Origin: Ideonella oryzae
Lineage (GTDB): Bacteria > Pseudomonadota > Gammaproteobacteria > Burkholderiales > Burkholderiaceae_C
Reading direction: 5' to 3'
NCBI RefSeq assembly: GCF_024055665.1
Contig: NZ_JAMXMC010000009.1
Location: 124,001-188,000, forward strand
Length of the DNA stretch: 64,000 bases
This document shows positions 1-64,000 of the stretch, one piece after another. The position numbers were made by a program, and so were the translations under genes. A model generated the notes under the pieces. That model was not told where the DNA came from. It saw only the letters and a list, made by a program, of their open reading frames with translations, and searched no databases. The first letter of the stretch is position 1; each line of letters starts with the position of its first letter.

Positions 1-2
1 AG

Positions 3-1058
3 GTCATGGGCGACAACCGCACCGTGCTGATGGGCGACGACGCCACCAACGGCGGCCTGTTCATGTTCGTGGCCGACAAGGAGAAGGACCTCTCGGCCGG
101 CACCCTGTATGTGGCCAAGTACACCACCGAACTGAACGCCACCTCCAGCGCCAGCATCAGCTGGATCAAGCTGGGTTCGGCCACCAGCGCCGAGATCGAG
201 ACCCTGGTGCGCGGCGGTATCCAGGCCAGCGACATCATGGAGTCGCTGACCGCCGATCCGTCGGACGACAGCTACACGAAGATCGTCATCAGCAAGAAGA
301 CCCTGTGGGTGAAGGTCAAGCCGGGCATGGAGAAGGCCGCCGCCTTCCTGGAAACCCACCGCTACGCCGCGATGATGGGGGGCAGCCTGTCCTTCACCAA
401 GATGGAAGGCACCACCGTCAACCTGAAGGACAAGAAGGCCTACTCCGCCATCTCGGCCATCAAGGACTCGATGGTCACCGGCAAGTCCAGCAACGTGCCG
501 GCGCTGAACGTGAACTTCCCGGCCGCCATCAATTCGGGCGGCGTGCTGGAACACACCATGACCTCCGGTGTGAAGGACAGCAGCGGCGCTGCCATCAACA
601 GCGAATGGGTGCCCGCCAGCTCGCAGTTCATCCCGGTGCTGCTGGGTGAGGATCTGACCACTGCCGACGCCCTGGGCAACCTGGCCAACGCCGACAAGAT
701 CGCCAACCCCGACAACCTGAAGTTCTCGGAAGAGATGCGCACCCTGTTCATCGGCGAGGACAGCGGCATGCACGTCAACAACTTCCTGTGGGCCTACAAC
801 GTGGACACCCAGGAACTCAGCCGTGTGCTGTCCACCCCGTCGGGTGCCGAATCCACCGGCCTGCACGCCGTGGACAAGATCAACGGCTGGACCTACGTGA
901 TGAGCAACTTCCAGCACCCGGGCGACTGGGAGTCGCCGCTGCACGACATCGTCAAGCCGGTGCTGGATCCGATCATCCGCACCAACTACGACGACCGCTT
1001 CGGCGCCGCCGTGGGCTACCTGACCGCGACCAGCTCGCAGATCCAACTGTCGAAGTAA
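3..1058 (+). CDS. PhoX/DUF839-family protein, 3' part (5' end outside window)
   Basis: The reading frame is open from the first bases, so the gene begins before the window; the ATG at 6 is internal. The visible 350 residues carry the features of the PhoX/DUF839 alkaline-phosphatase-like family: a repeated MGDD motif, followed by propeller-like strands rich in Asp/Gly and the segment FIGEDSGMH. PhoX enzymes are secreted, calcium-dependent phosphatases, usually Tat-exported; the signal peptide would lie in the missing part. Family members also include uncharacterised DUF839 proteins, so phosphatase activity is inferred. A strong terminator follows the stop codon. Confidence 0.75.
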   Translation, partial: VMGDNRTVLMGDDATNGGLFMFVADKEKDLSAGTLYVAKYTTELNATSSASISWIKLGSATSAEIETLVRGGIQASDIMESLTADPSDDSYTKIVISKKTLWVKVKPGMEKAAAFLETHRYAAMMGGSLSFTKMEGTTVNLKDKKAYSAISAIKDSMVTGKSSNVPALNVNFPAAINSGGVLEHTMTSGVKDSSGAAINSEWVPASSQFIPVLLGEDLTTADALGNLANADKIANPDNLKFSEEMRTLFIGEDSGMHVNNFLWAYNVDTQELSRVLSTPSGAESTGLHAVDKINGWTYVMSNFQHPGDWESPLHDIVKPVLDPIIRTNYDDRFGAAVGYLTATSSQIQLSK

Positions 1059-1069
1059 GCCGGAAGGAT

Positions 1070-1097
1070 CACGGGCCGGTCTTTCGACCGGCCCGTG
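1070..1097 (+). other. Perfect 12-bp inverted repeat after the PhoX-like gene
   Basis: Arms CACGGGCCGGTC and GACCGGCCCGTG flank a TTTC loop, 11 bases after the stop codon. It has no T-run behind it, so it is probably a 3' RNA-stabilising hairpin or part of a two-hairpin termination region rather than a terminator by itself. Confidence 0.6.
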
Positions 1098-1116
1098 CAT
1101 GGGAGTTCTCCGTCTT

Positions 1117-1150
1117 GGGCCACCCGCCATCCGGCGCGTGGCCTTTTTTC
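1117..1150 (+). terminator. Intrinsic terminator of the PhoX-like gene
   Basis: GGCCAC at 1118-1123 pairs with GTGGCC at 1138-1143, with an inner CGCC/GGCG stem, followed directly by six T residues (1144-1149). The topB gene ends convergently at 1163, so this also separates the two transcripts. Confidence 0.75.
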
Positions 1151-1162
1151 ATGGCCGCGGCC

Positions 1163-3757
1163 TCACTCGGCGGTGGTGGTCTTGCGCGCGGCCTTCTTCG
1201 CCGGCGCCTTGGGGGCCCGCGGCTCGAACTCGAAGCCCACCTTGCCTTCCTTCTTGTCATAGGCCAGGAAGGCCTTGAACTTGCGGCGCGTCTTGTTGGA
1301 GACGAAGTTCTCCAGCAGGTCGGTCTTGCCGGTGGCGAGCAGCTTGGTGAACTGGGCCCGGTCGACCGGCTGGGTCAGGATGACCTTGCCGCTCTTGAAG
1401 TCGCAGGTCACGTGCGCGCCCACCGCATGCTCGCAGAGGTAATTGGCGCCATGCTCGTAGACATGGCCCTGGCACTTGGGGCAGACGCCCAGGCTCTCCT
1501 GGCCGGAGAAGTCCACCGGCTCGCCCTCCTCGCCCTGCTGGGTGTCCTCGCCGAAGTCGAACTCCAGCTTCCAGTTCTTCTGCTCGTCGTCGTGCACCAG
1601 ACGCAGCTCTGCGGTGAAGGGCCAGCCCGCCTTGGAGCGGAAGCCCTCCAGCGGGCCGATGTGCTTGTCGCGCAGGAACTGCTCCACCTCGGGCAGTTCG
1701 AAGCTGCGCCCGGCCGGGATCTTGGTCATCGAGAAGCCGCAGCCCTCGGCATCCCCTGAAGCCCCCGTGCAGGTGAAGCGGCGGTAGTTCTCCTTGACCA
1801 CCCCGCCACAGTTCGGGCAAGGAGTCTGCAGCGTCGCGTAGTCGCCCGGGATGGTGTCGCGGTCGTACTCCTTGGCCTTCTTGACGATGCGCTCGGCCAT
1901 CGCCGCGATGTCCTGCATGAAGCGCTCGCGCGAGAGCTTGCCCTGCTCCATCTCGGCGAGCTGGTACTCCCAGTTGCCGGTCAGCTCGGGCTTGGTCAGG
2001 TCCTCCACGCCCAGGCCGCGCAACAGGGTCATGAGCTGGAAGGCCTTGGCCGTGGGCAGCAATTCGCGGCCCTCGCGCAGCATGTACTTCTCGGTGATCA
2101 GGCCTTCGATGATGGCCGCGCGGGTGGCTGGCGTGCCCAGGCCCTTCTCGGCCATGGCCTCGCGCAGCTCGTCGTCGTCGATCAGCTTGCCCGCGCCTTC
2201 CATGGCCGACAGCAGCGTGGCTTCGGTGTAGCGCGCCGGCGGCTTGGTGCGCAGCGCGGCCAGGGTCACCTCTTCGGTCACCACGCCCTCGCCCGGCTGC
2301 ACCGGCACCAGATTGGCATCCTCGTCCTGGGCCTCCTTGCCGTAGACGGCCAGCCAGCCCGGGTTGACCAGCACCTTGCCGTTGGTCTGGAACTGGTGCG
2401 TCACGCCACCGGCCACCGGCACCTTGGTGATGCGGGTGGTGACCATGTATTCGGCCGAGGGGTAGAAGATGCCGATGAAGCGCTTGACCACCAGGTCGTA
2501 GAGCTTGGCCTCGGCCTCGGTGAGGCTCTTGGGTGCCTGCAGCGTCGGGATGATGGCGAAGTGATCCGAGATCTTGGTGTTGTCGAAGACACGCTTGCTG
2601 GGCTTGATGTAGCCCTGCTTGAGGCCCTTGCGGGCATGCGCGGCCAGATGCTGCAGCGGGCCGGGCAGGTCCTCCTCGGCCAGCATGCCGAAGGTCTGCT
2701 GGACCACGCTGAGGTAATCCTCGGGCAGGTGGCGTGAATCGGTCCGCGGGTAGGTCAGCACCTTGTGCTTCTCATACAGGGCCTGGGCCAGCGACAGCGT
2801 GGTCTTGGCCGAGAAGCCGAAGCGGCTGTTGGCCTCGCGCTGCAGCGTGGTCAGGTCGTACAGACCCGGGCAGGCCTGGCTGCTGGGCTTGGCCTCCTCA
2901 GTGACGGTGCCGCTGCGGCCGCGCACGGCTTCGACGATGGCCTTGCCCTGGGCCTCGACCCAGAACCGGTCGGCGCGCTTGTCGGCGTCGCCCGGGTCCT
3001 TCTTGAAGGCCGGGTCGAACCACTTGCCCTCGTACAGGCCGGCCTGGGCGCCGAACTCGGCCTTGATCTCCCAGTAGTCGCGCGGCACGTGCTTGCGGAT
3101 TTTTTCCTCGCGCTCGACGACGATGGACAGCGTGGGCGTCTGCACCCGGCCGACGGTGGTCAGGAAGAAGCCGCCGTCGCGCGAGTTGAAGGCCGTCATC
3201 GCCCGCGTGCCATTGATGCCCACCAGCCAGTCGGCCTCGGAGCGGCTGCGCGCGGCGTCGGCCAGGCCCAGCATCTGCTCGTTGCTGCGCAGTTTCTCGA
3301 AACCGTCACGGATGGCCTGGGGCGTCATGCTCTGCAGCCACAGGCGCCGCACCGGCTTGTCGATCGGGCCTTTGGCCCCACCGGCGTACTGGACGATCAG
3401 GCGAAAGATCAGTTCCCCCTCGCGCCCCGCGTCACAGGCGTTGATCAGCTCGGTCACATCCTTGCGCTTGACCAACTTGACCACCGCGCCGAGTCGCGCC
3501 TTGGCCTTGTCGATGGGCGCCAGGTCGAAATGCGGCGGCACCACCGGCAGGTTGGCGAAGCTCCATTTGCCGCGCTTGACGTCGTAGTCGTCCGGCGCCT
3601 TGATCTCCACCAGGTGGCCCACCGCCGAAGTGACCACGTAGCGGTCGTTCTCGAAATGGTCGGCCAGTTTTTCGAACTTGCCGGCCACCGGCGTCAGCGC
3701 CCGGACGATGTCCTGCGCCACGCTGGGCTTTTCCGCAATGATCAGTGACTTGCTCAT
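1163..3757 (-). CDS. topB: DNA topoisomerase III
   Basis: Type IA topoisomerase of 864 residues that relaxes negative supercoils and decatenates DNA by single-strand passage. The N-terminal Toprim domain shows IIAEKPS near residue 6 and the acidic DAGREGE motif near 109-115. The active-site tyrosine is Tyr336 in the motif LTYPRTDS. The C-terminal third contains cysteine pairs (CPNCGG, CPKCQG) typical of topoisomerase zinc-binding repeats, and the protein ends in a basic Ala/Lys-rich tail. The length and the tail match the long TopB-like proteins of Burkholderiales. The ATG at 3757 begins directly with the conserved MSKSLIIAEKPS. The gene is transcribed alone, divergent from the SET-domain gene. 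Confidence 0.95.
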   Translation of the reverse strand: MSKSLIIAEKPSVAQDIVRALTPVAGKFEKLADHFENDRYVVTSAVGHLVEIKAPDDYDVKRGKWSFANLPVVPPHFDLAPIDKAKARLGAVVKLVKRKDVTELINACDAGREGELIFRLIVQYAGGAKGPIDKPVRRLWLQSMTPQAIRDGFEKLRSNEQMLGLADAARSRSEADWLVGINGTRAMTAFNSRDGGFFLTTVGRVQTPTLSIVVEREEKIRKHVPRDYWEIKAEFGAQAGLYEGKWFDPAFKKDPGDADKRADRFWVEAQGKAIVEAVRGRSGTVTEEAKPSSQACPGLYDLTTLQREANSRFGFSAKTTLSLAQALYEKHKVLTYPRTDSRHLPEDYLSVVQQTFGMLAEEDLPGPLQHLAAHARKGLKQGYIKPSKRVFDNTKISDHFAIIPTLQAPKSLTEAEAKLYDLVVKRFIGIFYPSAEYMVTTRITKVPVAGGVTHQFQTNGKVLVNPGWLAVYGKEAQDEDANLVPVQPGEGVVTEEVTLAALRTKPPARYTEATLLSAMEGAGKLIDDDELREAMAEKGLGTPATRAAIIEGLITEKYMLREGRELLPTAKAFQLMTLLRGLGVEDLTKPELTGNWEYQLAEMEQGKLSRERFMQDIAAMAERIVKKAKEYDRDTIPGDYATLQTPCPNCGGVVKENYRRFTCTGASGDAEGCGFSMTKIPAGRSFELPEVEQFLRDKHIGPLEGFRSKAGWPFTAELRLVHDDEQKNWKLEFDFGEDTQQGEEGEPVDFSGQESLGVCPKCQGHVYEHGANYLCEHAVGAHVTCDFKSGKVILTQPVDRAQFTKLLATGKTDLLENFVSNKTRRKFKAFLAYDKKEGKVGFEFEPRAPKAPAKKAARKTTTAE

Positions 3758-3797
3758 CGGTGTTGTCGTATCTGTCGGGTCGGCCTCGGGCCATGCC

Positions 3798-3803
3798 TAC
3801 AAT
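3798..3803 (+). promoter_or_regulatory. Possible -10 element (TACAAT) of the SET-birA-SPOR unit
   Basis: TACAAT lies 35 bases before the ATG of the SET-domain gene, inside the 81-bp gap to topB. TACAAT also stands before leuS in this window. No convincing -35 hexamer is seen. Confidence 0.4.
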
Positions 3804-3838
3804 CAGCCCGTCCCACGCGTGCACGCGCACGCGCGCTC

Positions 3839-4372
3839 ATGATTTCAATGTACCCAATGAAGCCTGCCACGCAAGCGAAAGCCCCGCGCCCCGCCTCCGC
3901 CACCTCCGGGCGGCGCATCCAGGTCCGCCGCAGCGGGGTGCATGGCAAGGGTGTCTTCGCGCTGCAGGCCATCGAGCCGGGCGAGGTGCTGGTCGAGTAC
4001 ACCGGGGACCGCATCGACTGGGACGAGGCCCTGCGCCGCCACCCGCACGATCCCTCCAACCCCGAGCACACCTTCTACTTCCAGCTGCGCACCGGTGAGG
4101 TGATCGACGCGCTGTACGGCGGCAATGCCTCGCGCTGGATCAACCACTCCTGCGACCCGAACTGCGAGGCCGAGGAAACCAAGGGCGGCCGGGTCTTCAT
4201 CAAGGCGCTGCGTCCGATCGCTCCGGGCGAGGAGCTGTCCTACGACTACGGCCTGACCATCGACGAGCGCTACACCCCGGCGCTGAAGAAGCGCTACGAA
4301 TGCCGCTGTGGTGCGCCGGAGTGCCGGCACACCATGCTCAGCCCCAAGCGCCGCGCGCCGCGCGGGCAGTGA
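3839..4372 (+). CDS. SET-domain protein-lysine methyltransferase
   Basis: A 177-residue protein consisting almost entirely of one SET domain, which transfers methyl groups from S-adenosylmethionine to protein lysines. Visible signatures are the N-terminal GVHGKGVFA strand, the core NHSCDPNC pseudoknot motif near residue 103, and GEELSYDYG near 132. A short post-SET cysteine cluster (CRCGAPEC) near the C-terminus probably completes a zinc site with the cysteine of DPNC. Such short SET proteins occur widely in betaproteobacteria; the substrate is unknown. An alternative start is the Met at residue 7. The gene is followed after 9 bases by birA, so the two are probably co-transcribed. Confidence 0.88.
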   Translation: MISMYPMKPATQAKAPRPASATSGRRIQVRRSGVHGKGVFALQAIEPGEVLVEYTGDRIDWDEALRRHPHDPSNPEHTFYFQLRTGEVIDALYGGNASRWINHSCDPNCEAEETKGGRVFIKALRPIAPGEELSYDYGLTIDERYTPALKKRYECRCGAPECRHTMLSPKRRAPRGQ

Positions 4373-4381
4373 GGTTCTCCG

Positions 4382-5245
4382 ATGGCTTCCTCCCCGACAA
4401 ACCACGGCAGTGCCCCGCCCGACCGGCACAGCATCTGGGGCATCCACGCCCTGTGGGAAGAGCTGCAGGGCGATCTGCCGGACCTGTCGATCGAGGTGGT
4501 GGACCGCCTGGACTCGACCAACGGCGCGCTGATGGACCGGCTGCGCCTGCTGACCCAGGCTGCCCAGGGCCGCCCGCTGCGGACCAGTGACCTGGCGCCC
4601 TCGCTGCTGGTGGCCGTGCAGCAGACCCATGGCCGCGGTCGCCTGGGCCGCAGCTGGGAATCCCTGCCCGGCGCCTCGCTCACTTTCTCGCTGAGCCTGT
4701 CGATCGAACGCCCGGACTGGTCCGGCCTGTCGCTGGCCGTGGGACTGGCGGTGGCCACCGCGCTGGACCCGGCGGGCACCCAGCTGGGCCTGAAATGGCC
4801 CAACGACCTCTGGCGCCTGGACGCGCCGGGCCAGGGCCGCAAGCTGGGCGGCATCCTGATCGAGGGTATGCAGGTGGCCGACCGGCGCATGGCGGTGATC
4901 GGCATCGGCCTGAACATCCTGCCGCTGAGCATGCCCGAGCAGGTGGCGTCGTTGCGCGAATTTCTGCCCCAGCTGGATGCCCCGCAGGTGCTGGCCCGCG
5001 TGATGCCGGAACTGGCCCGGGTGCTGACGCGCTTCGAGCGTGAAGGCTTCGGCGGGTTGGCGGCAGCCTATGCCGCGCGCGATCTGCTGCGCGGACACAC
5101 GGTGACGACCACCGACCCCGCCTGCCCGCAGGGTGAAGCCGAAGGCGTGGCCGAGGACGGTGCCCTGCTGGTGCGGCGAGACGGGCAACTGCACCGCATC
5201 GTCAGCGGCGAAGTGAGCGTGCGCCCCCTGCCCACCCATCCCTGA
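4382..5245 (+). CDS. birA: Biotin--[acetyl-CoA carboxylase] ligase
   Basis: This enzyme activates biotin to biotinyl-AMP and attaches it to the lysine of biotin carboxyl carrier protein. The 287-residue protein has the biotin-binding GRGRLGRSWES motif near residue 84, the KWPNDL motif near 138 and KLGGILIEG near 155. There is no N-terminal helix-turn-helix, so it is the ligase-only type and not a repressor of biotin genes. The N-terminus instead begins close to the catalytic domain. The stop codon is one base before the ATG of the SPOR gene, which indicates translational coupling. Confidence 0.93.
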   Translation: MASSPTNHGSAPPDRHSIWGIHALWEELQGDLPDLSIEVVDRLDSTNGALMDRLRLLTQAAQGRPLRTSDLAPSLLVAVQQTHGRGRLGRSWESLPGASLTFSLSLSIERPDWSGLSLAVGLAVATALDPAGTQLGLKWPNDLWRLDAPGQGRKLGGILIEGMQVADRRMAVIGIGLNILPLSMPEQVASLREFLPQLDAPQVLARVMPELARVLTRFEREGFGGLAAAYAARDLLRGHTVTTTDPACPQGEAEGVAEDGALLVRRDGQLHRIVSGEVSVRPLPTHP

Positions 5246-5246
5246 G

Positions 5247-5930
5247 ATGCTGCGAGCGTTGTTGATCGCCCTGGTGCTGGCCAACCTGGCGGTCTGGGCC
5301 TGGCGCCAGCCCACCGTGGCCCACGCGCTGGGCCTGCCAGGCCCAGACAGCCAACGCGACCCCGATCGTCTGAGCCGCCAGATCAACCCCCAGGCGGTGC
5401 GGGTGGTGCGCGGCGCCCCGTCGACGCCCGCGGCTGCGGCCAGCATGACGAGCGCGGCCTCACGCCCGGCTGACGGGGCCTGCCTGCAAGCCGGCCCCCT
5501 GTCTGAAGCCGCCCTGGCGCCGGCCCTGGCCCAACTCCAGGCCCTCGGTCTGCAAAGCGGACAGTGGCAGGACCAGCGGCAGGAAAATGGCGGACGCTGG
5601 GCGGTGGTGATGGGCCCCTACAAGGCGCCCGATCTGCTGCAGAAGAAGTTGCAGGAACTCAAGGGCCTCAGGATCCAGGCCGACGAGCTGGTCAACCACC
5701 CCCGCCTGAGCCCGGGCCTGTCGCTGGGTCAGTTCGGCAGCCCGGCGGAAGCCGAGTCCCGCCTGGCCCAGGTCAGCCGCCAGGGCGCGCACAGCGCCCG
5801 GGTGGAGGTGCTGGTGCCCCCGCGCGTGGAACACCTGCTGCGGACCACGCCGCTCAGCGCCGAGCAGGTGACCCGGCTGAGCACGGCGAGCGATGGGCCG
5901 CGCTGGCAGGCCTGCGACGCCGCCCCCTGA
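5247..5930 (+). CDS. SPOR-domain membrane protein
   Basis: A 227-residue protein with one N-terminal membrane segment (about residues 2-19), a Pro/Ala-rich linker and a C-terminal region resembling a SPOR domain (residues about 80-185, with RWAVVMGPY and LSLGQFGSPAEAE). SPOR domains bind denuded peptidoglycan at division sites, so a periplasmic cell-wall role is likely. It starts one base after birA. Its last 77 bases overlap the 3' end of the convergent S8 protease gene. Confidence 0.75.
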   Translation: MLRALLIALVLANLAVWAWRQPTVAHALGLPGPDSQRDPDRLSRQINPQAVRVVRGAPSTPAAAASMTSAASRPADGACLQAGPLSEAALAPALAQLQALGLQSGQWQDQRQENGGRWAVVMGPYKAPDLLQKKLQELKGLRIQADELVNHPRLSPGLSLGQFGSPAEAESRLAQVSRQGAHSARVEVLVPPRVEHLLRTTPLSAEQVTRLSTASDGPRWQACDAAP

Positions 5931-7782
5931 CGCCCAGCCCCATCGCCAGCCCGAGCAGGCCAGCGAGTTCGACCAGGCCGAAGCCACCGCCCCCCGAGGC
6001 GCTGTCGGTGCCCGTGCTGCTGCCACCGCTGGTGTTGCCCGCAGCCGCCTCGCGGTCCGGCCCCAGGGCCACGGCAGCCCGCAACTCGCTGTTGTCGATC
6101 ATCACCTGCGACCAGCTGGGTGCCTGGTAGGTCTGGCCAGCCGCCGTCGCCTGGGCCCAGTGCAGGGCCTCGTCCGCGTCCAGGATGCCGGCCCCGCAGG
6201 TGCTGGTGGTGCACAGGCAGCGCCCCGGGTTGTCGCTGCTGCAGGCGGCCATCAGGGCCGACCGCACATGCGGCCGCGCGCTGGCCTGCAAACCCCGCAC
6301 CAGCTCGGCCGGCCCCAGGGCCGGGTCCAGCGAGAGCATCTGGGCCGCCACCGCGCTGACCACCGGCGCGGCGAAGCTGGTGCCGGCGTGGCGGTTGTAG
6401 ACCCCCTGGCCCACCCCGGTTTCGCCATCGTTGCCCAGGGTCAGCAGGCCGCCATCGGCCAGCAGGCCGCCCCATCGGCCGCCACTGTCGTCGCCCCCCA
6501 CCGTGGCCAGGCCCAGGGCCGTGCCAAAGTTGGAATAGTTGGCCTTGAACCCGTCCCGGTTGAGCGCGGCCACGCCCAGCACATGGTTGCAGTTGGCCGG
6601 TCGGCTGGGGGCGCCGTGGTCATTGCCACCCGCCGCCACCACCAGGATGCCCTTGGCCCAGAGCTCGTCGATGGCGCTCTGGTAGGCCGCATTGCAGCTG
6701 GCCGCCCCGCCGAAGCTGATGTTCACCACCCGTGCCGGCGTGGGGTTGGTGGGCGCCCACCGGGTGCAGGACCCGCTGGGGTCCTGGCTGTTGGTCCAAG
6801 TCTGGCAGACCGCCAGGCCCGCCGCCCAGCGCATGCCGTCCACGATGTCGCTGACCGAGGCGCCGCACTTGCCCGCCACCCGCACCGGCAGGATGCGCAC
6901 GCCCCAGTTGGCGCCCGCCACGCCCTGTGCATTGCCAGCCGTGGCGGCGATGATGCCGGTGACCGTGGTGCCATGCCAACTGCTGGACTGCACGCTGCAG
7001 TCGCCATAGCGGCCGGCGTCCGCCGTCTGGTCCCCGCTGCTGACCCAGTCACCCGGGTCGCTGGGGTCGGCATCCCGGCCATCGCCGTCGTTGGCATAGC
7101 CCCGGCCGGCACCCGCATCCCAGTCGGCCACCATGTCGAAACCCGGTAGCAACCGGCTGCCAGCCAGATCGGGGTGGGCGGTGACGCCCGTGTCCAGCAC
7201 CGCCAGCACGGGCGCGGCATCCCCGGTGCTGCGCGACCAGGCGGTCTGCAGGCCCGGGACACCGCGCAGCCGGCTCTCCAGCGGCAGGCTGTCGCTGCCA
7301 CTGACGGGATGCAGCCACCATTGGCCGCCAGCCCCCGCGAACAGGGGGTCATCCGGCGTGATCTGCTGCAACGAGGGCTCCACCGTGTCCGGCACCACCC
7401 AGGCCACCTCGGCGCGGGCGGCCAGCCGGTCGCGCCAGATGCGCTGCTCCTGCAGGGTCAGGGCATGGGTCCAGGTCAGGCGCTGCGCCGAGGCGCCCAC
7501 GGCCTGCAGGCGCCAGCCCGGTGCGCGGTCCAGCCCCACCCCCTGGGTGACCTGCTGCCAGCGTTGCTGGTCCAGCACCAGGGCCCGGCTGCGCTGGGCC
7601 CGCGCCTGGGCAGACAGGGCACTGGCGCCAGGCGGCCGATGCGCCGGCGCATCCCGCAGCTGAACGATGAAGCCGCGCACCGGCCCCTGAGGCGCGGCCA
7701 CCGCAGCCGTCGCCCCCAGCGTGCCCGCCATCCCCGAGATGCACAGCCAAGCTGTGCGGTGTCGCCATGTGTTCATGCCCAT
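5854..7782 (-). CDS. Secreted S8 (subtilisin-like) serine protease with GlyGly-CTERM-like tail
   Basis: The 642-residue protein has a signal peptide (about residues 1-30, ending AVAA), a prodomain and a subtilisin domain. The catalytic triad is visible as Asp197 (VLAVLDTGV), His270 (SSWHGTTVTG) and Ser469 (AGTSFAAP). Cysteine pairs in the catalytic domain suggest disulfides, as in secreted proteases. The C-terminus has a Ser/Gly linker, then GGGG, a hydrophobic stretch and RGRRRR, the pattern recognised by rhombosortase. About 18 residues follow the arginine cluster, which is longer than usual, and this extension lies in the overlap with the SPOR gene. It is a paralogue of the next gene. A second ATG six bases downstream (7776) is an alternative start. 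Confidence 0.9.
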   Translation of the reverse strand: MGMNTWRHRTAWLCISGMAGTLGATAAVAAPQGPVRGFIVQLRDAPAHRPPGASALSAQARAQRSRALVLDQQRWQQVTQGVGLDRAPGWRLQAVGASAQRLTWTHALTLQEQRIWRDRLAARAEVAWVVPDTVEPSLQQITPDDPLFAGAGGQWWLHPVSGSDSLPLESRLRGVPGLQTAWSRSTGDAAPVLAVLDTGVTAHPDLAGSRLLPGFDMVADWDAGAGRGYANDGDGRDADPSDPGDWVSSGDQTADAGRYGDCSVQSSSWHGTTVTGIIAATAGNAQGVAGANWGVRILPVRVAGKCGASVSDIVDGMRWAAGLAVCQTWTNSQDPSGSCTRWAPTNPTPARVVNISFGGAASCNAAYQSAIDELWAKGILVVAAGGNDHGAPSRPANCNHVLGVAALNRDGFKANYSNFGTALGLATVGGDDSGGRWGGLLADGGLLTLGNDGETGVGQGVYNRHAGTSFAAPVVSAVAAQMLSLDPALGPAELVRGLQASARPHVRSALMAACSSDNPGRCLCTTSTCGAGILDADEALHWAQATAAGQTYQAPSWSQVMIDNSELRAAVALGPDREAAAGNTSGGSSTGTDSASGGGGFGLVELAGLLGLAMGLGVRGRRRRPASAAHRSPCSAGSPARR

Positions 7783-7845
7783 GTCACCGGTCTGATCCTG
7801 ACACGGTTATCGGCACGCCAGGTTTCAAGCCAAGCCCCGGACGTG

Positions 7846-7866
7846 AAAAAGGGGGCCGAAGCCCCC
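7846..7866 (-). terminator. Intrinsic terminator of the second S8 protease gene
   Basis: On the minus strand GGGGGC, loop TTCG, GCCCCC, then five T residues. It sits 28 bases after the stop codon at 7894 and separates the two paralogous protease genes. Confidence 0.88.
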
Positions 7867-7893
7867 TGTTTCGTGCGGTCCTTCGCGCCTGGC

Positions 7894-9843
7894 TCAAGCC
7901 GACCGGCGACGCAGCAGCAAGCCCAGGGCCAGCAGACCGCCCTGCCACCACAGGCCCAGGGGACCGCCGCCGCCGCCGGAGGACTGGCCCCCGGTCACGG
8001 TGAGCGTCTGGGACACGCTGGAGGAGATCCCCCGGCTGTCGGTGACGGTGAGCGTGACGGTCACGCTGCCAGCGGCATTGGCCACCAGCGTGGCCGTGCT
8101 GTCGGTGGTGCTGCCCGAGAAGCTGGCCAGGCTGCTGCCCGAGGTGAGGGCCCAGCTGTAGCTGACGACGGAGGCGCCGTTCTGGCCGCTGGAGCCCGAG
8201 CCATCCAGCGTCACACTGGTACCAGGTGCCACGCTGGCGGCAGACAGCGTGAAGCTGGCTGTGGGCGGCGTGAGCGCAGCCACGGCGGTGAGGGCCGCCG
8301 AGGCGTCCAGCATGCCGGCACCGCAGGTCGAGGTGGTGCAGTAGCACTCATCCTGCAGGGTGCTGCCCGAGGGCGCCTGGCAGGTGGCGATGCCGCTGCT
8401 GCCCCCCGTGGTCGGGAAGGCCCGCGCGCTGCTCTGCAGCAGGCTCTTGACCGAGGCCGGCGTGAGGCTGCCATCGAGCGAGAGCATCAGCGCCGCCGTG
8501 CCAGCCACCATGGGCGAGGCGAAACTGGTGCCGATGGCGTCGTTCGTGCCGTCCGAATAGGTGTCGTTGCCGGCGGTGGTCGTTCCGTCGTTCGTGGTGC
8601 TGAGGATGGAGTAGGCGCACAGCGCGCCGCTGCCGCAGTTGCCGCCCGGCGCGCTGATCGACACCGCCGAGCCCAGGCTGGAGTAGCCCGCCTTGGAGCC
8701 CACGTGACGCACCGCCCCCACGGCGATGACGCCCGGGCAGTTGGCGGGCGCACCGGCGGCCACACTCTCATTGCCCGCCGCAGCCACGACGACCGCGCCA
8801 GCGGCGGTCACCTCGCTCACCGCTTCCTGGTAGGCGGTGGAGCAGGTGCCGGTGGCCCCCAAGCTCATGTTGAGCACCTTGGCCGGGTGGGCGTTGGTGG
8901 CCACGCCCGGCACGCTCAGGCCCGCGGCCCAACGCATGCCGTCGATGATGTCGGAGTCATAGCCCCCGCATTTGCCCAGCACCCGCACCGGCAGAATGGA
9001 CACGCCCGGCGCCACGCTGGCCATGCCCAGACCGTTGTCGCTGGCCGCGCCGATGATGCCGGCCACCTGGGTGCCGTGCCAGCTGCTGCCTTCCACCGTG
9101 CAGCCCGAGAAGGCGCTGGTGGCGGCATCGGCGTCGGTGATCCAGTCCCCCGGATCGGTCGGGTCACTGTCACGCCCATCGCCATCGTTGGCCACGGCCG
9201 TGTCGGAAACAAAGTCGTAGCCCGCGACGATCTTGCCCGCCAGGTCGGGGTGCTCTGGCCGGATGCCGGTGTCCAGCACCGCCACCACCACATTGCTGCC
9301 GGTGGCCTGGGCCCAGGCGCCAGGGCCATTGATGGCCGACACGTAGGTGGACGTGGGCGCCCGCAGGTACCACTGGCCGGCGGTCAGATTGCTGAGCGAA
9401 GCGCTCAGGTTGTCCGGAAAGAGCGGGTCGCTGGGCGCGGTGGCGGAGGAGATGAAGCGACGGCCATCGACCACCGCCCATTCCACCTCGCTGTCCTGGG
9501 CCAGGCGCTTGGCCAGGGCCGCGCTGCCCAGGCTACTGGACTTGAGGACCTGGGTGCGCACGCCCAGCGCCCGTCCGTCGGTCAGCGTGATGCCCAGGCG
9601 GGCGCTCATCCGGCCTGCGGCCTGCACACCGGCCGTGCCGGTGGAGGCGGACTGCGCCGAGGCCCGGCCGGTCGACAGCACGCTGGCGTTGCTGCGGAAC
9701 TTGACGATGACCCGGCCGGAGTCGGCCGCGGCCGCGCCAGCGGGTTGCCTGTGGATCTGTGGCGCTTCGGTGGCACCGGCTGGCACGACCGCCAGGCCCG
9801 CGATCAGCGACAGCGCCGCCAGCAGCATGTTTCTCTTCAACAT
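7894..9843 (-). CDS. Secreted S8 serine protease with PKD-like domain and GlyGly-CTERM tail
   Basis: A 649-residue subtilisin-family protease. It has a signal peptide (residues 1-25, ending PAGA), a prodomain of about 130 residues, and the catalytic residues Asp191 (VAVLDTGI), His256 (SSWHGTQVAG) and Ser440 (GTSFASPMVAG). After the protease domain comes a PKD-like beta domain (about 535-615, with SVTVTLTVTDSRG). The end is the classic GlyGly-CTERM arrangement: SSGGGGG, a hydrophobic helix and LLRRRSA. The protein should be exported, cleaved at the Gly-Gly region by rhombosortase and released or anchored at the surface. A purine-rich GGAA lies just before the ATG. It has its own terminator. 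Confidence 0.93.
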   Translation of the reverse strand: MLKRNMLLAALSLIAGLAVVPAGATEAPQIHRQPAGAAAADSGRVIVKFRSNASVLSTGRASAQSASTGTAGVQAAGRMSARLGITLTDGRALGVRTQVLKSSSLGSAALAKRLAQDSEVEWAVVDGRRFISSATAPSDPLFPDNLSASLSNLTAGQWYLRAPTSTYVSAINGPGAWAQATGSNVVVAVLDTGIRPEHPDLAGKIVAGYDFVSDTAVANDGDGRDSDPTDPGDWITDADAATSAFSGCTVEGSSWHGTQVAGIIGAASDNGLGMASVAPGVSILPVRVLGKCGGYDSDIIDGMRWAAGLSVPGVATNAHPAKVLNMSLGATGTCSTAYQEAVSEVTAAGAVVVAAAGNESVAAGAPANCPGVIAVGAVRHVGSKAGYSSLGSAVSISAPGGNCGSGALCAYSILSTTNDGTTTAGNDTYSDGTNDAIGTSFASPMVAGTAALMLSLDGSLTPASVKSLLQSSARAFPTTGGSSGIATCQAPSGSTLQDECYCTTSTCGAGMLDASAALTAVAALTPPTASFTLSAASVAPGTSVTLDGSGSSGQNGASVVSYSWALTSGSSLASFSGSTTDSTATLVANAAGSVTVTLTVTDSRGISSSVSQTLTVTGGQSSGGGGGPLGLWWQGGLLALGLLLRRRSA

Positions 9844-9968
9844 GGGTTCCTCAATGGAAGGGTTCGGTCCCGGCCAGTCACATCAGCCTTCGCCAGTCTA
9901 GACCTGGATAGATTGCTGCGGCGTGTCCAACAGACCCGGTCAACGCCCGGATATGCCCGCTTTGCGTT

Positions 9969-10005
9969 GAAAAAGAACGCCCCGGGACCTGACGGCACCG
10001 GGGCG
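9969..10005 (-). terminator. Intrinsic terminator of gap
   Basis: On the minus strand, CGCCCCGG pairs with CCGGGGCG around a 12-base loop, followed by TTCTTTTTC. It lies 32 bases past the gap stop codon. Confidence 0.85.
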
Positions 10006-10036
10006 CGATCTCAGACGGTCAGGCCGTCCGCCAGGA

Positions 10037-13151
<3,115 letters not shown>

Positions 13152-13264
13152 GGGTGGACTTCGGATCTTCTGTTTCGGGAAGCCCGTGGGCAGCGCAAAT
13201 GCCGCGGACGAGCCGGCCTGGCGGGGAACTCGCTATTTTAGCGACCGGCCGATAATGCGCGGCC
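13152..13264. promoter_or_regulatory. Divergent promoter region tkt / speD
   Basis: The 113-bp gap holds an inverted repeat CGCTA-TTT-TAGCG (13231-13243) and, on the plus strand, GATAAT at 13251-13256, only nine bases before the speD ATG. On the minus strand the repeat contains TAAAAT, a possible -10 for tkt. No clear -35 hexamers are seen. Confidence 0.4.
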
Positions 13265-13654
13265 ATGCAGGGCCTGCACCTCACCGCCGACCTGGTCGGA
13301 TGCCCCATTCAATTGCCGCAGATGACCGACGCCGCGGCCCTGCGCCGAACCTGCCTGGACGCCGTGCGCGCGGCGGGGCTGCAGCCGGTCGGCGAGCTGT
13401 TCCACCGCTTCGCGCCGCACCCGGCGGTGGCCGGCCCCGCGGGTGTCACCGGTGTGGTGCTGCTGGCCGAATCCCACCTGGCGGTGCACACCTGGCCCGA
13501 ACGCAGCGGCGTGACGCTGGACGTCTATGTCTGCAACCTGGGCGAGGACAACTCGGTCCGAGCCGAGGCTCTGCTGCAGGCCCTGCTGGACGCCTTTCAA
13601 CCGACCCGGCAGGCCGTGCAGCGCCTGCAACGGGGTGTCGAGACCGAACCATGA
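13265..13654 (+). CDS. speD: S-adenosylmethionine decarboxylase proenzyme
   Basis: Pyruvoyl enzyme that makes decarboxylated S-adenosylmethionine, the aminopropyl donor for spermidine. The 129-residue length and the motif [14 protein letters not shown] fit the short class 1B bacterial form. Self-cleavage is expected between Glu69 and Ser70, turning Ser70 into the pyruvoyl group; the conserved Cys is in VYVCNLG. It overlaps murU by ATGA, so the two are co-translated. A membrane-bound aminopropyltransferase that could use its product lies 6 kb away at 19763-21370. Confidence 0.93.
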
Positions 13655-14370
13655 CCCAGCAGCCCCCGGCGCCGCCCCGCGCCCTCATCCTGGCGGCCGG
13701 CCGCGGCGAGCGCATGCGCCCGCTGACCGACGCCACGCCCAAGCCTCTGCTGCCCGTGCGCGGCCAGCCGCTGATCGTCCACCACCTGCTGGCGCTGGCC
13801 GCCGCTGGCGTGCGCGAGGTGGTGATCAACACCGCCTGGCTGGAAGAGCAATTTCCGGCCGCCCTGGGCGACGGGTCACGCTGGGGCCTGAAGATCCACT
13901 ACTCCATGGAAGGCCGTGACCACGGCGGCGCGCTGGAGACGGCCGGCGGCATCGCCAAGGCCCTGCCCTGGCTGGCGCCGCAGGGCGAGGAGGCCTTCTG
14001 GGTGGTGTCCGGCGATGTGTTCCTGCCCGGCTTCCCCTTCGCGGCCGCCGAGGCCGCGGCCTTCGCCGCCAGCCCGTACTGGGCCCGGCTGTGGCTGGTG
14101 CCCAATGCCCCGCACCACCCGGGCGGCGATTTCGGCATCGATGCCCGGGGCCTGGCCACGCGGTCCGGGGCTGACAAGCTCACCTGGGCCAGCGTGGGCC
14201 TGTTCAAGCCGGGGCTGTTCGCGGACATCGTGCCCGGCACCCGGCTGGCCCTGCGGCCCCAGCTGGAGGCGGCCCTGGACGCCGACCGTCTGGCCGCCAG
14301 CCGCTGGGACGGCCCCTGGACCGACGTGGGCACGGTGGAGCGCCTGAACGGGCTCAACCTCGGGGCCTGA
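13651..14370 (+). CDS. murU: N-acetylmuramate-1-phosphate uridylyltransferase-type nucleotidyltransferase
   Basis: A 239-residue sugar-phosphate nucleotidyltransferase. The signature [17 protein letters not shown] near residue 11 binds the nucleotide, KPLLPVRG follows, and the metal-binding motif is VVSGDVF near 113. In proteobacteria the closest known role is MurU, which makes UDP-MurNAc during cell-wall recycling; a general nucleotidyltransferase is the alternative. The start at 13651 is chosen because ATG overlaps the speD stop codon (ATGA). It ends 27 bases before a convergent gene. Confidence 0.85.
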
Positions 14371-14397
14371 GCCCCGCGTGATCCGGGCCCCCCGGCC

Positions 14398-15120
14398 TCA
14401 GCCCAGCGCCTCGATGCGCCCCGCGGCGGCGCGCACCCGCTTGAGCATGCCGGCCCGCACCTGGGCCACATGGCCGTGGAACACCAGGTTGCGGTACTTG
14501 CCGATCTCCAGCAACTCGTTGAAGAGGGGGCGCTCGACCTTCTCGTTCTGCAGCAGCGCGTCGATCATCTGCCGGTACGAGTAGCTCACCCGGGTGCTGT
14601 TGGCCCGCTGCGGCACGTAGAGGTCGTGGGTCTTCAGGAAATCGCGGATCAGGCGCTCCAGGTGCAGGAAGGCATCCAGGAACTCCCCGGCCGGCCGGGT
14701 GAGGTCGGTCCCGCCCGTGCCCCCGGCATCCTCCTGGTCCAGCACCTCGGCCGCCGCCTTCTGGTACTTCTTGGGGTCGATGATGGTGACCACGAAGGCC
14801 AGCCCGGAGCCGACGGCGGCCAGGTCCACCCCCGCCCCCACCGACTGCAGCCAGCCTGACACCGCATGCTCGGACCGGTTCAGGTAGACGATGACCAGGC
14901 TCAACACGATGGCCACGCCGGTGAGCCAGGCCAGCCAGGTCAGCCTGCGGTGGTAGTGGCTGCGCAGCGAGGCATGGATGTCCTCCAGCGAGTCGTCCTT
15001 CTCGCGCACCGCATCCATCAGCGAGAGCACCAGGGCATAGCCCGTGAGCAGCAGGGCCACGAAGGCCGAAACGCTTTGGGCCGCCGCGCTGAAGGTCCAG
15101 AAAATGTAGTCGTTGTTCAT
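14398..15120 (-). CDS. Membrane protein of unknown function with RNxxxH motif
   Basis: I do not recognise this 240-residue protein. It has three predicted membrane helices (about 8-32, 55-78 and 92-112) and a cytoplasmic C-terminal domain of about 120 residues. That domain is largely helical and carries KYRNLVFHGH near residue 215, which fits the R-x4-H motif of HEPN ribonuclease-like domains; this similarity is only by motif. It lies 44 bases behind the diguanylate cyclase on the same strand and may be the last gene of that operon. It faces murU convergently. Confidence 0.55.
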   Translation of the reverse strand: MNNDYIFWTFSAAAQSVSAFVALLLTGYALVLSLMDAVREKDDSLEDIHASLRSHYHRRLTWLAWLTGVAIVLSLVIVYLNRSEHAVSGWLQSVGAGVDLAAVGSGLAFVVTIIDPKKYQKAAAEVLDQEDAGGTGGTDLTRPAGEFLDAFLHLERLIRDFLKTHDLYVPQRANSTRVSYSYRQMIDALLQNEKVERPLFNELLEIGKYRNLVFHGHVAQVRAGMLKRVRAAAGRIEALG

Positions 15121-15164
15121 CGCACGGGGCAGGAGAACGTCGGGGCGTCGGGGCCAGCCCGCGC

Positions 15165-16913
15165 TCAGCCGGCCGGCACGGAGCGGACGTCGCCGGAGGC
15201 GTCGCCCGGCATCACCTGGCCGATGAAGCCCACGCCACCGGCGCCCAGCGCCTTGATCGCGTACATCGCCCGGTCGGCATGGGCCAACAGCTCGCTGGCG
15301 CTCTGCCCGTCCTCGGGGAAGTTGCTCACGCCGATGCTGGCGTCGATGACCAGGGCCATCCCGGCCACCGGCACCGGCTCGCGCAGGGCGTTCAGCAGCT
15401 TGTGCGCCACCACGCTGGCCTGCGCGCTGTCCACCGCATCGCCCAGCAGCACCACGAACTCGTCGCCGCCCAGGCGGGCCACGGTGTCCAGTTCACGCAC
15501 CTGGGCCTGCAGGCGCTGGGCCAGAACGCGCAGCACCTCGTCGCCGGCCGAGTGTCCATGCCGGTCGTTGATGATCTTGAAATCGTCCAGGTCGATGAAC
15601 AGCAGGAAGACGCGATGCCCATGGCGGCGGGCCTGCGCCAGCGCCTGTTCCAGCCGGTCCATGAACAGGCGGCGGTTGGCCAGGCCCGTCAGGCTGTCAT
15701 GCTGGGACAGGTGGGCCAGCTCGTCCTGCTTGTGGCGCAGCTCGCCCAGTTGTCGCCGCACCTGCGCCTGCAGCTCGTACAGGCTGCGGGCCAGCGAGCC
15801 CAGCTCGTCGGCCCGGCGCAGCGGCAGATCCTTCATCTCGTGCCCGTCGGCAAAGCCGCGGGCAGAGGCTGCCATCGCATTGAGCGGACGGGTCAGCGCA
15901 CGCCCGAGCAGCAGGGCGCCCAGCAGGGCCACCAGGCTGGTGCCGCCGACGATGCGCAGCAGCGCCCAGCCCATGGCGGTCGATTGCGCCAGGGCCACCG
16001 ATTCCACCTCGGACAGGCCCAGCACCAGGCGGTCGCCATTGGCCGGGGAATCGATGTTCTGCGCCACGAAGGCCGCGATCTGCGCCGGTCGCTCGGCTTC
16101 GGGCGCATCGATCACGGCACTCGTCCGGTCTCCGCTGAGCAGCGGTGCGACCTGGGCGAATTCGTCCTGCAGCAGGGCCCGCTGGCCGCGGTCGAAGGCA
16201 AAGGCCCGGCTGGCGTCGGGATGGATGAGGATGTCGCCGGCGCCGTTGGCCAGGTAGAGCTGGTAGTCCTCCGGCAGATCGGCCGCCAGCAGGCGGAACA
16301 GGCCGTTGAGGTCCACATTGACCACCACCACGCCCAGGGCCGGCCCCACATGCTCGCGCACCGGAATGGCCATCTGCAGCATCGGCAGGCCCGGCCCGGT
16401 CCCGGCGCTGGTCTCATGGTTGATGGAGATGCGCGAGAGGTAGAAGGCCCCGTCCTGCAGCGGCAGGGCATCGGCCACGTAGGGGAAGTGGCCCTTCTCC
16501 TCCAGATCGTCGCCGCTGACCCGCTGCGGCACGCTGCCCACCCGGTCCACCCGCACCCGCTCCAGGCCATGGCGGTCGGCGGCGATGACCCGCAGCTGCA
16601 GGTAGGACGGGTTGGCGTCCAGCACGCCGGCGAACAGCACGGCCAGCCGGTCGGCATCGTCGGGACGGTCGTGTTCCAGCAGCTGCCGGGTGACCGGCAG
16701 ACGGGCGATGACCTGCAGATTGCGCTCGATGGACTCCAGGTTGAGGGTGATCCGGCGCGCCAGCACCTGGGTCGAGGTCAGCAGCTCGCTGTGGGCCGAC
16801 TGGCGCTCCAGCCGGCAGCTGGCATCCCAGGCGTAATAGCCGGTCAGGCCGGCGGCGCCGCAACCCAGCACGGCCATCCACAGGGTCAGACGGGTGGCGA
16901 TGCCCAGCTTCAT
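15165..16913 (-). CDS. Membrane diguanylate cyclase: periplasmic Cache-like sensor, HAMP, GGDEF
   Basis: A 582-residue sensor that makes cyclic di-GMP from two GTP. It has an N-terminal membrane helix (about 8-28), a periplasmic sensor region of about 270 residues of dCache type, a second helix (about 302-325), a HAMP-like segment (RALTRPLNAM), a coiled linker and a GGDEF domain (DSLTGLANRR at about 410, LGGDEF near 480). RELD, five residues before GGDEF, fits the inhibitory I-site. There is no EAL domain. Its ATG overlaps the stop codon of the upstream periplasmic binding protein gene, which strongly suggests that the two proteins form one signalling pair. Confidence 0.9.
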   Translation of the reverse strand: MKLGIATRLTLWMAVLGCGAAGLTGYYAWDASCRLERQSAHSELLTSTQVLARRITLNLESIERNLQVIARLPVTRQLLEHDRPDDADRLAVLFAGVLDANPSYLQLRVIAADRHGLERVRVDRVGSVPQRVSGDDLEEKGHFPYVADALPLQDGAFYLSRISINHETSAGTGPGLPMLQMAIPVREHVGPALGVVVVNVDLNGLFRLLAADLPEDYQLYLANGAGDILIHPDASRAFAFDRGQRALLQDEFAQVAPLLSGDRTSAVIDAPEAERPAQIAAFVAQNIDSPANGDRLVLGLSEVESVALAQSTAMGWALLRIVGGTSLVALLGALLLGRALTRPLNAMAASARGFADGHEMKDLPLRRADELGSLARSLYELQAQVRRQLGELRHKQDELAHLSQHDSLTGLANRRLFMDRLEQALAQARRHGHRVFLLFIDLDDFKIINDRHGHSAGDEVLRVLAQRLQAQVRELDTVARLGGDEFVVLLGDAVDSAQASVVAHKLLNALREPVPVAGMALVIDASIGVSNFPEDGQSASELLAHADRAMYAIKALGAGGVGFIGQVMPGDASGDVRSVPAG

Positions 16914-18013
16914 GAGCGCAGCACCTTGGCCACCGAATCACCCGAGACGATGCGCCGCCACAGGCGGTTGCGGCGGTCGTCGTCCTCCACCGGCTCCAGC
17001 CACACCAGGGGGGCGGTGAGCGCCGGGGCATCGCCGTCGTTGGTGGTGGCGCCCAGGCCCTGGCGCTGGCGCAGGGCTTCCGAGGCCGCCGGCGACAGCA
17101 TGTGGTTGATCCAGGCATGGGCCAGGTCGGGATCCCGGGCCTGGCGGGTCACGGCCCAGCAGTCCAGCCAGGCCAGGGCCCCTTCGCGGGGCAGGGCGTA
17201 GCGCACATCCAGGCCGGCCTGGCGCAGCAGCTGGAACTGCTGCCGGCCGTAATTGGCCAACATCAGCCAGACGCCACGGCGCCGGAACAGGTCCAGCGAT
17301 TCTTCCGGCAGGGTGTAGAAGCCGCTGACGTTGCGGCGCAGCGCCACCAGGCTTTCCACCAGCATCGGCCACTTGGCGGCGGGGATGCGGAAGGGCGAGG
17401 GCAGGCCCAGCTTCTGCGCCGCCAGCGAGAAGGCGTGGGTGCCGCCGTCGTAGGCCAGCACCCGCCCCTGCAGACGCGGATCCCACAGCGCCGCGATGGA
17501 GGCCGGCGGCGTGGCGAAATGGTCCGGGTGGTAGATCAGCCCCATCTCGCTCCAGGCGTAGGGAATGGCATAGCTGCGGCCGCCGTGCACCAGCCCGGGA
17601 ATGCCTTCCAGGGCCTGGAAGCGGGGCAGCTGCCGCTGCCGGCCCGGCAGGTTCTTGAGCTGCAGCGGCTGCACGGCGTTCAGTTGGATGTAGCGCTGCA
17701 GCTCGGCCGTGTTGACGGCCACGACGTCGAAGTTGGCCCCGGGGCCGGGCTGCATGTGGTGCCACAGGGCCTGGTCGGTGTCGACGATGGTGAGTTCGAC
17801 GCGCGCGGCCAGGTTCTGCTCGAAGCGGTGCACCAGGTCCGGATCGGCGTAGCCCGGCCAGGCGAGCACCCGCAGCGTGCGGCTTTCGGCGGCGCAGGCG
17901 GGCCCGGCGCTCAGGCTGAGGCAGGACAGCACGACGCGGCCCAGATGGCGCCGACGCCACCCCCCTGCCAACGCAGCCTCCCGCTCGTCACGAACCACGG
18001 TCGAATCCGACAT
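16910..18013 (-). CDS. PotD-like periplasmic binding protein, probable partner of the diguanylate cyclase
   Basis: A 367-residue extracellular solute-binding protein of the spermidine/putrescine type. A signal peptide of about 42 residues precedes AESRTLRVLAWPGYADPDLV, which matches the start of mature PotD-like proteins. WLDCW near residue 280 corresponds to the WMDSW ligand motif of PotD as I recall it (Trp and Asp contact the amine groups). No ABC transporter ATPase or permease genes are nearby. The only partner is the diguanylate cyclase that overlaps by four bases (ATGA), so sensing rather than uptake is likely. The ATG at 18013 is chosen because it gives a signal peptide; the frame remains open further upstream. 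Confidence 0.82.
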   Translation of the reverse strand: MSDSTVVRDEREAALAGGWRRRHLGRVVLSCLSLSAGPACAAESRTLRVLAWPGYADPDLVHRFEQNLAARVELTIVDTDQALWHHMQPGPGANFDVVAVNTAELQRYIQLNAVQPLQLKNLPGRQRQLPRFQALEGIPGLVHGGRSYAIPYAWSEMGLIYHPDHFATPPASIAALWDPRLQGRVLAYDGGTHAFSLAAQKLGLPSPFRIPAAKWPMLVESLVALRRNVSGFYTLPEESLDLFRRRGVWLMLANYGRQQFQLLRQAGLDVRYALPREGALAWLDCWAVTRQARDPDLAHAWINHMLSPAASEALRQRQGLGATTNDGDAPALTAPLVWLEPVEDDDRRNRLWRRIVSGDSVAKVLRS

Positions 18014-18120
18014 CTCATCCCGTCGCGCGTTGTCTCCCCGGCCTGGACTGGCGCCGGGTGTCGCATCGTAACGGCAGACTCCAGCCAGCCGTCGTGTGAA
18101 TTGTTCCCCGACTCTGTGGC

Positions 18121-19749
18121 TCAGTCGCCACCTGAGAGACTCGATTGTCCGGCCTGCCGACCCAGGGTAAAAGCCTCTTCGAACACCGAGTAACCGGCCA
18201 ATTCCGCGTGGGCGAAGCGCAGCCGGCCGCGCATGGCGCGCAGGGCGGCCAAGGCGGCCGAGCCCCGGGTGCCCGGCACGGGAATGCGCATGGCGTGGCC
18301 GTGGCGCATCAGGTCGGCGGCCCGCAGGCGCCGCGGCAGGTCCGGGTGGAGGGGCGCCAGGTCGGCCAGCACCCGCTGCAGCCAGAAGGCCGCGGGCTGG
18401 TCGCGCAGGGCCGGGCGATCGGCCTCGGCCAGCGCGTGGTAGACCGTCCACACCGGCGGCACCGGCCGCGGGTCCAGGCGTTGGTGGGTGGCGTCCACAT
18501 AGCCCAGGCAGCGGGTGCTGCCGGCGGGGGCAAAGCCGACGTTGTCCCAGGCCGGCGGAAAGCCCGGGCGCGCCAGCGGCGGCTCATCCAGTGCCAGGTT
18601 GCTGACCAGCCAGGGCGCGTAGCGGGCCCCGGCCGCCGCGGCCACCAGGGCCGGCGGCGGGTTGACCAGCACCCGGGCGGCGATGAACAGCGGCAGCGCC
18701 AGCACCGCCTGCGGGGCCTGCCAGGCCTCGACCCGGCCGGCCGCCTCGTTCCAGACGGTGACGCTGACACCCTGCCGGTGCGCTTCCACCGCCAGCACGG
18801 TCTGGCCAGTGTGCAGGCGCTCACTCAGCGGCTGAGCCAGGCGTTGCGTGAGCCAGCCATTGCCCTCGGGCCAGGTGAACAGGCCCGGATCGGCCTCGGC
18901 CGGCTCGCCCGGGGCGTCGAAGCCGTGCCGGCTGGCGAAGTAATGCAGCCCGGCCCAGGCCGAGACCGTGTCCAGCCCGGCGCCGTAGTCGTCGCGGCAG
19001 GCGTAGTCCAGGTAGGCCCGCAGGCGGGCGTCGTCCAGGCCCTCGGCGGCCAGCCAGGCGGCGAAGGTCTGGCCGTCCAGCGCGGCATGGGCCGGCGTCC
19101 AGGGCGCGCGCCAGGTGGGCAGGGCAAAGCCCAGGCGGCGGGCCTCGGTCACCCGCCGGGCAAAGCGGCGGTACTGGTCCAGCGTGGCCGGCCGGCCGGC
19201 CGCCGAGGGCAGCTGCCCTTCCTGCCAGGCGCCGTCGATGAACAGGCGCTCCTGCGGCGCATGGCAGAGGAAGCGCTCGTCGGGCCGGCTGGCGCCGCGC
19301 AGCCCGTCCCATTGCAGCAGGCCGATCTCGTGCAGCCACTCGCCCACCTCGTGGGCGGTGGGGCCGGGCACCGGCAGGTAGTGGGCGCCCAGCGGGCAGC
19401 CCTGCCCGGCCAGCACATGGCCGCGGGCGTTGCCGCCCACGGTGTCCTCCAGCTCCAGCAGCTGGGCATCGTCCACCCCGGCGCGCACCAGGGTCCGCAG
19501 GGCCGACAGGCCCGCCACCCCGCCGCCCAGCACCAGGGCGCCGGCCCGGCGGGTGACGGCCGGCGCCGGCCAGCCGCCGGCCTTGCGCTCGCGCAGGCGG
19601 TGGCCGCGCTCCAGCCAGGCGCCGACCCAGCGCACCGGAAGGTCGGCGGGCAGGCCGGCCGAGGTCTGCGGCGTGCAGCCCGGCAGGGCCCCGCCGGCGG
19701 CCAGCGCCAGGCTGCCGCCCAGCCAGCGGCGGCGGGTCGGGCCGTTCAT
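18121..19749 (-). CDS. FAD-dependent amine-oxidase-like protein with Tat/lipoprotein-type signal
   Basis: A 542-residue flavoprotein. The N-terminus TRRRWLGGSLALAAGGALPG followed by Cys looks like a twin-arginine signal ending in a lipobox (LPGC), so it may be an exported lipoprotein. After it comes the FAD-binding Rossmann motif VLGGGVAGLSALRTLVRAG near residue 72, with LELEDTVGGNARG behind it, as in flavin amine oxidases and protoporphyrinogen-oxidase relatives. It starts 13 bases after the aminopropyltransferase gene. In this context oxidation of a polyamine or an aminopropylated product is a reasonable guess; the substrate is not shown by the sequence. Confidence 0.78.
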   Translation of the reverse strand: MNGPTRRRWLGGSLALAAGGALPGCTPQTSAGLPADLPVRWVGAWLERGHRLRERKAGGWPAPAVTRRAGALVLGGGVAGLSALRTLVRAGVDDAQLLELEDTVGGNARGHVLAGQGCPLGAHYLPVPGPTAHEVGEWLHEIGLLQWDGLRGASRPDERFLCHAPQERLFIDGAWQEGQLPSAAGRPATLDQYRRFARRVTEARRLGFALPTWRAPWTPAHAALDGQTFAAWLAAEGLDDARLRAYLDYACRDDYGAGLDTVSAWAGLHYFASRHGFDAPGEPAEADPGLFTWPEGNGWLTQRLAQPLSERLHTGQTVLAVEAHRQGVSVTVWNEAAGRVEAWQAPQAVLALPLFIAARVLVNPPPALVAAAAGARYAPWLVSNLALDEPPLARPGFPPAWDNVGFAPAGSTRCLGYVDATHQRLDPRPVPPVWTVYHALAEADRPALRDQPAAFWLQRVLADLAPLHPDLPRRLRAADLMRHGHAMRIPVPGTRGSAALAALRAMRGRLRFAHAELAGYSVFEEAFTLGRQAGQSSLSGGD

Positions 19750-19762
19750 CGCGGCGCGGCCC

Positions 19763-21370
19763 TCACGGCTGGTGCACCTGGCCCCACTCCTCTTCGAAGG
19801 TGTGGACCAGGCCCTGGGTGGACAGGCGGTTGGGCTCGGCCGGCACCCGGGCCATGTCGGGCGGGAAGTCGAACAGCGCCGGCAGGCCCGACAGGGTCAG
19901 GAAGCGCAGGCCCGGCGGCAGCGCGGCCGGCGGGTGCCAGGGCCGGTGGCTGGCCAGGATGAAGCCCCATTCGCCGAAGCTGGGCACATCGGCGTGGTAC
20001 GGGGTGGTGGTGAGGCCCACCGCCTCCAGCGTGGCCGCCACCGTCCAGAAGCTCTTGCGCGCCACCAGCGGCGAGGTGGTCTGCACCACCGCATAGCCGT
20101 CGGCCGCCAGGTGCTGGTCCACCAGGGTGTAGAAGGTGGTGGTGTAGAGCTTGCCCAGCGCGAAGTTGGTCGGGTCGGGAAAGTCGATCACGATGACGTC
20201 GTAGACATCCTCGGGCCGGTCGTGGGCGGCCAGCCAGCCGAAGGCATCTTCGTTGACGACCTTCAAGCGCGGGTCGGTCAGCGAGCCGTGGTTGAGCGCC
20301 GTCAGCAGCGGCTGGGTGGCGAAGAGCCGCGTCATCTGCGGGTCCAGCTCCACCAGGGTGACCTGCTGCACCGAGGGGTACTTGAGGATCTCGCGCGCGG
20401 CCATGCCGTCGCCCCCGCCCAGCACCAGCACCTTCCTGGGCGCGCCCTGGGCCGCCATGGCGGGGTGCACCAGGGCCTCGTGGTAGCGGTACTCGTCGCG
20501 CGAATGGAACTGCAGATTGCCGTTGAGGAACAGGCGGATGCCCGCCCGGCTGCGGGTGACGACCACGCGCTGGTAGGCGCTGGTCTCGCGCAGCAGGATG
20601 GTCTCGCCGTAGAAGCGGTCCTCGGCCCAGGTGGTCAGGCGCTCGGCCCCGGCCAGGCCGGCCAGCAGCGTCACGACCACCGCGGCGCAGGCCAGCGCAT
20701 GGGCCCGCCAGTGGCGCAGGCTGCGGCGGAACAGCCACAGCGCCCAGACCGCCACGCCCGCGTTGAGCAGGCCGAAGAAGAAGCCGGTGCGGATCAGCCC
20801 CAGGTGCGGCACCAGCAGCAGCGGGAAGGCCAGAGCCACCACCAGCGCGCCCAGGTAGTCGAAGGTGAGCACCTGCGAGACCAGGTCCTTCAGCCCGTAG
20901 CGGGCCTGGAAGTGGCGCTTGAGGATGCGCATGACCAGCGGGATCTCCAGCCCCACCAGCACGCCCACCAGGACCACCAGCGCGTAGAGCAGCACCAGGA
21001 AGGGCGCCTGTGCCGCCACCGGCAGGCTGGAGTGGGCGATGAACAGAGCCGCCGGCAGCGTGCCGCCCACCACGCCCACCAGCAGCTCGATGCGCAGGAA
21101 CTGCGCCACCAGCTGGCGGTCGATGAAGCGCGAGAGCCAGGAACCCACCCCCATGGCCGCCAGGTAGGCGCCGATGATGGTGGAGAACTGCAGCACAGAG
21201 TCGCCCAGCAGGTAGCTGGCCAGCGCGCCGGCGCTCAGCTCATAGACCAGGCCGCAGGCCGCGATGACGAAGACCGAGGCCAGCAGCAGCACCTCGGCGG
21301 CCGAGACGGTGCTCGGCGCCTCGTCGCGCGCGGGGGCGCCGGGCACGTCCGGTGGAACAGAAACGGTCAT
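19763..21370 (-). CDS. Membrane-fused spermidine-synthase-like aminopropyltransferase
   Basis: A 535-residue protein with seven or so N-terminal membrane helices (about residues 25-235) joined to a SpeE-like domain. That domain has the substrate motif DEYRYHEALVHP, the AdoMet-type fold VLVLGGGDGMAAREIL, and DFPDPTN in place of the usual D-x-x-DP acidic motif. It should transfer the aminopropyl group of decarboxylated AdoMet to an amine; the exact acceptor is unknown. The start at 21370 overlaps the stop codon of the DUF350 gene (ATGA). speD, the donor-making gene, is 6 kb away. The neighbourhood with DUF350, DUF4178 and SPFH proteins recurs around this enzyme type in bacteria. Confidence 0.85.
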   Translation of the reverse strand: MTVSVPPDVPGAPARDEAPSTVSAAEVLLLASVFVIAACGLVYELSAGALASYLLGDSVLQFSTIIGAYLAAMGVGSWLSRFIDRQLVAQFLRIELLVGVVGGTLPAALFIAHSSLPVAAQAPFLVLLYALVVLVGVLVGLEIPLVMRILKRHFQARYGLKDLVSQVLTFDYLGALVVALAFPLLLVPHLGLIRTGFFFGLLNAGVAVWALWLFRRSLRHWRAHALACAAVVVTLLAGLAGAERLTTWAEDRFYGETILLRETSAYQRVVVTRSRAGIRLFLNGNLQFHSRDEYRYHEALVHPAMAAQGAPRKVLVLGGGDGMAAREILKYPSVQQVTLVELDPQMTRLFATQPLLTALNHGSLTDPRLKVVNEDAFGWLAAHDRPEDVYDVIVIDFPDPTNFALGKLYTTTFYTLVDQHLAADGYAVVQTTSPLVARKSFWTVAATLEAVGLTTTPYHADVPSFGEWGFILASHRPWHPPAALPPGLRFLTLSGLPALFDFPPDMARVPAEPNRLSTQGLVHTFEEEWGQVHQP

Positions 21371-21594
21371 CCGTGGATGGCGGCGGCCACGATCTGGCCG
21401 ATGGCGATGAACATGCCGGCCACCACGATGCCCAGCGCCACGTTCTTGTGCTCGACGATCTCCTCCCACAGCTTGTAGGGGGTGATCTTGTCGATCACCG
21501 CGAAGCTCACCCACAGCAGCGCCACGCCCAGGAGCGCGTACAGCACCGAGCCCAGCACCACGTCGGGGTGCAGCCAGTCCCAGCTCATGATCAT
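21367..21594 (-). CDS. Small DUF350 inner-membrane protein
   Basis: A 75-residue protein with two hydrophobic helices (about 12-30 and 50-72) and the pattern ALGIVVAGMFIAIGQIVAAA typical of one DUF350 unit, as in E. coli YjfL. Function is unknown. The start at 21594 is preceded by GGAGG at good distance. It overlaps the aminopropyltransferase start by four bases, so production of the two proteins is coupled. An alternative start is the Met two codons later. Confidence 0.82.
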   Translation of the reverse strand: MIMSWDWLHPDVVLGSVLYALLGVALLWVSFAVIDKITPYKLWEEIVEHKNVALGIVVAGMFIAIGQIVAAAIHG

Positions 21595-21628
21595 CGTTCC
21601 ATCCTCCGCGAAGGCCGGGGCGCGGCAC

Positions 21629-23248
21629 TCACTTGTGCCCGCCCCCGCCGGTTGAAAAGCCGCCGAACGAGCCGCCGCCCGTGCCGGTGCTGAAGCCGCC
21701 CGAGCGCTGCTGCCGGGCCAGGCACTGCTGGTATTCGGTGCTGGCCGGGCCGAAGGTGGCGCGTTCGTCACTGCAGGCGTCCTCGCTGCCGCAGCGGCTC
21801 ATCAGCAGCATCACCACGACCACCACGATCAGGATGATCAGCCCCTGGCTGAGCCCGCCGCCCTTGCCGGTCAACGGGGTGGCGTCGCGCCGCAGCGCCG
21901 CGGCAGCCGGGCCGCTCAGGCCGAAGGCGGTCTGCACCGCGCCCGCCTCCAGCGTGCGGCCCAGCGACCAGACCACCTCGCGCCCGGTCTCCTCGCGCGA
22001 GAGCACCGCGCCGGCCGGGCCGTCGTAATCGGTGACTGTGGCGCGCTCGTCGCGCTGCACCCGCCAGTAGAACTCGCCCTGCACCCAGGTGACCTTGGCG
22101 TCGTAGCGCCAGCGCTGGCGGAACACCCGTCCCTCCAGCATGGCCTGCTCGCCGCGCACCGTCGGCACGCCCGTCAGCGGCCGCACCCAGCTCCAGCCGT
22201 CCTCGGCATCCACCAGGAAGGCGAAGCCCGCGGTGCGGTGGTAGAGCAGGTACTCGCGCCAGAAGGTCTGCTCGTCGTCGCTGCCCGGCGCGGGCAGGTC
22301 GCAGCGCTCCTGGTAGCCCACCACCTGCCAGTCCAGCGGCCCCTCCGCGCCCAGCGCCAGCCGGCCGGTGCGGCCCAGCGGGATCTGCGGCTCCAGCCCG
22401 CCCGCGCCGCTGTTGGCCTGGGCGTAGCAGGCCAGGTCGGCCCCCAGGCCCAGGGAGATGTCCACCACCGCATGGCACTGCGCGCAAGTGAGGCTTTGCG
22501 TGCTGGCCAGCGTGGGCGCCATGGCGGCACCGCAGCTGGGGCAGGCGAAGCTGCGGCCGGCCACCGTCTTCTCGCTGCTCTCCTTCAAGCCCTGCAGCGC
22601 CAGCTCGGCCAGCGCCACGCTGCGGCCGATGGCCCATTGCAGCGGCGTGCCGTCGGCGTCGTCCAGCGTGCCCACCTCGCCGCGCTCGTTGCGCAGGTCC
22701 ACCACGGTGAAGCTGCCCTGCAGCTTCGGCGGCCGAGGCAGCTCGCCCTGGGCGGCGATCAGCGAGGCCGTCTGCACCGAGGCCACGCTCCAGGCCCGGC
22801 CATCCACCAGCACCCGCTGGCCGGCGAACCAGCCATCCAGCGCCGGGGGCTCGGCCAGCGGCGGCTGGTCGAAGCTCAGCACATAGGCGCCGTTGTCCTC
22901 GCTCAGCCAGGCCGGGCGGGGTGGCGCGTCGGCCCCGGCGTCGAACAGCAGGTGCCATTCGTTCCAGGTGCCCTCGGGGTAGCGGTACTGCAGCCGGCCC
23001 ACCAGCGTGAAGCCCACGCCCTGGTGGCGGCCGGTGGCGCCCAGCTGCAGCGGGCTGTGGTCATCGAACAGTTCGGCGCTGACGCCGATGCGGCGCAGGG
23101 CCTCGCCCTCGCGCACCAGGGTGCTGCGGCAGAAGCTGCAGACGGCGCTGGCCGAGGCCGCCGAAGCGAACTCGACCGGCGCCCCGCAGTTGGGGCACAG
23201 CGCGCGCCAGGCCCGCTGGGGCCGCGGCGTGGAAGACGGCTCGGTCAC
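21629..23248 (-). CDS. DUF4178 protein with zinc ribbons and C-terminal membrane anchor
   Basis: A 539-residue protein with two copies of a zinc ribbon plus a beta-rich DUF4178 domain. The first ribbon is CPNCGAP near residue 18 with CSFC near 38; the second is CPSCGAA and CAQC near 235 and 255. A single hydrophobic segment near residue 480 (IILIVVVVVMLLM) is followed by a Cys-containing and Gly/Ser-rich tail. The function is unknown; the architecture suggests a membrane-anchored cytoplasmic or envelope adaptor. It sits 19 bases behind the SPFH gene and 34 bases before the DUF350 gene. Confidence 0.8.
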   Translation of the reverse strand: MTEPSSTPRPQRAWRALCPNCGAPVEFASAASASAVCSFCRSTLVREGEALRRIGVSAELFDDHSPLQLGATGRHQGVGFTLVGRLQYRYPEGTWNEWHLLFDAGADAPPRPAWLSEDNGAYVLSFDQPPLAEPPALDGWFAGQRVLVDGRAWSVASVQTASLIAAQGELPRPPKLQGSFTVVDLRNERGEVGTLDDADGTPLQWAIGRSVALAELALQGLKESSEKTVAGRSFACPSCGAAMAPTLASTQSLTCAQCHAVVDISLGLGADLACYAQANSGAGGLEPQIPLGRTGRLALGAEGPLDWQVVGYQERCDLPAPGSDDEQTFWREYLLYHRTAGFAFLVDAEDGWSWVRPLTGVPTVRGEQAMLEGRVFRQRWRYDAKVTWVQGEFYWRVQRDERATVTDYDGPAGAVLSREETGREVVWSLGRTLEAGAVQTAFGLSGPAAAALRRDATPLTGKGGGLSQGLIILIVVVVVMLLMSRCGSEDACSDERATFGPASTEYQQCLARQQRSGGFSTGTGGGSFGGFSTGGGGHK

Positions 23249-23267
23249 GCGAACAACAGCGGCGTGC

Positions 23268-24296
23268 TCAGACCAGCTTCTTCAGCAGCTCGGCCTTCTT
23301 GGCCGCGAATTCCTCGTCGGTGAGGATGCCCTTGGCCTTGAGCTCGCCCAGCTTCTCCAGCGTGGCCATGATCTCGTCGGGCTGGATCCCAACGGCCCCC
23401 GCAGCGGCGGCCGCCGCGCCGCCCAGGCCCTGCCCGAGCTGTTGCGCCAGCACCTGGCCCAGCGCCACGCCGGCCCCCAGGCCCATGGCGTCGCCCGCCA
23501 CGCTGCCGCCCTGGCCCACGCCCTCGGCCAGCTTGGGGATGGCCTGGGCCGTCTGGTACTGCATGAACTGGCCCATGTTCTGGCCCACCATGCCCATGCC
23601 GATCTTCTGGTCCAGGATCTTCTGCAGTTCCTCGGGCAGCGAGACGTTCTGCACGGTCACGCCCTCGAGCTTCAGGCCCAGGGCCTCGAAGGACGGCGCG
23701 GTGGCCTGCTGCAGCTGCTGGGCGAACTCGACCTGGTTGGCCGCCAGGTCCAGGAAGGGCACGCCGCTCTGCGCCACCGCGTCGCTGATGTGCTGCAGCA
23801 TCAGACCGCGCAGCTGGCCGTCCAGGTCGGCCGCGGTGTATCGCTCGCGCGTGCCGGAGATCTCGGTGTGGAAGCGCTTGGGGTCGGTGATGCGGTAGCT
23901 GTAGTTGCCGAAGGCGCGCAGCCGCACCGCGCCGAAGTCCTTGTCGCGCAAGGTGACCGGCTGGCTGGTGCCCCAGCGCTGGTCGATCTGCTGGCGGGTG
24001 CTGAAAAAGTAGACGTCGCTCTTGAAGGGCGACTGGAACAGCTTGTCCCAGTTCTTCAGGTTGGTCAGCAGCGGCAGGGTCTGGGTGGTCAGCGTGTGGC
24101 GGCCCGGGCCGAACACATCGGCCACCTGGCCTTCGTTGACAAACACGGCCATCTGGCTCTCGCGCACCGTCAGCGAGCCGCCGTACTGGATTTCATGGTC
24201 GGCCATGGGGTAGCGCCAGGCCAGGGTGCCATCGCCCTCCTCGGTCCACTCGATGACGTCGATGAACTGTTTCTTGATGAAATCCATCAGGCCCAT
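23268..24296 (-). CDS. SPFH-domain protein with C-terminal SHOCT domain
   Basis: A 342-residue protein of the bacterial SPFH/virion-core-protein-like (YdjI) group. It begins MGLMDFIKKQFIDVIEW, has the SPFH (band-7-like) domain in residues 30-230, an Ala/Gly/Gln-rich linker, and ends in a SHOCT motif (ELKAKGILTDEEFAAKKAELL). SPFH proteins form membrane-associated assemblies. It is the first gene of the minus-strand polyamine/envelope block, and a possible -10 (TATTAT, 24340-24345) lies 44 bases upstream of its ATG. The open frame extends far upstream, but 24296 is the only start that fits the family. Confidence 0.87.
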   Translation of the reverse strand: MGLMDFIKKQFIDVIEWTEEGDGTLAWRYPMADHEIQYGGSLTVRESQMAVFVNEGQVADVFGPGRHTLTTQTLPLLTNLKNWDKLFQSPFKSDVYFFSTRQQIDQRWGTSQPVTLRDKDFGAVRLRAFGNYSYRITDPKRFHTEISGTRERYTAADLDGQLRGLMLQHISDAVAQSGVPFLDLAANQVEFAQQLQQATAPSFEALGLKLEGVTVQNVSLPEELQKILDQKIGMGMVGQNMGQFMQYQTAQAIPKLAEGVGQGGSVAGDAMGLGAGVALGQVLAQQLGQGLGGAAAAAAGAVGIQPDEIMATLEKLGELKAKGILTDEEFAAKKAELLKKLV

Positions 24297-24392
24297 GCTC
24301 GGCTCCCAGGCATCCGCCGGCCCCTCGCCGGCGCGGCGAATAATACGCGTCGGGGCCGGAGCGTCCAGCCCCCTGTTCTGACGAGCCTGCCC
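24297..24392. promoter_or_regulatory. Divergent promoter region: SPFH operon / UbiH-type gene
   Basis: The gap of 96 bp contains the only AT-rich patch of the area, AATAATA at 24339-24345. Read on the minus strand it gives TATTAT, a plausible -10 for the SPFH-led operon. No good -35 is visible. A short GCCGGC repeat pair flanks CCCTC at about 24317-24333. Confidence 0.35.
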
Positions 24393-25628
24393 ATGGACAC
24401 CCCCACCTCCGCTCCCCCGGCCCTGCGCCCGCTGCGCCTGGCCGTCATCGGCGCCGGCCCGGCCGGCCTGGCCCTGGCCCTGCTGGCCGCGCGCGAATGG
24501 CCCGAGGCCGCCGTCACCGTCTTCGATGCCCGCCCGGCCGAAAAGGATGTGTCGGGCGACCCGCGCACCCTGGCCCTGTCGCTGGGCAGCGTGCAGTTGC
24601 TGCAGCGCCTGAAGGCCTGGCCCGAGGGCGTGGCCCAGCCCATCACCCAGGTGCATGTTTCGCAGGTGCCGCCCACCTTCAACGGGGTCTTCGGTCGCCA
24701 GTTGCCGCAGGCCGAGGTGCGCATCAGCGCGCAGGAGCAGGCCGTGCCCATGCTGGGCGCGGTGCTGTCCTATGGCCAGGTGGTGGCGCCGCTGCAGGCC
24801 GCCTGGGTGGCGGCCTGCGCCGCCCAGCCGGGCCGTTGTGCGATGCGCTTCGGCACGCCGGTGGCGGGCCTGAAGAACCTGCCCGAGCATGGCGGGGTCG
24901 AGGTGGACGCCGGCATCGTCGAGACCTTCGACCTGGCGGTGGTGGCCGAGGGCGGCGTCTTCGCCGAACAGGCCCGCAAGGCCGTGGTGCGCGACTACCA
25001 CCAGAACGCCTGGGTGGGCCCGGTGACGCTGGACCACGACATGCCGCCGGGCCTGGCCATGGAGCGCTTCACCCGCCATGGGCCGCTGGCCCTGCTGCCG
25101 CTCAAGCCCGCGGCCGATGGCACGCGCCGCGCCTCGCTGGTGTGGTGCGTGCCCAGCCAGGACGACCCGGTGGCCACCCTGGACGAGACCCAGCGCCTGA
25201 CCGTCATCAACAGCCTGCTGCCCAGCGCGGTGGGCCGGCTGACGGGGGTGGGCCCGCTCAAGTGCTTCGCCCTGGGCCTGAATGCCGAGCGCACGCTGGT
25301 GCAGGGCCGCCAGGTGCGCATCGGCAACGCGGCCCAGACCCTGCACCCGGTGGCCGGCCAGGGCCTGAACCTGGGTCTGCGCGACGCCTTCGCGCTGGTG
25401 CAGGCCCTGCGCCACGCGCAGGACGTGGACGCCGCGCTGCGCCGCATCGAATGGCAGCGCGCGCCGGACCGCTGGAGCATGATCGCCGCGACCGACTTCC
25501 TGGCCCGCAGCTTCACCTGGCAGTGGCCCGGCCTGGGCGCCCTGCGCGGCCTGGGCCTGGCCGCCCTGCAGGCCCTGCCGCCTGCGCGCCACGCGCTGGC
25601 GCGGCAGATGATGTACGGGCGGAGGTAA
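24393..25628 (+). CDS. UbiH/UbiF/VisC-family FAD monooxygenase
   Basis: A 411-residue flavoprotein hydroxylase of the ubiquinone-biosynthesis family. It has the FAD-binding AVIGAGPAGLALALLA near residue 17, an RTLALS segment near 58, and the second FAD motif GNAAQTLHPVAGQGLNLGLRD near residue 310. These enzymes hydroxylate the aromatic ring of ubiquinone precursors. Which position this paralogue modifies cannot be told from sequence alone. The ATG at 24393 starts 18 residues before the Rossmann motif. Confidence 0.88.
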   Translation: MDTPTSAPPALRPLRLAVIGAGPAGLALALLAAREWPEAAVTVFDARPAEKDVSGDPRTLALSLGSVQLLQRLKAWPEGVAQPITQVHVSQVPPTFNGVFGRQLPQAEVRISAQEQAVPMLGAVLSYGQVVAPLQAAWVAACAAQPGRCAMRFGTPVAGLKNLPEHGGVEVDAGIVETFDLAVVAEGGVFAEQARKAVVRDYHQNAWVGPVTLDHDMPPGLAMERFTRHGPLALLPLKPAADGTRRASLVWCVPSQDDPVATLDETQRLTVINSLLPSAVGRLTGVGPLKCFALGLNAERTLVQGRQVRIGNAAQTLHPVAGQGLNLGLRDAFALVQALRHAQDVDAALRRIEWQRAPDRWSMIAATDFLARSFTWQWPGLGALRGLGLAALQALPPARHALARQMMYGRR

Positions 25629-25655
25629 AAGGTCGCCGCCCGCGTTTCGGCGCAG

Positions 25656-26915
25656 CTACCCAGAGATCACCCGTCCGTTCACATCGAATGTGGGTTCAGG
25701 CATGTGGGACTCATACGTCCTGCCGCCATCCAGGGGACCGTCGAGCACGGATCCATCTGCCGTGAACCGCCATTGCCGGGTGCCCCCGTCCCAATGGATG
25801 CGCCCTTCAGTGACCGCGAAGTACACCCGCTCCAAATAGTGCTCCACGCTCGGCGCCACCTCCTGGCGGGTCTTCCAGTCCGGTGTGACGGTGTAGCGCA
25901 CCAGGGGAATGGATTCGACAAAGCGCCGACCGTCCTCGTGGATGCCGATGGGGTTGGCAATGCCATTGAGCGGGCAGCGAGTCCGCTGAACTACCCAGAA
26001 CGCACGCTGCTCCTCGTAGGGCATCCAACGCCCCATGCCCGCGAACAGCGGCGGCGCTTCGCGCTCCATGCCATCGTGCCGGTAGTAGAGCGGCTCCTGA
26101 CACCACGACAAGAAGGGCGTCATGGTTCTTGAGTAGATCGGCCCTGTATATCTGTGGGCAATGATCTGCTCATGCGTCAGCCCTGGCCGGAACCCGCCGT
26201 TCGGCAATTCCGGGCACAGCCGGCACCACAGCGCCTCGATGCGCGCCCACAGCTCATCGTCTGACAAGCGGCGCGAGGGCGAGGCGCCGGCCAGCAACTG
26301 CGCCACGCTCAAGCCCGGCAAGGTGCTGCCCCACACGCCCTCAGCATCGCGCTGCAGCGCCCCGGACTCCCAGTTCTTCAGCACTGACAGGAACAGCCCC
26401 GGCAGATCGCCCGCCAGGATGGCCGGCGTGCCGTCGTCGGAGACGTCGAAGGCCACCACCTGCCCGCGCTTGCCGGCCTTGGCCGGGTTCAGGTCCAGCA
26501 CCAGGCATTCGTCGCCGCCCAGGGTGGCCACCGGCACCCGCCGGGGCAACGCGAAGGTGTTGAAGACGGCACCACCGGCTTCGTTGATGTTCTTGCGCTG
26601 CTCGCGGACGATCTCGCGCATCGTCGGGTCGGCAGCGGCCTGCTGGGCCACACGCCAGAGCGACAGCATCTCCGGATCCAGCAGCGGCAACCAGCGGTAG
26701 CCGGCCAGCAGCTCGGTGCCATGCTGCATGCCGTTGGCCATGCCGTAGAGCTGGCGCACGCCGGCCGGCAGCGGCAGGCCCAGGGCCTCCTCGGCGGCGG
26801 CCATCTCGGCCTCGGTGGCCGGTGGGTTCAGGCCCCCGTTGGGCAGGTCGGGGGCCAGGGCCAGGGCCATCTTCTGCAGGCGCTGGCCCAGCCGCTGGCG
26901 ATCACGCTTGTTCAT
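25656..26915 (-). CDS. SMI1/KNR4 (SUKH) family protein with divergent C-terminal half
   Basis: A 419-residue protein. Residues 1-190 form a SUKH domain (LPNGGLNPPATEAEMAAAEE, then GLPLPAGVRQLYGMANG). Near residue 255 the beginning of a second copy appears (LCPELPNGGFRPGLTHEQI), but the rest of that half does not look like SUKH. SUKH proteins often act as immunity proteins of toxin systems, or as interaction modules. The C-terminal part (25656 to about 26170) uses codons such as AGA, TAT, ACA and TCA that are rare in the neighbours. I chose ATG 26915; an in-frame start 63 bases upstream is possible. Confidence 0.75.
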   Translation of the reverse strand: MNKRDRQRLGQRLQKMALALAPDLPNGGLNPPATEAEMAAAEEALGLPLPAGVRQLYGMANGMQHGTELLAGYRWLPLLDPEMLSLWRVAQQAAADPTMREIVREQRKNINEAGGAVFNTFALPRRVPVATLGGDECLVLDLNPAKAGKRGQVVAFDVSDDGTPAILAGDLPGLFLSVLKNWESGALQRDAEGVWGSTLPGLSVAQLLAGASPSRRLSDDELWARIEALWCRLCPELPNGGFRPGLTHEQIIAHRYTGPIYSRTMTPFLSWCQEPLYYRHDGMEREAPPLFAGMGRWMPYEEQRAFWVVQRTRCPLNGIANPIGIHEDGRRFVESIPLVRYTVTPDWKTRQEVAPSVEHYLERVYFAVTEGRIHWDGGTRQWRFTADGSVLDGPLDGGRTYESHMPEPTFDVNGRVISG

Positions 26916-27057
26916 CAGGGGCCCCTCGGTGCGGGGCGATGCTGTGGGGAAGCCCGCGACTGTAGGGCGGGACGGCACACGCCACGCCCGCGCCCGCGCC
27001 GCACCATCCTCAGCAAGGTGGAGGGAGCGCCCTCAGCCCGCCCGCTCTGGTCGAGGG

Positions 27058-28065
27058 TCAATCCAGCCGGAACATCAGCCGCAGCCAGCTCGTCGTGCCT
27101 TCGGGCCGGTTGCGCACATGGAATTCCGGCAGCACCTTGAGTTCGGCGGCGAACTCGCCGTCCTCGGACTGGTAGCCCACCGAGGGCCCCAGGGCGAAGG
27201 TCTGCGCCTTGTTGCCGTCGGCGGCCACGTCGGGGCCGGTGTCCTTGGTGAACTGCTTGACCGCATAGCCCTGCAGGCCGAAGCGCCACAGGTCGTTGTA
27301 GCGGTACAGCAGCGAGTAGTCGGCGTGCAGGTACTGGCCCGAGCGCACATGGGTGGCCGTGTTCACACCGTTGAAGGAGTAGGTCATGCGGGTGCCGAAC
27401 TCCAGGCCGTTGTCCCAGGCACGTCCGTAGACGAAACCCGGGCGCCAGGTCCAGAAGTGGCCCGCGCCGGCATTGACCACGTTGTTGGCGTTGTAGTCGC
27501 CGGTGGGCACCACGAAGGCGGCCATCAGCACCACGCGGGAGGCGTCGTCCTGAAAGTCGACGAAGGGCGCGATCTCCATGTCGCCCTGGGCCGTCGTTTG
27601 GTCCGAAGCAGCCGCGGCAGCGGCATTGAGCTGGGCCTGCACGGCGGGCTTCATCGCGTCCGGGAAGCCGGTGGGGAAACGCCCCGTCAGCGTGGTGTGG
27701 GCCGACAGGTCGATCAGGGGCAGCGTCGCCGACACGCCCAGGCGCCCTTCGCCCCAGTAGGTCTCGCTGATGTAGGTCAGCCGGGGCACCACCACATTGG
27801 CCTCGATGGCCCCGCCGCGCACCGCCTCGACCCCATTGCCGACGTCGATGGCCTGGGCGTGGCCCTTGCCGTCCTGGAAGCGGGTGGCCTCGTAGTGCTG
27901 GTACCAGAGCTGGCCATACAGGCCAGGGTTCTGGGGCACCGTCATCTCCTGGCCGGGGGCCCCCAGCAGGGCTCGCAGCTGCTGACCTTCGGTGGCATGG
28001 GCGGCACCGGCAGCGACGACAGTCAGCGCCAGACCACAGACACGGGAAAACAGGGACAACGACAT
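27058..28065 (-). CDS. Outer-membrane transporter-like protein (phenol meta-pathway type)
   Basis: A 335-residue protein with a signal peptide (about 1-24, ending AHA) and alternating beta-strand segments to a C-terminal strand ending LMFRLD. It fits the family of outer-membrane proteins linked to the meta-cleavage pathway of phenol degradation, which are predicted beta-barrels for hydrophobic aromatic compounds. No degradative enzymes are next to it. A large palindrome lies 20 bases upstream of its start, so it is probably under a dedicated regulator. Confidence 0.78.
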   Translation of the reverse strand: MSLSLFSRVCGLALTVVAAGAAHATEGQQLRALLGAPGQEMTVPQNPGLYGQLWYQHYEATRFQDGKGHAQAIDVGNGVEAVRGGAIEANVVVPRLTYISETYWGEGRLGVSATLPLIDLSAHTTLTGRFPTGFPDAMKPAVQAQLNAAAAAASDQTTAQGDMEIAPFVDFQDDASRVVLMAAFVVPTGDYNANNVVNAGAGHFWTWRPGFVYGRAWDNGLEFGTRMTYSFNGVNTATHVRSGQYLHADYSLLYRYNDLWRFGLQGYAVKQFTKDTGPDVAADGNKAQTFALGPSVGYQSEDGEFAAELKVLPEFHVRNRPEGTTSWLRLMFRLD

Positions 28066-28084
28066 GTGGGCGTTTTTGTACAGT

Positions 28085-28112
28085 TCACGGTAAGTTGCTT
28101 ACATTACCGTGA
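28085..28112. promoter_or_regulatory. Operator-like nested palindrome between the outer-membrane gene and the CHI-like gene
   Basis: Perfect 9-bp arms TCACGGTAA (28085-28093) and TTACCGTGA (28104-28112) with a 10-base spacer. A second, inner repeat GTAAG-TTG-CTTAC (28090-28102) shares part of the arms. A similar half-site, CGGTAACTTGCCACA, is at 28151-28165. The position between divergent genes fits a repressor or activator site. Confidence 0.65.
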
Positions 28113-28201
28113 GCGAAGCCGGCATGTCTTCGAGAAAAGCCCTGTTTTGTCGGTAACTTGCCACAGAATTGTTTCCTGCTCTCTCATCGCCCCCCATCGC
28201 C

Positions 28202-28822
28202 ATGCCCTCTTCCCGTCGTGACGCCCTGCTCCTGATGTTGTCCGCCCCGGCGGCAGCCTCCGCCTGGGCCCAGAGCCAGACGCCGGCCAACGCAGGCACG
28301 CCCCTGGAAGTCGAAGGGTTCAAGTTCGATCCCACCTTTGCGCTGGGGGGCAAGCCGCTGCTGCTCAATGGCGCGGCCGTGTCCTTCATTCTCTCGGTGC
28401 GCACCACGGTGGTGGCCCTGTACCTGCAGCGCAAGCACACCACGGTCGAAGGTGCGTTGGCCGAGCCCGGCCCCAAGCGCCTGTGCTTCTACAGCCTGCG
28501 CGACATCTCGGCCAAGGACCTCTCCAACACCTTCATCGACCGGTTGCGCAAGAACGCCACCTCGGACGAGATCGCCGGCAATTTCATCCAGATTGCCCAG
28601 TTCGGCTCGGCCTTCAGCAACCGCAGCAAGCTGATGAAGGGCGATTTCGTGACCCTGGACTACACCCCGGCGACCAACCACACCGACATGACGCTCAACG
28701 GCCAGCACATCGGCGAGACGATGACGGGCGAGCCCTTCTTCCGCATGCTGATGAAGATCTGGATGGGTGCGCGGGTGCGCGAATCCACCCGGGAAGGCCT
28801 GGTCGGCCAGGCGGCCGGCTGA
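28202..28822 (+). CDS. Chalcone-isomerase-like protein, exported
   Basis: A 206-residue protein with a short twin-arginine-like signal (SSRRDALLLMLSAPAAASAWA) and a chalcone-isomerase-fold domain. The family is common in betaproteobacteria, where it is a non-catalytic or fatty-acid-binding fold member, so flavonoid chemistry should not be assumed. The ATG at 28202 puts the arginine pair near residue 5. A start 33 bases upstream is possible but spoils the signal peptide. A hairpin follows the stop codon. Confidence 0.75.
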   Translation: MPSSRRDALLLMLSAPAAASAWAQSQTPANAGTPLEVEGFKFDPTFALGGKPLLLNGAAVSFILSVRTTVVALYLQRKHTTVEGALAEPGPKRLCFYSLRDISAKDLSNTFIDRLRKNATSDEIAGNFIQIAQFGSAFSNRSKLMKGDFVTLDYTPATNHTDMTLNGQHIGETMTGEPFFRMLMKIWMGARVRESTREGLVGQAAG

Positions 28823-28855
28823 CGCACGGCCGCCCGACAGGCGGCGGTGCGTCAG
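28819..28855 (+). other. Strong hairpin after the CHI-like gene
   Basis: CTGACGCAC (28819-28827) pairs with GTGCGTCAG (28847-28855), with an inner GCCGCC/GGCGGC stem. It includes the stop codon and has no T-run, so it may be an RNA-stabilising or Rho-assisted 3' structure. Confidence 0.5.
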
Positions 28856-28974
28856 ATGTCACACCCGCGGCGTCGCCGCAGAAAACAGGGGCGATGGGCG
28901 CGGTTTTCGACGCTCACGGTTGGGTGGGTGCGGACGATGATGCGTCATCGCCCGCCCATTCCGCCGGAGTTCCC

Positions 28975-29802
28975 GTGTCGCTCACCGATCCCTACGTCAA
29001 GAAGGCCGCCTCCCTGCCGGCGATGCCCGAAGTGGCCTGCCAGCTGATGGACACCTTCGGCCGGGAGGATCTCTCCCTGGGCGAGTTGTCCGGCCTGATC
29101 GGCCGCGACCAGGCCCTGGCCGCACGGGTGCTGCGCTACGCCAACTCGGCCCACGCCGCGCCGCGGCGCGAGGTGGACAACCTGCACGATGCCGCCGCCC
29201 TGCTGGGCCTGCGCGCCCTGCGCGAGCTGACCCTGTCGGTCAGCGTGATGGGCGCCTTTCCCCATTTGGAGGGCTTTGATCGCCTGGCCTTCTGGCGCGG
29301 CACGCTGGCCGTGGCCAGCTATGCCCAGGCCATCGCCCCGCGCTTGGGCGTGGACCCGGCGGTGGCCTACCTGGGCGGCCTGATGCTGCGCACCGGCGAG
29401 ATCCTGATGGCCATGGTGGACCCGGCCGGCGCGGCCGAGGTCAGCCGCCACGCGCTGGCCCCCGACAGCCGCATCGATTTCGAGTCGGGCATCCTGGGCT
29501 GCGCCCACCCCGAGATCACTGCCGAACTGGCGCGCCACTGGCGCTTCCCCACCGTGCTGATCACCGCCTTCGGTGCCGCGGTGGACCCGCTGGGCTCGCG
29601 GCCGTTCTCGCGCCTGGGCGCGGTGCTGCGCCTGGCCAGCGTGATCGCCGACCACCAGGACATGGGCGCCGACCCGGCCGAAGGTCTGCGCCAGACCCAG
29701 GAGGCCCTTGTCACCCACCTGGACCTGGATCCGGACGCCCTGGCCGCCGACCTGCCGGACCACCGGCTGGCCATGGCCGGTGCCGACGCGCTGATGCACT
29801 GA
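28975..29802 (+). CDS. HDOD-domain signalling protein
   Basis: A 275-residue protein made of one HDOD domain (ASLPAMPEVACQLM, then RVLRYANSAHAAPRREV near residue 50). HDOD proteins lack the catalytic metal residues of HD phosphohydrolases and act in signalling, often with cyclic di-GMP pathways. GTG at 28975 is preceded by GGAG at five bases, which decides the start; an ATG at 28894 would add 27 non-conserved residues. It stands alone between the CHI-like gene and the two-component system. Confidence 0.8.
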   Translation: MSLTDPYVKKAASLPAMPEVACQLMDTFGREDLSLGELSGLIGRDQALAARVLRYANSAHAAPRREVDNLHDAAALLGLRALRELTLSVSVMGAFPHLEGFDRLAFWRGTLAVASYAQAIAPRLGVDPAVAYLGGLMLRTGEILMAMVDPAGAAEVSRHALAPDSRIDFESGILGCAHPEITAELARHWRFPTVLITAFGAAVDPLGSRPFSRLGAVLRLASVIADHQDMGADPAEGLRQTQEALVTHLDLDPDALAADLPDHRLAMAGADALMH

Positions 29803-29820
29803 GGCCTCGCGGGAAAGGAC

Positions 29821-29835
29821 AGCTTGCCGCAAGCT
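29821..29835. promoter_or_regulatory. Perfect palindrome upstream of the response regulator
   Basis: AGCTTGC-C-GCAAGCT, 42 bases before the ATG of the OmpR-type regulator. It may be an autoregulatory site of that operon. Confidence 0.45.
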
Positions 29836-29877
29836 AACCCCCTGGGCTTGAGCGACGCTCCCGCTATGCTGGCGCCC

Positions 29878-30549
29878 ATGCGAATTCTCCTGGTCGAAGA
29901 CGACGAATGGCTGGCCGAGTCCACCGCCCGGGCCCTGCGCACGCAAGGCTGGGAGGTCGATTGCTCCGCCCGCGGTGAACCGGTGCCCTTGTCCATCGCC
30001 CAGGACCCGTACGACCTGCTGATCCTGGACATCGGCCTGGCGGGCATCGACGGCTTCGAGACCCTGCGCCGGGTGCGGGCCCAGGGCAGCCAGCTGCCGG
30101 TGCTGTTCCTGACCGCACGCGATGCCATTGAAGACCGGGTGCGCGGCCTGGAAGGCGGTGGCGACGACTACCTGGTCAAGCCCTTCTCGCTCAACGAATT
30201 GATCGCCCGCGCCCGGGCCCTGGTGCGGCGCAGCCGCACCCGCCTGGGCAACGGCCTGCAACTGGGCACCCTGCGCATGGACCTGGAGGCCCGCCGCGCC
30301 TACATCGGCGACGCGCCGCTGGCCCTGTCCGCCCGCGAATGGGAGGTGCTGGGCTTTCTGCTGGCGCGTGCCGACAAGGTGGTGGCCAAGGACCAGCTGG
30401 CCCAGGCCAGCGTCGGTTGGGAACAGGGCGTGTCGGACAACGCCATCGAGGTCTGCATTTCGCGCCTGCGGGCCAAGATCGAACCCGCCGGGCTGCGCCT
30501 GCGCACGCTGCGCGGCCTGGGCTACCTGCTGGAAGAGGCGCACCCGTGA
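29878..30549 (+). CDS. OmpR/QseB-type response regulator
   Basis: A 223-residue two-component regulator. The receiver domain starts MRILLVEDDEWLAE; the acceptor Asp is in LLILDIGLAGIDG near residue 51, the conserved Lys in YLVKPFSLNEL near 102. The C-terminal winged-helix domain has ISRLRAKIEPAGLRLRTLRGLGYLL. The start ATG at 29878 opens directly into the receiver. The stop codon overlaps the GTG of the sensor kinase, so the two form one operon. The signal and target genes are unknown; PmrA, QseB and TctD are the nearest types. Confidence 0.92.
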   Translation: MRILLVEDDEWLAESTARALRTQGWEVDCSARGEPVPLSIAQDPYDLLILDIGLAGIDGFETLRRVRAQGSQLPVLFLTARDAIEDRVRGLEGGGDDYLVKPFSLNELIARARALVRRSRTRLGNGLQLGTLRMDLEARRAYIGDAPLALSAREWEVLGFLLARADKVVAKDQLAQASVGWEQGVSDNAIEVCISRLRAKIEPAGLRLRTLRGLGYLLEEAHP

Positions 30550-31964
30550 GGTCGGCGGCCCAGCCGCCGCGCAGCCTCAAATGGCGCCTGGCGCTGTGGT
30601 TGGTGGTGCCTGTGCTGGCCATCACCCCGCTGCTGGGTCTGGGTCTGTACCGCCTGCTGCACGGCACGGCCATGGACTGGCTGGACGAATCGCTGGGGGA
30701 CACCGCCCTGTCGTTGGTGCCCCTGGTCCACAGCCAGGACGGCCAGCTGGCCATGGAGGTCTCCCCGGCCACCGACCAGGCCCTGCGCTTCGACCGCCAG
30801 GACCGCGTGTTCTACCTGGCCCTGGCCCCGAGCCATCAGCCACTGCAGGGCGACGCCTCGCTGCAGGCCCTGGCCCAGGCCGATCCACCGCTGGAAGCCG
30901 GCCACTGGCGCTTCTCGACCCGGACCCTCGAAGGCGAGCCGGTGCGACTGGCCCAGCTGGGTGCCCGCTGCGGCCCGGGCACCGCGGTCTGCCAGGTCTT
31001 CGTGGCCGAGACCCTGCACAAACGCGACGGCCTGCAGCGCCAGCTGCTCATGGCCACGGGGCTGGTCATGCTGATGCTCTGCGCCCTGCTGATGCTGGCC
31101 GGCTGGGGCGTCATCTGGCAGGGCCTGCGCCCCGTCCAGCGCCTGGGCCAGGAGGTGGAGCGCCGCGACCTGGACCGGCTGGACCCGCTGGACGCGACCG
31201 TGCCCAGCGAGCTCAGCCCGCTGATCGCGGCCTTCAACCGCCTGTTCACCCGCCTGAGCCAGGCGGCGGCCACCCAGCGGGAATTCCTGGCCAACGCCGC
31301 CCACCAGCTGCGCACCCCGCTGACGGCCCTGCGCACCGAGATCGACCTGGCCCTGCTGGAACCGCACGATCCCCAGCTCACGCCACTGCTGCAACGCCTG
31401 CAACGGGCGGTGGACCGCAGCGCCCGGCTGGCCCACCAGATGCTGGCCCTGGCCCGCGCCGAGGCCGAAACCCCCCAGTCCCCCCAGCCCCTGGACCTGC
31501 GCGCCGTGGTCACCCAGGTGGCCCAGGACTGGGTGACCCGTCTGCCCGGCGGCCCGTCGGAGCCCGAGCTGGATTTCGAGCTGCAGCCGGCACCGGTGCG
31601 CGGCCAGGCCTTTCTGCTGCGCGAGCTGCTGGAGAACCTGCTGCACAACTGCGCCTGCTATGCGGGCGAGCACCCCCAGGTCACCGTGCGCACCGGCTGC
31701 GAGGGCGCCGTGGCGTGGCTGGAGGTGGAGGACAACGGGCCGGGCATCCCCCCCGCTGAACGGGAGACCGCCCTGCAGCGCTTCCAGCGTGGCACCGGGG
31801 CTCGCGGCACCGGCAGCGGCCTGGGCTTGGCCATCGCCCACGACATCGCCCGCCGCCACGGAGGCCAGCTCACCCTGCTGGATGCGCGCCAGGGCCCAGG
31901 CCTGCGGGTGCGCGTGACCCTGCCCCGGATGGACGGGCTCGCACCACCCCAGACCCTGGGGTAA
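30546..31964 (+). CDS. Two-component sensor histidine kinase
   Basis: A 472-residue inner-membrane kinase. It has two membrane helices (about 15-37 and 165-190) around a periplasmic sensor region, then a HisKA domain with the phospho-acceptor His in AAHQLRTPLTALRTEID near residue 255. ATP-binding boxes are LLENLLHN, VEDNGPGIP and GTGSGLGLAIAHD. Overlap with the regulator gene (GTGA) defines the start and the partner. It resembles the QseC/TctE group. Confidence 0.9.
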   Translation: MRSAAQPPRSLKWRLALWLVVPVLAITPLLGLGLYRLLHGTAMDWLDESLGDTALSLVPLVHSQDGQLAMEVSPATDQALRFDRQDRVFYLALAPSHQPLQGDASLQALAQADPPLEAGHWRFSTRTLEGEPVRLAQLGARCGPGTAVCQVFVAETLHKRDGLQRQLLMATGLVMLMLCALLMLAGWGVIWQGLRPVQRLGQEVERRDLDRLDPLDATVPSELSPLIAAFNRLFTRLSQAAATQREFLANAAHQLRTPLTALRTEIDLALLEPHDPQLTPLLQRLQRAVDRSARLAHQMLALARAEAETPQSPQPLDLRAVVTQVAQDWVTRLPGGPSEPELDFELQPAPVRGQAFLLRELLENLLHNCACYAGEHPQVTVRTGCEGAVAWLEVEDNGPGIPPAERETALQRFQRGTGARGTGSGLGLAIAHDIARRHGGQLTLLDARQGPGLRVRVTLPRMDGLAPPQTLG

Positions 31965-32040
31965 GCCCCCAGCCCTGTGGGTCACTGGGCCGGGCACCGC
32001 GGGAGATACTGGGGCGCCGGCCCGCCCCCCCCGCCCCACC

Positions 32041-33054
32041 GTGAGCGCCATCCTCTCCGTCACCACGCCCTTCTTCGCCCTGATCCTGCTGGGCTGGTGG
32101 GCCGCCCGCCGCCAGCTGCTGCCGGCCCAGGCGGTGCCGGGGCTCAACAGCTTCGTGCTGTACTTTGCCCTGCCGGCCCTGCTGCTGCGCTTTGGCTGGC
32201 GCACCCCGGTGGCCACGCTGTTCGACCCGCTGCTGCTGGGCCTGTACCTGGTGGTGGGCCTGACGGTGGTCGGCCTGAGCGTGGCCTGGGCCCGGGCGCG
32301 CGACGTGCCCGGCGCGGACGCCGCCTTCGGCGCCCTGGTGGCCGCCTTTCCCAACAGCGGCTTCATGGGCGTGCCCCTGCTGGTGGCCCTGCTGGGGCCG
32401 GCCGCCGCCGGCCCGGTGATCTGCACCGTGCTGGCTGACATGATCGTCACCAGCTCGGTCTGCGTGGCCCTGTCCCAGGCCCTGGGCGGCCATGGCGACC
32501 ACGCCGGCGCGGCCGTGCTGCGCTCGCTGCGTGGCGCCCTGTCCAACCCCCTGCCCTGGGCCATCGGCCTGGGCGCCCTGATGGGTGGCTTGAAGCTGCA
32601 GTTGCCCGCGCTAGTGACCGGCATCGTCAACCTGCTGGCCGACGCCGCCAGCCCGGTGGCCCTGTTCACCATCGGCGCGGTGCTGTGGCGGGCCACGCCG
32701 CACACCGGCGCCCATGGCGAAGCCCTGGGGCCGCACCGGCTGGCCCGGGTGGTGGCGCCCTTCCGCCGGGTGCTGCCGGAGGTGCTGCTCAAGCTCGTGC
32801 TGCACCCGGCCGGGGTCTGGGCCGGCGGCCGGGCCCTGCAGGCCGCCGGCCTGCCGCTGGGCGACCCCGCCCTGCTGGCCCTGACCCTGACCGCCGCCCT
32901 GCCCAGCGCCAGCAACGTGGCCCTGCTGACCGAGCGCTACGGCGCCGACACCGCCCGCGTGGCCCGCATCATCCTGGCCAGCACGCTGCTGGCCTTTGCC
33001 AGCTTCAGCGGCCTGGCCCGCTGGCTGGTCACAGCGGCACCGTCCGGGGCGTGA
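32041..33054 (+). CDS. AEC-family (auxin-efflux-carrier-like) transporter
   Basis: A 337-residue membrane protein with about ten hydrophobic helices and the family layout of two five-helix halves separated by a cytoplasmic loop. AFPNSGFMGVPLLVALLG near residue 103 is characteristic. Bacterial members export or import organic acids such as malate; the substrate is unknown. The gene starts with GTG. Its last 26 bases overlap the convergent amidase gene. Confidence 0.85.
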   Translation: MSAILSVTTPFFALILLGWWAARRQLLPAQAVPGLNSFVLYFALPALLLRFGWRTPVATLFDPLLLGLYLVVGLTVVGLSVAWARARDVPGADAAFGALVAAFPNSGFMGVPLLVALLGPAAAGPVICTVLADMIVTSSVCVALSQALGGHGDHAGAAVLRSLRGALSNPLPWAIGLGALMGGLKLQLPALVTGIVNLLADAASPVALFTIGAVLWRATPHTGAHGEALGPHRLARVVAPFRRVLPEVLLKLVLHPAGVWAGGRALQAAGLPLGDPALLALTLTAALPSASNVALLTERYGADTARVARIILASTLLAFASFSGLARWLVTAAPSGA

Positions 33055-34612
33055 AGGCTGGCGCCTGACGGGCCCGGCTCACCTGCTCGAAGTGCAGGCC
33101 CAGGCTGAGCAGCTTCCATTCGCTCCAGGCCGGCCCGACGAAGGACAGGCCCAGCGGCAGGCCGCGCACCAGGCCGGCCGGCACCGTCAGGTGCGGGTAG
33201 CCCGCCACCGCCGGCAGGGTCGAAAAGCTGGACCCATAGTGGTCGCTGGCGATCGGGTCGATCAGCCAGGCCAGGCCGCCGGTGGGCGCCACCAGGGCGT
33301 CCAGCCGGTGGGCCTGGAACACCTTGTCCAGCCCTTCGTCGCGCGACTGGCGGCGGCACAGGGCCAGGGCCTCGCGATAGGCCGACGTGTCCAGCCCGCC
33401 CAGGGCCTGGGCCTTGGTGAAGAGCTCCTGGCCGAACCAGGCCATCTCGCGCTCACGGTGGGCCTCGTTGAAGGCAATCACGTCGGCCAGGTTCTTCACC
33501 GGCGCCTGCGGCGCAAAGGTGGCCAGCCACTGGGCCAGGTCGTGTTTGAGCTCGTAGAGCATCACGTCCAGCTCGGCGTCGTTGAAGGCCGGCGAGGGCT
33601 GCGGCAGGTCCACCGGGTCGATGACCTCGGCCCCCTGGGCCTTGAGCAGGGCGATCATCTTGTCCACCAGCGCGTCGGCCTCGTCGAAGCCGGTGAAGAA
33701 GGACCGGGCCACGCCCAGGCGGGCGCCACGCAGGGCCTGGCGCTGGAACATGCCGTCCCCCGGCCGGGGCGGGGGGACCTGGGCGGTGGCGGCGTCCTGC
33801 GCGTCGGGGCCGGACAGCGCCAGGTAGAGCAGGGCCGCATCGGCCACGCTGCGGGTCATCGGCCCGGCGGTGTCCTGGCTGTGGGCGATGGGGATGATGC
33901 CGTCGCGGCTGATGCGGCCCACCGTGGGCTTGAGCCCCACCAGGCCGCAGATCGAGGCCGGCGAGACGATGGAGCCGTCCGTCTCGGTGCCCACGCCCAG
34001 CGGGGCCAGGCCCGCCGCGATGGCCGCGCCGGTGCCCGCGCTGGAGCCGCTGGTGCTGCGGTCCAGCGCATAGGGGTTGCGGGTGAGGCCACCGCGGCCG
34101 CTCCAGCCGCTGGTGGAACGGGTGGAGCGGATGTTGGCCCACTCGCTGAGGTTGGTCTTGCCCAGGATGACGGCGCCGGCCTCGCGCAGGCGCTTGACCA
34201 GGTGGGCGTCGCGCGCGGCCCGCACACCGTCCAACGCCAGCGAGCCGGCGCTGGTGCTCATGCGGTCGCCGGTGGCGATGTTGTCCTTGAGCAGCACCGG
34301 CAGCCCGTGCAGCGGGCCGTGCAGGGTGTTGCGGGCCCGCTCGGCGTCCAGCGCGCGGGCGATGTCCAGGGCCTCGGGGTTGAGCTCGATGATGCTGTTG
34401 AGGTGCGGGCCCTGGCGGTCGAGGGCCTCGATGCGCTGCAGGCAGTCCTGGACCAGGTCCTCGCTGCGCAGCCGCCCGGCCACCAGCTGGGCCGCCAGGG
34501 TGGTGGCCGGGGCCTGACCCTCCGGCGTCGGCGCAGCGGCCTGAGCGGCGGCGCCGGCCGCGGCCAGACCGAGGGTGGAGGCAGAAGACAGCAGCAGGGT
34601 GCGACGTTGCAT
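33029..34612 (-). CDS. Amidase-signature hydrolase, exported
   Basis: A 527-residue member of the amidase signature family. An N-terminal signal ([20 protein letters not shown]) suggests Tat or Sec export. The Ser-cisSer-Lys triad is visible as Lys in [11 protein letters not shown] near residue 107 and serines in [17 protein letters not shown] near 190, with [13 protein letters not shown] behind. Substrates in this family range from peptide and aryl amides to glutamyl amides; none can be assigned here. It follows the Lrp-type regulator on the same strand after 66 bases. Confidence 0.88.
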
Positions 34613-34678
34613 GGTCGGTTCCGAACGGGGGAGACGGGATACGGGCGTGGCCGTTCTTATACCTGCCCGCCGGCCTCA

Positions 34679-35101
34679 TCACAGCTTGTGGGTGGACAGC
34701 AGCAGGCTGGTTTCCGTGTGGGCGATGCCCTCGATCTGGCGGATGCGGCCCAGCACCCGGTCGAAGGCCTCCAGGCTGTCGGCGCGCAGCTCGGCCACCA
34801 TGTCCCAGCGGCCGTTGGTGGTGTGCAGCGTGGCCACCGCCGGGTCGCCGCGCAGCGCGCGCAGCACCGCGTCGGCCCGGTTGCCCTCCACCGCGATGGT
34901 CATCCAGGCGGCGATGCGCTGGCTGTCGGTCTGGGGCTTCAGGCGCACCGTGTAGCCGGTGATGGTGCCGGCCGCCTCCAGCCGGGCCAGGCGGTTCTGC
35001 ACCGTGCCGCGCGCCACGCCCAGGGCCTTGGCCAGCGCCGCCACCGGCGTGCGGGCGTTGGCCCGCAGCAGCGCGATCAGTTCCCGGTCGATGTCGTCCA
35101 T
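34679..35101 (-). CDS. Lrp/AsnC-family transcriptional regulator
   Basis: A 140-residue regulator with an N-terminal helix-turn-helix (DDIDRELIALLRANARTPVA, then LGVARGTVQNRLARLEAAG) and a C-terminal ligand-binding RAM domain. It starts at MDDIDREL. The gene is divergent from an ornithine-cyclodeaminase-like gene, and a 38-bp dyad lies between them. Lrp-type proteins usually control the adjacent amino-acid gene in response to that amino acid, so a role in controlling the neighbour is likely. Confidence 0.92.
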   Translation of the reverse strand: MDDIDRELIALLRANARTPVAALAKALGVARGTVQNRLARLEAAGTITGYTVRLKPQTDSQRIAAWMTIAVEGNRADAVLRALRGDPAVATLHTTNGRWDMVAELRADSLEAFDRVLGRIRQIEGIAHTETSLLLSTHKL

Positions 35102-35116
35102 GGTGGCCCCCGCCGA

Positions 35117-35154
35117 TTGAACACATCGCCAATCTAGCCTGGCAATGTGTTCAA
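35117..35154. promoter_or_regulatory. 38-bp dyad, probable Lrp-type operator
   Basis: Perfect 10-bp arms TTGAACACAT (35117-35126) and ATGTGTTCAA (35145-35154). Inner pairs GCCA/TGGC (35128-35131, 35140-35143) and CTAG (35134-35137) share exactly the same centre, so 16 of 19 base pairs match. It lies 15 bases upstream of the regulator start and 79 bases upstream of the cyclodeaminase-like gene. Confidence 0.8.
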
Positions 35155-35233
35155 AACCATGAGGCAATCCGCCAGTGTGCTGGCTTCACTCTGGCGCCGG
35201 CCCTCCGCAGAATCGACGACAGGAGACAAACAC

Positions 35234-36307
35234 ATGGTGAACTACATCGGCGTATCGGACATCCAGCAACTGGTCCGCGAGATCGGCGCTGCCGACTTCC
35301 TGGCCCGGCTGGCCGACACCATCGAGGACGACTACCGGCGCTGGGACCAGTTCGAGAAGTCGGCCCGCGTGGCCAGCCACTCGGCCCAGGGCGTGATCGA
35401 GCTGATGCCCGCCAGCGACGGCGCGCTGTACGGCTTCAAGTACGTCAACGGCCACCCCAAGAACACGGCCGCCGGCCTGCTGACGGTGACCGCCTTCGGC
35501 GTGCTGGCCGAGGTGTCCACCGGCTACCCGCTGCTGCTGTCGGAGCTGACGGTGACCACCGCGCTGCGCACCGCGGCCATGTCGGCCCTGGCCGCCCGCC
35601 ACCTGGCGCGGCCGGACAGCCGGGTGATGGCCCTGATCGGCAACGGCGCGCAGAGCGAATTCCAGGCCCTGGCCTTCCACCACCTGACCGGCGTGCGCGT
35701 GCTGCGCCTTTATGACACCGACCCGCGCGCCACCGCCAAGCTGGTGCAGAACCTGCGCGCCTTGCCCGGCCTGGCCGACCTGCAGCTGCAGGTCTGCGGC
35801 AGCACGGCGGAGGCGGTGCAGGATGCCGACATCGTGACCACGGTGACGGCCGACAAGCGCCAGGCCGTGGTGCTGACGCCAGAGATGATCCGCCCGGGCA
35901 TGCACCTGAACGCGGTGGGCGGCGACTGCCCGGGCAAGACCGAGCTGGCGCGCGACATCCTGCTGCGGCCGGACCTGAAGATCGTCGTCGAGTACGAGCC
36001 GCAGACCCGGCTGGAGGGCGAGATCCAGCAGTTGCCGGCCGACCATCCGGTGACCGCCTTCGCCGACGTGGTGCGCCACCGCGCCACCGGCCGCGAGCGG
36101 CCCGACCAGGTCACGCTGTTCGACTCGGTGGGCTTTGCGCTGGAGGACTTCTCCGCCCTGCGCCTGCTGCACGCGCTGCTGCAGGCCCAGCGCAACGGCG
36201 TGCGCCAGATCGACCTGGTGCCGACGCTGGACGACCCCAAGGACCTGTTCGGCGGCACGCTGGGCCGCACCGCGGCGGGCCCGACGCGGCTGCGCCGGGT
36301 GGCCTGA
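35234..36307 (+). CDS. Ornithine cyclodeaminase / mu-crystallin family protein
   Basis: A 357-residue protein. Ornithine cyclodeaminases convert L-ornithine to proline and ammonia with NAD+; relatives act on other amino or imino acids. The Rossmann motif ALIGNGAQSEFQALAFHHL is near residue 133, and substrate-binding residues lie in the LLLSELTVTTALRTAA region. AGGAG at eight bases precedes the ATG at 35234. Divergent Lrp-type regulator and palindrome suggest control by an amino acid. Confidence 0.9.
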   Translation: MVNYIGVSDIQQLVREIGAADFLARLADTIEDDYRRWDQFEKSARVASHSAQGVIELMPASDGALYGFKYVNGHPKNTAAGLLTVTAFGVLAEVSTGYPLLLSELTVTTALRTAAMSALAARHLARPDSRVMALIGNGAQSEFQALAFHHLTGVRVLRLYDTDPRATAKLVQNLRALPGLADLQLQVCGSTAEAVQDADIVTTVTADKRQAVVLTPEMIRPGMHLNAVGGDCPGKTELARDILLRPDLKIVVEYEPQTRLEGEIQQLPADHPVTAFADVVRHRATGRERPDQVTLFDSVGFALEDFSALRLLHALLQAQRNGVRQIDLVPTLDDPKDLFGGTLGRTAAGPTRLRRVA

Positions 36308-36341
36308 GCGCCAACGCCGACGCCGACGCCGGCGCCGGGGC

Positions 36342-37148
36342 TCAGCAATCCAGCGTGCGGTGGCGCAAGGCCGGCAGCTGGGTGCGCACCGCGTCGCGCC
36401 GGGTGGCCGAGAGCTCGCCCGGCACCACCCCTTCGCCCTCGGCCTGCATGGCCATCACCTCGCCCCAGGGGTCGATGACCATGCTGTGGCCCCAGGTGCG
36501 GCGGCCGTTCTCGTGCAGCCCGCCCTGGCCGATGGCCAGCACATGACACTGGTTCTCCACCGCGCGGGCGCGCAGCAGCAGCTCCCAGTGGGCCTGGCCG
36601 GTGGTGTAGGTGAAGGCCGCGGGCACCACCAGCAGGTCGCAGGGCGGCGCCATCAGCGCCCGGTACAGCTCCGGAAAACGCAGGTCGTAGCAGACCGACA
36701 GGCCCACCCGATGGCCCTCGGCCTCGAAGGCCACCGGCGTGTCGCCGGCCTCCAGCACCCGCGCCTCGTCATAGGCCTCGCGGCCGTTGTCGAAGGAGAA
36801 CAGGTGGATCTTGTCGTAGCGGGCCACGCGGACGCCGTCCGGCCCCCAGACGCAGCAGGCGTTGCGCACCCGCCCCGGGGTGGCCGCGCGGATGGGCAGG
36901 GTGCCGCCGATCAGCCACAGGCCGTGCCGGCGTGCCAGGGCGGACAGGGCGTCCTGGATCGGCCCCTGGCCATCGGCCTCGGCGATCGCGAGCTTGTCCT
37001 CGTCACGCCGGCCCATCAGGCAGAAATACTCGGGCAGGGCCACCAGACGGGCGCCGGCATGGGCAGCCTCGCCCACCAGGCGGGCGGCGGTGGCCAGGTT
37101 GCGCTCCACGTCGGGCGTGGAGACCATTTGCAGGGCAGCGATCTTCAT
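36342..37148 (-). CDS. Nitrilase-superfamily carbon-nitrogen hydrolase (Nit1-like)
   Basis: A 268-residue cytoplasmic amidase. The catalytic Glu-Lys-Cys triad is seen in LVALPEYFCLMG (Glu), YDKIHLFSFDN (Lys) and LSVCYDLRFPELYRAL (Cys). This pattern fits the Nit1/omega-amidase branch, which hydrolyses deaminated glutathione or alpha-keto acid amides. It follows yhdP on the same strand after 47 bases, an arrangement usual in Burkholderiales. Confidence 0.9.
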   Translation of the reverse strand: MKIAALQMVSTPDVERNLATAARLVGEAAHAGARLVALPEYFCLMGRRDEDKLAIAEADGQGPIQDALSALARRHGLWLIGGTLPIRAATPGRVRNACCVWGPDGVRVARYDKIHLFSFDNGREAYDEARVLEAGDTPVAFEAEGHRVGLSVCYDLRFPELYRALMAPPCDLLVVPAAFTYTTGQAHWELLLRARAVENQCHVLAIGQGGLHENGRRTWGHSMVIDPWGEVMAMQAEGEGVVPGELSATRRDAVRTQLPALRHRTLDC

Positions 37149-37195
37149 GCGCAGAGCATAGCCGGCGGGCGGCGCCCGCGCATCCGCCGGGTGCG

Positions 37196-40100
37196 TCAGC
37201 CCCCGCGCGTGCGGGGCGAGGAGGCGCTGGACGCCGGCGATGCCGGCACGGGGGCCGCATCGGCCTGGCGCGGCACCGGCACCACCGTGGGCTCGTCCCA
37301 GCTGCCGCCCACGCGGAACTCGCGCGTGCCGGCCTCGGCCAGCGGCTTGCTCAGCACGTACTGGGCGAGGAAGGCGCCCAGGCCGATGACCGGGTTGATC
37401 GCGGCATAGGCCAGCGAGGCGGTGCCGGCGCTGATCTCGGGCACCACCACCATGCGCAGGTCCTGGGTCTCGTGGCGCAGGTCGGTCTCGCCGTCCATCA
37501 GCACCACCGCCTGCACACCCCGGATGCGCAGGTTGTTGGTGCTGGCGATGCCATCGGACAGCAGCACGTCGGCGCTGACGTTGTCAAAGGCGAAGCCGGC
37601 GTCGAACACGTCGCGGAAGTCCAGCAGGAAGCGGCGCGGCAGGGCCTGCAGACTCAGCACGCCCAGCAGGCGGCCCGCGCCCGGGTTGACCTTGAGGAAC
37701 TGCCCGGACTCCAGCGCCAGCTGCATGTGGCCGGTCATGCCGGCCCAGTCGGGCGAAAGCGGCGAGCCGTTCCAGGCCAGCTCGCCGGTCACCTGGCCCT
37801 TGGCCCCCTTGACCACCCGGCCCATGCCCAGGTGCTCCAGCAGGTTGCCGCCGTCCTGCACGTCCAGCTTGAAGTTCAGCGCCATGCGCCGGCGCGGGCC
37901 GGGCGCCCACTGCCCGCTGCCTGTGAGCCGGGCGTCCGGCCCCGTCATGGCCAGGCGCGACAGGCGCCAGTCCTGACCGCCCTCGCCGCGGTAGCTGGCC
38001 TGCACCTCCAGCTTGCCCAGCTGGCGGCCCTTCAACTCGAAGTTGTCCACCACGATGTCCAGCGCGGGCACCCCGTCGCTGGCCTGGTCGAGCAGGCTGT
38101 CGACCTGGTCGACCTCGGCCTCGGGCACCACCAGCCGGCCCAGCCGGGCCATCAGGCGGCCGGAAGCCGGGTCACCGGCCGCAGCGGGGCGGTAGTCGAT
38201 CTTGCCCTGGATCTGGCGCGCGTTCAGTTCAGCCACCCAGTGCGCGCCATCGCCCTGGACGCGGCGCTGGACCTGGGCCTGCACCGCGTCCAGCCGACGC
38301 CCGTCCAGGCTCAGGGAATGGGCCTTGAGGCTCAGGTCGGTGGGCAGGTAGCCCTGCCGGTTGCCAGAGCCCGCGCCCGCCCCTGCCAGGCCCAGGCCCG
38401 CCCCCAGGGCGTGCCAGGCATCCACGTCCACATCGCCCAGCTGCAGCGCGGCCTGCACCGTGCCCGCGGGGGCCGCGGGCAGCGGCGCCCCGATGGCCAG
38501 CGCCCCCTTGAGCACCTGGGCCTGCGTGCCCGAGAGATCGCGCTGGTATTCGGCCACCGCCAGGTTGCCCAGCTCCACGCGCAGGGTGTCGCGCTCGGGC
38601 TGGCCGGCCACCGGCTCGGCCAGCCGCGTCTGGTAGCGCAGCGGCAGGGCAGCATCGGCGCTCTTGCCCAGTGGCGCCGGCAGCTCGCTGGCCAGGCCGG
38701 TGAGCGGGCTGGTCAGCAGCATCTCGGTCTGGCCCCGGCGCACCGTCAGGTCCAGCTTGTAGGACGCCTGCCCGCTCAGGCGCTGGGCCAGGCGGGATAC
38801 CGGCCCGAACTCGGGGGCCTGGCGCAGGCCCTCGGCCGTGGCCACGCCCTGGCTCTGGAAGCGCAGGCTGCCGTCCGGCTGCAGGCTGCCGGTGAGACTG
38901 GCCTCGCCGCCCAGCACGCGGGCGCTGCCGCTGGCCAGGCTGAAGCTGCTGTCGCTGAACTGGATCTGGGCCCGCGTGCCGGCCAGCAGCGGCATGTCGG
39001 GGGCCACGCGCACATCGTTGCCGCTCAGGGCCAGCTGGCCCTTGACGGTGGTCTTGTCGGTGTCTTCGAGCGGGATGTTGAGGGCCAGCTTCAGGTCCAT
39101 GGCGCCGGTGCCGCTGGCCTGGTGCAGGGCGCCGTCGATCAGGCGGTCCACCGGCGAGCTGGCCACGTAGCGCAGCCCGTCGGCCAGGGGGCCGCGCACA
39201 TTGCCGGCGATGGTCAGCACGGGATGGGCGATGAGGTCGGCGATCTCGCCGTTGACGCCCTGCAGCGTGAGCCCGTAGAGCCGCGCCTGGGCATTGCGGA
39301 TGCGCATGCGGGCGCGGTCGAACAGCAGCTCGCCGTGCAGCTGCTCGAAGGCCGGCCACTCGGGCGCGGACCCGGCCTGCGCGGGCGGCACATAGGCCAG
39401 GGTCACCCCCTGCAGCTGGGCGCCGATGCGGAACTCGCCGGTCCCGGCCTGCGGATAGGGGAAGTCCCAGAGGTCGCCCCGGGTGCGGAATTGCAGCTGG
39501 CGGACCTCGCCGGCCAGCACCGCCTGGCGCACGTAATCGCGCGCCTCGTGGCCGATGCCCAGCGGCAGGTAGCGCACCACCTGGGGTGCGGCCACTTGGC
39601 TGATGCGGCCCGTCATCTCCAGCCAGCCCGGAAAGCGCCGGCCACTGCCCTGCCCGGGCTGGGCCCCGGTGTGCCAGCGGGCCTGCAGCTCGCCCTGGAG
39701 GTCGGTGTTGGTGTAGCGGGCCTCGCGCACCAGCAACTCGACGTCGGGAGCCTGCCCCGAACGGGGTCGGACCTGCCAGACCAGTTTGGCCGAGAGCCGG
39801 TCCATCGGCACCTCGGGCTGCTCGAAGACGCCGGGGAAGCTCAGCGCGCCATCGCGCACCGAGAGCTGCCCCTCGCCGCCGGATTCGTTGGCATCCAGCG
39901 TGAGCTCGGCGCCGCGCCAGCCCGGCCGGGCTGGCTCGTCCGGATGGGCCGGATCCACCTCGCCGGGCTGCAGAGACAGGCCGGTGGCCTTGGCCTGCAC
40001 GCGGTAGTGCTCGGGCCGGGCCAGCGGCCCGCTCCAGCTGGCCACCAGGCCCTGGACCTGGCCTTCCGGCCGGGTGTGGGCCAGGCCCTGGCGCAGCCCG

Positions 40101-41308
40101 TCCGGCAGGGGCAGTCGCTCGGCGATGTGGGCCATCAGGGCCAGGTCCAGCCGATCGGCGCGGAATTCGCCCCCCGTCACCGGGGCCTCGGGCGCAGACG
40201 GACCACCGGCCGCGCCAATCACCTGCGCCTGCTGCCAGCCCAACGTGAACTGGCTGGCCGGCCAGCGCTGGCCGTCTTCAGTCACGAAGCCCAGCCCCTG
40301 GGCGCTGATGCGCACGCCGTCGCGCTGGCGCTGCACCTGCAGCCGCCCCTCCAGCCGGCTGAGCGCAAGCGGCTCGAGCGTGCGGTCCAGCCGCAGCTGC
40401 ACGGCGTCCAGCGCCAGGTCCACCGCGCCACCGCGCCAATCTCCGCGCTCCACATCCAGCCAGGCCCGCAGGGCGCCGCGGCCGGTCTTCAGGTCGAAAG
40501 GCAGGTTGGCGTAGCGCTGCAGCGTGTCCACATCGGCATGCGGCAGGTCGGCGTAAAGCATGCCCGACCAGCGCGGCCAGTCGCCCGCGCGGGCCAGCAG
40601 CGGCTGGGTGAAGCGCCCGCGCAGGCTGAAGCGCTCGCCCCATTCGGCCGGCGGCGTGGCATCCAGCCGCAGGTCGTGGTGGCGCAGGCTGTTGCGCAGC
40701 ACCAGGTCCACACCGTCCAGGGTCAGCGCGGGGGCCCCACGCTGCTCGTCCAGCCAGCGCAGCTGGCCGCCACGGATCACGAACTCAGGCTGCGCAAAGA
40801 ACCAGTCGGCCGCCCGGTGGTCATCGGCCCCGCCCGGCTGGCTGAGATCCAGCCCGCCGACAAAGACATGGCCCCGGACATCGCGCCGGATGTCCAGGCG
40901 TGCGCCCTCGACATAGACCTGGGACAGGCGCAGCGACCAGCTGAGCAGCGAGCGCAGGGACAGGGCGGCATCAACCTGGGGCAGGCGCAGGGCTTCGCGG
41001 CCTTGGGGGTCCAGCAGCACCACGTCGCGCGCCTGCACGGTGGGCACCCAGCGAGAGGAGCCGGCACGCAGTTGGCCCAGCCGCACGGTCAGCCCCAGCG
41101 AGCGCGAGAGCCGCTGCTCGATGTCGGGGCGCCAGTCGGACAGGTGCGGCAGAATCCCCCAGTGCAGGGTCAGCCATCCCAAAAGCAATAAGCTCCATGC
41201 GCTGATCAGCAGCAGCGACACCGCACGGAAGGCACCGCGTGAGAGGGATACGAGCACAGGACGGCGAGGCTGGGGCACTCGCCCGGTTTCGGGGGACATC
41301 AAAGGCAT
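37196..41308 (-). CDS. yhdP: YhdP family (AsmA-like) envelope protein
   Basis: A very large protein of 1370 residues with one N-terminal membrane helix (about residues 25-45) and a long periplasmic part built of repeated beta-strands, as in AsmA-like lipid-transport bridges. YhdP in E. coli helps phospholipid transport to the outer membrane with TamB and YdbH. The C-terminus has the family's AYAAINPVIGLGAFLAQYVL segment. The start at 41308 is chosen for a short N-terminus before the helix; 41299 or 41374 are alternatives. It is divergent from glnE. Confidence 0.88.
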   Translation of the reverse strand: MPLMSPETGRVPQPRRPVLVSLSRGAFRAVSLLLISAWSLLLLGWLTLHWGILPHLSDWRPDIEQRLSRSLGLTVRLGQLRAGSSRWVPTVQARDVVLLDPQGREALRLPQVDAALSLRSLLSWSLRLSQVYVEGARLDIRRDVRGHVFVGGLDLSQPGGADDHRAADWFFAQPEFVIRGGQLRWLDEQRGAPALTLDGVDLVLRNSLRHHDLRLDATPPAEWGERFSLRGRFTQPLLARAGDWPRWSGMLYADLPHADVDTLQRYANLPFDLKTGRGALRAWLDVERGDWRGGAVDLALDAVQLRLDRTLEPLALSRLEGRLQVQRQRDGVRISAQGLGFVTEDGQRWPASQFTLGWQQAQVIGAAGGPSAPEAPVTGGEFRADRLDLALMAHIAERLPLPDGLRQGLAHTRPEGQVQGLVASWSGPLARPEHYRVQAKATGLSLQPGEVDPAHPDEPARPGWRGAELTLDANESGGEGQLSVRDGALSFPGVFEQPEVPMDRLSAKLVWQVRPRSGQAPDVELLVREARYTNTDLQGELQARWHTGAQPGQGSGRRFPGWLEMTGRISQVAAPQVVRYLPLGIGHEARDYVRQAVLAGEVRQLQFRTRGDLWDFPYPQAGTGEFRIGAQLQGVTLAYVPPAQAGSAPEWPAFEQLHGELLFDRARMRIRNAQARLYGLTLQGVNGEIADLIAHPVLTIAGNVRGPLADGLRYVASSPVDRLIDGALHQASGTGAMDLKLALNIPLEDTDKTTVKGQLALSGNDVRVAPDMPLLAGTRAQIQFSDSSFSLASGSARVLGGEASLTGSLQPDGSLRFQSQGVATAEGLRQAPEFGPVSRLAQRLSGQASYKLDLTVRRGQTEMLLTSPLTGLASELPAPLGKSADAALPLRYQTRLAEPVAGQPERDTLRVELGNLAVAEYQRDLSGTQAQVLKGALAIGAPLPAAPAGTVQAALQLGDVDVDAWHALGAGLGLAGAGAGSGNRQGYLPTDLSLKAHSLSLDGRRLDAVQAQVQRRVQGDGAHWVAELNARQIQGKIDYRPAAAGDPASGRLMARLGRLVVPEAEVDQVDSLLDQASDGVPALDIVVDNFELKGRQLGKLEVQASYRGEGGQDWRLSRLAMTGPDARLTGSGQWAPGPRRRMALNFKLDVQDGGNLLEHLGMGRVVKGAKGQVTGELAWNGSPLSPDWAGMTGHMQLALESGQFLKVNPGAGRLLGVLSLQALPRRFLLDFRDVFDAGFAFDNVSADVLLSDGIASTNNLRIRGVQAVVLMDGETDLRHETQDLRMVVVPEISAGTASLAYAAINPVIGLGAFLAQYVLSKPLAEAGTREFRVGGSWDEPTVVPVPRQADAAPVPASPASSASSPRTRGG

Positions 41309-41417
41309 GGATCGACGGTCTGGCGTGCGCCGCACCGATCCTGCTGGACAAGGTGCTCCGCAACAAGGTCGCACACCAGTCGCAACAGCAATCTAGCACA
41401 CCGATCCTGGCGGTCTG

Positions 41418-44156
41418 ATGAGTGCCTTACAACCTGTGACGCCCCCTTGCCGCGCCGAAGCGGCCCACAGCCGGTTCGTGCAGCGCATCCGCCGCCGCTA
41501 TGCCTGTGAACTGCCGCTGCTGCCCACGGGCGTGCCGGACCGCGCCACCATCCTGGCGCTGATTGATCAGTTGCTGGCGCTGGGCCGGCCCCTGCCCAGC
41601 GCGCTGCGGGTGACCCGGCAACTGGTGGTGGAACGCCTGGTGGTGCTGGACGTGGAACAGCGCGCGCCGCTGGAGCACGTCACCGGGACCATGACCGCCC
41701 TGGCCGAGGCCACGCTGGAGCGCGCCCTGACCGCCGCCCGCAGCGAGGCGGACGAACGCCACGGCCTGCCGCGCAACGAAGCGGGCGAGGTCATCGACTT
41801 CTGGATCGTGGGCATGGGCAAGCTCGGCGCCCGCGAGCTCAATGTCTCGTCGGACATCGACCTGATCTACGTCTACGAGGACGACGGCGAGACCGACGGC
41901 GCCGTGCCCATCTCGGCCCACGAGTACTTCGCCCTGGTGGCCAAGAAGCTCTACACCCTGATCGGCGACGTCACCGACGACGGTTTCGTCTTCCGGGTGG
42001 ACCTGGCCCTGCGGCCGAATGGCAACTCCGGGCCCTCGGTCGTCAGCCTGGCCATGCTGGAGGAGTACTTCTTCGTCCAGGGCCGGGAATGGGAGCGCTT
42101 CGCCTGGCTGAAGAGCCGGGTCGTGGCGCCACTGGCCAGTGTGGCCAGCGGCCGGCCGCTGGCCTTGCGCGCCCTGGTCACCCCCTTCGTCTACCGCAAG
42201 TACCTGGACTACGGCGTCTTCGAGGGCCTGCGCCAACTGCACCGCAAGATCCGCGAGGAGGCCCAGCGCCGCGCCGCCGGCCGACCGGAGCGGGCCAACG
42301 ACGTCAAGCTCTCGCGCGGCGGCATCCGCGAGATCGAGTTCATCGTCCAGCTGCTGCAGGTGGTGCGCGGCGGCCAGTACCCGGAGATCCGCACCCGCGC
42401 CACGCTCAAGGGCCTGCAGAAGCTGGCCGCCGGTGGCCTGATGAAGCCCGAGACGGCCCAGGCCCTGGCCAAGGCCTACGTCTTCCTGCGCCAGGTGGAA
42501 CACCGCATCCAGTACCTGGACGACCAGCAGACCCACCTGCTGCCCACCACCGATGCCGACCTGGGCTGGATCGCCGGCAGCCTGTGCCTGGTGTGCACGG
42601 CCGACGCCTGCGAGCTGCTGGACCGGCTGTGCGAGGTGCGCGAACTGGTGGCCACCGAGTTCGACGCGCTGCTGCAGAACAGCCAGGGCGGCGGCGGAGC
42701 GACCTGCCGCGGCAAGGGCTGCGGCGCCCCGCTGCCCATCGACAGCGAACGGCTGTGGGAGAAGCTGCCGCCCGAGCTGCTGCCGCGGGTTCAGGCCCTG
42801 GCGGCCCACCCGAGGGTGCAGAGCCTGCGCGAGGAAGGCCGGTTGCGCCTGGGCAAGCTGGTGCTGCGCGCCGCCCATGGCGCCACCGAAGGCCTGTGCA
42901 CGCTGCAGGCGGTCGAGCATTTCATCGACTGGCTGGAACCCCTGCTGCGCCGTGAGAGCTACCTGGCGCTGCTGGTGGAGCGGCCCAATGTGCAGCAGCG
43001 CCTGATGCGCCTGCTGGGCCTGGCTCGCTGGCCGATGCGCTACCTGATGCAGCACCCCGCGGTCATCGACGAGCTGGCCGACGAGCGCCAGATCGCCGAG
43101 CGCTTCGACCGCGCGGCCTTCACCAGCGACCTGGATGAGCGCCACACCGCCTGGGTGCGGGCCGGCGAGGCCGACGAGGGCGAGCTGCTGGACACCTTGC
43201 GCCGCGCCCACCACGCCGAGACCTTCCGCACCCTGGTGCGCGATGTGGAGCGACGCATCACCATCGAGCAGGCCGCCGACGACCTCTCGGCCCTGGCCGA
43301 TGCCATCGTCGACTGCTGCATCCGCTGGGCCTGGGCCCACCTGAAGCAGCGCCACCGCGACGAGCCTCAGTTCGCGGTGATCGCCTACGGCAAGCTGGGC
43401 GGGCTGGAGCTGGGCTACGGCAGCGACCTGGACGTGGTCTTCCTCTACGACGACGATGCCGAGCCCGACGCCGACCGCGCGCAGGAGGTCTACGCCGCCT
43501 TCGTGCGCAAGCTGATCGCCTGGCTGACCCTGCGCACCGCCGCGGGCGAGCTGTTCGAGATCGACACCGCGCTGCGCCCCAACGGCGGCGCCGGCCTGCT
43601 GGTGACTTCCGCAGCCGCCTTCGACAAGTACCAGCGTGGCCGCGGCAGCAACACCGCCTGGACCTGGGAACACCAGGCCATCACCCGGGCCCGCTGGTGC
43701 GCCGGCAGCCAGCACCTGGCCGAGCGCTTCGAGGCCACGCGCCGCGCGGTGATCAGCGCCGAGCGTGACGCGCAGGCCCTGCAGGGCGAGGTGACGGCCA
43801 TGCGCGAGAAGGTGCGCGCCGCCCACCCCGAGCGGGGCGGGCTGTTCGACGTCAAGCACAGCGCCGGCGGCATGATGGACGTGGAGTTCTGCGTGCAGTA
43901 CCTGGTGCTGGCCCACAGCGGCCGCCACCCCGAACTGCAGGACAACGCCGGCAACATCGCACTGCTGCAGCGGGCCGAGGCCGCCGGCCTGCTGCCCGCC
44001 GGCGTGGGCCATGCGGCGGCCGATGCCTACCGCGAGCTGCGCCGGGCCCAGCACCGGGCCCGCCTGAACGAACAGCCCACCCAGTTCCCGCCCGAGCAGC
44101 TGGCCACCGAGCGCGCCGCCGTGCTGGCCCTCTGGCAAGCCGTGTTCGGCCGCTGA
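41418..44156 (+). CDS. glnE: Bifunctional glutamine synthetase adenylyltransferase/deadenylase
   Basis: A 912-residue enzyme that adds and removes AMP on glutamine synthetase in response to PII and glutamine. Two nucleotidyltransferase domains are visible: the first with GMGKLGARELNVSSDIDLIY near residue 132, the second with AYGKLGGLELGYGSDLDVVF near 655. The length is slightly short of E. coli GlnE but complete. The start codon follows a 109-bp gap to yhdP. rhombosortase and a DMT transporter follow closely, probably in one transcript. Confidence 0.96.
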   Translation: MSALQPVTPPCRAEAAHSRFVQRIRRRYACELPLLPTGVPDRATILALIDQLLALGRPLPSALRVTRQLVVERLVVLDVEQRAPLEHVTGTMTALAEATLERALTAARSEADERHGLPRNEAGEVIDFWIVGMGKLGARELNVSSDIDLIYVYEDDGETDGAVPISAHEYFALVAKKLYTLIGDVTDDGFVFRVDLALRPNGNSGPSVVSLAMLEEYFFVQGREWERFAWLKSRVVAPLASVASGRPLALRALVTPFVYRKYLDYGVFEGLRQLHRKIREEAQRRAAGRPERANDVKLSRGGIREIEFIVQLLQVVRGGQYPEIRTRATLKGLQKLAAGGLMKPETAQALAKAYVFLRQVEHRIQYLDDQQTHLLPTTDADLGWIAGSLCLVCTADACELLDRLCEVRELVATEFDALLQNSQGGGGATCRGKGCGAPLPIDSERLWEKLPPELLPRVQALAAHPRVQSLREEGRLRLGKLVLRAAHGATEGLCTLQAVEHFIDWLEPLLRRESYLALLVERPNVQQRLMRLLGLARWPMRYLMQHPAVIDELADERQIAERFDRAAFTSDLDERHTAWVRAGEADEGELLDTLRRAHHAETFRTLVRDVERRITIEQAADDLSALADAIVDCCIRWAWAHLKQRHRDEPQFAVIAYGKLGGLELGYGSDLDVVFLYDDDAEPDADRAQEVYAAFVRKLIAWLTLRTAAGELFEIDTALRPNGGAGLLVTSAAAFDKYQRGRGSNTAWTWEHQAITRARWCAGSQHLAERFEATRRAVISAERDAQALQGEVTAMREKVRAAHPERGGLFDVKHSAGGMMDVEFCVQYLVLAHSGRHPELQDNAGNIALLQRAEAAGLLPAGVGHAAADAYRELRRAQHRARLNEQPTQFPPEQLATERAAVLALWQAVFGR

Positions 44157-44169
44157 GGGCGCGGCGCGC

Positions 44170-44787
44170 GTGGAGCGGCATCGCCATCGCCTGCACCGCC
44201 TGAGCTGGCCGCTGTTCGCGGCCGGGTTGGCCGTGTTCGCCCTGGCCCTGCAAGCCGGCAGCACGGCCTGGCCCGACCCGCGCTGGGATTGGCAGCCCGC
44301 CCTGGCCTTGGCCCAGCCCTGGCGCTGGTGGACGGCCGCGGGCGCCCACTGGAGCCCGCAGCACCTGCAGATGAACCTGGTGGGCTGCGTGCTGCTGGCC
44401 TGGCTGGGCTGGCGGGCCGGCCTGGGCCCGCGCGCCACCGCCGCCTGGGCCCTGGCCTGGCCGTTGACCCAGCTGGGCCTGCTGCTGCAGCCCGGGCTGG
44501 CGCATTACGGCGGCCTCTCGGGCGTGCTGCACGCCGGCATCGCGGTGCTGGATGTCTGGCTGCTGCAAGGGCCGGCGCGTGACCGGCGCCTGGGCTGGGC
44601 GCTGACGGCGGGCCTGTTCCTCAAGCTGCTGTCCGAACACGCCTGGACCGGCCCGGCCCATGCCGTGCCCGGCTGGGATTTCCCGCTGGCGCCGCTCTCG
44701 CACGTGAGCGGCGCGATGGCCGGCTGGCTGTGCGGCGCCCTGCTGCTGCGCCGTCACCGCCACCGGCCCACCGTTTCCACACGATGA
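44170..44787 (+). CDS. rrtA: Rhombosortase
   Basis: A 205-residue rhomboid-type membrane protease with six or so hydrophobic helices. The catalytic serine is Ser117 in HYGGLSGVLHAG (GxSG) and the histidine is His178 in LSHVSGAMAG. The conserved QMNLVGC resembles the HLLxN segment of rhomboids. Rhombosortases cleave proteins with a GlyGly-CTERM tail at the cell envelope. Two such proteins, the S8 proteases at 5854-9843, are in this window. GTG starts 13 bases after glnE, and the stop codon overlaps the ATG of the next gene. Confidence 0.83.
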   Translation: MERHRHRLHRLSWPLFAAGLAVFALALQAGSTAWPDPRWDWQPALALAQPWRWWTAAGAHWSPQHLQMNLVGCVLLAWLGWRAGLGPRATAAWALAWPLTQLGLLLQPGLAHYGGLSGVLHAGIAVLDVWLLQGPARDRRLGWALTAGLFLKLLSEHAWTGPAHAVPGWDFPLAPLSHVSGAMAGWLCGALLLRRHRHRPTVSTR

Positions 44788-45698
44788 CCGACCGACACCT
44801 GCACCTTGACAGCCTGGCGGTCCTCTGCCTCGTGGGCTGCTCCGCCGTCTGGGGCCTGAACCAGGCCGCCGTGAAGGTGGCGCTGTCCGACTTTCCGCCG
44901 CTGGCCCAGGCCGGCCTGCGCTCGCTGGGCGCAGCCCTGCTGCTGGCCGCGTGGGCCCGCTGGCGCCGGCTGCCGGTGGCTCCCACCCGCGAAACGCTGT
45001 GGCCCAGCCTGCTGACCGGGCTGCTGTTCGCTGCCGAGTTCGGCGTCTATTTCTCGGGCCTGCAGTACACCAGCGCCTCGCGCATGGTGGTGTTCGTCTA
45101 CCTCTCGCCCTTCGTGGTGGCGCTGGGCATGCCGCTCATCGCCCCAGGCGAGCGCCTGGGCCGCTGGCAGATGGCCGGCCTGCTGCTGGCCTTTGCCGGC
45201 GTGGCCGGCGCCTTCAGCGAAAGCGGCCACGGCGGCCCGCACCAGCTGCTGGGCGACGCGATGGGCGTGCTGGGCGCGGTGCTGTGGGGCAGTACCACGC
45301 TGGCCATCCGGGCCACCGCACTCTCACGCGCCAGCGCCGAACAGACGCTGATGAGCCAACTGGCCGTCTCGGCCGTGGCGCTGCTGGCGGCCTCGGCCTG
45401 GATGGGCGAGGCCTGGTCGGCGCAGATCCGGCCGCTGTCCTGGGCCGCCCTGGGCTTCCAGACGGTGATCGTGACCTTTGCCAGCTACCTGCTGTGGTTC
45501 TGGCTGATGCGGCACTATCCGGCCACCAAGATCTCCGCCTTCACCTTGCTCACGCCGGTGTTCGGCCTGCTGGCGGGCGTGCTGCTGCTGGGCGAACCGG
45601 CCACGCCGCGCATCGTGTTGGCGCTGGCGGCGGTGGCCGTCGGCATCGCGCTGGTGAGCCGACCGGCGCCCGCCGCGTCGTCGTCGGCCCCGTCCTGA
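44784..45698 (+). CDS. EamA/DMT-family transporter
   Basis: A 304-residue membrane protein with ten helices arranged as two EamA repeats (first beginning VGCSAVWGLNQAAVKVAL, second LGDAMGVLGAVLWGSTTLAIR). The family exports amino acids, nucleosides or other metabolites; the substrate is unknown. The ATG overlaps the rhombosortase stop codon (ATGA). The stop codon TGA abuts directly the stop codon of the convergent ferritin-like gene, giving TGATCA. Confidence 0.9.
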   Translation: MTDRHLHLDSLAVLCLVGCSAVWGLNQAAVKVALSDFPPLAQAGLRSLGAALLLAAWARWRRLPVAPTRETLWPSLLTGLLFAAEFGVYFSGLQYTSASRMVVFVYLSPFVVALGMPLIAPGERLGRWQMAGLLLAFAGVAGAFSESGHGGPHQLLGDAMGVLGAVLWGSTTLAIRATALSRASAEQTLMSQLAVSAVALLAASAWMGEAWSAQIRPLSWAALGFQTVIVTFASYLLWFWLMRHYPATKISAFTLLTPVFGLLAGVLLLGEPATPRIVLALAAVAVGIALVSRPAPAASSSAPS

Positions 45699-46562
45699 TC
45701 AGGCCGGCTTGACCTGGCTGGCCGTCACGGCCGCCAGCTTCTGGGTGATTTCCTTGCGGAAGCGGTTGAGCTCCTGCACCGACGCAAAGCTGCGCTCCAT
45801 CAGCAGGCTCATGTTGTGCAGGATGCGCTCGACCACCTTGCTTTCCCACACGGCATCGAACTGGATCTGCTGATCCAGCCAGTGCTCCAGCCAGTCCGGG
45901 TTGGGCAGGCGGCTCTGCACGGTGTCGCGCGGGAAGAGCTTCTCGTTGACGTGCAGGTTGGTCGGGTGCAGGGCCTGGGCCGTGCGGCGGGCGCTGGCCA
46001 TCAGCACGCCCACCTTGGCAAAGGCCGCGCGGGCCTCGTCGCCGAACTTGTTCATCGCGCGCTTCATGTAGCGCAGGTAGGCGCCACCGTGACGGGCCTC
46101 GTCCTTGGACAGGGTCTCGTAGATGGCCTTGATCACCGGCTCGGTGTGCCATTCGGCGGCCCGGCGGTACCAGTGGTTCAGGCGGATCTCGCCGCAGAAG
46201 TGCAGCATCAGCGTTTCCAGCGCGGGCGCCGGATCGAACTCGAAGCGCACCTCGTGCAGCTCTTCCTCTGTGGGCACCAGGTCGGGGCGGAAACGGCGCA
46301 GGTACTCCATCAGCACCAGCGAGTGCTTCTGTTCCTCGAAGAACCAGACGCTCATGAAGGCCGAGAAGTCGGAGTCGTCCCGGTTGTCGCGCAGGAACAT
46401 CTCGGTGGCCGGCAGAGCCGCCCACTCGGTGATGGCGTTCATCTTGATCGTCTGGGCCTGCTCCTCGCTGAGCAGGCTGGCATCGAAGCGATCCCAGGGG
46501 ATGTCCGTGGCCATGTTCCAGCGAACAGCTTCCAGCTGCTTGAACAGTTCGGGGAACAACAT
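45699..46562 (-). CDS. Ferritin-like diiron protein
   Basis: A 287-residue all-helical protein with the ligand set of a diiron four-helix bundle: Glu in ALPATEMFLRD, EEQKH in WFFEEQKHS, Glu in FCGEIRLNHWY and DEARH in SKDEARHGGAY. The spacing is like that of acyl-ACP desaturases and related ferritin-like oxygenases, rather than iron-storage ferritin. The substrate is unknown. GGAGA precedes the ATG by eight bases. Upstream is a long non-coding gap with a probable small RNA. Confidence 0.8.
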   Translation of the reverse strand: MLFPELFKQLEAVRWNMATDIPWDRFDASLLSEEQAQTIKMNAITEWAALPATEMFLRDNRDDSDFSAFMSVWFFEEQKHSLVLMEYLRRFRPDLVPTEEELHEVRFEFDPAPALETLMLHFCGEIRLNHWYRRAAEWHTEPVIKAIYETLSKDEARHGGAYLRYMKRAMNKFGDEARAAFAKVGVLMASARRTAQALHPTNLHVNEKLFPRDTVQSRLPNPDWLEHWLDQQIQFDAVWESKVVERILHNMSLLMERSFASVQELNRFRKEITQKLAAVTASQVKPA

Positions 46563-46910
46563 CGGGGCAATCTCCTCGTTTCTTGATGCGGATCAGGGAA
46601 AGGGCCGACAGTGTCTCATGCCGCGTTTACACACAGAAATGCGGGGGCGTGGAACTTTCCCGGGGAACGGTCCTCAGACCCGATGTGGGTTGGGTTGTGG
46701 CGCTTCGGCGCCCGCCCCGGTTCCGGTGCAGTGGTGCCCGGAGCCGTCTTCTTAAAGCCGCGCAGCCTGTCGGGTCTTCCCGGCTGTTGCCTGGAGTGCC
46801 TCTCCTCCTCCCTCCCTGTTGCACTCAGGCGCTGCGCGGCTTTCTTCTTTTCCGCCCGCATCCCCCATCAACATTCGCCTTCAGCACCGATCGGTGCGGC
46901 TTTGCCGTGC
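46563..46910. other. 348-bp non-coding region between ferritin-like and HAD genes
   Basis: No credible protein-coding frame. It holds the leader of the ferritin-like gene, a GGCGCTTCGGCGCC hairpin near 46697-46710, the structured element at 46754-46850, and a GCACCG-AT-CGGTGC palindrome near 46886-46899. A GCTTTGCCG/CGGCAAAGC pair surrounds the stop codon of the HAD gene. Confidence 0.6.
46754..46850 (+). ncRNA. Candidate small RNA with pyrimidine-rich anti-Shine-Dalgarno loop
   Basis: Perfect 13-bp closing stem: AAAGCCGCGCAGC (46754-46766) with GCTGCGCGGCTTT (46831-46843). Inside are a CGGG-TCTT-CCCG hairpin and a second stem, GCCTG-G-AGTGC (46789-46799) with GCACTCAGGC (46821-46830). The second stem displays a loop of CTCC and CTCCC repeats that is complementary to ribosome-binding sites. 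On the plus strand the closing stem runs into TTTCTTCTTTT, a terminator-like tail. This resembles the Rfam class named Betaproteobacteria toxic small RNA as I remember it. The 5' end and promoter are not determined. Confidence 0.5.
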
Positions 46911-47618
46911 TCAGTGCGGCAAAGCGTCCAGCGCGTCGGCCAGCGCCGCAAGGTCGGCCACCACCCGCCAGGGTCGGGCTTGCGCGCCCGCGGGTGGCTG
47001 CGCCGCCTGGCGACAGACCCAGGCGCTGTGCAGGCCGGCCGCGTGGGCGCCCTCGATGTCCAGCGCCCAGTCGTCGCCGATGTGCAGCACCTCGTGCGGG
47101 GCGCAGCCCAGTTGCGCACAGGCCGCGTGGAAGAAGGCGGCGTGGGGCTTGCCCAGGCCGAAGCTGCGTGCGCCCAGCGTGCCCACGAAATGCTCGCCCA
47201 GGCCGATGCGGGCCAGATCGGCGTTGCCATTGGTCAGCGCCAGCACCGGATAGGCCGCCGACAGCCGCGCCAGGGCCTCGGCCACCTCGGGGAACAGGTC
47301 CACCTGCTGGCGCTGGTCCATGAACAGCGCAAAGGCCGGTTCGGCCAGCGCCGGATCTTCCCCACTGTGGGCCAACGCGCGGGCGATGCTGGTCTGGCGC
47401 AGCCAGCTGAGGTCATGCGCCTGCTCGGGGTGCTCGCGCCCCACCGTCTCGCGCACGGCCCGCAGGGCCGCGGTGTCGAAGGCCGCCGCCGTGGCTGGCG
47501 CATGGGCCTTCAGCCAGTCGTGCAGCACGGCCTCGGCCCGCTCGATGGCCGGCCAGACCGGCCAGAGCGTGTCGTCCAGGTCCAGCGTGAGGGCGCGGGG
47601 GCGGCGGGCCAGGCTCAC
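46911..47618 (-). CDS. HAD-superfamily hydrolase
   Basis: A 235-residue phosphatase-like enzyme. HAD motifs: LTLDLDDTLW near residue 10 (nucleophile Asp), LALTNGN near 125, Lys in FGLGKPHAAFF near 155, and HIGDDWALDIEGAHAAGL near 180. It may hydrolyse a sugar or nucleotide phosphate. GTG at 47618 overlaps the corA stop codon (GTGA), so the two genes are translationally coupled. A longer open frame upstream is inside corA and rejected. Confidence 0.88.
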   Translation of the reverse strand: MSLARRPRALTLDLDDTLWPVWPAIERAEAVLHDWLKAHAPATAAAFDTAALRAVRETVGREHPEQAHDLSWLRQTSIARALAHSGEDPALAEPAFALFMDQRQQVDLFPEVAEALARLSAAYPVLALTNGNADLARIGLGEHFVGTLGARSFGLGKPHAAFFHAACAQLGCAPHEVLHIGDDWALDIEGAHAAGLHSAWVCRQAAQPPAGAQARPWRVVADLAALADALDALPH

Positions 47619-48589
47619 CGCATCCAGCCCTTGCGCCGGAAGTACAGCAGCGGCGCCGCCACCGAGGCCACCATCAGCCCCAGCGCAAAGGGGTAGCCCC
47701 AAGGGTGCTGCAGCTCGGGCATGTGCTGGAAGTTCATGCCGTAGATGCTGGCGATCAGCGTGGGTGGCAGCAGGGCTACCGAGGCCACCGAGAAGATCTT
47801 GATGATCTTGTTCTGGTTGATGTTGATGAAGCCGACGGTGGCATCCATCAGGAAGTTGATCTTGTCGAACAGGAAGGCGGTGTGGCTGTCCAGCGAGTCG
47901 ATGTCGCGCATGATCTGGCGCGCCTCCTCGAACTGCTCGGCGCTGAGCATGCGGCTGCGCATCATGAAGCTCACGGCCCGGCGGGTGTCCATCACGTTGC
48001 GACGGATGCGCCCGTTCAGGTCCTCCTCCTTGGCAATGGCGGTCAGGGCCTCGCCCGCGGCGGCATCGTCCACGTCCTGCTTGAGCACCCGGGCGGAGAC
48101 CTGCTCCAGCGCGTCGTAAATGCCCTCCAACGCATCGGCGGAGTACTCCGCGTCGGCGTCGTACAGCTTGAGCAGCACATCCTTGGCGTCCTCGATCAGG
48201 GCCGGGATGCGGCGCGCGCGCAAACGCAGCAGGCGGAACACCGGCAGGTCCTCGGCATGGACCGAAAACAGCACGTTGTTGTGCAGGATGAAGGCCACCC
48301 GCACGTTGCGCGGCGTGACGTCGTCGTCGATCAGGAAGTCGGAGCGGATGTGCAGCTCGCCGTTGTCTTCCTCGTAGAAGCGGGCCGATTCCTCCAGGTC
48401 ATCGTCGACGATGTTGCCCGGGATGTGCAGGCCGAAACGACCGGCGATCCAGCCGATCTCCTCGGCCGTGGGGTCTTCCAGATCGACCCAGATGGGCTGG
48501 ACATCGGCCAGATCGGCCGCGGAATCGATTTCCTCTTGCAGCAGGCGGCCGCTCAGGCGGCCCTTGTCCAGCGTGAAGACATTGAGCAT
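47615..48589 (-). CDS. corA: CorA-type magnesium/cobalt channel
   Basis: A 324-residue inner-membrane ion channel. It has a large N-terminal cytoplasmic alpha/beta domain, a long stalk helix, and two C-terminal membrane helices. The signature YGMNF near residue 285 marks the pore entrance. The last residues are basic, as in the family. The ATG at 48589 is preceded by GGAAGT; two in-frame starts further upstream are less likely. The HAD gene follows with overlap. Confidence 0.93.
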   Translation of the reverse strand: MLNVFTLDKGRLSGRLLQEEIDSAADLADVQPIWVDLEDPTAEEIGWIAGRFGLHIPGNIVDDDLEESARFYEEDNGELHIRSDFLIDDDVTPRNVRVAFILHNNVLFSVHAEDLPVFRLLRLRARRIPALIEDAKDVLLKLYDADAEYSADALEGIYDALEQVSARVLKQDVDDAAAGEALTAIAKEEDLNGRIRRNVMDTRRAVSFMMRSRMLSAEQFEEARQIMRDIDSLDSHTAFLFDKINFLMDATVGFININQNKIIKIFSVASVALLPPTLIASIYGMNFQHMPELQHPWGYPFALGLMVASVAAPLLYFRRKGWMR

Positions 48590-48966
48590 GGGTACTTCCA
48601 GCATCGGCCAACCCCGGTCGACACAGGAGGCTGGCGATTGAAACAGCAGGCGGGGGCGGGGTTCAGACCGTCTCGCCCCGACCGTCACACGGGGTGCGGC
48701 ATGCGCCTATCGGCTGCTGGAGCGGACGGTCACCGAGGGTGAGGTGTGTCCAAAGGGTGCTCTTCTTTCAAGAAACGCAAGAAGTGGTCCGTGCAGTCAT
48801 GCACGCAATCGAGAAGTCTAACCGGGGTTTCCCATGCTGACCATGCTTGTCAAAGCATGGGCCGATGGGCACACTGGATTGAACCGAGGGCGTCATCCAG
48901 ACGTCATCGGCCCGGCAGAGCCCGTCTCTGCATCTCTGAGCAATCCTGTCCCGAAAGGAGCCCTCG
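48590..48966. other. 377-bp non-coding region between corA and hpf
   Basis: Divergent promoter region without a credible gene. It has a Shine-Dalgarno (AAAGGAG) before hpf and two small perfect inverted repeats with the same GTCA loop: GTGCA-GTCA-TGCAC (48791-48804) and CCATGCTT-GTCA-AAGCATGG (48841-48860). CCATGCT is also repeated just before the second hairpin (from 48832). rpoN, which often precedes hpf in this order, is absent here. Confidence 0.55.
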
Positions 48967-49308
48967 ATGAACCTGACGATCAGCGGACATCATCTGGAGG
49001 TCACCCCCGCCCTGCGCGAGTATGTGCGGACCAAGCTGGACCGTATCACGCGCCACTTCGACCAAGTCGTTGACGTCAACGTGCTGCTGCTGGTGGAGAA
49101 CCTGAAGGAGAAATCCCGCCGCCAGAAGGCGGAAATCACTCTCCATGTGAAGGGCAGGGATATTTTCGTGGAACAGTCCCATGAGGATCTGTACGCCGCG
49201 ATCGACCAACTGGTCGACAAGCTGGACCGGCAGGTGTGCCGCCACAAGGACCGCATCCGTGACTATCAGCACGAACCGGTTCGCCGCCAGGCCGCCGACC
49301 TGATGTGA
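48967..49308 (+). CDS. hpf: Ribosome hibernation promoting factor, short form
   Basis: A 113-residue HPF/YfiA family protein that binds the decoding centre of the 30S subunit in stationary phase. [20 protein letters not shown] begins the conserved beta-alpha fold. It lacks the long C-terminal dimerisation domain. AAAGGAG precedes the start. A terminator-like hairpin follows, so ptsN has its own promoter. Confidence 0.95.
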
Positions 49309-49333
49309 GCCAGCCTCCACATCCCTGAACCAG

Positions 49334-49358
49334 CGGCCCTGCGGGGCCGTTTTGCTTT
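49334..49358 (+). terminator. Intrinsic terminator after hpf
   Basis: CGGCCC, loop TGCG, GGGCCG, then TTTTGCTTT, 25 bases past the hpf stop codon. Confidence 0.8.
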
Positions 49359-49446
49359 CTGGCCGGCTGTTGCTGCGACGCAGCACCTGTGCGACAACCG
49401 CGGGCCGCTGCTGTACGTTCAAGTATCTGCAGGAGCGGCCGATTTC

Positions 49447-49452
49447 TATAAT
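49447..49452 (+). promoter_or_regulatory. Consensus -10 element of ptsN
   Basis: TATAAT in an otherwise GC-rich gap, 104 bases before the ptsN ATG and behind the hpf terminator. The -35 is weak. This would give ptsN-hprK a transcript separate from hpf. Confidence 0.6.
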
Positions 49453-49555
49453 CCGCTCCCTTGTGCGTGCAGATGACGGATGTCAGGCACGCGTCGACTG
49501 GCCTGTTGCGTGCGCTTGTGGCGCCCGAATCTCACTCGTTGTCGGAGATCTTTCC

Positions 49556-50026
49556 ATGAACCGCCTTGCCGCCATCCTGCCCGCCGCCAATGTGCTGGTG
49601 GGCGTGGAAGCCACCAGCAAAAAGCGCGCGTTCGAGCACGCCGGCCTGCTGTTCGAGAACCAGCACGCGATCGCCCGCGCGACCGTGACCGACAACCTGT
49701 TCGCCCGCGAACGCCTGGGCTCGACCGGCCTGGGTCACGGCGTGGCCGTGCCGCATGGTCGCGTCAAGGGCCTGAAGAACCCGCTGGCCGCGGTGATCCG
49801 CGTGCAGCAACCCATCCCCTTCGATGCCCCCGACGAGGAACCGGTCAGTCTGCTGATCTTCCTGCTGGTGCCCGAGGCGGCCACGCAGCGGCACCTGGAG
49901 ATCCTCTCGGAAATCGCCGAGTTGCTGTCGGACCGGGAGATGCGCGAGAAGCTCCGCACGGCCGAGAGCGCGGCCGACGTGCACGAGCTGATCCAGCGCT
50001 GGGAACCGCTGAAGTCGGTCGCCTGA
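49556..50026 (+). CDS. ptsN: Nitrogen-PTS enzyme IIA
   Basis: A 156-residue EIIA-Ntr protein, the final phosphate acceptor of the regulatory nitrogen phosphotransferase chain; it does not transport sugar. The phosphorylated His is His67 in [11 protein letters not shown]. The ATG at 49556 is used because homology begins there. It is followed after 13 bases by hprK. Together they fit a regulatory PTS controlling potassium, nitrogen or carbon responses. Confidence 0.94.
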
Positions 50027-50039
50027 GCGCGCGGCCCCC

Positions 50040-51002
50040 ATGAAGGCCGTCTCCATCAGCGCCGAAGCGCTGTTCGAGGAACACCAGCCCACCCTGCGCT
50101 GGGAGTGGATTGCGGGCCACGCCCATCCGGAGCGCCGCTTCGACGAAGCGGCCATGCGGGAGGCCCATTCCGCCGCCGATCTGGTGGGCTACCTGAATTA
50201 CATCCACCCCTACCGGGTGCAGCTGGTGGGCGCGCGAGAGGTGGCCTACCTCACCGCCAACGTCTCGCCGGACGTGGTGGAGCGCCGCATCCAGCGCATC
50301 GTCACGCTGGAGCCACCGGTCATCATCGTGGCCGATGGGCAGCACCCGCCGGACCGCCTGGTGGCGCTGTGCGACCGCGCCGAAATCCCGCTGTTCGTGA
50401 CCGAGCAACCGGCCGGCTACGTGATCGACGTGGTGCGGGCCTCGCTGGGTCAGCGCCTGGCCGAGCGCACCACCCGCCATGGCGTCTTCATGGACATCCT
50501 GGGCCTGGGCGTGCTGCTGACCGGCGAATCCGGCCTGGGCAAGAGCGAACTGGGGCTGGAGCTGATCTCACGCGGCCACGGCCTGGTGGCCGATGATGCG
50601 GTGGATCTTTACCGCATCTCGCAGAACACACTGGAGGGGCGCTGCCCCGAACTGCTGATGAACCTGCTGGAGGTGCGCGGCATCGGCCTGCTGGACATCA
50701 AGGCCATCTTTGGCGAGACCGCCGTGCGCCGCAAGATGCGGCTCAAGCTGATCGTGCACCTGGTGCGCAAGGAGACGCTGGAGCGGGAGTTCGAGCGGCT
50801 ACCCTACGAGCCCCTGCACGAAACCATCCTGGGTGTGCCGGTGCTCAAGGCGGTCATTGCGGTGGACGCCGGCCGCAACCTGGCGGTGCTGGTGGAGGCG
50901 GCGGTGCGCAACACCATCCTCCAGCTGCGCGGCATCGACACCTACAAGGAATTCATTGCCCGTCATCAGGCGGCGATGGGTGCCCAGCCGCCGGATGCTT
51001 GA
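50040..51002 (+). CDS. hprK: HPr kinase/phosphorylase
   Basis: A 320-residue enzyme that phosphorylates HPr on serine and can reverse the reaction. The N-terminal domain is followed by a Walker A motif, [14 protein letters not shown] near residue 161, and the HprK signature [16 protein letters not shown] near 210. It is coupled with ptsN. The last 50 bases overlap the 3' end of fur on the opposite strand. Confidence 0.95.
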
Positions 51003-51435
51003 CGACCGCGACGCGGTGCTCACACTGCGGTTTCACGCAGTTCGCATACAGCGCCAGCGCATGGTCCTGCAGCTGGAATCCATGCTGCTGGGCGATGGCC
51101 CGCTGGCGTGATTCGATCTCGGGGTCGAAGAATTCCTCCACCCGGCCACAGGTCAGGCAGACCAGGTGGTCGTGGTGACGCCCCTCGTTGAGCTCGAAGA
51201 CGGACTTGCCGGATTCAAAGTGGCTGCGCTCCAGGATACCGGCCTGCTCAAACTGCATCAGCACGCGGTAGACGGTGGCCAGGCCAATGTCCGAGCCCTC
51301 GGCCATCAAGGCCTTGAACACATCTTCGGCCGTCATGTGGCGCTGCTGCGCCTTCTGAAAGATCTCGAGGATGCGGATGCGCGGCAGCGTGGCCTTCAGG
51401 CCGCTGCTCTTGAGTTCGTCTACGTGGCTGGTCAT
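50953..51435 (-). CDS. fur: Ferric uptake regulator
   Basis: A 160-residue Fur repressor. It has the winged helix ([18 protein letters not shown]), the metal-binding [18 protein letters not shown] and the second cysteine pair [10 protein letters not shown]. The C-terminus is slightly longer than in E. coli Fur because it runs into hprK. GGAGA precedes the ATG. It is divergent from bamE, as in many betaproteobacteria. Confidence 0.96.
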
Positions 51436-51473
51436 GGTGTCTCCTGGCCCCAGGACTGGGCCGGCGGGACCGC

Positions 51474-51479
51474 TAGAAT
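51474..51479 (+). promoter_or_regulatory. Possible -10 element of bamE
   Basis: TAGAAT lies 91 bases before the bamE ATG in the fur-bamE divergent gap. No good -35 is visible, and I could not recognise a Fur box. Confidence 0.35.
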
Positions 51480-51570
51480 CGGCGCATCATAGCCAGCCCC
51501 GGCGCTCCCGCGAACGCCTGGGGTTGTTCCGGCCCCGCGCCCCTGCCCAGCCGCCACGCGGCCCGCTGTA

Positions 51571-52110
51571 ATGCCCTTGTCTTTCCGGATTGTCGCACTC
51601 GCCCTGCCGCTGGCCGCCGGCCCGCTGAGCGGCTGCTCCCTGATTTCCCGCACCATGAGCGAGGGCATCACCAGCGTCATCACGCCCTACAAGGTCGAGG
51701 TGGTGCAAGGCAACGTGGTGACCAAGGAGATGCTGGCCCAGGTCCATGCCGGCAGCTCGCGCAACGATGTGCGTGACGCCCTGGGCTCGCCCCTGTTGGC
51801 CGACCCCTTCCATGCCGAGCGCTGGGACTACGTCTTCACCATCAAGCGCCAGGGCACGGACCCGCAAAAGCGCTCGGTCGTGATCTGGTTCGACGGCGAC
51901 ACGGTGAAATCCATCGACGCCCCTGAACTGCCGACCGAGGACGAGTTCGTCGCGTCCATCACCCGCCTGCGCAGCCAGCCGCTGCCCGAGCGCAAGCTGA
52001 CGCTCACCGACGAGGAGCGTGCCGCGCTGCCGGTGCCCAAGGCGCCGACGCCGACCGACACCGCGCCTCAAGGGGTCAACCGCAGCTATCCCCCGCTGGA
52101 GAACCCGTGA
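51571..52110 (+). CDS. bamE: Outer-membrane assembly lipoprotein BamE
   Basis: A 179-residue SmpA/OmlA-family lipoprotein of the BAM complex, which inserts outer-membrane proteins. The signal peptide ends in the lipobox LSGC near residue 22; the BamE fold contains [20 protein letters not shown] and WDYVFTI. A Pro/Thr-rich C-terminal extension follows. The stop codon overlaps the GTG of dapB. Confidence 0.93.
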
Positions 52111-52922
52111 ACCCTGTCGCCTCCCCCCTGCGCATCGCGATTGCCGGTGCGAGCGGCCGCATGGGCCGCATGCTGATCGAGGCCGTGCAGGCCGCCCCGG
52201 ACTGCGTTCTGGCCGGCGCCCTGGACCGGGCCGAAAATCCCTCCATCGGCCTGGACGCCACCGGCTGGCTGGGCGTGGCCAGCGGCGTGGCCATCACCGA
52301 CGATCTGGACCAGGGCCTGGCCCAGGCCGATGTGCTGATCGACTTCACCCGCCCGGAGGGCACGCTGGCCCACCTGGCCCGCTGCCGTGCCAAGGGCGTG
52401 CGCATGGTCATCGGCACCACCGGCTTCACCGAGCTGCAGAAGGCCGAGATCGCCGCCGCCGCGCGCGACATCGGCATCGTGATGTCGCCCAACATGAGCG
52501 TGGGCGTGAACGTGGTGATGCGCCTGCTGGACATGGCCAGCCGCGCGCTCAACCAGGGCTATGACATCGAGATCATCGAAGCCCACCACCGCCACAAGGT
52601 GGATGCCCCCAGCGGCACCGCGCTGGCCATGGGCGAGGTGGTGGCTCAGGCCCTGGGCCGCGACCTCAAGGCCTGCGCCGTGTACGGCCGTGAAGGCGTG
52701 ACCGGCGAACGCGACCCCTCCACCATCGGTTTTGCCACCGTGCGCGGCGGCGACATCGTGGGCGACCACACCGTGCTGTATGCCGGCATCGGCGAGCGCA
52801 TCGAAATCACCCACAAGAGCAGCAGCCGCGTCACCTACGCGCAGGGCAGCCTGCGCGCCGCGCGCTTCCTGGCCGGACAGGGTGCCGGCCTGTTCACGAT
52901 GAACGACGTGCTGGGCCTCTGA
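52107..52922 (+). CDS. dapB: 4-hydroxy-tetrahydrodipicolinate reductase
   Basis: A 271-residue NAD(P)H enzyme of lysine and diaminopimelate synthesis. Coenzyme motif: [18 protein letters not shown] near residue 8. Catalytic motif: [16 protein letters not shown] near residue 155. GTG overlaps the bamE stop (GTGA). The ExbB-like gene starts five bases after the stop codon. Confidence 0.96.
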
Positions 52923-52927
52923 GCGCC

Positions 52928-53578
<651 letters not shown>

Positions 53579-53591
53579 ACGGAGCCCGCCC

Positions 53592-54029
53592 ATGGCCTTC
53601 GGACGGCTGGAGCGCATCACCCCCCCCAAGCCGATGAGCGACATCAACATGACGCCGCTGATCGACGTGATGCTGGTGCTGCTGGTGATCTTCATCATCA
53701 CCGCCCCGCTGATGGCCAGCAGCCTGCGCCTGAACCTGCCCAAGGCCGAGGGCGGCGCACCCAACGACAGCCCGGCCGTGCTGTCGGTGGCCATCGACCC
53801 CAGCGGCCAGCTCTACCTGCAGGACCAGAAGATCGCCGCCGCCGAGCTGGGCACCCAGGCCAAGACCGCGGCCCAGCGCAACCCGCAGACCGAGGTGCAG
53901 CTGCGGGCCGACCAGACGGTGCCCTACGGCCGGGTGGCCGAGCTGATCGGCCTGCTGCAGACGGCCGGCCTCTCGCGCATCGGCTTCGTGACCAGCGGCA
54001 GCCCGCCGCCCGCCCCGGCCGGCCCCTGA
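53592..54029 (+). CDS. ExbD/TolR family protein
   Basis: A 145-residue protein with one N-terminal membrane helix carrying the conserved Asp (MTPLIDVMLVLLVIFIITAP) and a periplasmic domain. It follows the ExbB-like gene after 13 bases, with GGAG before the ATG. The Pro/Ala-rich C-terminus is short. Confidence 0.9.
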   Translation: MAFGRLERITPPKPMSDINMTPLIDVMLVLLVIFIITAPLMASSLRLNLPKAEGGAPNDSPAVLSVAIDPSGQLYLQDQKIAAAELGTQAKTAAQRNPQTEVQLRADQTVPYGRVAELIGLLQTAGLSRIGFVTSGSPPPAPAGP

Positions 54030-54050
54030 CGCCGGAGCCTGCGCGGCTCC

Positions 54051-54056
54051 TACAAT
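54051..54056 (+). promoter_or_regulatory. Possible -10 element of leuS
   Basis: TACAAT ends seven bases before the ATG at 54063, so transcription could begin at the start codon itself. CTGACG at 54026-54031 could be a -35, with a long 19-base spacer. Confidence 0.4.
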
Positions 54057-54062
54057 CCGGGG

Positions 54063-56792
54063 ATGAACGAGAAATACGTCCCCGCCGAGGTCGAAACCGC
54101 CGCCCAAGCGCACTGGAACGCGCTGGATGCCTACCGCGTCACCGAGGACGCGCGCGACAGCCAGGGCCAGCTCAAGCCCAAGTTCTACGCCTGCTCCATG
54201 CTGCCCTACCCCTCGGGCAAGCTGCACATGGGCCACGTGCGCAACTACACCATCAACGACATGCTGACCCGTCAGCTGCGGATGAAGGGCTTCAACGTGC
54301 TGATGCCCATGGGCTGGGACGCCTTCGGCCTGCCGGCCGAGAACGCCGCCATGAAGGGCAAGACGCCGCCGGCGCAGTGGACCTACTCGAACATCGCCTA
54401 CATGAAGGGCCAGATGCAGGCCATGGGCCTGGCCATCGACTGGTCGCGCGAGATCGCCACCTGCCAGCCCAGCTACTACAAGTGGAACCAGTGGCTGTTC
54501 CTGCAGATGCTCAAGGCCGGCATCGCCGAGCGCCGCACCCAGGTCGTCAACTGGGACCCGGTGGACCAGACCGTGCTGGCCAACGAGCAGGTGATCGACG
54601 GCAAGGGCTGGCGCTCGGGCGCGCCGGTCGAGAAGCGCGAGATCCCCGGCTACTACCTGAACATCGTCCAGTACGCCGACGAGCTGCTGAGCGCGGTGGC
54701 CAACCCCGAGGACCCGAACTACCTCAGCGGCTGGCCCGAGCGCGTGCGCCTGATGCAGGAGAACTGGATCGGCAAGAGCGAGGGCGTGCGCTTCGCCTTC
54801 CCGCATGAGATCCAGGGCGCCGACGGCGCGCTGATCCAGGACGGCAAGCTCTACGTCTTCACCACCCGCGCCGACACCATCATGGGCGTGACCTTCTGCG
54901 CCGTGGCGCCGGAGCACCCGCTGGCCACCCATGCCGCCGCCGGCAACGCCGAGCTGGCCGCCTTCATCGAGGAATGCAAGAAGGGCGGCACGACCGAGGC
55001 CGAGCTGGCCCTGAAGGAAAAGGAAGGCCGCCCGACCGGCCTGTTCGTCACCCACCCGCTGACCGGCGCCCAGGTCGAGGTCTGGGTCGGCAACTACGTG
55101 CTGATGAGCTACGGCGACGGCGCGGTGATGGGCGTGCCGGCACACGACGAACGCGACTTCGCCTTTGCGCAGAAGTACGGCATCGACATCAAGCAAGTTA
55201 TCCGGCGTGTCTTCCCAATTGAGCGGGCTGTTCGGCCGGATGAGGTCGAGCTGAACCCTCGAGGCGACTGGCAAGAGTGGTACGGCTGGAAGAGTGATGC
55301 CTTTATGCGCTGCATGAACTCGGGTGTTCTCGACGGGTTGAGTCCAAGCCAGGCCGTCACCAAGGTAGCCGAACTGCTCGGTGCCAAGGGCCTGGGCGAG
55401 AAGAAGACCACCTGGCGCCTGCGCGACTGGGGCATCAGCCGCCAGCGCTACTGGGGCACGCCCATCCCCATCATCCACTGCGACGATTGCGGCGCCGTGC
55501 CGGTGCCCGAGAAGGACCTGCCGGTGGTGCTGCCGGAGGACCTGATCCCCGACGGCAGCGGCAACCCGCTGAACAAGTGCGCGTCCTTCCTGAACGTGCC
55601 CTGCCCCTGCTGCGGCAAGCCGGCCCGGCGCGAGACGGACACGATGGACACCTTCATCGATTCGTCCTGGTACTTCATGCGCTATTGCGACCCGACCAAC
55701 CCGGACGCGATGGTGGCCGGCGGCGCCAAGTACTGGATGCCGATGGACCAGTACATCGGCGGCATCGAGCACGCAATCCTGCACCTGCTGTACGCGCGCT
55801 TCTGGACCAAGGTGATGCGCGACCTGAAGCTGGTGGAGGTCAGCGAGCCCTTCACCAAGCTGCTCACCCAGGGCATGGTGCTCAACCACATCTACTCGCG
55901 CCGCACCGACAAGGGTGGCATCGAGTACTTCTGGCCGCACGAGGTGGAGAACGTGCTGGACGCCGGCGGCAAGGTCATCGGCGCCCAGCTGAAGGACGCC
56001 AAGGGCGAGCTGCCGGCCGGCACGCCGATCGACTACCAGGGCATCGGCACGATGTCCAAGTCCAAGAACAACGGCGTGGACCCGCAGGACCTGATCAACA
56101 CCTATGGCGCCGACACCGCGCGCCTCTTCGTGATGTTCGCCAGCCCGCCCGAGCAGACGCTGGAGTGGAACGACGCCGCCGTGGAAGGCGCGCACCGCTT
56201 CCTCAAGCGGGTCTGGGGCTTCGCGGCCAAGCACACCGCGCTGCTGAAGGCCGGCGGCAGCGATTTCGCCACCCTGTCGGCCCCGGCCAAGGCCCTGCGC
56301 CGCGAGGTGCACCTGGTGCTCAAGCAGGTCTCGGCCGACTACGAGCGCATGCAGTACAACACCGTGGTGTCGGGCTGCATGAAGCTGCTCAACGCGCTCG
56401 AAGGCTTCAAGCCCGAAGGCTCGGCCGGTGACACCGCCGTGATGCGCGAAGGCTACTCGGTGCTGCTGCGCGCCCTCTACCCCGCCTGCCCGCACATCAC
56501 CCACGGCCTGTGGACCACCCTGGGCTACGCCGCCGTGCTGGGCGACCTGCTGGACGCGCCCTGGCCGCAGGTGGACGAGGCCGCGCTGGTGCAGGACGAG
56601 ATTGAGCTGGTGCTGCAGATCAACGGCAAGCTGCGCGGCGCGGTGAAGGTGCCGGCCTCGGCCGACAAGGCCGCCATCGAGGCCGCCGCCGTGGCCGCCC
56701 TGGCCGACCCGGAACTGCAGAAGTTCACCGAAGGCAAGCCGCCCAAGAAGGTGGTGGTGGTGCCGGGCCGCCTGGTCAATGTGGTGGTCTGA
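54063..56792 (+). CDS. leuS: Leucyl-tRNA synthetase
   Basis: A 909-residue class I synthetase that attaches leucine to tRNA-Leu. The HIGH-like motif is [15 protein letters not shown] near residue 46; the KMSKS motif is [10 protein letters not shown] near residue 665. The CP1 editing domain lies between, and the C-terminal zinc and anticodon regions are complete. The segment from about 55194 to 55385 (residues 378-441) uses many A/T-ending codons and is less similar to the family consensus than the flanking parts, although the frame is intact. leuS is followed by lptE and holA. Confidence 0.96.
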
Positions 56793-56802
56793 GGCAGATC
56801 CT

Positions 56803-57375
56803 GTGACCTTGCCCCAATCCACCCGCCGCAGCTGGCTCCTGGGCCTGCTGGCTGCGCCGTTGGCCCTGCCCCTGGGTGGCTGCGGCTTCGAGCTGCGCCG
56901 CCCGCCCGAGCTGCCCTACACCCGCATCGCGCTGGTGGGCTTCGAGAACCGCTCGCCGATGGAGGCCGCGCTGCGTGCTGCGCTGCCCTCGTCGGCCGAG
57001 GTGGTGCAAAGCACGGCCCGGGCCGAGGTGGTGCTGACCGCCGTGGACGACCGCACCTACCGCATCGTCGCCGCCTCGACCACCGCCGGCCAGGTGCGTG
57101 AGTTCCGCCTGCGGGCGCAGCTGAAGTTCCGCCTGAGCCGGCCCGACGGCCGCATCCTGCTGAACGACACCGAGCTGCACCGCGAGCGCGATCTGAGTTA
57201 CACCGAGTCGGCCGCGCTGTCCAAGCAGGCCGAGGAAGAGGCCTTGCTGCAGGAGATGCGCGGCGACCTGGCCCAGCAGGTGCTGCGCATGCTGGTGGTG
57301 GCGGCGCACAAGCCGCTGCCGCCCCTGCCGGCGGCCGATGCCGCGTCCGCCGCTTCGGCGGCCTCTGCCCCCTGA
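56803..57375 (+). CDS. lptE: LPS-assembly lipoprotein LptE
   Basis: A 190-residue lipoprotein that plugs the LptD barrel for lipopolysaccharide export. The signal peptide begins after TRRSW and ends in the lipobox GGC near residue 27. The sequence RRPPELPYTRIALVGFENRS is typical. GTG at 56803 is preceded by GAGG; an upstream GTG in leuS would give a longer, less likely protein. An Ala-rich C-terminal tail follows. It is 10 bases behind leuS and 12 before holA. Confidence 0.88.
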   Translation: MTLPQSTRRSWLLGLLAAPLALPLGGCGFELRRPPELPYTRIALVGFENRSPMEAALRAALPSSAEVVQSTARAEVVLTAVDDRTYRIVAASTTAGQVREFRLRAQLKFRLSRPDGRILLNDTELHRERDLSYTESAALSKQAEEEALLQEMRGDLAQQVLRMLVVAAHKPLPPLPAADAASAASAASAP

Positions 57376-57387
57376 CGCCGCGCGCCG

Positions 57388-58479
57388 ATGCAGGTCCGGT
57401 CCGACCAGCTGCCGCAGCAGCTTGCCCGTGGGCTCAAGCCGCTGTACGTCGTCCACGGTGACGAGCCGCTGCTGGCCCAGGAGGCCGGCGACGCGGTGCG
57501 CGCGGCCGCCCGTGCGGCCGGCTACAGCGAGCGCGAGGTCTTCACCGTCAGCGGCGCCCACTTCGACTGGAGCGGCGTGCTGGGCGCAGCCCAGTCCATG
57601 GGACTGTTCGGCGACCAGAAGCTCATCGAGATCCGCATCCCCTCGGGCAAGCCGGGCAAGGACGGCTCGGCCGCCCTGCAGCAGTACTGCGACATCCTGC
57701 CCGAAGGCGTGCTGACCCTGGTGCACCTGCCGCGGCTGGACCGCCAGCAGCTGCAGGGGGCCTGGTTCCAGGCCCTGGAGCGGGTGGGCGTGAGCGTGCG
57801 GGTGGACCCCATCGAGCGCCACCAGCTGCCCGCCTGGATCGCCCAGCGCCTGGCGGCCCAGGGCCAGCGGCTGCCCGCGGGCGAGGCCGGCCAGCAGGCC
57901 CTGGCCTTTTTTGCCGACCGGGTGGAGGGCAATCTGCTGGCCGCCCACCAGGAGCTGCAGAAGCTGGCCCTGCTCTACCCGGCCGGTGAGCTGAGCTTCG
58001 AGCAGATCGAGGAGGCGGTGCTGGACGTGGCCCGCTTCGACGTCTTCAAGCTGGGCACCGCGGTGCTGGCCGGCCAGGCCGGCCGCGCCCTGCGCATGCT
58101 CGACGGCCTGAAGGCCGAGGGCGAGGCCGCCGTGCTGGTGCACTGGACCCTGGCCGACGATATCCGCGCCCTGGCCCGGGTGCGGGCCGCCATGGACGAA
58201 GGCAAGCCCCTGCCGATGGCCCTGCGCGAGGCCCGGGTCTGGGGCGAGAAGGAACGCCTGTTCGAGCGGGTGCTGCCCGGGCTGGACGGCGCCAAGGCCC
58301 AGGCCCTGGTGGCCGCGGCCAGCGTCTGCGACGGCCTGGTCAAGGGCCTGCGCCACCCGGACTGGCCGGACGACGCCTGGGACGGCCTGCGCCGCCTGGT
58401 GCTGATGACCCTCGACGCGGTGGCCCAACCGTCCCGGCGCGGCCAGCCCGCGCCGGCGCCGCTCACGCTGAAGGCCTGA
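57388..58479 (+). CDS. holA: DNA polymerase III delta subunit
   Basis: A 363-residue clamp-loader subunit that opens the beta clamp. It shows the conserved PLYVVHGDEPLLAQEAGDAVR at residues 18-38 and the AAA-like fold of HolA with FFADRVEGNLLAAHQELQKL near residue 170. Length is normal. The last 17 bases overlap the convergent LuxR-type regulator. Confidence 0.93.
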   Translation: MQVRSDQLPQQLARGLKPLYVVHGDEPLLAQEAGDAVRAAARAAGYSEREVFTVSGAHFDWSGVLGAAQSMGLFGDQKLIEIRIPSGKPGKDGSAALQQYCDILPEGVLTLVHLPRLDRQQLQGAWFQALERVGVSVRVDPIERHQLPAWIAQRLAAQGQRLPAGEAGQQALAFFADRVEGNLLAAHQELQKLALLYPAGELSFEQIEEAVLDVARFDVFKLGTAVLAGQAGRALRMLDGLKAEGEAAVLVHWTLADDIRALARVRAAMDEGKPLPMALREARVWGEKERLFERVLPGLDGAKAQALVAAASVCDGLVKGLRHPDWPDDAWDGLRRLVLMTLDAVAQPSRRGQPAPAPLTLKA

Positions 58480-59128
58480 CCCCGTCGGCAAGGCCGGTCG
58501 GCCGAGGGGCTCGCTGCGCGGCCGAGGCCCCGCAACGCATGTCGATCAGGCCCAGCCGGTGGGCCTCGGCCACGGCCTGGGTGCGGCTGCGCGCGCCCAG
58601 CTTCTGCAGCAAGGCCTTCACATGGGTCTTGACGGTGCCGCAGGCCAGGTCCAGCCGCAGGGCGATGGACTTGTTGTCCAGGCCCTGGCACAGCAGGCAC
58701 AGCACCTCGCGTTCGCGCGGAGTCAGCGGCACCTGCCCCAAGGTGTCGGCCACGACGCTGGCGGCGCGGCTGCACAGGTAGCGCCGCCCCGCCGCCACGG
58801 CCATCGCCGCGCGCTGCAGTTCTTCCACACTGCACTGCATGTCCAGGTAGCCCAGGGCCCCGGCGGCCAGGGCCTGGCGCACGGCATCGCCGCGGTGGTC
58901 GGCCTCGCCCACCACCAGCCAGCGCAGCCCCTGCGCCTGCGACAGCCACTCCAGCGCCTCCGCGTGGCCGCTGATCACCAGCGCAAAGCGCTGGCGGGCC
59001 AGCACCGATCCCAGCTCGGTGCGCGCGCAGGCCACCACCTCGCAGCACGGCGTCACCGCGGCCGCAATGCCGGCGCTCAGCAAGGGGCTGGCATGGCTGA
59101 CCAGCGCCTGGGGTGGGGGTCGTTCCAT
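58463..59128 (-). CDS. LuxR/NarL-type regulator with degenerate receiver domain
   Basis: A 221-residue protein with a receiver-like N-terminal domain and a LuxR helix-turn-helix (LTPREREVLCLLCQGLDNKS, GTVKTHVKALLQKLGARSRT). The receiver lacks the acidic pair near the start (LVSHASPL instead of VDDHP), the acceptor Asp (FALVISGHAEA) and the conserved Lys (GYLDMQ). It is therefore probably a phosphorylation-independent, pseudo-receiver regulator. The start at 59128 is the most likely. It is divergent from a canonical regulator gene. Confidence 0.82.
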   Translation of the reverse strand: MERPPPQALVSHASPLLSAGIAAAVTPCCEVVACARTELGSVLARQRFALVISGHAEALEWLSQAQGLRWLVVGEADHRGDAVRQALAAGALGYLDMQCSVEELQRAAMAVAAGRRYLCSRAASVVADTLGQVPLTPREREVLCLLCQGLDNKSIALRLDLACGTVKTHVKALLQKLGARSRTQAVAEAHRLGLIDMRCGASAAQRAPRPTGLADGVRPSA

Positions 59129-59321
59129 CGTGTTGTGCTCCCTGGGCCTTGTGGGCCAGCGCATGGTGCCGCCAGGCGCTGCAGGGGGACAGCCCCGGGC
59201 GGGGGTGGCCGCGCAACCCGAAAGAGGGTCAGGGTTCCCTGGGATGGCCACACGCGCGCGATTGATTTCCCTCAAGCGAAGGTGGTTCAATCCGGGCTTC
59301 GCCCCTGCCCATCCCTGCGCC

Positions 59322-59954
59322 TTGCCCAGCTCTCCCGCCCCGATCCAGGTCCTCACGGTCGATGACCATCCCCTGATGCGGGAGGGCATTGCCGCGGTGA
59401 TCGGGCGGCAGACGGGCATGGCGGTGGTCGGCGAAGCCGAGAACGGCAGCAGGGGTGTGGAACTCTTCCGACAGCTGCAGCCCGACGTGACGCTGATGGA
59501 CCTGCAGATGCCCAGCCTGGACGGCCTCTCGGCGCTCCAGCAGATCCGGGAGGAGGCGCCGCAGGCCCGCATCATCGTGCTGACCACCTACAAGGCCGAC
59601 GCCCGGGCCTGGCAGGCCCTCAAGGCCGGGGCCGCCGGCTACCTGCTCAAGAGCGCGCTGCGCACCTGCCTGATCGACGCCATCCGCGCCGTCCATGGCG
59701 GTGGCCGCTGGATCCCCAGCGAGGTGGCGATCGAGATCGCCACGCATGCGACCGACGAGAAGCTCACCGAGCGCGAGGCCGAGGTGCTGCGACAGGTGGC
59801 CCAGGGCCTGTCCAACCGCGAGATCGGCGAGCTGCTGTCCCTGTCGGAAGAGACCATCAAGGCGCGGGTCAAGACCATCCTGTCAAAGCTCGGGGCCCGC
59901 GACCGCACGCATGCGGTGGTGATCGCGCTGCAGCGCGGGCTCATCCGCCTGTGA
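59322..59954 (+). CDS. NarL/FixJ-type response regulator, canonical receiver
   Basis: A 210-residue regulator: receiver with VLTVDDHPLMREGI, acceptor Asp in VTLMDLQMPSLDG and Lys in GYLLKSALRT, then LuxR-type helix-turn-helix (LTEREAEVLRQVAQGLSNRE). The start is uncertain: TTG 59322 leaves seven residues before the fold, while ATG 59244 adds a non-conserved basic N-terminus. It ends inside the 3' end of the sensor kinase gene (14-bp convergent overlap), so the two are probably partners. Confidence 0.85.
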   Translation: MPSSPAPIQVLTVDDHPLMREGIAAVIGRQTGMAVVGEAENGSRGVELFRQLQPDVTLMDLQMPSLDGLSALQQIREEAPQARIIVLTTYKADARAWQALKAGAAGYLLKSALRTCLIDAIRAVHGGGRWIPSEVAIEIATHATDEKLTEREAEVLRQVAQGLSNREIGELLSLSEETIKARVKTILSKLGARDRTHAVVIALQRGLIRL

Positions 59955-62900
59955 GCCGGCGCCAGAGGGCGCGGCCCGGTGTCGCCCCGGTGCCGCCCTC
60001 CTCACCGTAGGCCTGCTGCGCGGGCACCCACAGCACCACGCGGGTGCCACCGTCCGGCACCGGCTCCCAGCTCAGGCGAGCCCCCAGCTGGGCGGCACGC
60101 TCGCGCATGCCCCGCATGCCCCAATGCCCCGGCGCAGGCGACGGATCGGCCGGCATGCCCCGGCCATCGTCGCTCACCGTCAGGAGCAAGCCATCGGGCC
60201 GGTGCGCCAGCTGCAGCACGACGCGCCGGGCCCGGGCATGCCGCAGGGCGTTCTGCACGGCCTCGCGGGCCAACATCAGCAGCTCCGTCACCGCCTCCGG
60301 GCACAGCGCGCGGGCCTCGCCCGTCTGCACCAGCTCGATGGCGGGCTCGGACCGGTCGCCTCGCAGCGCCAGCGCCTGCTGCAGCAGCAGCGTGCCCAGG
60401 TTCTCATCCAGCTGGTGGATCCGCAGGGCCTGGACCTGGTCACGGGTCTGCGCCAGCAGGGCGTCGGCCTGCGCCAGGGCGCGTTCCAGCCGAGCCCGCG
60501 CCGGATGCCCCGGCGGCATCTCCTCCATGCCAGCCTGGACCTGCAGGGTCAGGCCCATGGCCCCCTGCAGCAGGTGGTCGTGCAACTCGCGGGCGATGCG
60601 TTCCCGCTCGGCCAGGCGGACCTCCGCCCGCTCCTGCACGCGACGGCCGTGGGCGAGCAGGCGCCAGCGGTACACGCCCCAGCCCGCGGCCAGCGCCAGC
60701 AGCAGCAGCACACCCTGGAAGGTCCGGGTCTGGTACCAGGCCGGCTGCACGCGAAAGGTCCAGCGGCTGATCGGCGTCTGCCACTGCCCCGGCTCCAGGG
60801 CCTGCAGCTCGAACACATAGGCCCCGGGCGGCAGGCGGGTGTACACCGCCTGGCGGCGGTCCCCGTCCTCCTGCCAGGTGGCGTCCAGCCCCAGCAGACG
60901 GTGCCGGAAGCGGATGCGCTCCGGCCGCCCCGGCAGCGGGGCGGTGTAGCTGATGCGCAGCTGGCCGGTGCCGGCCGCCAGCTCGGTGGGCGCGGGCGAG
61001 CCCGACAGTTCGTGGCCGTCCGCCACCAGGCTGGTGAGCCGGACCTGCGGCGGATGGACCGGTGCGAACAACGCCGCCGCCGGATCCAGCCAGTAGACGC
61101 CGCTGTTGCGGCTGAACCAGAGCCGCCCGGCGGTGTCCAGCACGGCCGAGGGCAGTTGGCGGATCTGCGGCGAGGGGCCCAGTACGCCGTCGCGCCAGTC
61201 CAACCGGATCGCCGGTGGATGCCACGCCGGATCGCGGCGCCAGGCCTGCACATCGGCCGCCGCGACGCGCCAGAGCCCGGCCTCGCCGTTGAGCCACAGG
61301 TTGCCGGCCGCGTCCTGCACGATGCCCGACACGGTCCGCGGCTCGGGCCCCTCGGCCAGGCGCAACGCGGTGAAGCGGCCCTGGTCCCACAGGACCACCC
61401 CACGCTCGCCGCCGATCCACATCGCCTGCCCCCAGGGCTGCAGGCACAGGACGATGCCCAGGTCCAGGCCATCGCCCCGGTCGAAGACCCGCTCCTCGCC
61501 CGCCAGGCGGCGCACCACCTCGCCGGAGGCCAGGCCGCGCCAGAAGCCGCCCTGCGGGTCACGCACCACGGTCATCACGATCTCGGGGATGCCGTTGCGG
61601 CGCGCGGTGGGGGCCGGCGCGTCCCAGCCCTGGCCGTTCCAGCGCCGCAGCCCGAAACCGACCCAGGCCGCCCACAGCTGGCCCTGGGCATCGCGGCCCA
61701 GCGTCTGCACCGGCCGCCGGGGCGGCAGGTCGGTCGGCGCGGCCAGCAGCGTCACACGCCCCTGGGCCCAGTGCCAGAGGTCGGGGATGCCACCCAGCCA
61801 GGCCGTGCCGTCATCGTCGCGGAAGGCCACACCGACCATGGTGCCATCCTGCTGAACCAGGGCCTGGGCGCCTGGCAGGGGCTGGGGGGGCCCATCGGTC
61901 GTCAGACGGGCTGGCGGCTGGCCCAGGGAGCCCACCAGCAGGGAGCCGTCCGGCAGTGGCGCCAGGGCACCGATGTCGGGCCCCTGGGGCAGCGGCGCGA
62001 CCACGGCCAGCGCAGGGCGGAAGCGATCCAGCCCGTTGACGGTGCCAAACCAGAGGGTGCCGTCGCGGTCTTCGTAGGAGGCCTGCACGCGGTCGGCACT
62101 GAGACCATCCTGCCGTCCAAAACGCTGCAGGTCCTCCGGCAGCCCGCCCCCCGGGGGGGACACGCCGCGCAGCAGGCCGCGGTTGGTGGTGATCCAGAAG
62201 GCACCGTCCCGGTCCACCAGCAGGCCGCCACTGGCCACCCCCAGGGCCCAGCCACGGCTGCCACCCTGCTGGGGGTGCAACCGGTCCTGTCCGTCCCACA
62301 CCCAGAGCCCGGCCGCCTTCCTGTGGACCCGCTGCTTCATGCCGTCCAGCGCCGGGACGACGGCAAAACGGTCGGCCCCGGGCGCGCGAACGTACCAGCG
62401 GTGGCCCGGCCCGCTCACCCACAGCGCGCCATCGGGGTCCAGGGCCATGGTGTCCACGAAACGCTCGCCCAGGCCCACGGCCTCGCCCTGCAGCACCCAG
62501 CGGTTCCCGCGCAGCAGGAACAGGCCGCGGCTCGTGCCAGCCCAGACCTGGCCTTGCCGCTCGGGTTGCACGTTGAACACCGTGCCCACCGGCAGCCCCT
62601 GCTCCAGCCCGTACCAGCGGGCGCTGGCCACGTCGCCGTCCGCCAGCCGCATCACCCCGCCCAGGCGAAAGCCGATCCACAAGGCACCGTCGGGGCCCAC
62701 GGTCAGCGAGGCGATGTTCTGCGACAGCCCCAGGCCGCCGCCGTGGGGAAAGAGGTCCACCCGCTCGAACTGCAGACCGTCGAAGCGGTAGAGCCCGGCG
62801 GCCGTGCCCAGCCAGAGAAAGCCGTCCGCCGTCTGGGCGATGGCCGAGATCTCGGTGGGTGCGCCGTCGCGGGCGATCCAGGCGGTGTGGTGGAACTGGT

Positions 62901-62994
62901 CAATCCGGCGGTCCAACGCCAGGGCCCGGGCCGGGGTGGCCGGCCAGGCCAGCACAAGGGTCAGGAGCAGCGGCCAGAGCAGGCGGACGGGCAT
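59941..62994 (-). CDS. Sensor histidine kinase with periplasmic beta-propellers (HPK7-type)
   Basis: A 1017-residue hybrid of a large periplasmic sensor and a HisKA_3 kinase. After a signal peptide (about 1-26), repeats such as DGFLWLGTAAGLYRFDG and DGTLWFGTVNGLDRF form two seven-bladed propellers. A Y_Y_Y domain (FRHRLLGLDATWQEDG) follows, then one membrane helix near residue 780, and the kinase with His in IARELHDHLLQGAMG and ATP box VSDDGRGMP. It lacks a receiver. These sensors usually detect polysaccharide- or envelope-derived signals. The hydrolase gene at 63191 is divergent. Confidence 0.88.
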   Translation of the reverse strand: MPVRLLWPLLLTLVLAWPATPARALALDRRIDQFHHTAWIARDGAPTEISAIAQTADGFLWLGTAAGLYRFDGLQFERVDLFPHGGGLGLSQNIASLTVGPDGALWIGFRLGGVMRLADGDVASARWYGLEQGLPVGTVFNVQPERQGQVWAGTSRGLFLLRGNRWVLQGEAVGLGERFVDTMALDPDGALWVSGPGHRWYVRAPGADRFAVVPALDGMKQRVHRKAAGLWVWDGQDRLHPQQGGSRGWALGVASGGLLVDRDGAFWITTNRGLLRGVSPPGGGLPEDLQRFGRQDGLSADRVQASYEDRDGTLWFGTVNGLDRFRPALAVVAPLPQGPDIGALAPLPDGSLLVGSLGQPPARLTTDGPPQPLPGAQALVQQDGTMVGVAFRDDDGTAWLGGIPDLWHWAQGRVTLLAAPTDLPPRRPVQTLGRDAQGQLWAAWVGFGLRRWNGQGWDAPAPTARRNGIPEIVMTVVRDPQGGFWRGLASGEVVRRLAGEERVFDRGDGLDLGIVLCLQPWGQAMWIGGERGVVLWDQGRFTALRLAEGPEPRTVSGIVQDAAGNLWLNGEAGLWRVAAADVQAWRRDPAWHPPAIRLDWRDGVLGPSPQIRQLPSAVLDTAGRLWFSRNSGVYWLDPAAALFAPVHPPQVRLTSLVADGHELSGSPAPTELAAGTGQLRISYTAPLPGRPERIRFRHRLLGLDATWQEDGDRRQAVYTRLPPGAYVFELQALEPGQWQTPISRWTFRVQPAWYQTRTFQGVLLLLALAAGWGVYRWRLLAHGRRVQERAEVRLAERERIARELHDHLLQGAMGLTLQVQAGMEEMPPGHPARARLERALAQADALLAQTRDQVQALRIHQLDENLGTLLLQQALALRGDRSEPAIELVQTGEARALCPEAVTELLMLAREAVQNALRHARARRVVLQLAHRPDGLLLTVSDDGRGMPADPSPAPGHWGMRGMRERAAQLGARLSWEPVPDGGTRVVLWVPAQQAYGEEGGTGATPGRALWRRLTGG

Positions 62995-63073
62995 CGGCGG
63001 TGGGCGGGCGGCGGACGACGGCACAGCCCTGGGCTGCAAGGGATGACGGGATTATGGAGGCCGCCCCGGCCGT

Positions 63074-63114
63074 CGGAGCTAGCTCCGATGGGAGAGGCCC
63101 TGCTCTCCCATCGG
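63074..63114. promoter_or_regulatory. Double palindrome between sensor kinase and secreted hydrolase
   Basis: CGGAGCTAGCTCCG (63074-63087) is fully self-complementary. Its last three bases start a second repeat, CCGATGGGAGA (63085-63095) with TCTCCCATCGG (63104-63114) and an eight-base spacer. The position suits an operator for one of the adjacent LuxR-type regulators. Confidence 0.6.
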
Positions 63115-63190
63115 CGGCTGTCGGCCGGGGCGGGGCGTTCCTAGCATGGGGCTCCCACCCACACACCGGCCTGCCCCTCAGGCAACCGCC

Positions 63191-64000
63191 ATGCCCCCCA
63201 CCACCACACCCGACCCCAGCGACCCGCAGCGCCGAGAGGCCCTGCTGCGCAGTGGCCAGTTCGCGCTGGCCGCCGGCCTGGCCGCGGCCTGGCCTCTGAC
63301 GGCCGGCGCGGCCGGCACGCCGCCGGCCGCCCATCCCGCCCACCCTCACCCCGGAGCCCCCATGAACTTCGTCACCACCGCCGACGGCACCCAGATCTTC
63401 TACAAGGACTGGGGCCCCAAGAACGCCCAGCCCATCGTCTTCCACCACGGCTGGCCCCTGTGCAGCGACGACTGGGACGCGCAGATGCTGTTCTTCGTCC
63501 AGCGCGGCTTCCGCGTGGTGGCGCACGACCGCCGCGGCCATGGCCGCTCGGCCCAGGTCAGCGAAGGCCATGACATGGACCACTACGCGGCCGACGCCTT
63601 CGCGGTGGCCGAGCACCTGAACCTGCGCAACGCCGTGCACATCGGCCACAGCACCGGCGGCGGCGAGGTGGCTCGCTATGTGGCAAAGCATGGCCAGCCG
63701 GCTGGCCGCGTGGCCAAGGCCGTGCTGGTGGCCGCCGTGCCGCCCATCATGCTCAAGACCGCGTCCAACCCCGAGGGCCTGCCGATGGAGGTGTTCGACG
63801 GCTTCCGCAAGGGCGTGGCCGACAACCGCGCGCAGTTCTTCCACGACGTGCCCGCCGGCCCCTTCTACGGCTTCAACCGCCCCGGCGTCACCCCGCTGCC
63901 GGGCGTCATCGACAACTGGTGGCGCCAGGGGATGATGGGCAGCGCCAAGGCCCACTACGACGGCATCAAGGCCTTCTCGGAGACCGATCAGACGGAAGAC
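63191..64000 (+). CDS. Secreted alpha/beta hydrolase (non-haem haloperoxidase-like), 3' end outside window
   Basis: The visible 270 residues contain an N-terminal twin-arginine-type signal ([20 protein letters not shown], ending near residue 42) and an alpha/beta-hydrolase domain from residue 58. Oxyanion motif: HHGWPL. Nucleophile elbow: GHSTGGGEV (Ser). The pattern [10 protein letters not shown] fits the chloroperoxidase/esterase group; in practice these are mostly esterases or perhydrolases. A second ATG at 63362 would give a cytoplasmic form, but the long in-frame signal argues for 63191. The gene runs off the window. Confidence 0.85.

Follow-up and report, generated by a model that had tools for sequence, protein, structure and literature searches.

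A membrane aminopropyltransferase operon and an adjoining solute-binding protein-cyclase pair in Ideonella oryzae: probably two modules rather than one circuit

Introduction

Operons that combine a membrane-fused spermidine-synthase-like transferase with DUF350 and DUF4178 are described in the accessible part of PMC11237479. According to the same part, a DUF4178 operon includes a CesT/Tir-PspA dyad, and a related variant in an ATP-grasp group carries band-7 and SHOCT domains, an AdoMet decarboxylase and a polyamine oxidase. In the NspS-MbaA systems of Vibrio cholerae and Sinorhizobium meliloti, a PotD-like periplasmic protein is combined with a membrane c-di-GMP enzyme (accessible parts of PMC9993111 and PMC8079147). 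In the L-arginine response of Salmonella, the response of the dCache_1 cyclase STM1987 requires a periplasmic binding protein, ArtI (PMC8846402, accessible part).

The locus described here lies in a window of 64,000 nucleotides from Ideonella oryzae (the whole stretch of DNA that was analysed; contig NZ_JAMXMC010000009.1, positions 124,001 to 188,000). An earlier note had read its eight genes as one circuit, in which an aminopropylated envelope compound is reported through c-di-GMP. The analysis points, with good probability, to two separate modules (A and B) plus a cargo gene instead.

Results

Eight open reading frames stand in a row on the minus strand from 24296 to 14398, with the named domains found by Pfam and NCBIfam profiles. 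The computed gaps, from the SPFH gene to the last gene, are 19, 34, -4, 13, 107, -4 and 44 bases. The co-directional arrangement, the two ATGA overlaps and the largest gap of 107 bases given in the earlier note are all borne out by these positions and profiles. The features are:

23268-24296, minus strand: SPFH (Band 7) protein with C-terminal SHOCT, 342 aa, module A (PF13421, Band_7_1, 260 bits; PF09851, 36.9 bits)
21629-23248, minus strand: DUF4178 protein, 539 aa, module A (PF13785, 110 bits)
21367-21594, minus strand: DUF350 short membrane protein, 75 aa, module A (PF03994, 59.7 bits)
19763-21370, minus strand: membrane-fused polyamine aminopropyltransferase (PRK03612 type), 535 aa, module A (NF002956, PF01564)
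18121-19749, minus strand: Tat-type lipoprotein, FAD (amine-oxidase-like) oxidoreductase, 542 aa, module A (NAD_binding_8, 33.5 bits)
18014-18120, minus strand: interval between modules A and B, 107 bases
16910-18013, minus strand: PotD/PotF-fold periplasmic solute-binding protein (SBP), 367 aa, module B (SBP_bac_8, 67 bits)
15165-16913, minus strand: Cache-like sensor-HAMP-GGDEF diguanylate cyclase, 582 aa, module B (Pfam)
14398-15120, minus strand: three-TM protein with C-terminal RNLVFH (HEPN-like), 240 aa, accessory (hydropathy, motif)
13651-14370: NTP_transferase (nucleotidyltransferase) gene, between the block and speD
13265-13654, plus strand: speD (S-adenosylmethionine decarboxylase), convergent, outside the block (PF02675)

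The aminopropyltransferase scored 680 bits against NF002956 (NCBIfam; cut-off 472) and 120 bits against PF01564 (Pfam), contains the motifs GGGDGM, DFPDP and RYHE, and has an N-terminal membrane domain with hydrophobic windows over residues 18-245. Its gene overlaps the DUF350 gene by 4 bases. The DUF350 protein aligns only to positions 7-66 of the 133 in the PF03994 profile, and the DUF4178 protein exhibits a single C-terminal hydrophobic segment (460-491, hydropathy); both genes share the unit of the transferase and are kept in relatives. Among 40 transferase loci of the family, the SPFH gene is a same-strand neighbour in 32, the DUF4178 and the DUF350 gene are each found by the transferase in 34, and the FAD gene is beside it in 39, which makes the gene of the FAD Tat-lipoprotein the most constant partner in this census. 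None of the 40 loci has an SBP orthologue by the transferase. The RR...C signal of the FAD lipoprotein was recognised by regular expression in 49 of 57 loci and by eye in seven more, the last being cut by its contig, and the protein matches polyamine oxidase and MAO-B weakly (E 0.0013-0.0072) at its FAD-binding end.

Without module B alongside, the five-gene order was present in all seven family-draw loci (six other genera and the congener G076) and in six of seven pair-less transferase loci of the order draw, the seventh (L122) being cut by its contig. Genes one to five of the block form a conserved unit, and the operon type to which they belong has already been published (PMC11237479, accessible part); the recurrence of the SPFH/DUF4178/DUF350/aminopropyltransferase set is confirmed. 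Compared with the operons in that part of the paper, the window shares the transferase with its N-terminal membrane domain, DUF350 and DUF4178, and mixes components of both variants. It differs in that the block contains neither the dyad nor an ATP-grasp gene, speD is convergent and outside the operon, and a sensor pair follows module A.

The PF02675 match (92.9 bits; window positions 13277-13636, contig positions 137277-137636, plus strand) is the sole one in the genome, and a SpeD match was present within 18 of the 40 family transferase stretches. The nearness of speD to the block was described correctly in the earlier note; however, since it is on the plus strand, convergent and separated by the NTP_transferase gene, which we take to be MurU-like, speD lies outside the transcription unit of the block, and its membership in the operon was rejected. 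As the genome encodes one SpeD and one full aminopropyltransferase, it is very probable from these gene counts that the transferase uses decarboxylated SAM from the speD product, and the role of aminopropyl-donor supplier assigned to speD can be upheld at that strength.

In module B, the cyclase contains GGDEF (166 bits), HAMP (26.9 bits) and the sensor domain PF21623 (34.8 bits, cut-off 27), whereas its dCache_1 match of 37.5 bits stays below the cut-off of 45. It carries an RELD I-site and a canonical GGDEF motif, and Pfam (E up to 0.01) revealed no EAL domain in its 582 residues. Its gene start overlaps the SBP gene by ATGA (-4). The AlphaFold model of the SBP has a mean pLDDT of 86.1; the closest solved structure is YdcS (Z 32.6), with PotD/PotF at about Z 30, and PotD/PotF are its nearest named families. 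Of 80 named loci, 78 have the cyclase gene immediately after the SBP gene and the other two are cut by contig ends; 73 of 77 offer a start codon for the -4 overlap (starts nearest to -4 were chosen). The two genes also adjoin in all 13 other family-draw carriers, and in four Burkholderia records they lie side by side (query: C-terminal part of the cyclase, about residues 227-582). The pairing is not universal, as 9 of 21 order-draw loci have the SBP without an adjacent cyclase. Two of the cyclase queries covered the C-terminal portion of the protein, one from about residue 187 and the other from about residue 227 to 582, and not the sensor domain. Module B is a stable pair that is common elsewhere without module A, and its assignment as a c-di-GMP device in which an SBP works with a cyclase can be upheld.

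ArtI belongs to another SBP class. As far as the accessible parts of the sources named above go, ArtI-STM1987 resembles module B in joining a Cache cyclase with a periplasmic binding protein, but ArtI binds arginine, and in the window the genes of SBP and cyclase make up a single unit. With NspS-MbaA, module B has in common the PotD-like SBP, a HAMP-bearing membrane c-di-GMP enzyme and the coupled two-gene unit. MbaA, in contrast, combines SGDEF with EAL or EVL and lacks an I-site, whereas the cyclase of the window has GGDEF only and an RxxD I-site; the SBP pocket residues differ as well (NspS contacts mapped by spacing only). A literature search that left most subscription journals uncovered found NspS-MbaA and ArtI-STM1987, and did not find a betaproteobacterial SBP-cyclase pair.

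The SBP pocket was mapped with positions that we take to be the polyamine contacts of PotD; the residues expected there match the E. coli PotD sequence under the same numbering. In the 80 named loci, E36, S83 and W229 of PotD are replaced by G, N and N, respectively, without exception, E171 by H in 79 and Y85 by A in 77, while W34, Y37, W255 and D257 are retained in all 80. The same five positions are replaced in each of 13 aligned rows, for which protein starts were set mechanically and only aligned residues were counted. Judged by spacing only, as NspS was not aligned, D90, Y233 and D236 of NspS correspond to N101, N254 and a residue that varies; D80 of the SBP, which the spacing places close to NspS D70, is invariant. 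Outside Burkholderia, the nearest relatives of the SBP found in plasmid records show 31-36% identity. They are SBPs of transporters, encoded in catabolic clusters of a sugar-acid-like type, and share G54, W282 and D284 of the pocket but not N101, H193 and N254. L205, which has no annotation, was left out. With E36, E171 and W229 replaced in nearly every case, the ligand is, judging from these residues, probably not a polyamine, which makes the label of a polyamine-type sensor doubtful. A cationic ligand is still possible, since D80 is invariant and two Trp contacts and one Asp contact are kept.

Modules A and B are adjacent in five of six carriers in the genus of the window. Four of the five joined carriers are close species, and the transferase of the joined congener G127 shows 76% identity. 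As four congeners also carry the linkage, its being unique to this genome was rejected. The transferase lies beside the pair in none of the 13 other family-draw carriers (eight have it elsewhere, five lack it at 1e-40) and in none of 21 other order-draw carriers; in the 80 named loci, 71 of which have at least 3 kb of upstream sequence, it is found within 8 kb in two, both Ideonella. The neighbourhood link between pair and transferase drawn in the earlier note thus stands inside the genus and falls outside it: each module is conserved as a unit in relatives, the join only within the genus.

The joined pairs form one clade in the cyclase tree (support 96/95) and in the SBP tree (78/81), and the adjacency in the genus probably has one origin. 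The transferase tree places G127 together with two pair-less genomes (91/93), so that losses or a transfer must be assumed. At the pair-less site in L121, the FAD and nucleotidyltransferase genes are 371 bases apart. Module B would have arrived between these two genes, probably in a single event among the ancestors of part of the genus. The dS values between the window and G123 are 0.44-0.58 in the pair and 0.09-0.22 from SPFH to FAD; speD (0.44) and the nucleotidyltransferase gene (0.32) resemble the pair, and codon bias could contribute. The SBP gene of the sister G124 has an in-frame TAG. A consensus scan revealed neither a sigma-70-like promoter nor a terminator-like site in the 107-base gap, while for terminators 1.8 were expected in shuffles of the whole 10.8 kb and none was found. 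As no separate promoter or terminator was seen there, read-through across the gap is possible.

Hydropathy reveals three hydrophobic segments in the last protein (13-39, 59-82 and 93-116), followed by RNLVFH. HEPN domains carry an RxxxxH-type motif on a four-helix bundle, and HEPN-toxin chains (HepT, SO_3166) lead the fold matches, but with E values no better than 0.1; with a model pLDDT of 61.7, a structural identification was rejected. PADLOC, run on four proteins, yielded for this one nothing beyond weak matches (E 0.0067 or worse). In 120 family genomes there is a single other match at 1e-4, with 25% identity and RNSIIH as its motif, and in sister species the gene is broken, cut or absent. 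It is not conserved and was rejected as part of the system; it is unstable passing cargo.

Discussion

The genes and the export signal of module A would fit the following course. SpeD, encoded nearby, would provide decarboxylated SAM, and the membrane-fused transferase would add an aminopropyl group to an acceptor. For such membrane transferase fusions, Li et al. (2019) reportedly describe an acceptor other than putrescine. The SPFH, DUF4178 and DUF350 proteins may arrange this reaction at the membrane, and the Tat-exported FAD lipoprotein may act on the periplasmic side, on product or substrate. Module B would be a self-contained sensor: by analogy with NspS-MbaA, the periplasmic SBP would capture a small solute, dock on the cyclase at its periplasmic domain and thereby alter the GGDEF output.

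The explanation we consider likely is that an envelope operon of a known type has as its neighbour a c-di-GMP sensor that resembles NspS-MbaA but probably does not respond to polyamines. The adjacency kept in most carriers of the genus counts against it, as a selected link would lead to this as well. So do the grouping of G127 with pair-less genomes, the possible read-through across the 107-base gap, the kept residues that would suit a cationic ligand, and the order-draw loci in which the SBP lacks an adjacent cyclase. In the circuit of the earlier note, an aminopropylated (or FAD-oxidised) product of module A would reach the periplasm, be bound by the PotD-like SBP and be reported via the cyclase. 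Co-direction, the short gap, the linkage within the genus and the PotD/PotF fold argue for it; yet it is very unlikely, because the linkage is missing in the rest of the family draw, in the order draw and in 78 of 80 named loci, five of 13 family pair carriers lack the transferase, the amine-holding pocket residues are replaced, dS differs between the pair and the SPFH-FAD stretch, and the SBP gene is interrupted in G124. The functional join from polyamine to c-di-GMP is mostly unsupported, with the pair rarely near the transferase outside the genus. Module B might also be a true sensor of environmental polyamines of the NspS-MbaA kind that lies beside module A by chance. This differs from the two-module explanation only in the ligand, so that the likelihoods of both overlap. 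It draws on the PotD/PotF fold and nearest named families, the kept W, W and D contacts and a coupled gene order as in nspS-mbaA (PMC9993111, accessible part), but is unlikely in view of the replaced PotD residues, the differing NspS positions by spacing and nearest plasmid-record relatives that are transporter SBPs of sugar-acid-like clusters and share only part of the pocket.

That c-di-GMP genes are generally drawn to the transferase operon, whatever their sensor, was suggested by an unrelated GGDEF protein in the same interval in G078 and by GGDEF matches after the FAD gene in G062 and L124. With these three prompting loci excluded, 4 of 40 further loci have a GGDEF match within 5 kb downstream versus 1.5 expected (Poisson P 0.06). 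However, this weak excess is gone at 8 kb (4 versus 2.3, P 0.19), and the expectation is uncertain with only 3 GGDEF matches in 388 kb of control, which leaves such an attraction highly improbable. Little credence is likewise given to a capture of the pair by the transferase operon in part of Ideonella, where it would report an envelope compound of the transferase and the FAD lipoprotein via c-di-GMP. If this were true, the unusual and almost unvarying pocket (G54, N101, H193, N254, D284) would fit a single-amine ligand and not a linear polyamine.

Under the preferred two-module explanation, the original claim mixes two conserved systems, and splitting them avoids a false pathway. For module A, the constancy of the FAD lipoprotein points to a periplasmic redox step in the transferase pathway. 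Module B offers a strictly conserved, non-classical pocket in a common betaproteobacterial pair, the ligand of which a simple binding screen could reveal.

Layout of the block

The eight minus-strand genes with their named domains, as described in the earlier note, were confirmed, with successive gaps of 19, 34, -4, 13, 107, -4 and 44 bases, in a genome of 4.70 Mb. The features are:

24296-18121, minus: module A (SPFH-SHOCT, DUF4178, DUF350, membrane-fused aminopropyltransferase, Tat-lipoprotein FAD protein)
18013-15165, minus: module B (PotD/PotF-like binding protein, SBP, and Cache-HAMP-GGDEF cyclase)
14398-15120, minus: last gene, a three-TM protein with a C-terminal RNxxxH (RNLVFH)
25656-26915, minus: SMI1/KNR4 (SUKH-1) protein of 419 aa, lying upstream of the eight genes; PADLOC matches it to PDC-M40A (E 7.7e-13)

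The speD gene assigned to the surroundings of the block is real, but it lies on the opposite strand, convergent, beyond an NTP_transferase gene which we take to be MurU-like; transketolase and GAPDH genes follow. A sequence scan revealed no promoter-like or terminator-like site in the FAD-SBP interval, and the sole promoter-like site within 14000-24800 sits ahead of SPFH.

Linkage of the two modules

The proposal of a single polyamine-to-c-di-GMP circuit calls for a binding protein-cyclase pair conserved beside the aminopropyltransferase in relatives, and this does not hold outside the genus. The two modules are adjacent in 0 of 13 family loci (flanks of at least 3.6 kb), 0 of 21 from the order (flanks of at least 2 kb, more than 5 kb in 19) and 2 of 80 named loci, both from Ideonella. 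In eight of the 13 family pair carriers the transferase lies over 0.6 Mb off or on a separate contig, and in five it was absent at 1e-40.

Within the genus (16 genomes; SBP in six, FAD gene in 13) the proposed neighborhood does exist in five of the six SBP carriers, namely the window and genomes G124, G128, G123 and G127, but the genes are apart in G132. All five joined loci share the order module A, SBP, cyclase, nucleotidyltransferase, speD, transketolase, GAPDH; in four of them the last gene, whole or decayed, precedes the nucleotidyltransferase. At the pair-less locus L121, 371 bases separate the FAD and nucleotidyltransferase genes. In the cyclase tree all joined pairs fall into a single clade (96/95), and the SBP tree recovers the same grouping weakly (78/81), but the transferase tree groups G127 with the pair-less G076 and G129 (91/93) and not with the clade of the window. 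We interpret this pattern as a single insertion with subsequent losses, or else a single later transfer. When the window is compared with G123, dS amounts to 0.09-0.22 from SPFH to FAD vs 0.44-0.58 for the pair, but speD likewise reaches 0.44 and the nucleotidyltransferase 0.32, with 0.18-0.19 in transketolase and GAPDH; this contrast could reflect either separate histories or codon bias.

The last gene is cargo, decaying across sister species, and its product is perhaps HEPN-like. It is frameshifted in G128 (a fragmented assembly), cut down to its C-terminal part in G124, a remnant adjoining an aldo/keto-reductase-like ORF (labeled by eye) in G123 and was not found in G127. At 1e-4, the 120 family genomes yielded one more match (25% identity), at a different location (L086, G071).

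Module A

The five-gene order of module A is kept in all seven loci from six other genera and the congener G076. It also holds at 10 of 11 further loci of the genus, four of which also have the sensor pair; in the eleventh, L122, it is cut by a contig end. Loci L081 and L097 contain 1.2-2.4 kb extra between the DUF350 and transferase genes. A wider census with the window's proteins as queries covered 40 of 59 other transferase genomes, picked for contig room, in stretches extending some 8 kb to the upstream side and 10 kb to the downstream side (two of them shortened by contigs). As same-strand neighbors of the transferase, the FAD gene occurred in 39 of 40 loci, DUF4178 and DUF350 in 34 and SPFH in 32, so that transferase and FAD protein are the tightest core; a SpeD match was present in 18 of the 40 stretches. 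Operons of this type are described in PMC11237479.

GGDEF genes occurred up to 5 kb downstream of the operon in 4 of 40 loci, where 20 control stretches with 3 hits in 388 kb predict 1.5 (P 0.06, and 0.19 for a limit of 8 kb), an enrichment that is suggestive at most. At L077 (G078, another genus), an unrelated GGDEF protein is encoded on the opposite strand between the FAD and nucleotidyltransferase genes (about 4700-6260).

At its N-terminus the FAD protein carries a twin-arginine signal that closes with a lipobox-like cysteine. This signal was picked up in 49 of 57 loci by a regular expression; seven of the eight misses show RR...C by eye and one (L122) is cut. As matches to solved proteins (polyamine oxidase, MAO-B and one oxidoreductase; E 0.0013 to 0.0072) are weak and confined to the FAD-binding end, amine oxidation is only a putative activity. 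The transferase retains the GGGDGM, DFPDP and RYHE motifs, and its residues ~253-487 match solved polyamine aminopropyltransferases. Besides one SpeD, the genome has one full transferase and one 24-bit partial match on another contig, C30. Membrane-fused transferases of this kind reportedly do not substitute for spermidine synthase (Li et al. 2019).

The binding protein-cyclase pair

The SBP matched 36 of 120 family genomes at 1e-10. Besides the window, 13 contain orthologues at 46-59% identity (E 2e-82 or better); the remaining 22 matches share 22-28% identity. The cyclase adjoins the SBP on the same strand at all 13 loci, with the SBP split in two pieces in G027 and the cyclase match in G062 spanning residues 1-420 only. 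The best named relatives are from Ideonella sp. B508-1 (85%) and Ideonella benzenivorans (71%), in a search that may omit records very close to that of the window; these matches make Ideonella the very probable genus. A scan of species genomes retained 80 of 442 relatives, several being the same genomes as our own loci (e.g., L125, L126). The cyclase lies directly downstream in 78, the other two ending at contig ends, and ATG or GTG stands at the exact -4 overlap in 73 of 77, an upper bound as the start nearest -4 was chosen. Among 31 aligned cyclases, 24 carry GGDEF, four GGDEY, one AGDEF and one SGDEF, one not being covered. At L092 of the closest sister species (G124, 96% identical, two-contig assembly), the SBP gene (9215-10315, minus) is interrupted in frame by a TAG where the conserved ANYG stretch lies, which marks either an early pseudogene or a sequencing error.

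In an order draw of 300 genomes, 21 others have the SBP, with the cyclase adjacent in 12 and not in nine (families f5, f14, f22; loci L106, L107, L111-L117). A Pfam scan of 12 neighboring proteins from 6-7 of these nine (L106, L107, L111-L114, L116) identified no PotABC-type transporter; L114 encodes an ABC exporter-type protein, and L106 has a family-3 SBP on the opposite strand. A convergent PAS-chemoreceptor gene adjoins the SBP at L107 and a histidine kinase gene at L113.

Ligand of the binding protein

The predicted SBP model (pLDDT 86.1) has the PotD/PotF fold, matching YdcS (Z 32.6, rmsd 3.4 over 310) and E. coli PotD (8y5i_E; Z 30.2, rmsd 2.2 over 304). The polyamine-contact positions taken for PotD carry matching residues in the E. 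coli sequence. In an alignment to PotD and PotF of E. coli, W34, Y37, W255 and D257 are retained by the window SBP and 12 orthologues, which replace E36 by G, S83 by N, Y85 by A, E171 by H and W229 by N (T once). These letters recur throughout the 80 named loci, where no site shows more than three exceptions; the more distant order-level G237 has Q for the pocket H. For NspS, PMC9993111 gives the contacts W41, D70, D90, F131, Y233, D236, W261 and D263. Mapped by spacing, D90, Y233 and D236 correspond to N101, N254 and a variable residue of the window SBP, whereas D70 falls near its invariant D80.

Beyond Burkholderia, the closest relatives among plasmid records (31-36% identity) are ABC-transporter SBPs of Rhizobium and Phaeobacter, surrounded by FucU/RbsD, SMP-30, mandelate-racemase, altronate-dehydratase and similar genes. 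In the alignment, the transporter relatives share 31-32% identity with the window SBP, PotD/PotF 21-22%; the former have G54, W282 and D284 in common with it and differ at N101, H193 and N254. Given these pocket replacements and this comparison, a polyamine is unlikely as ligand. Three transporter-linked relatives (L206, L207, L208) lie within sugar-acid or L-fucose-like catabolic clusters, and these surroundings offer a clue to the ligand class of the SBP.
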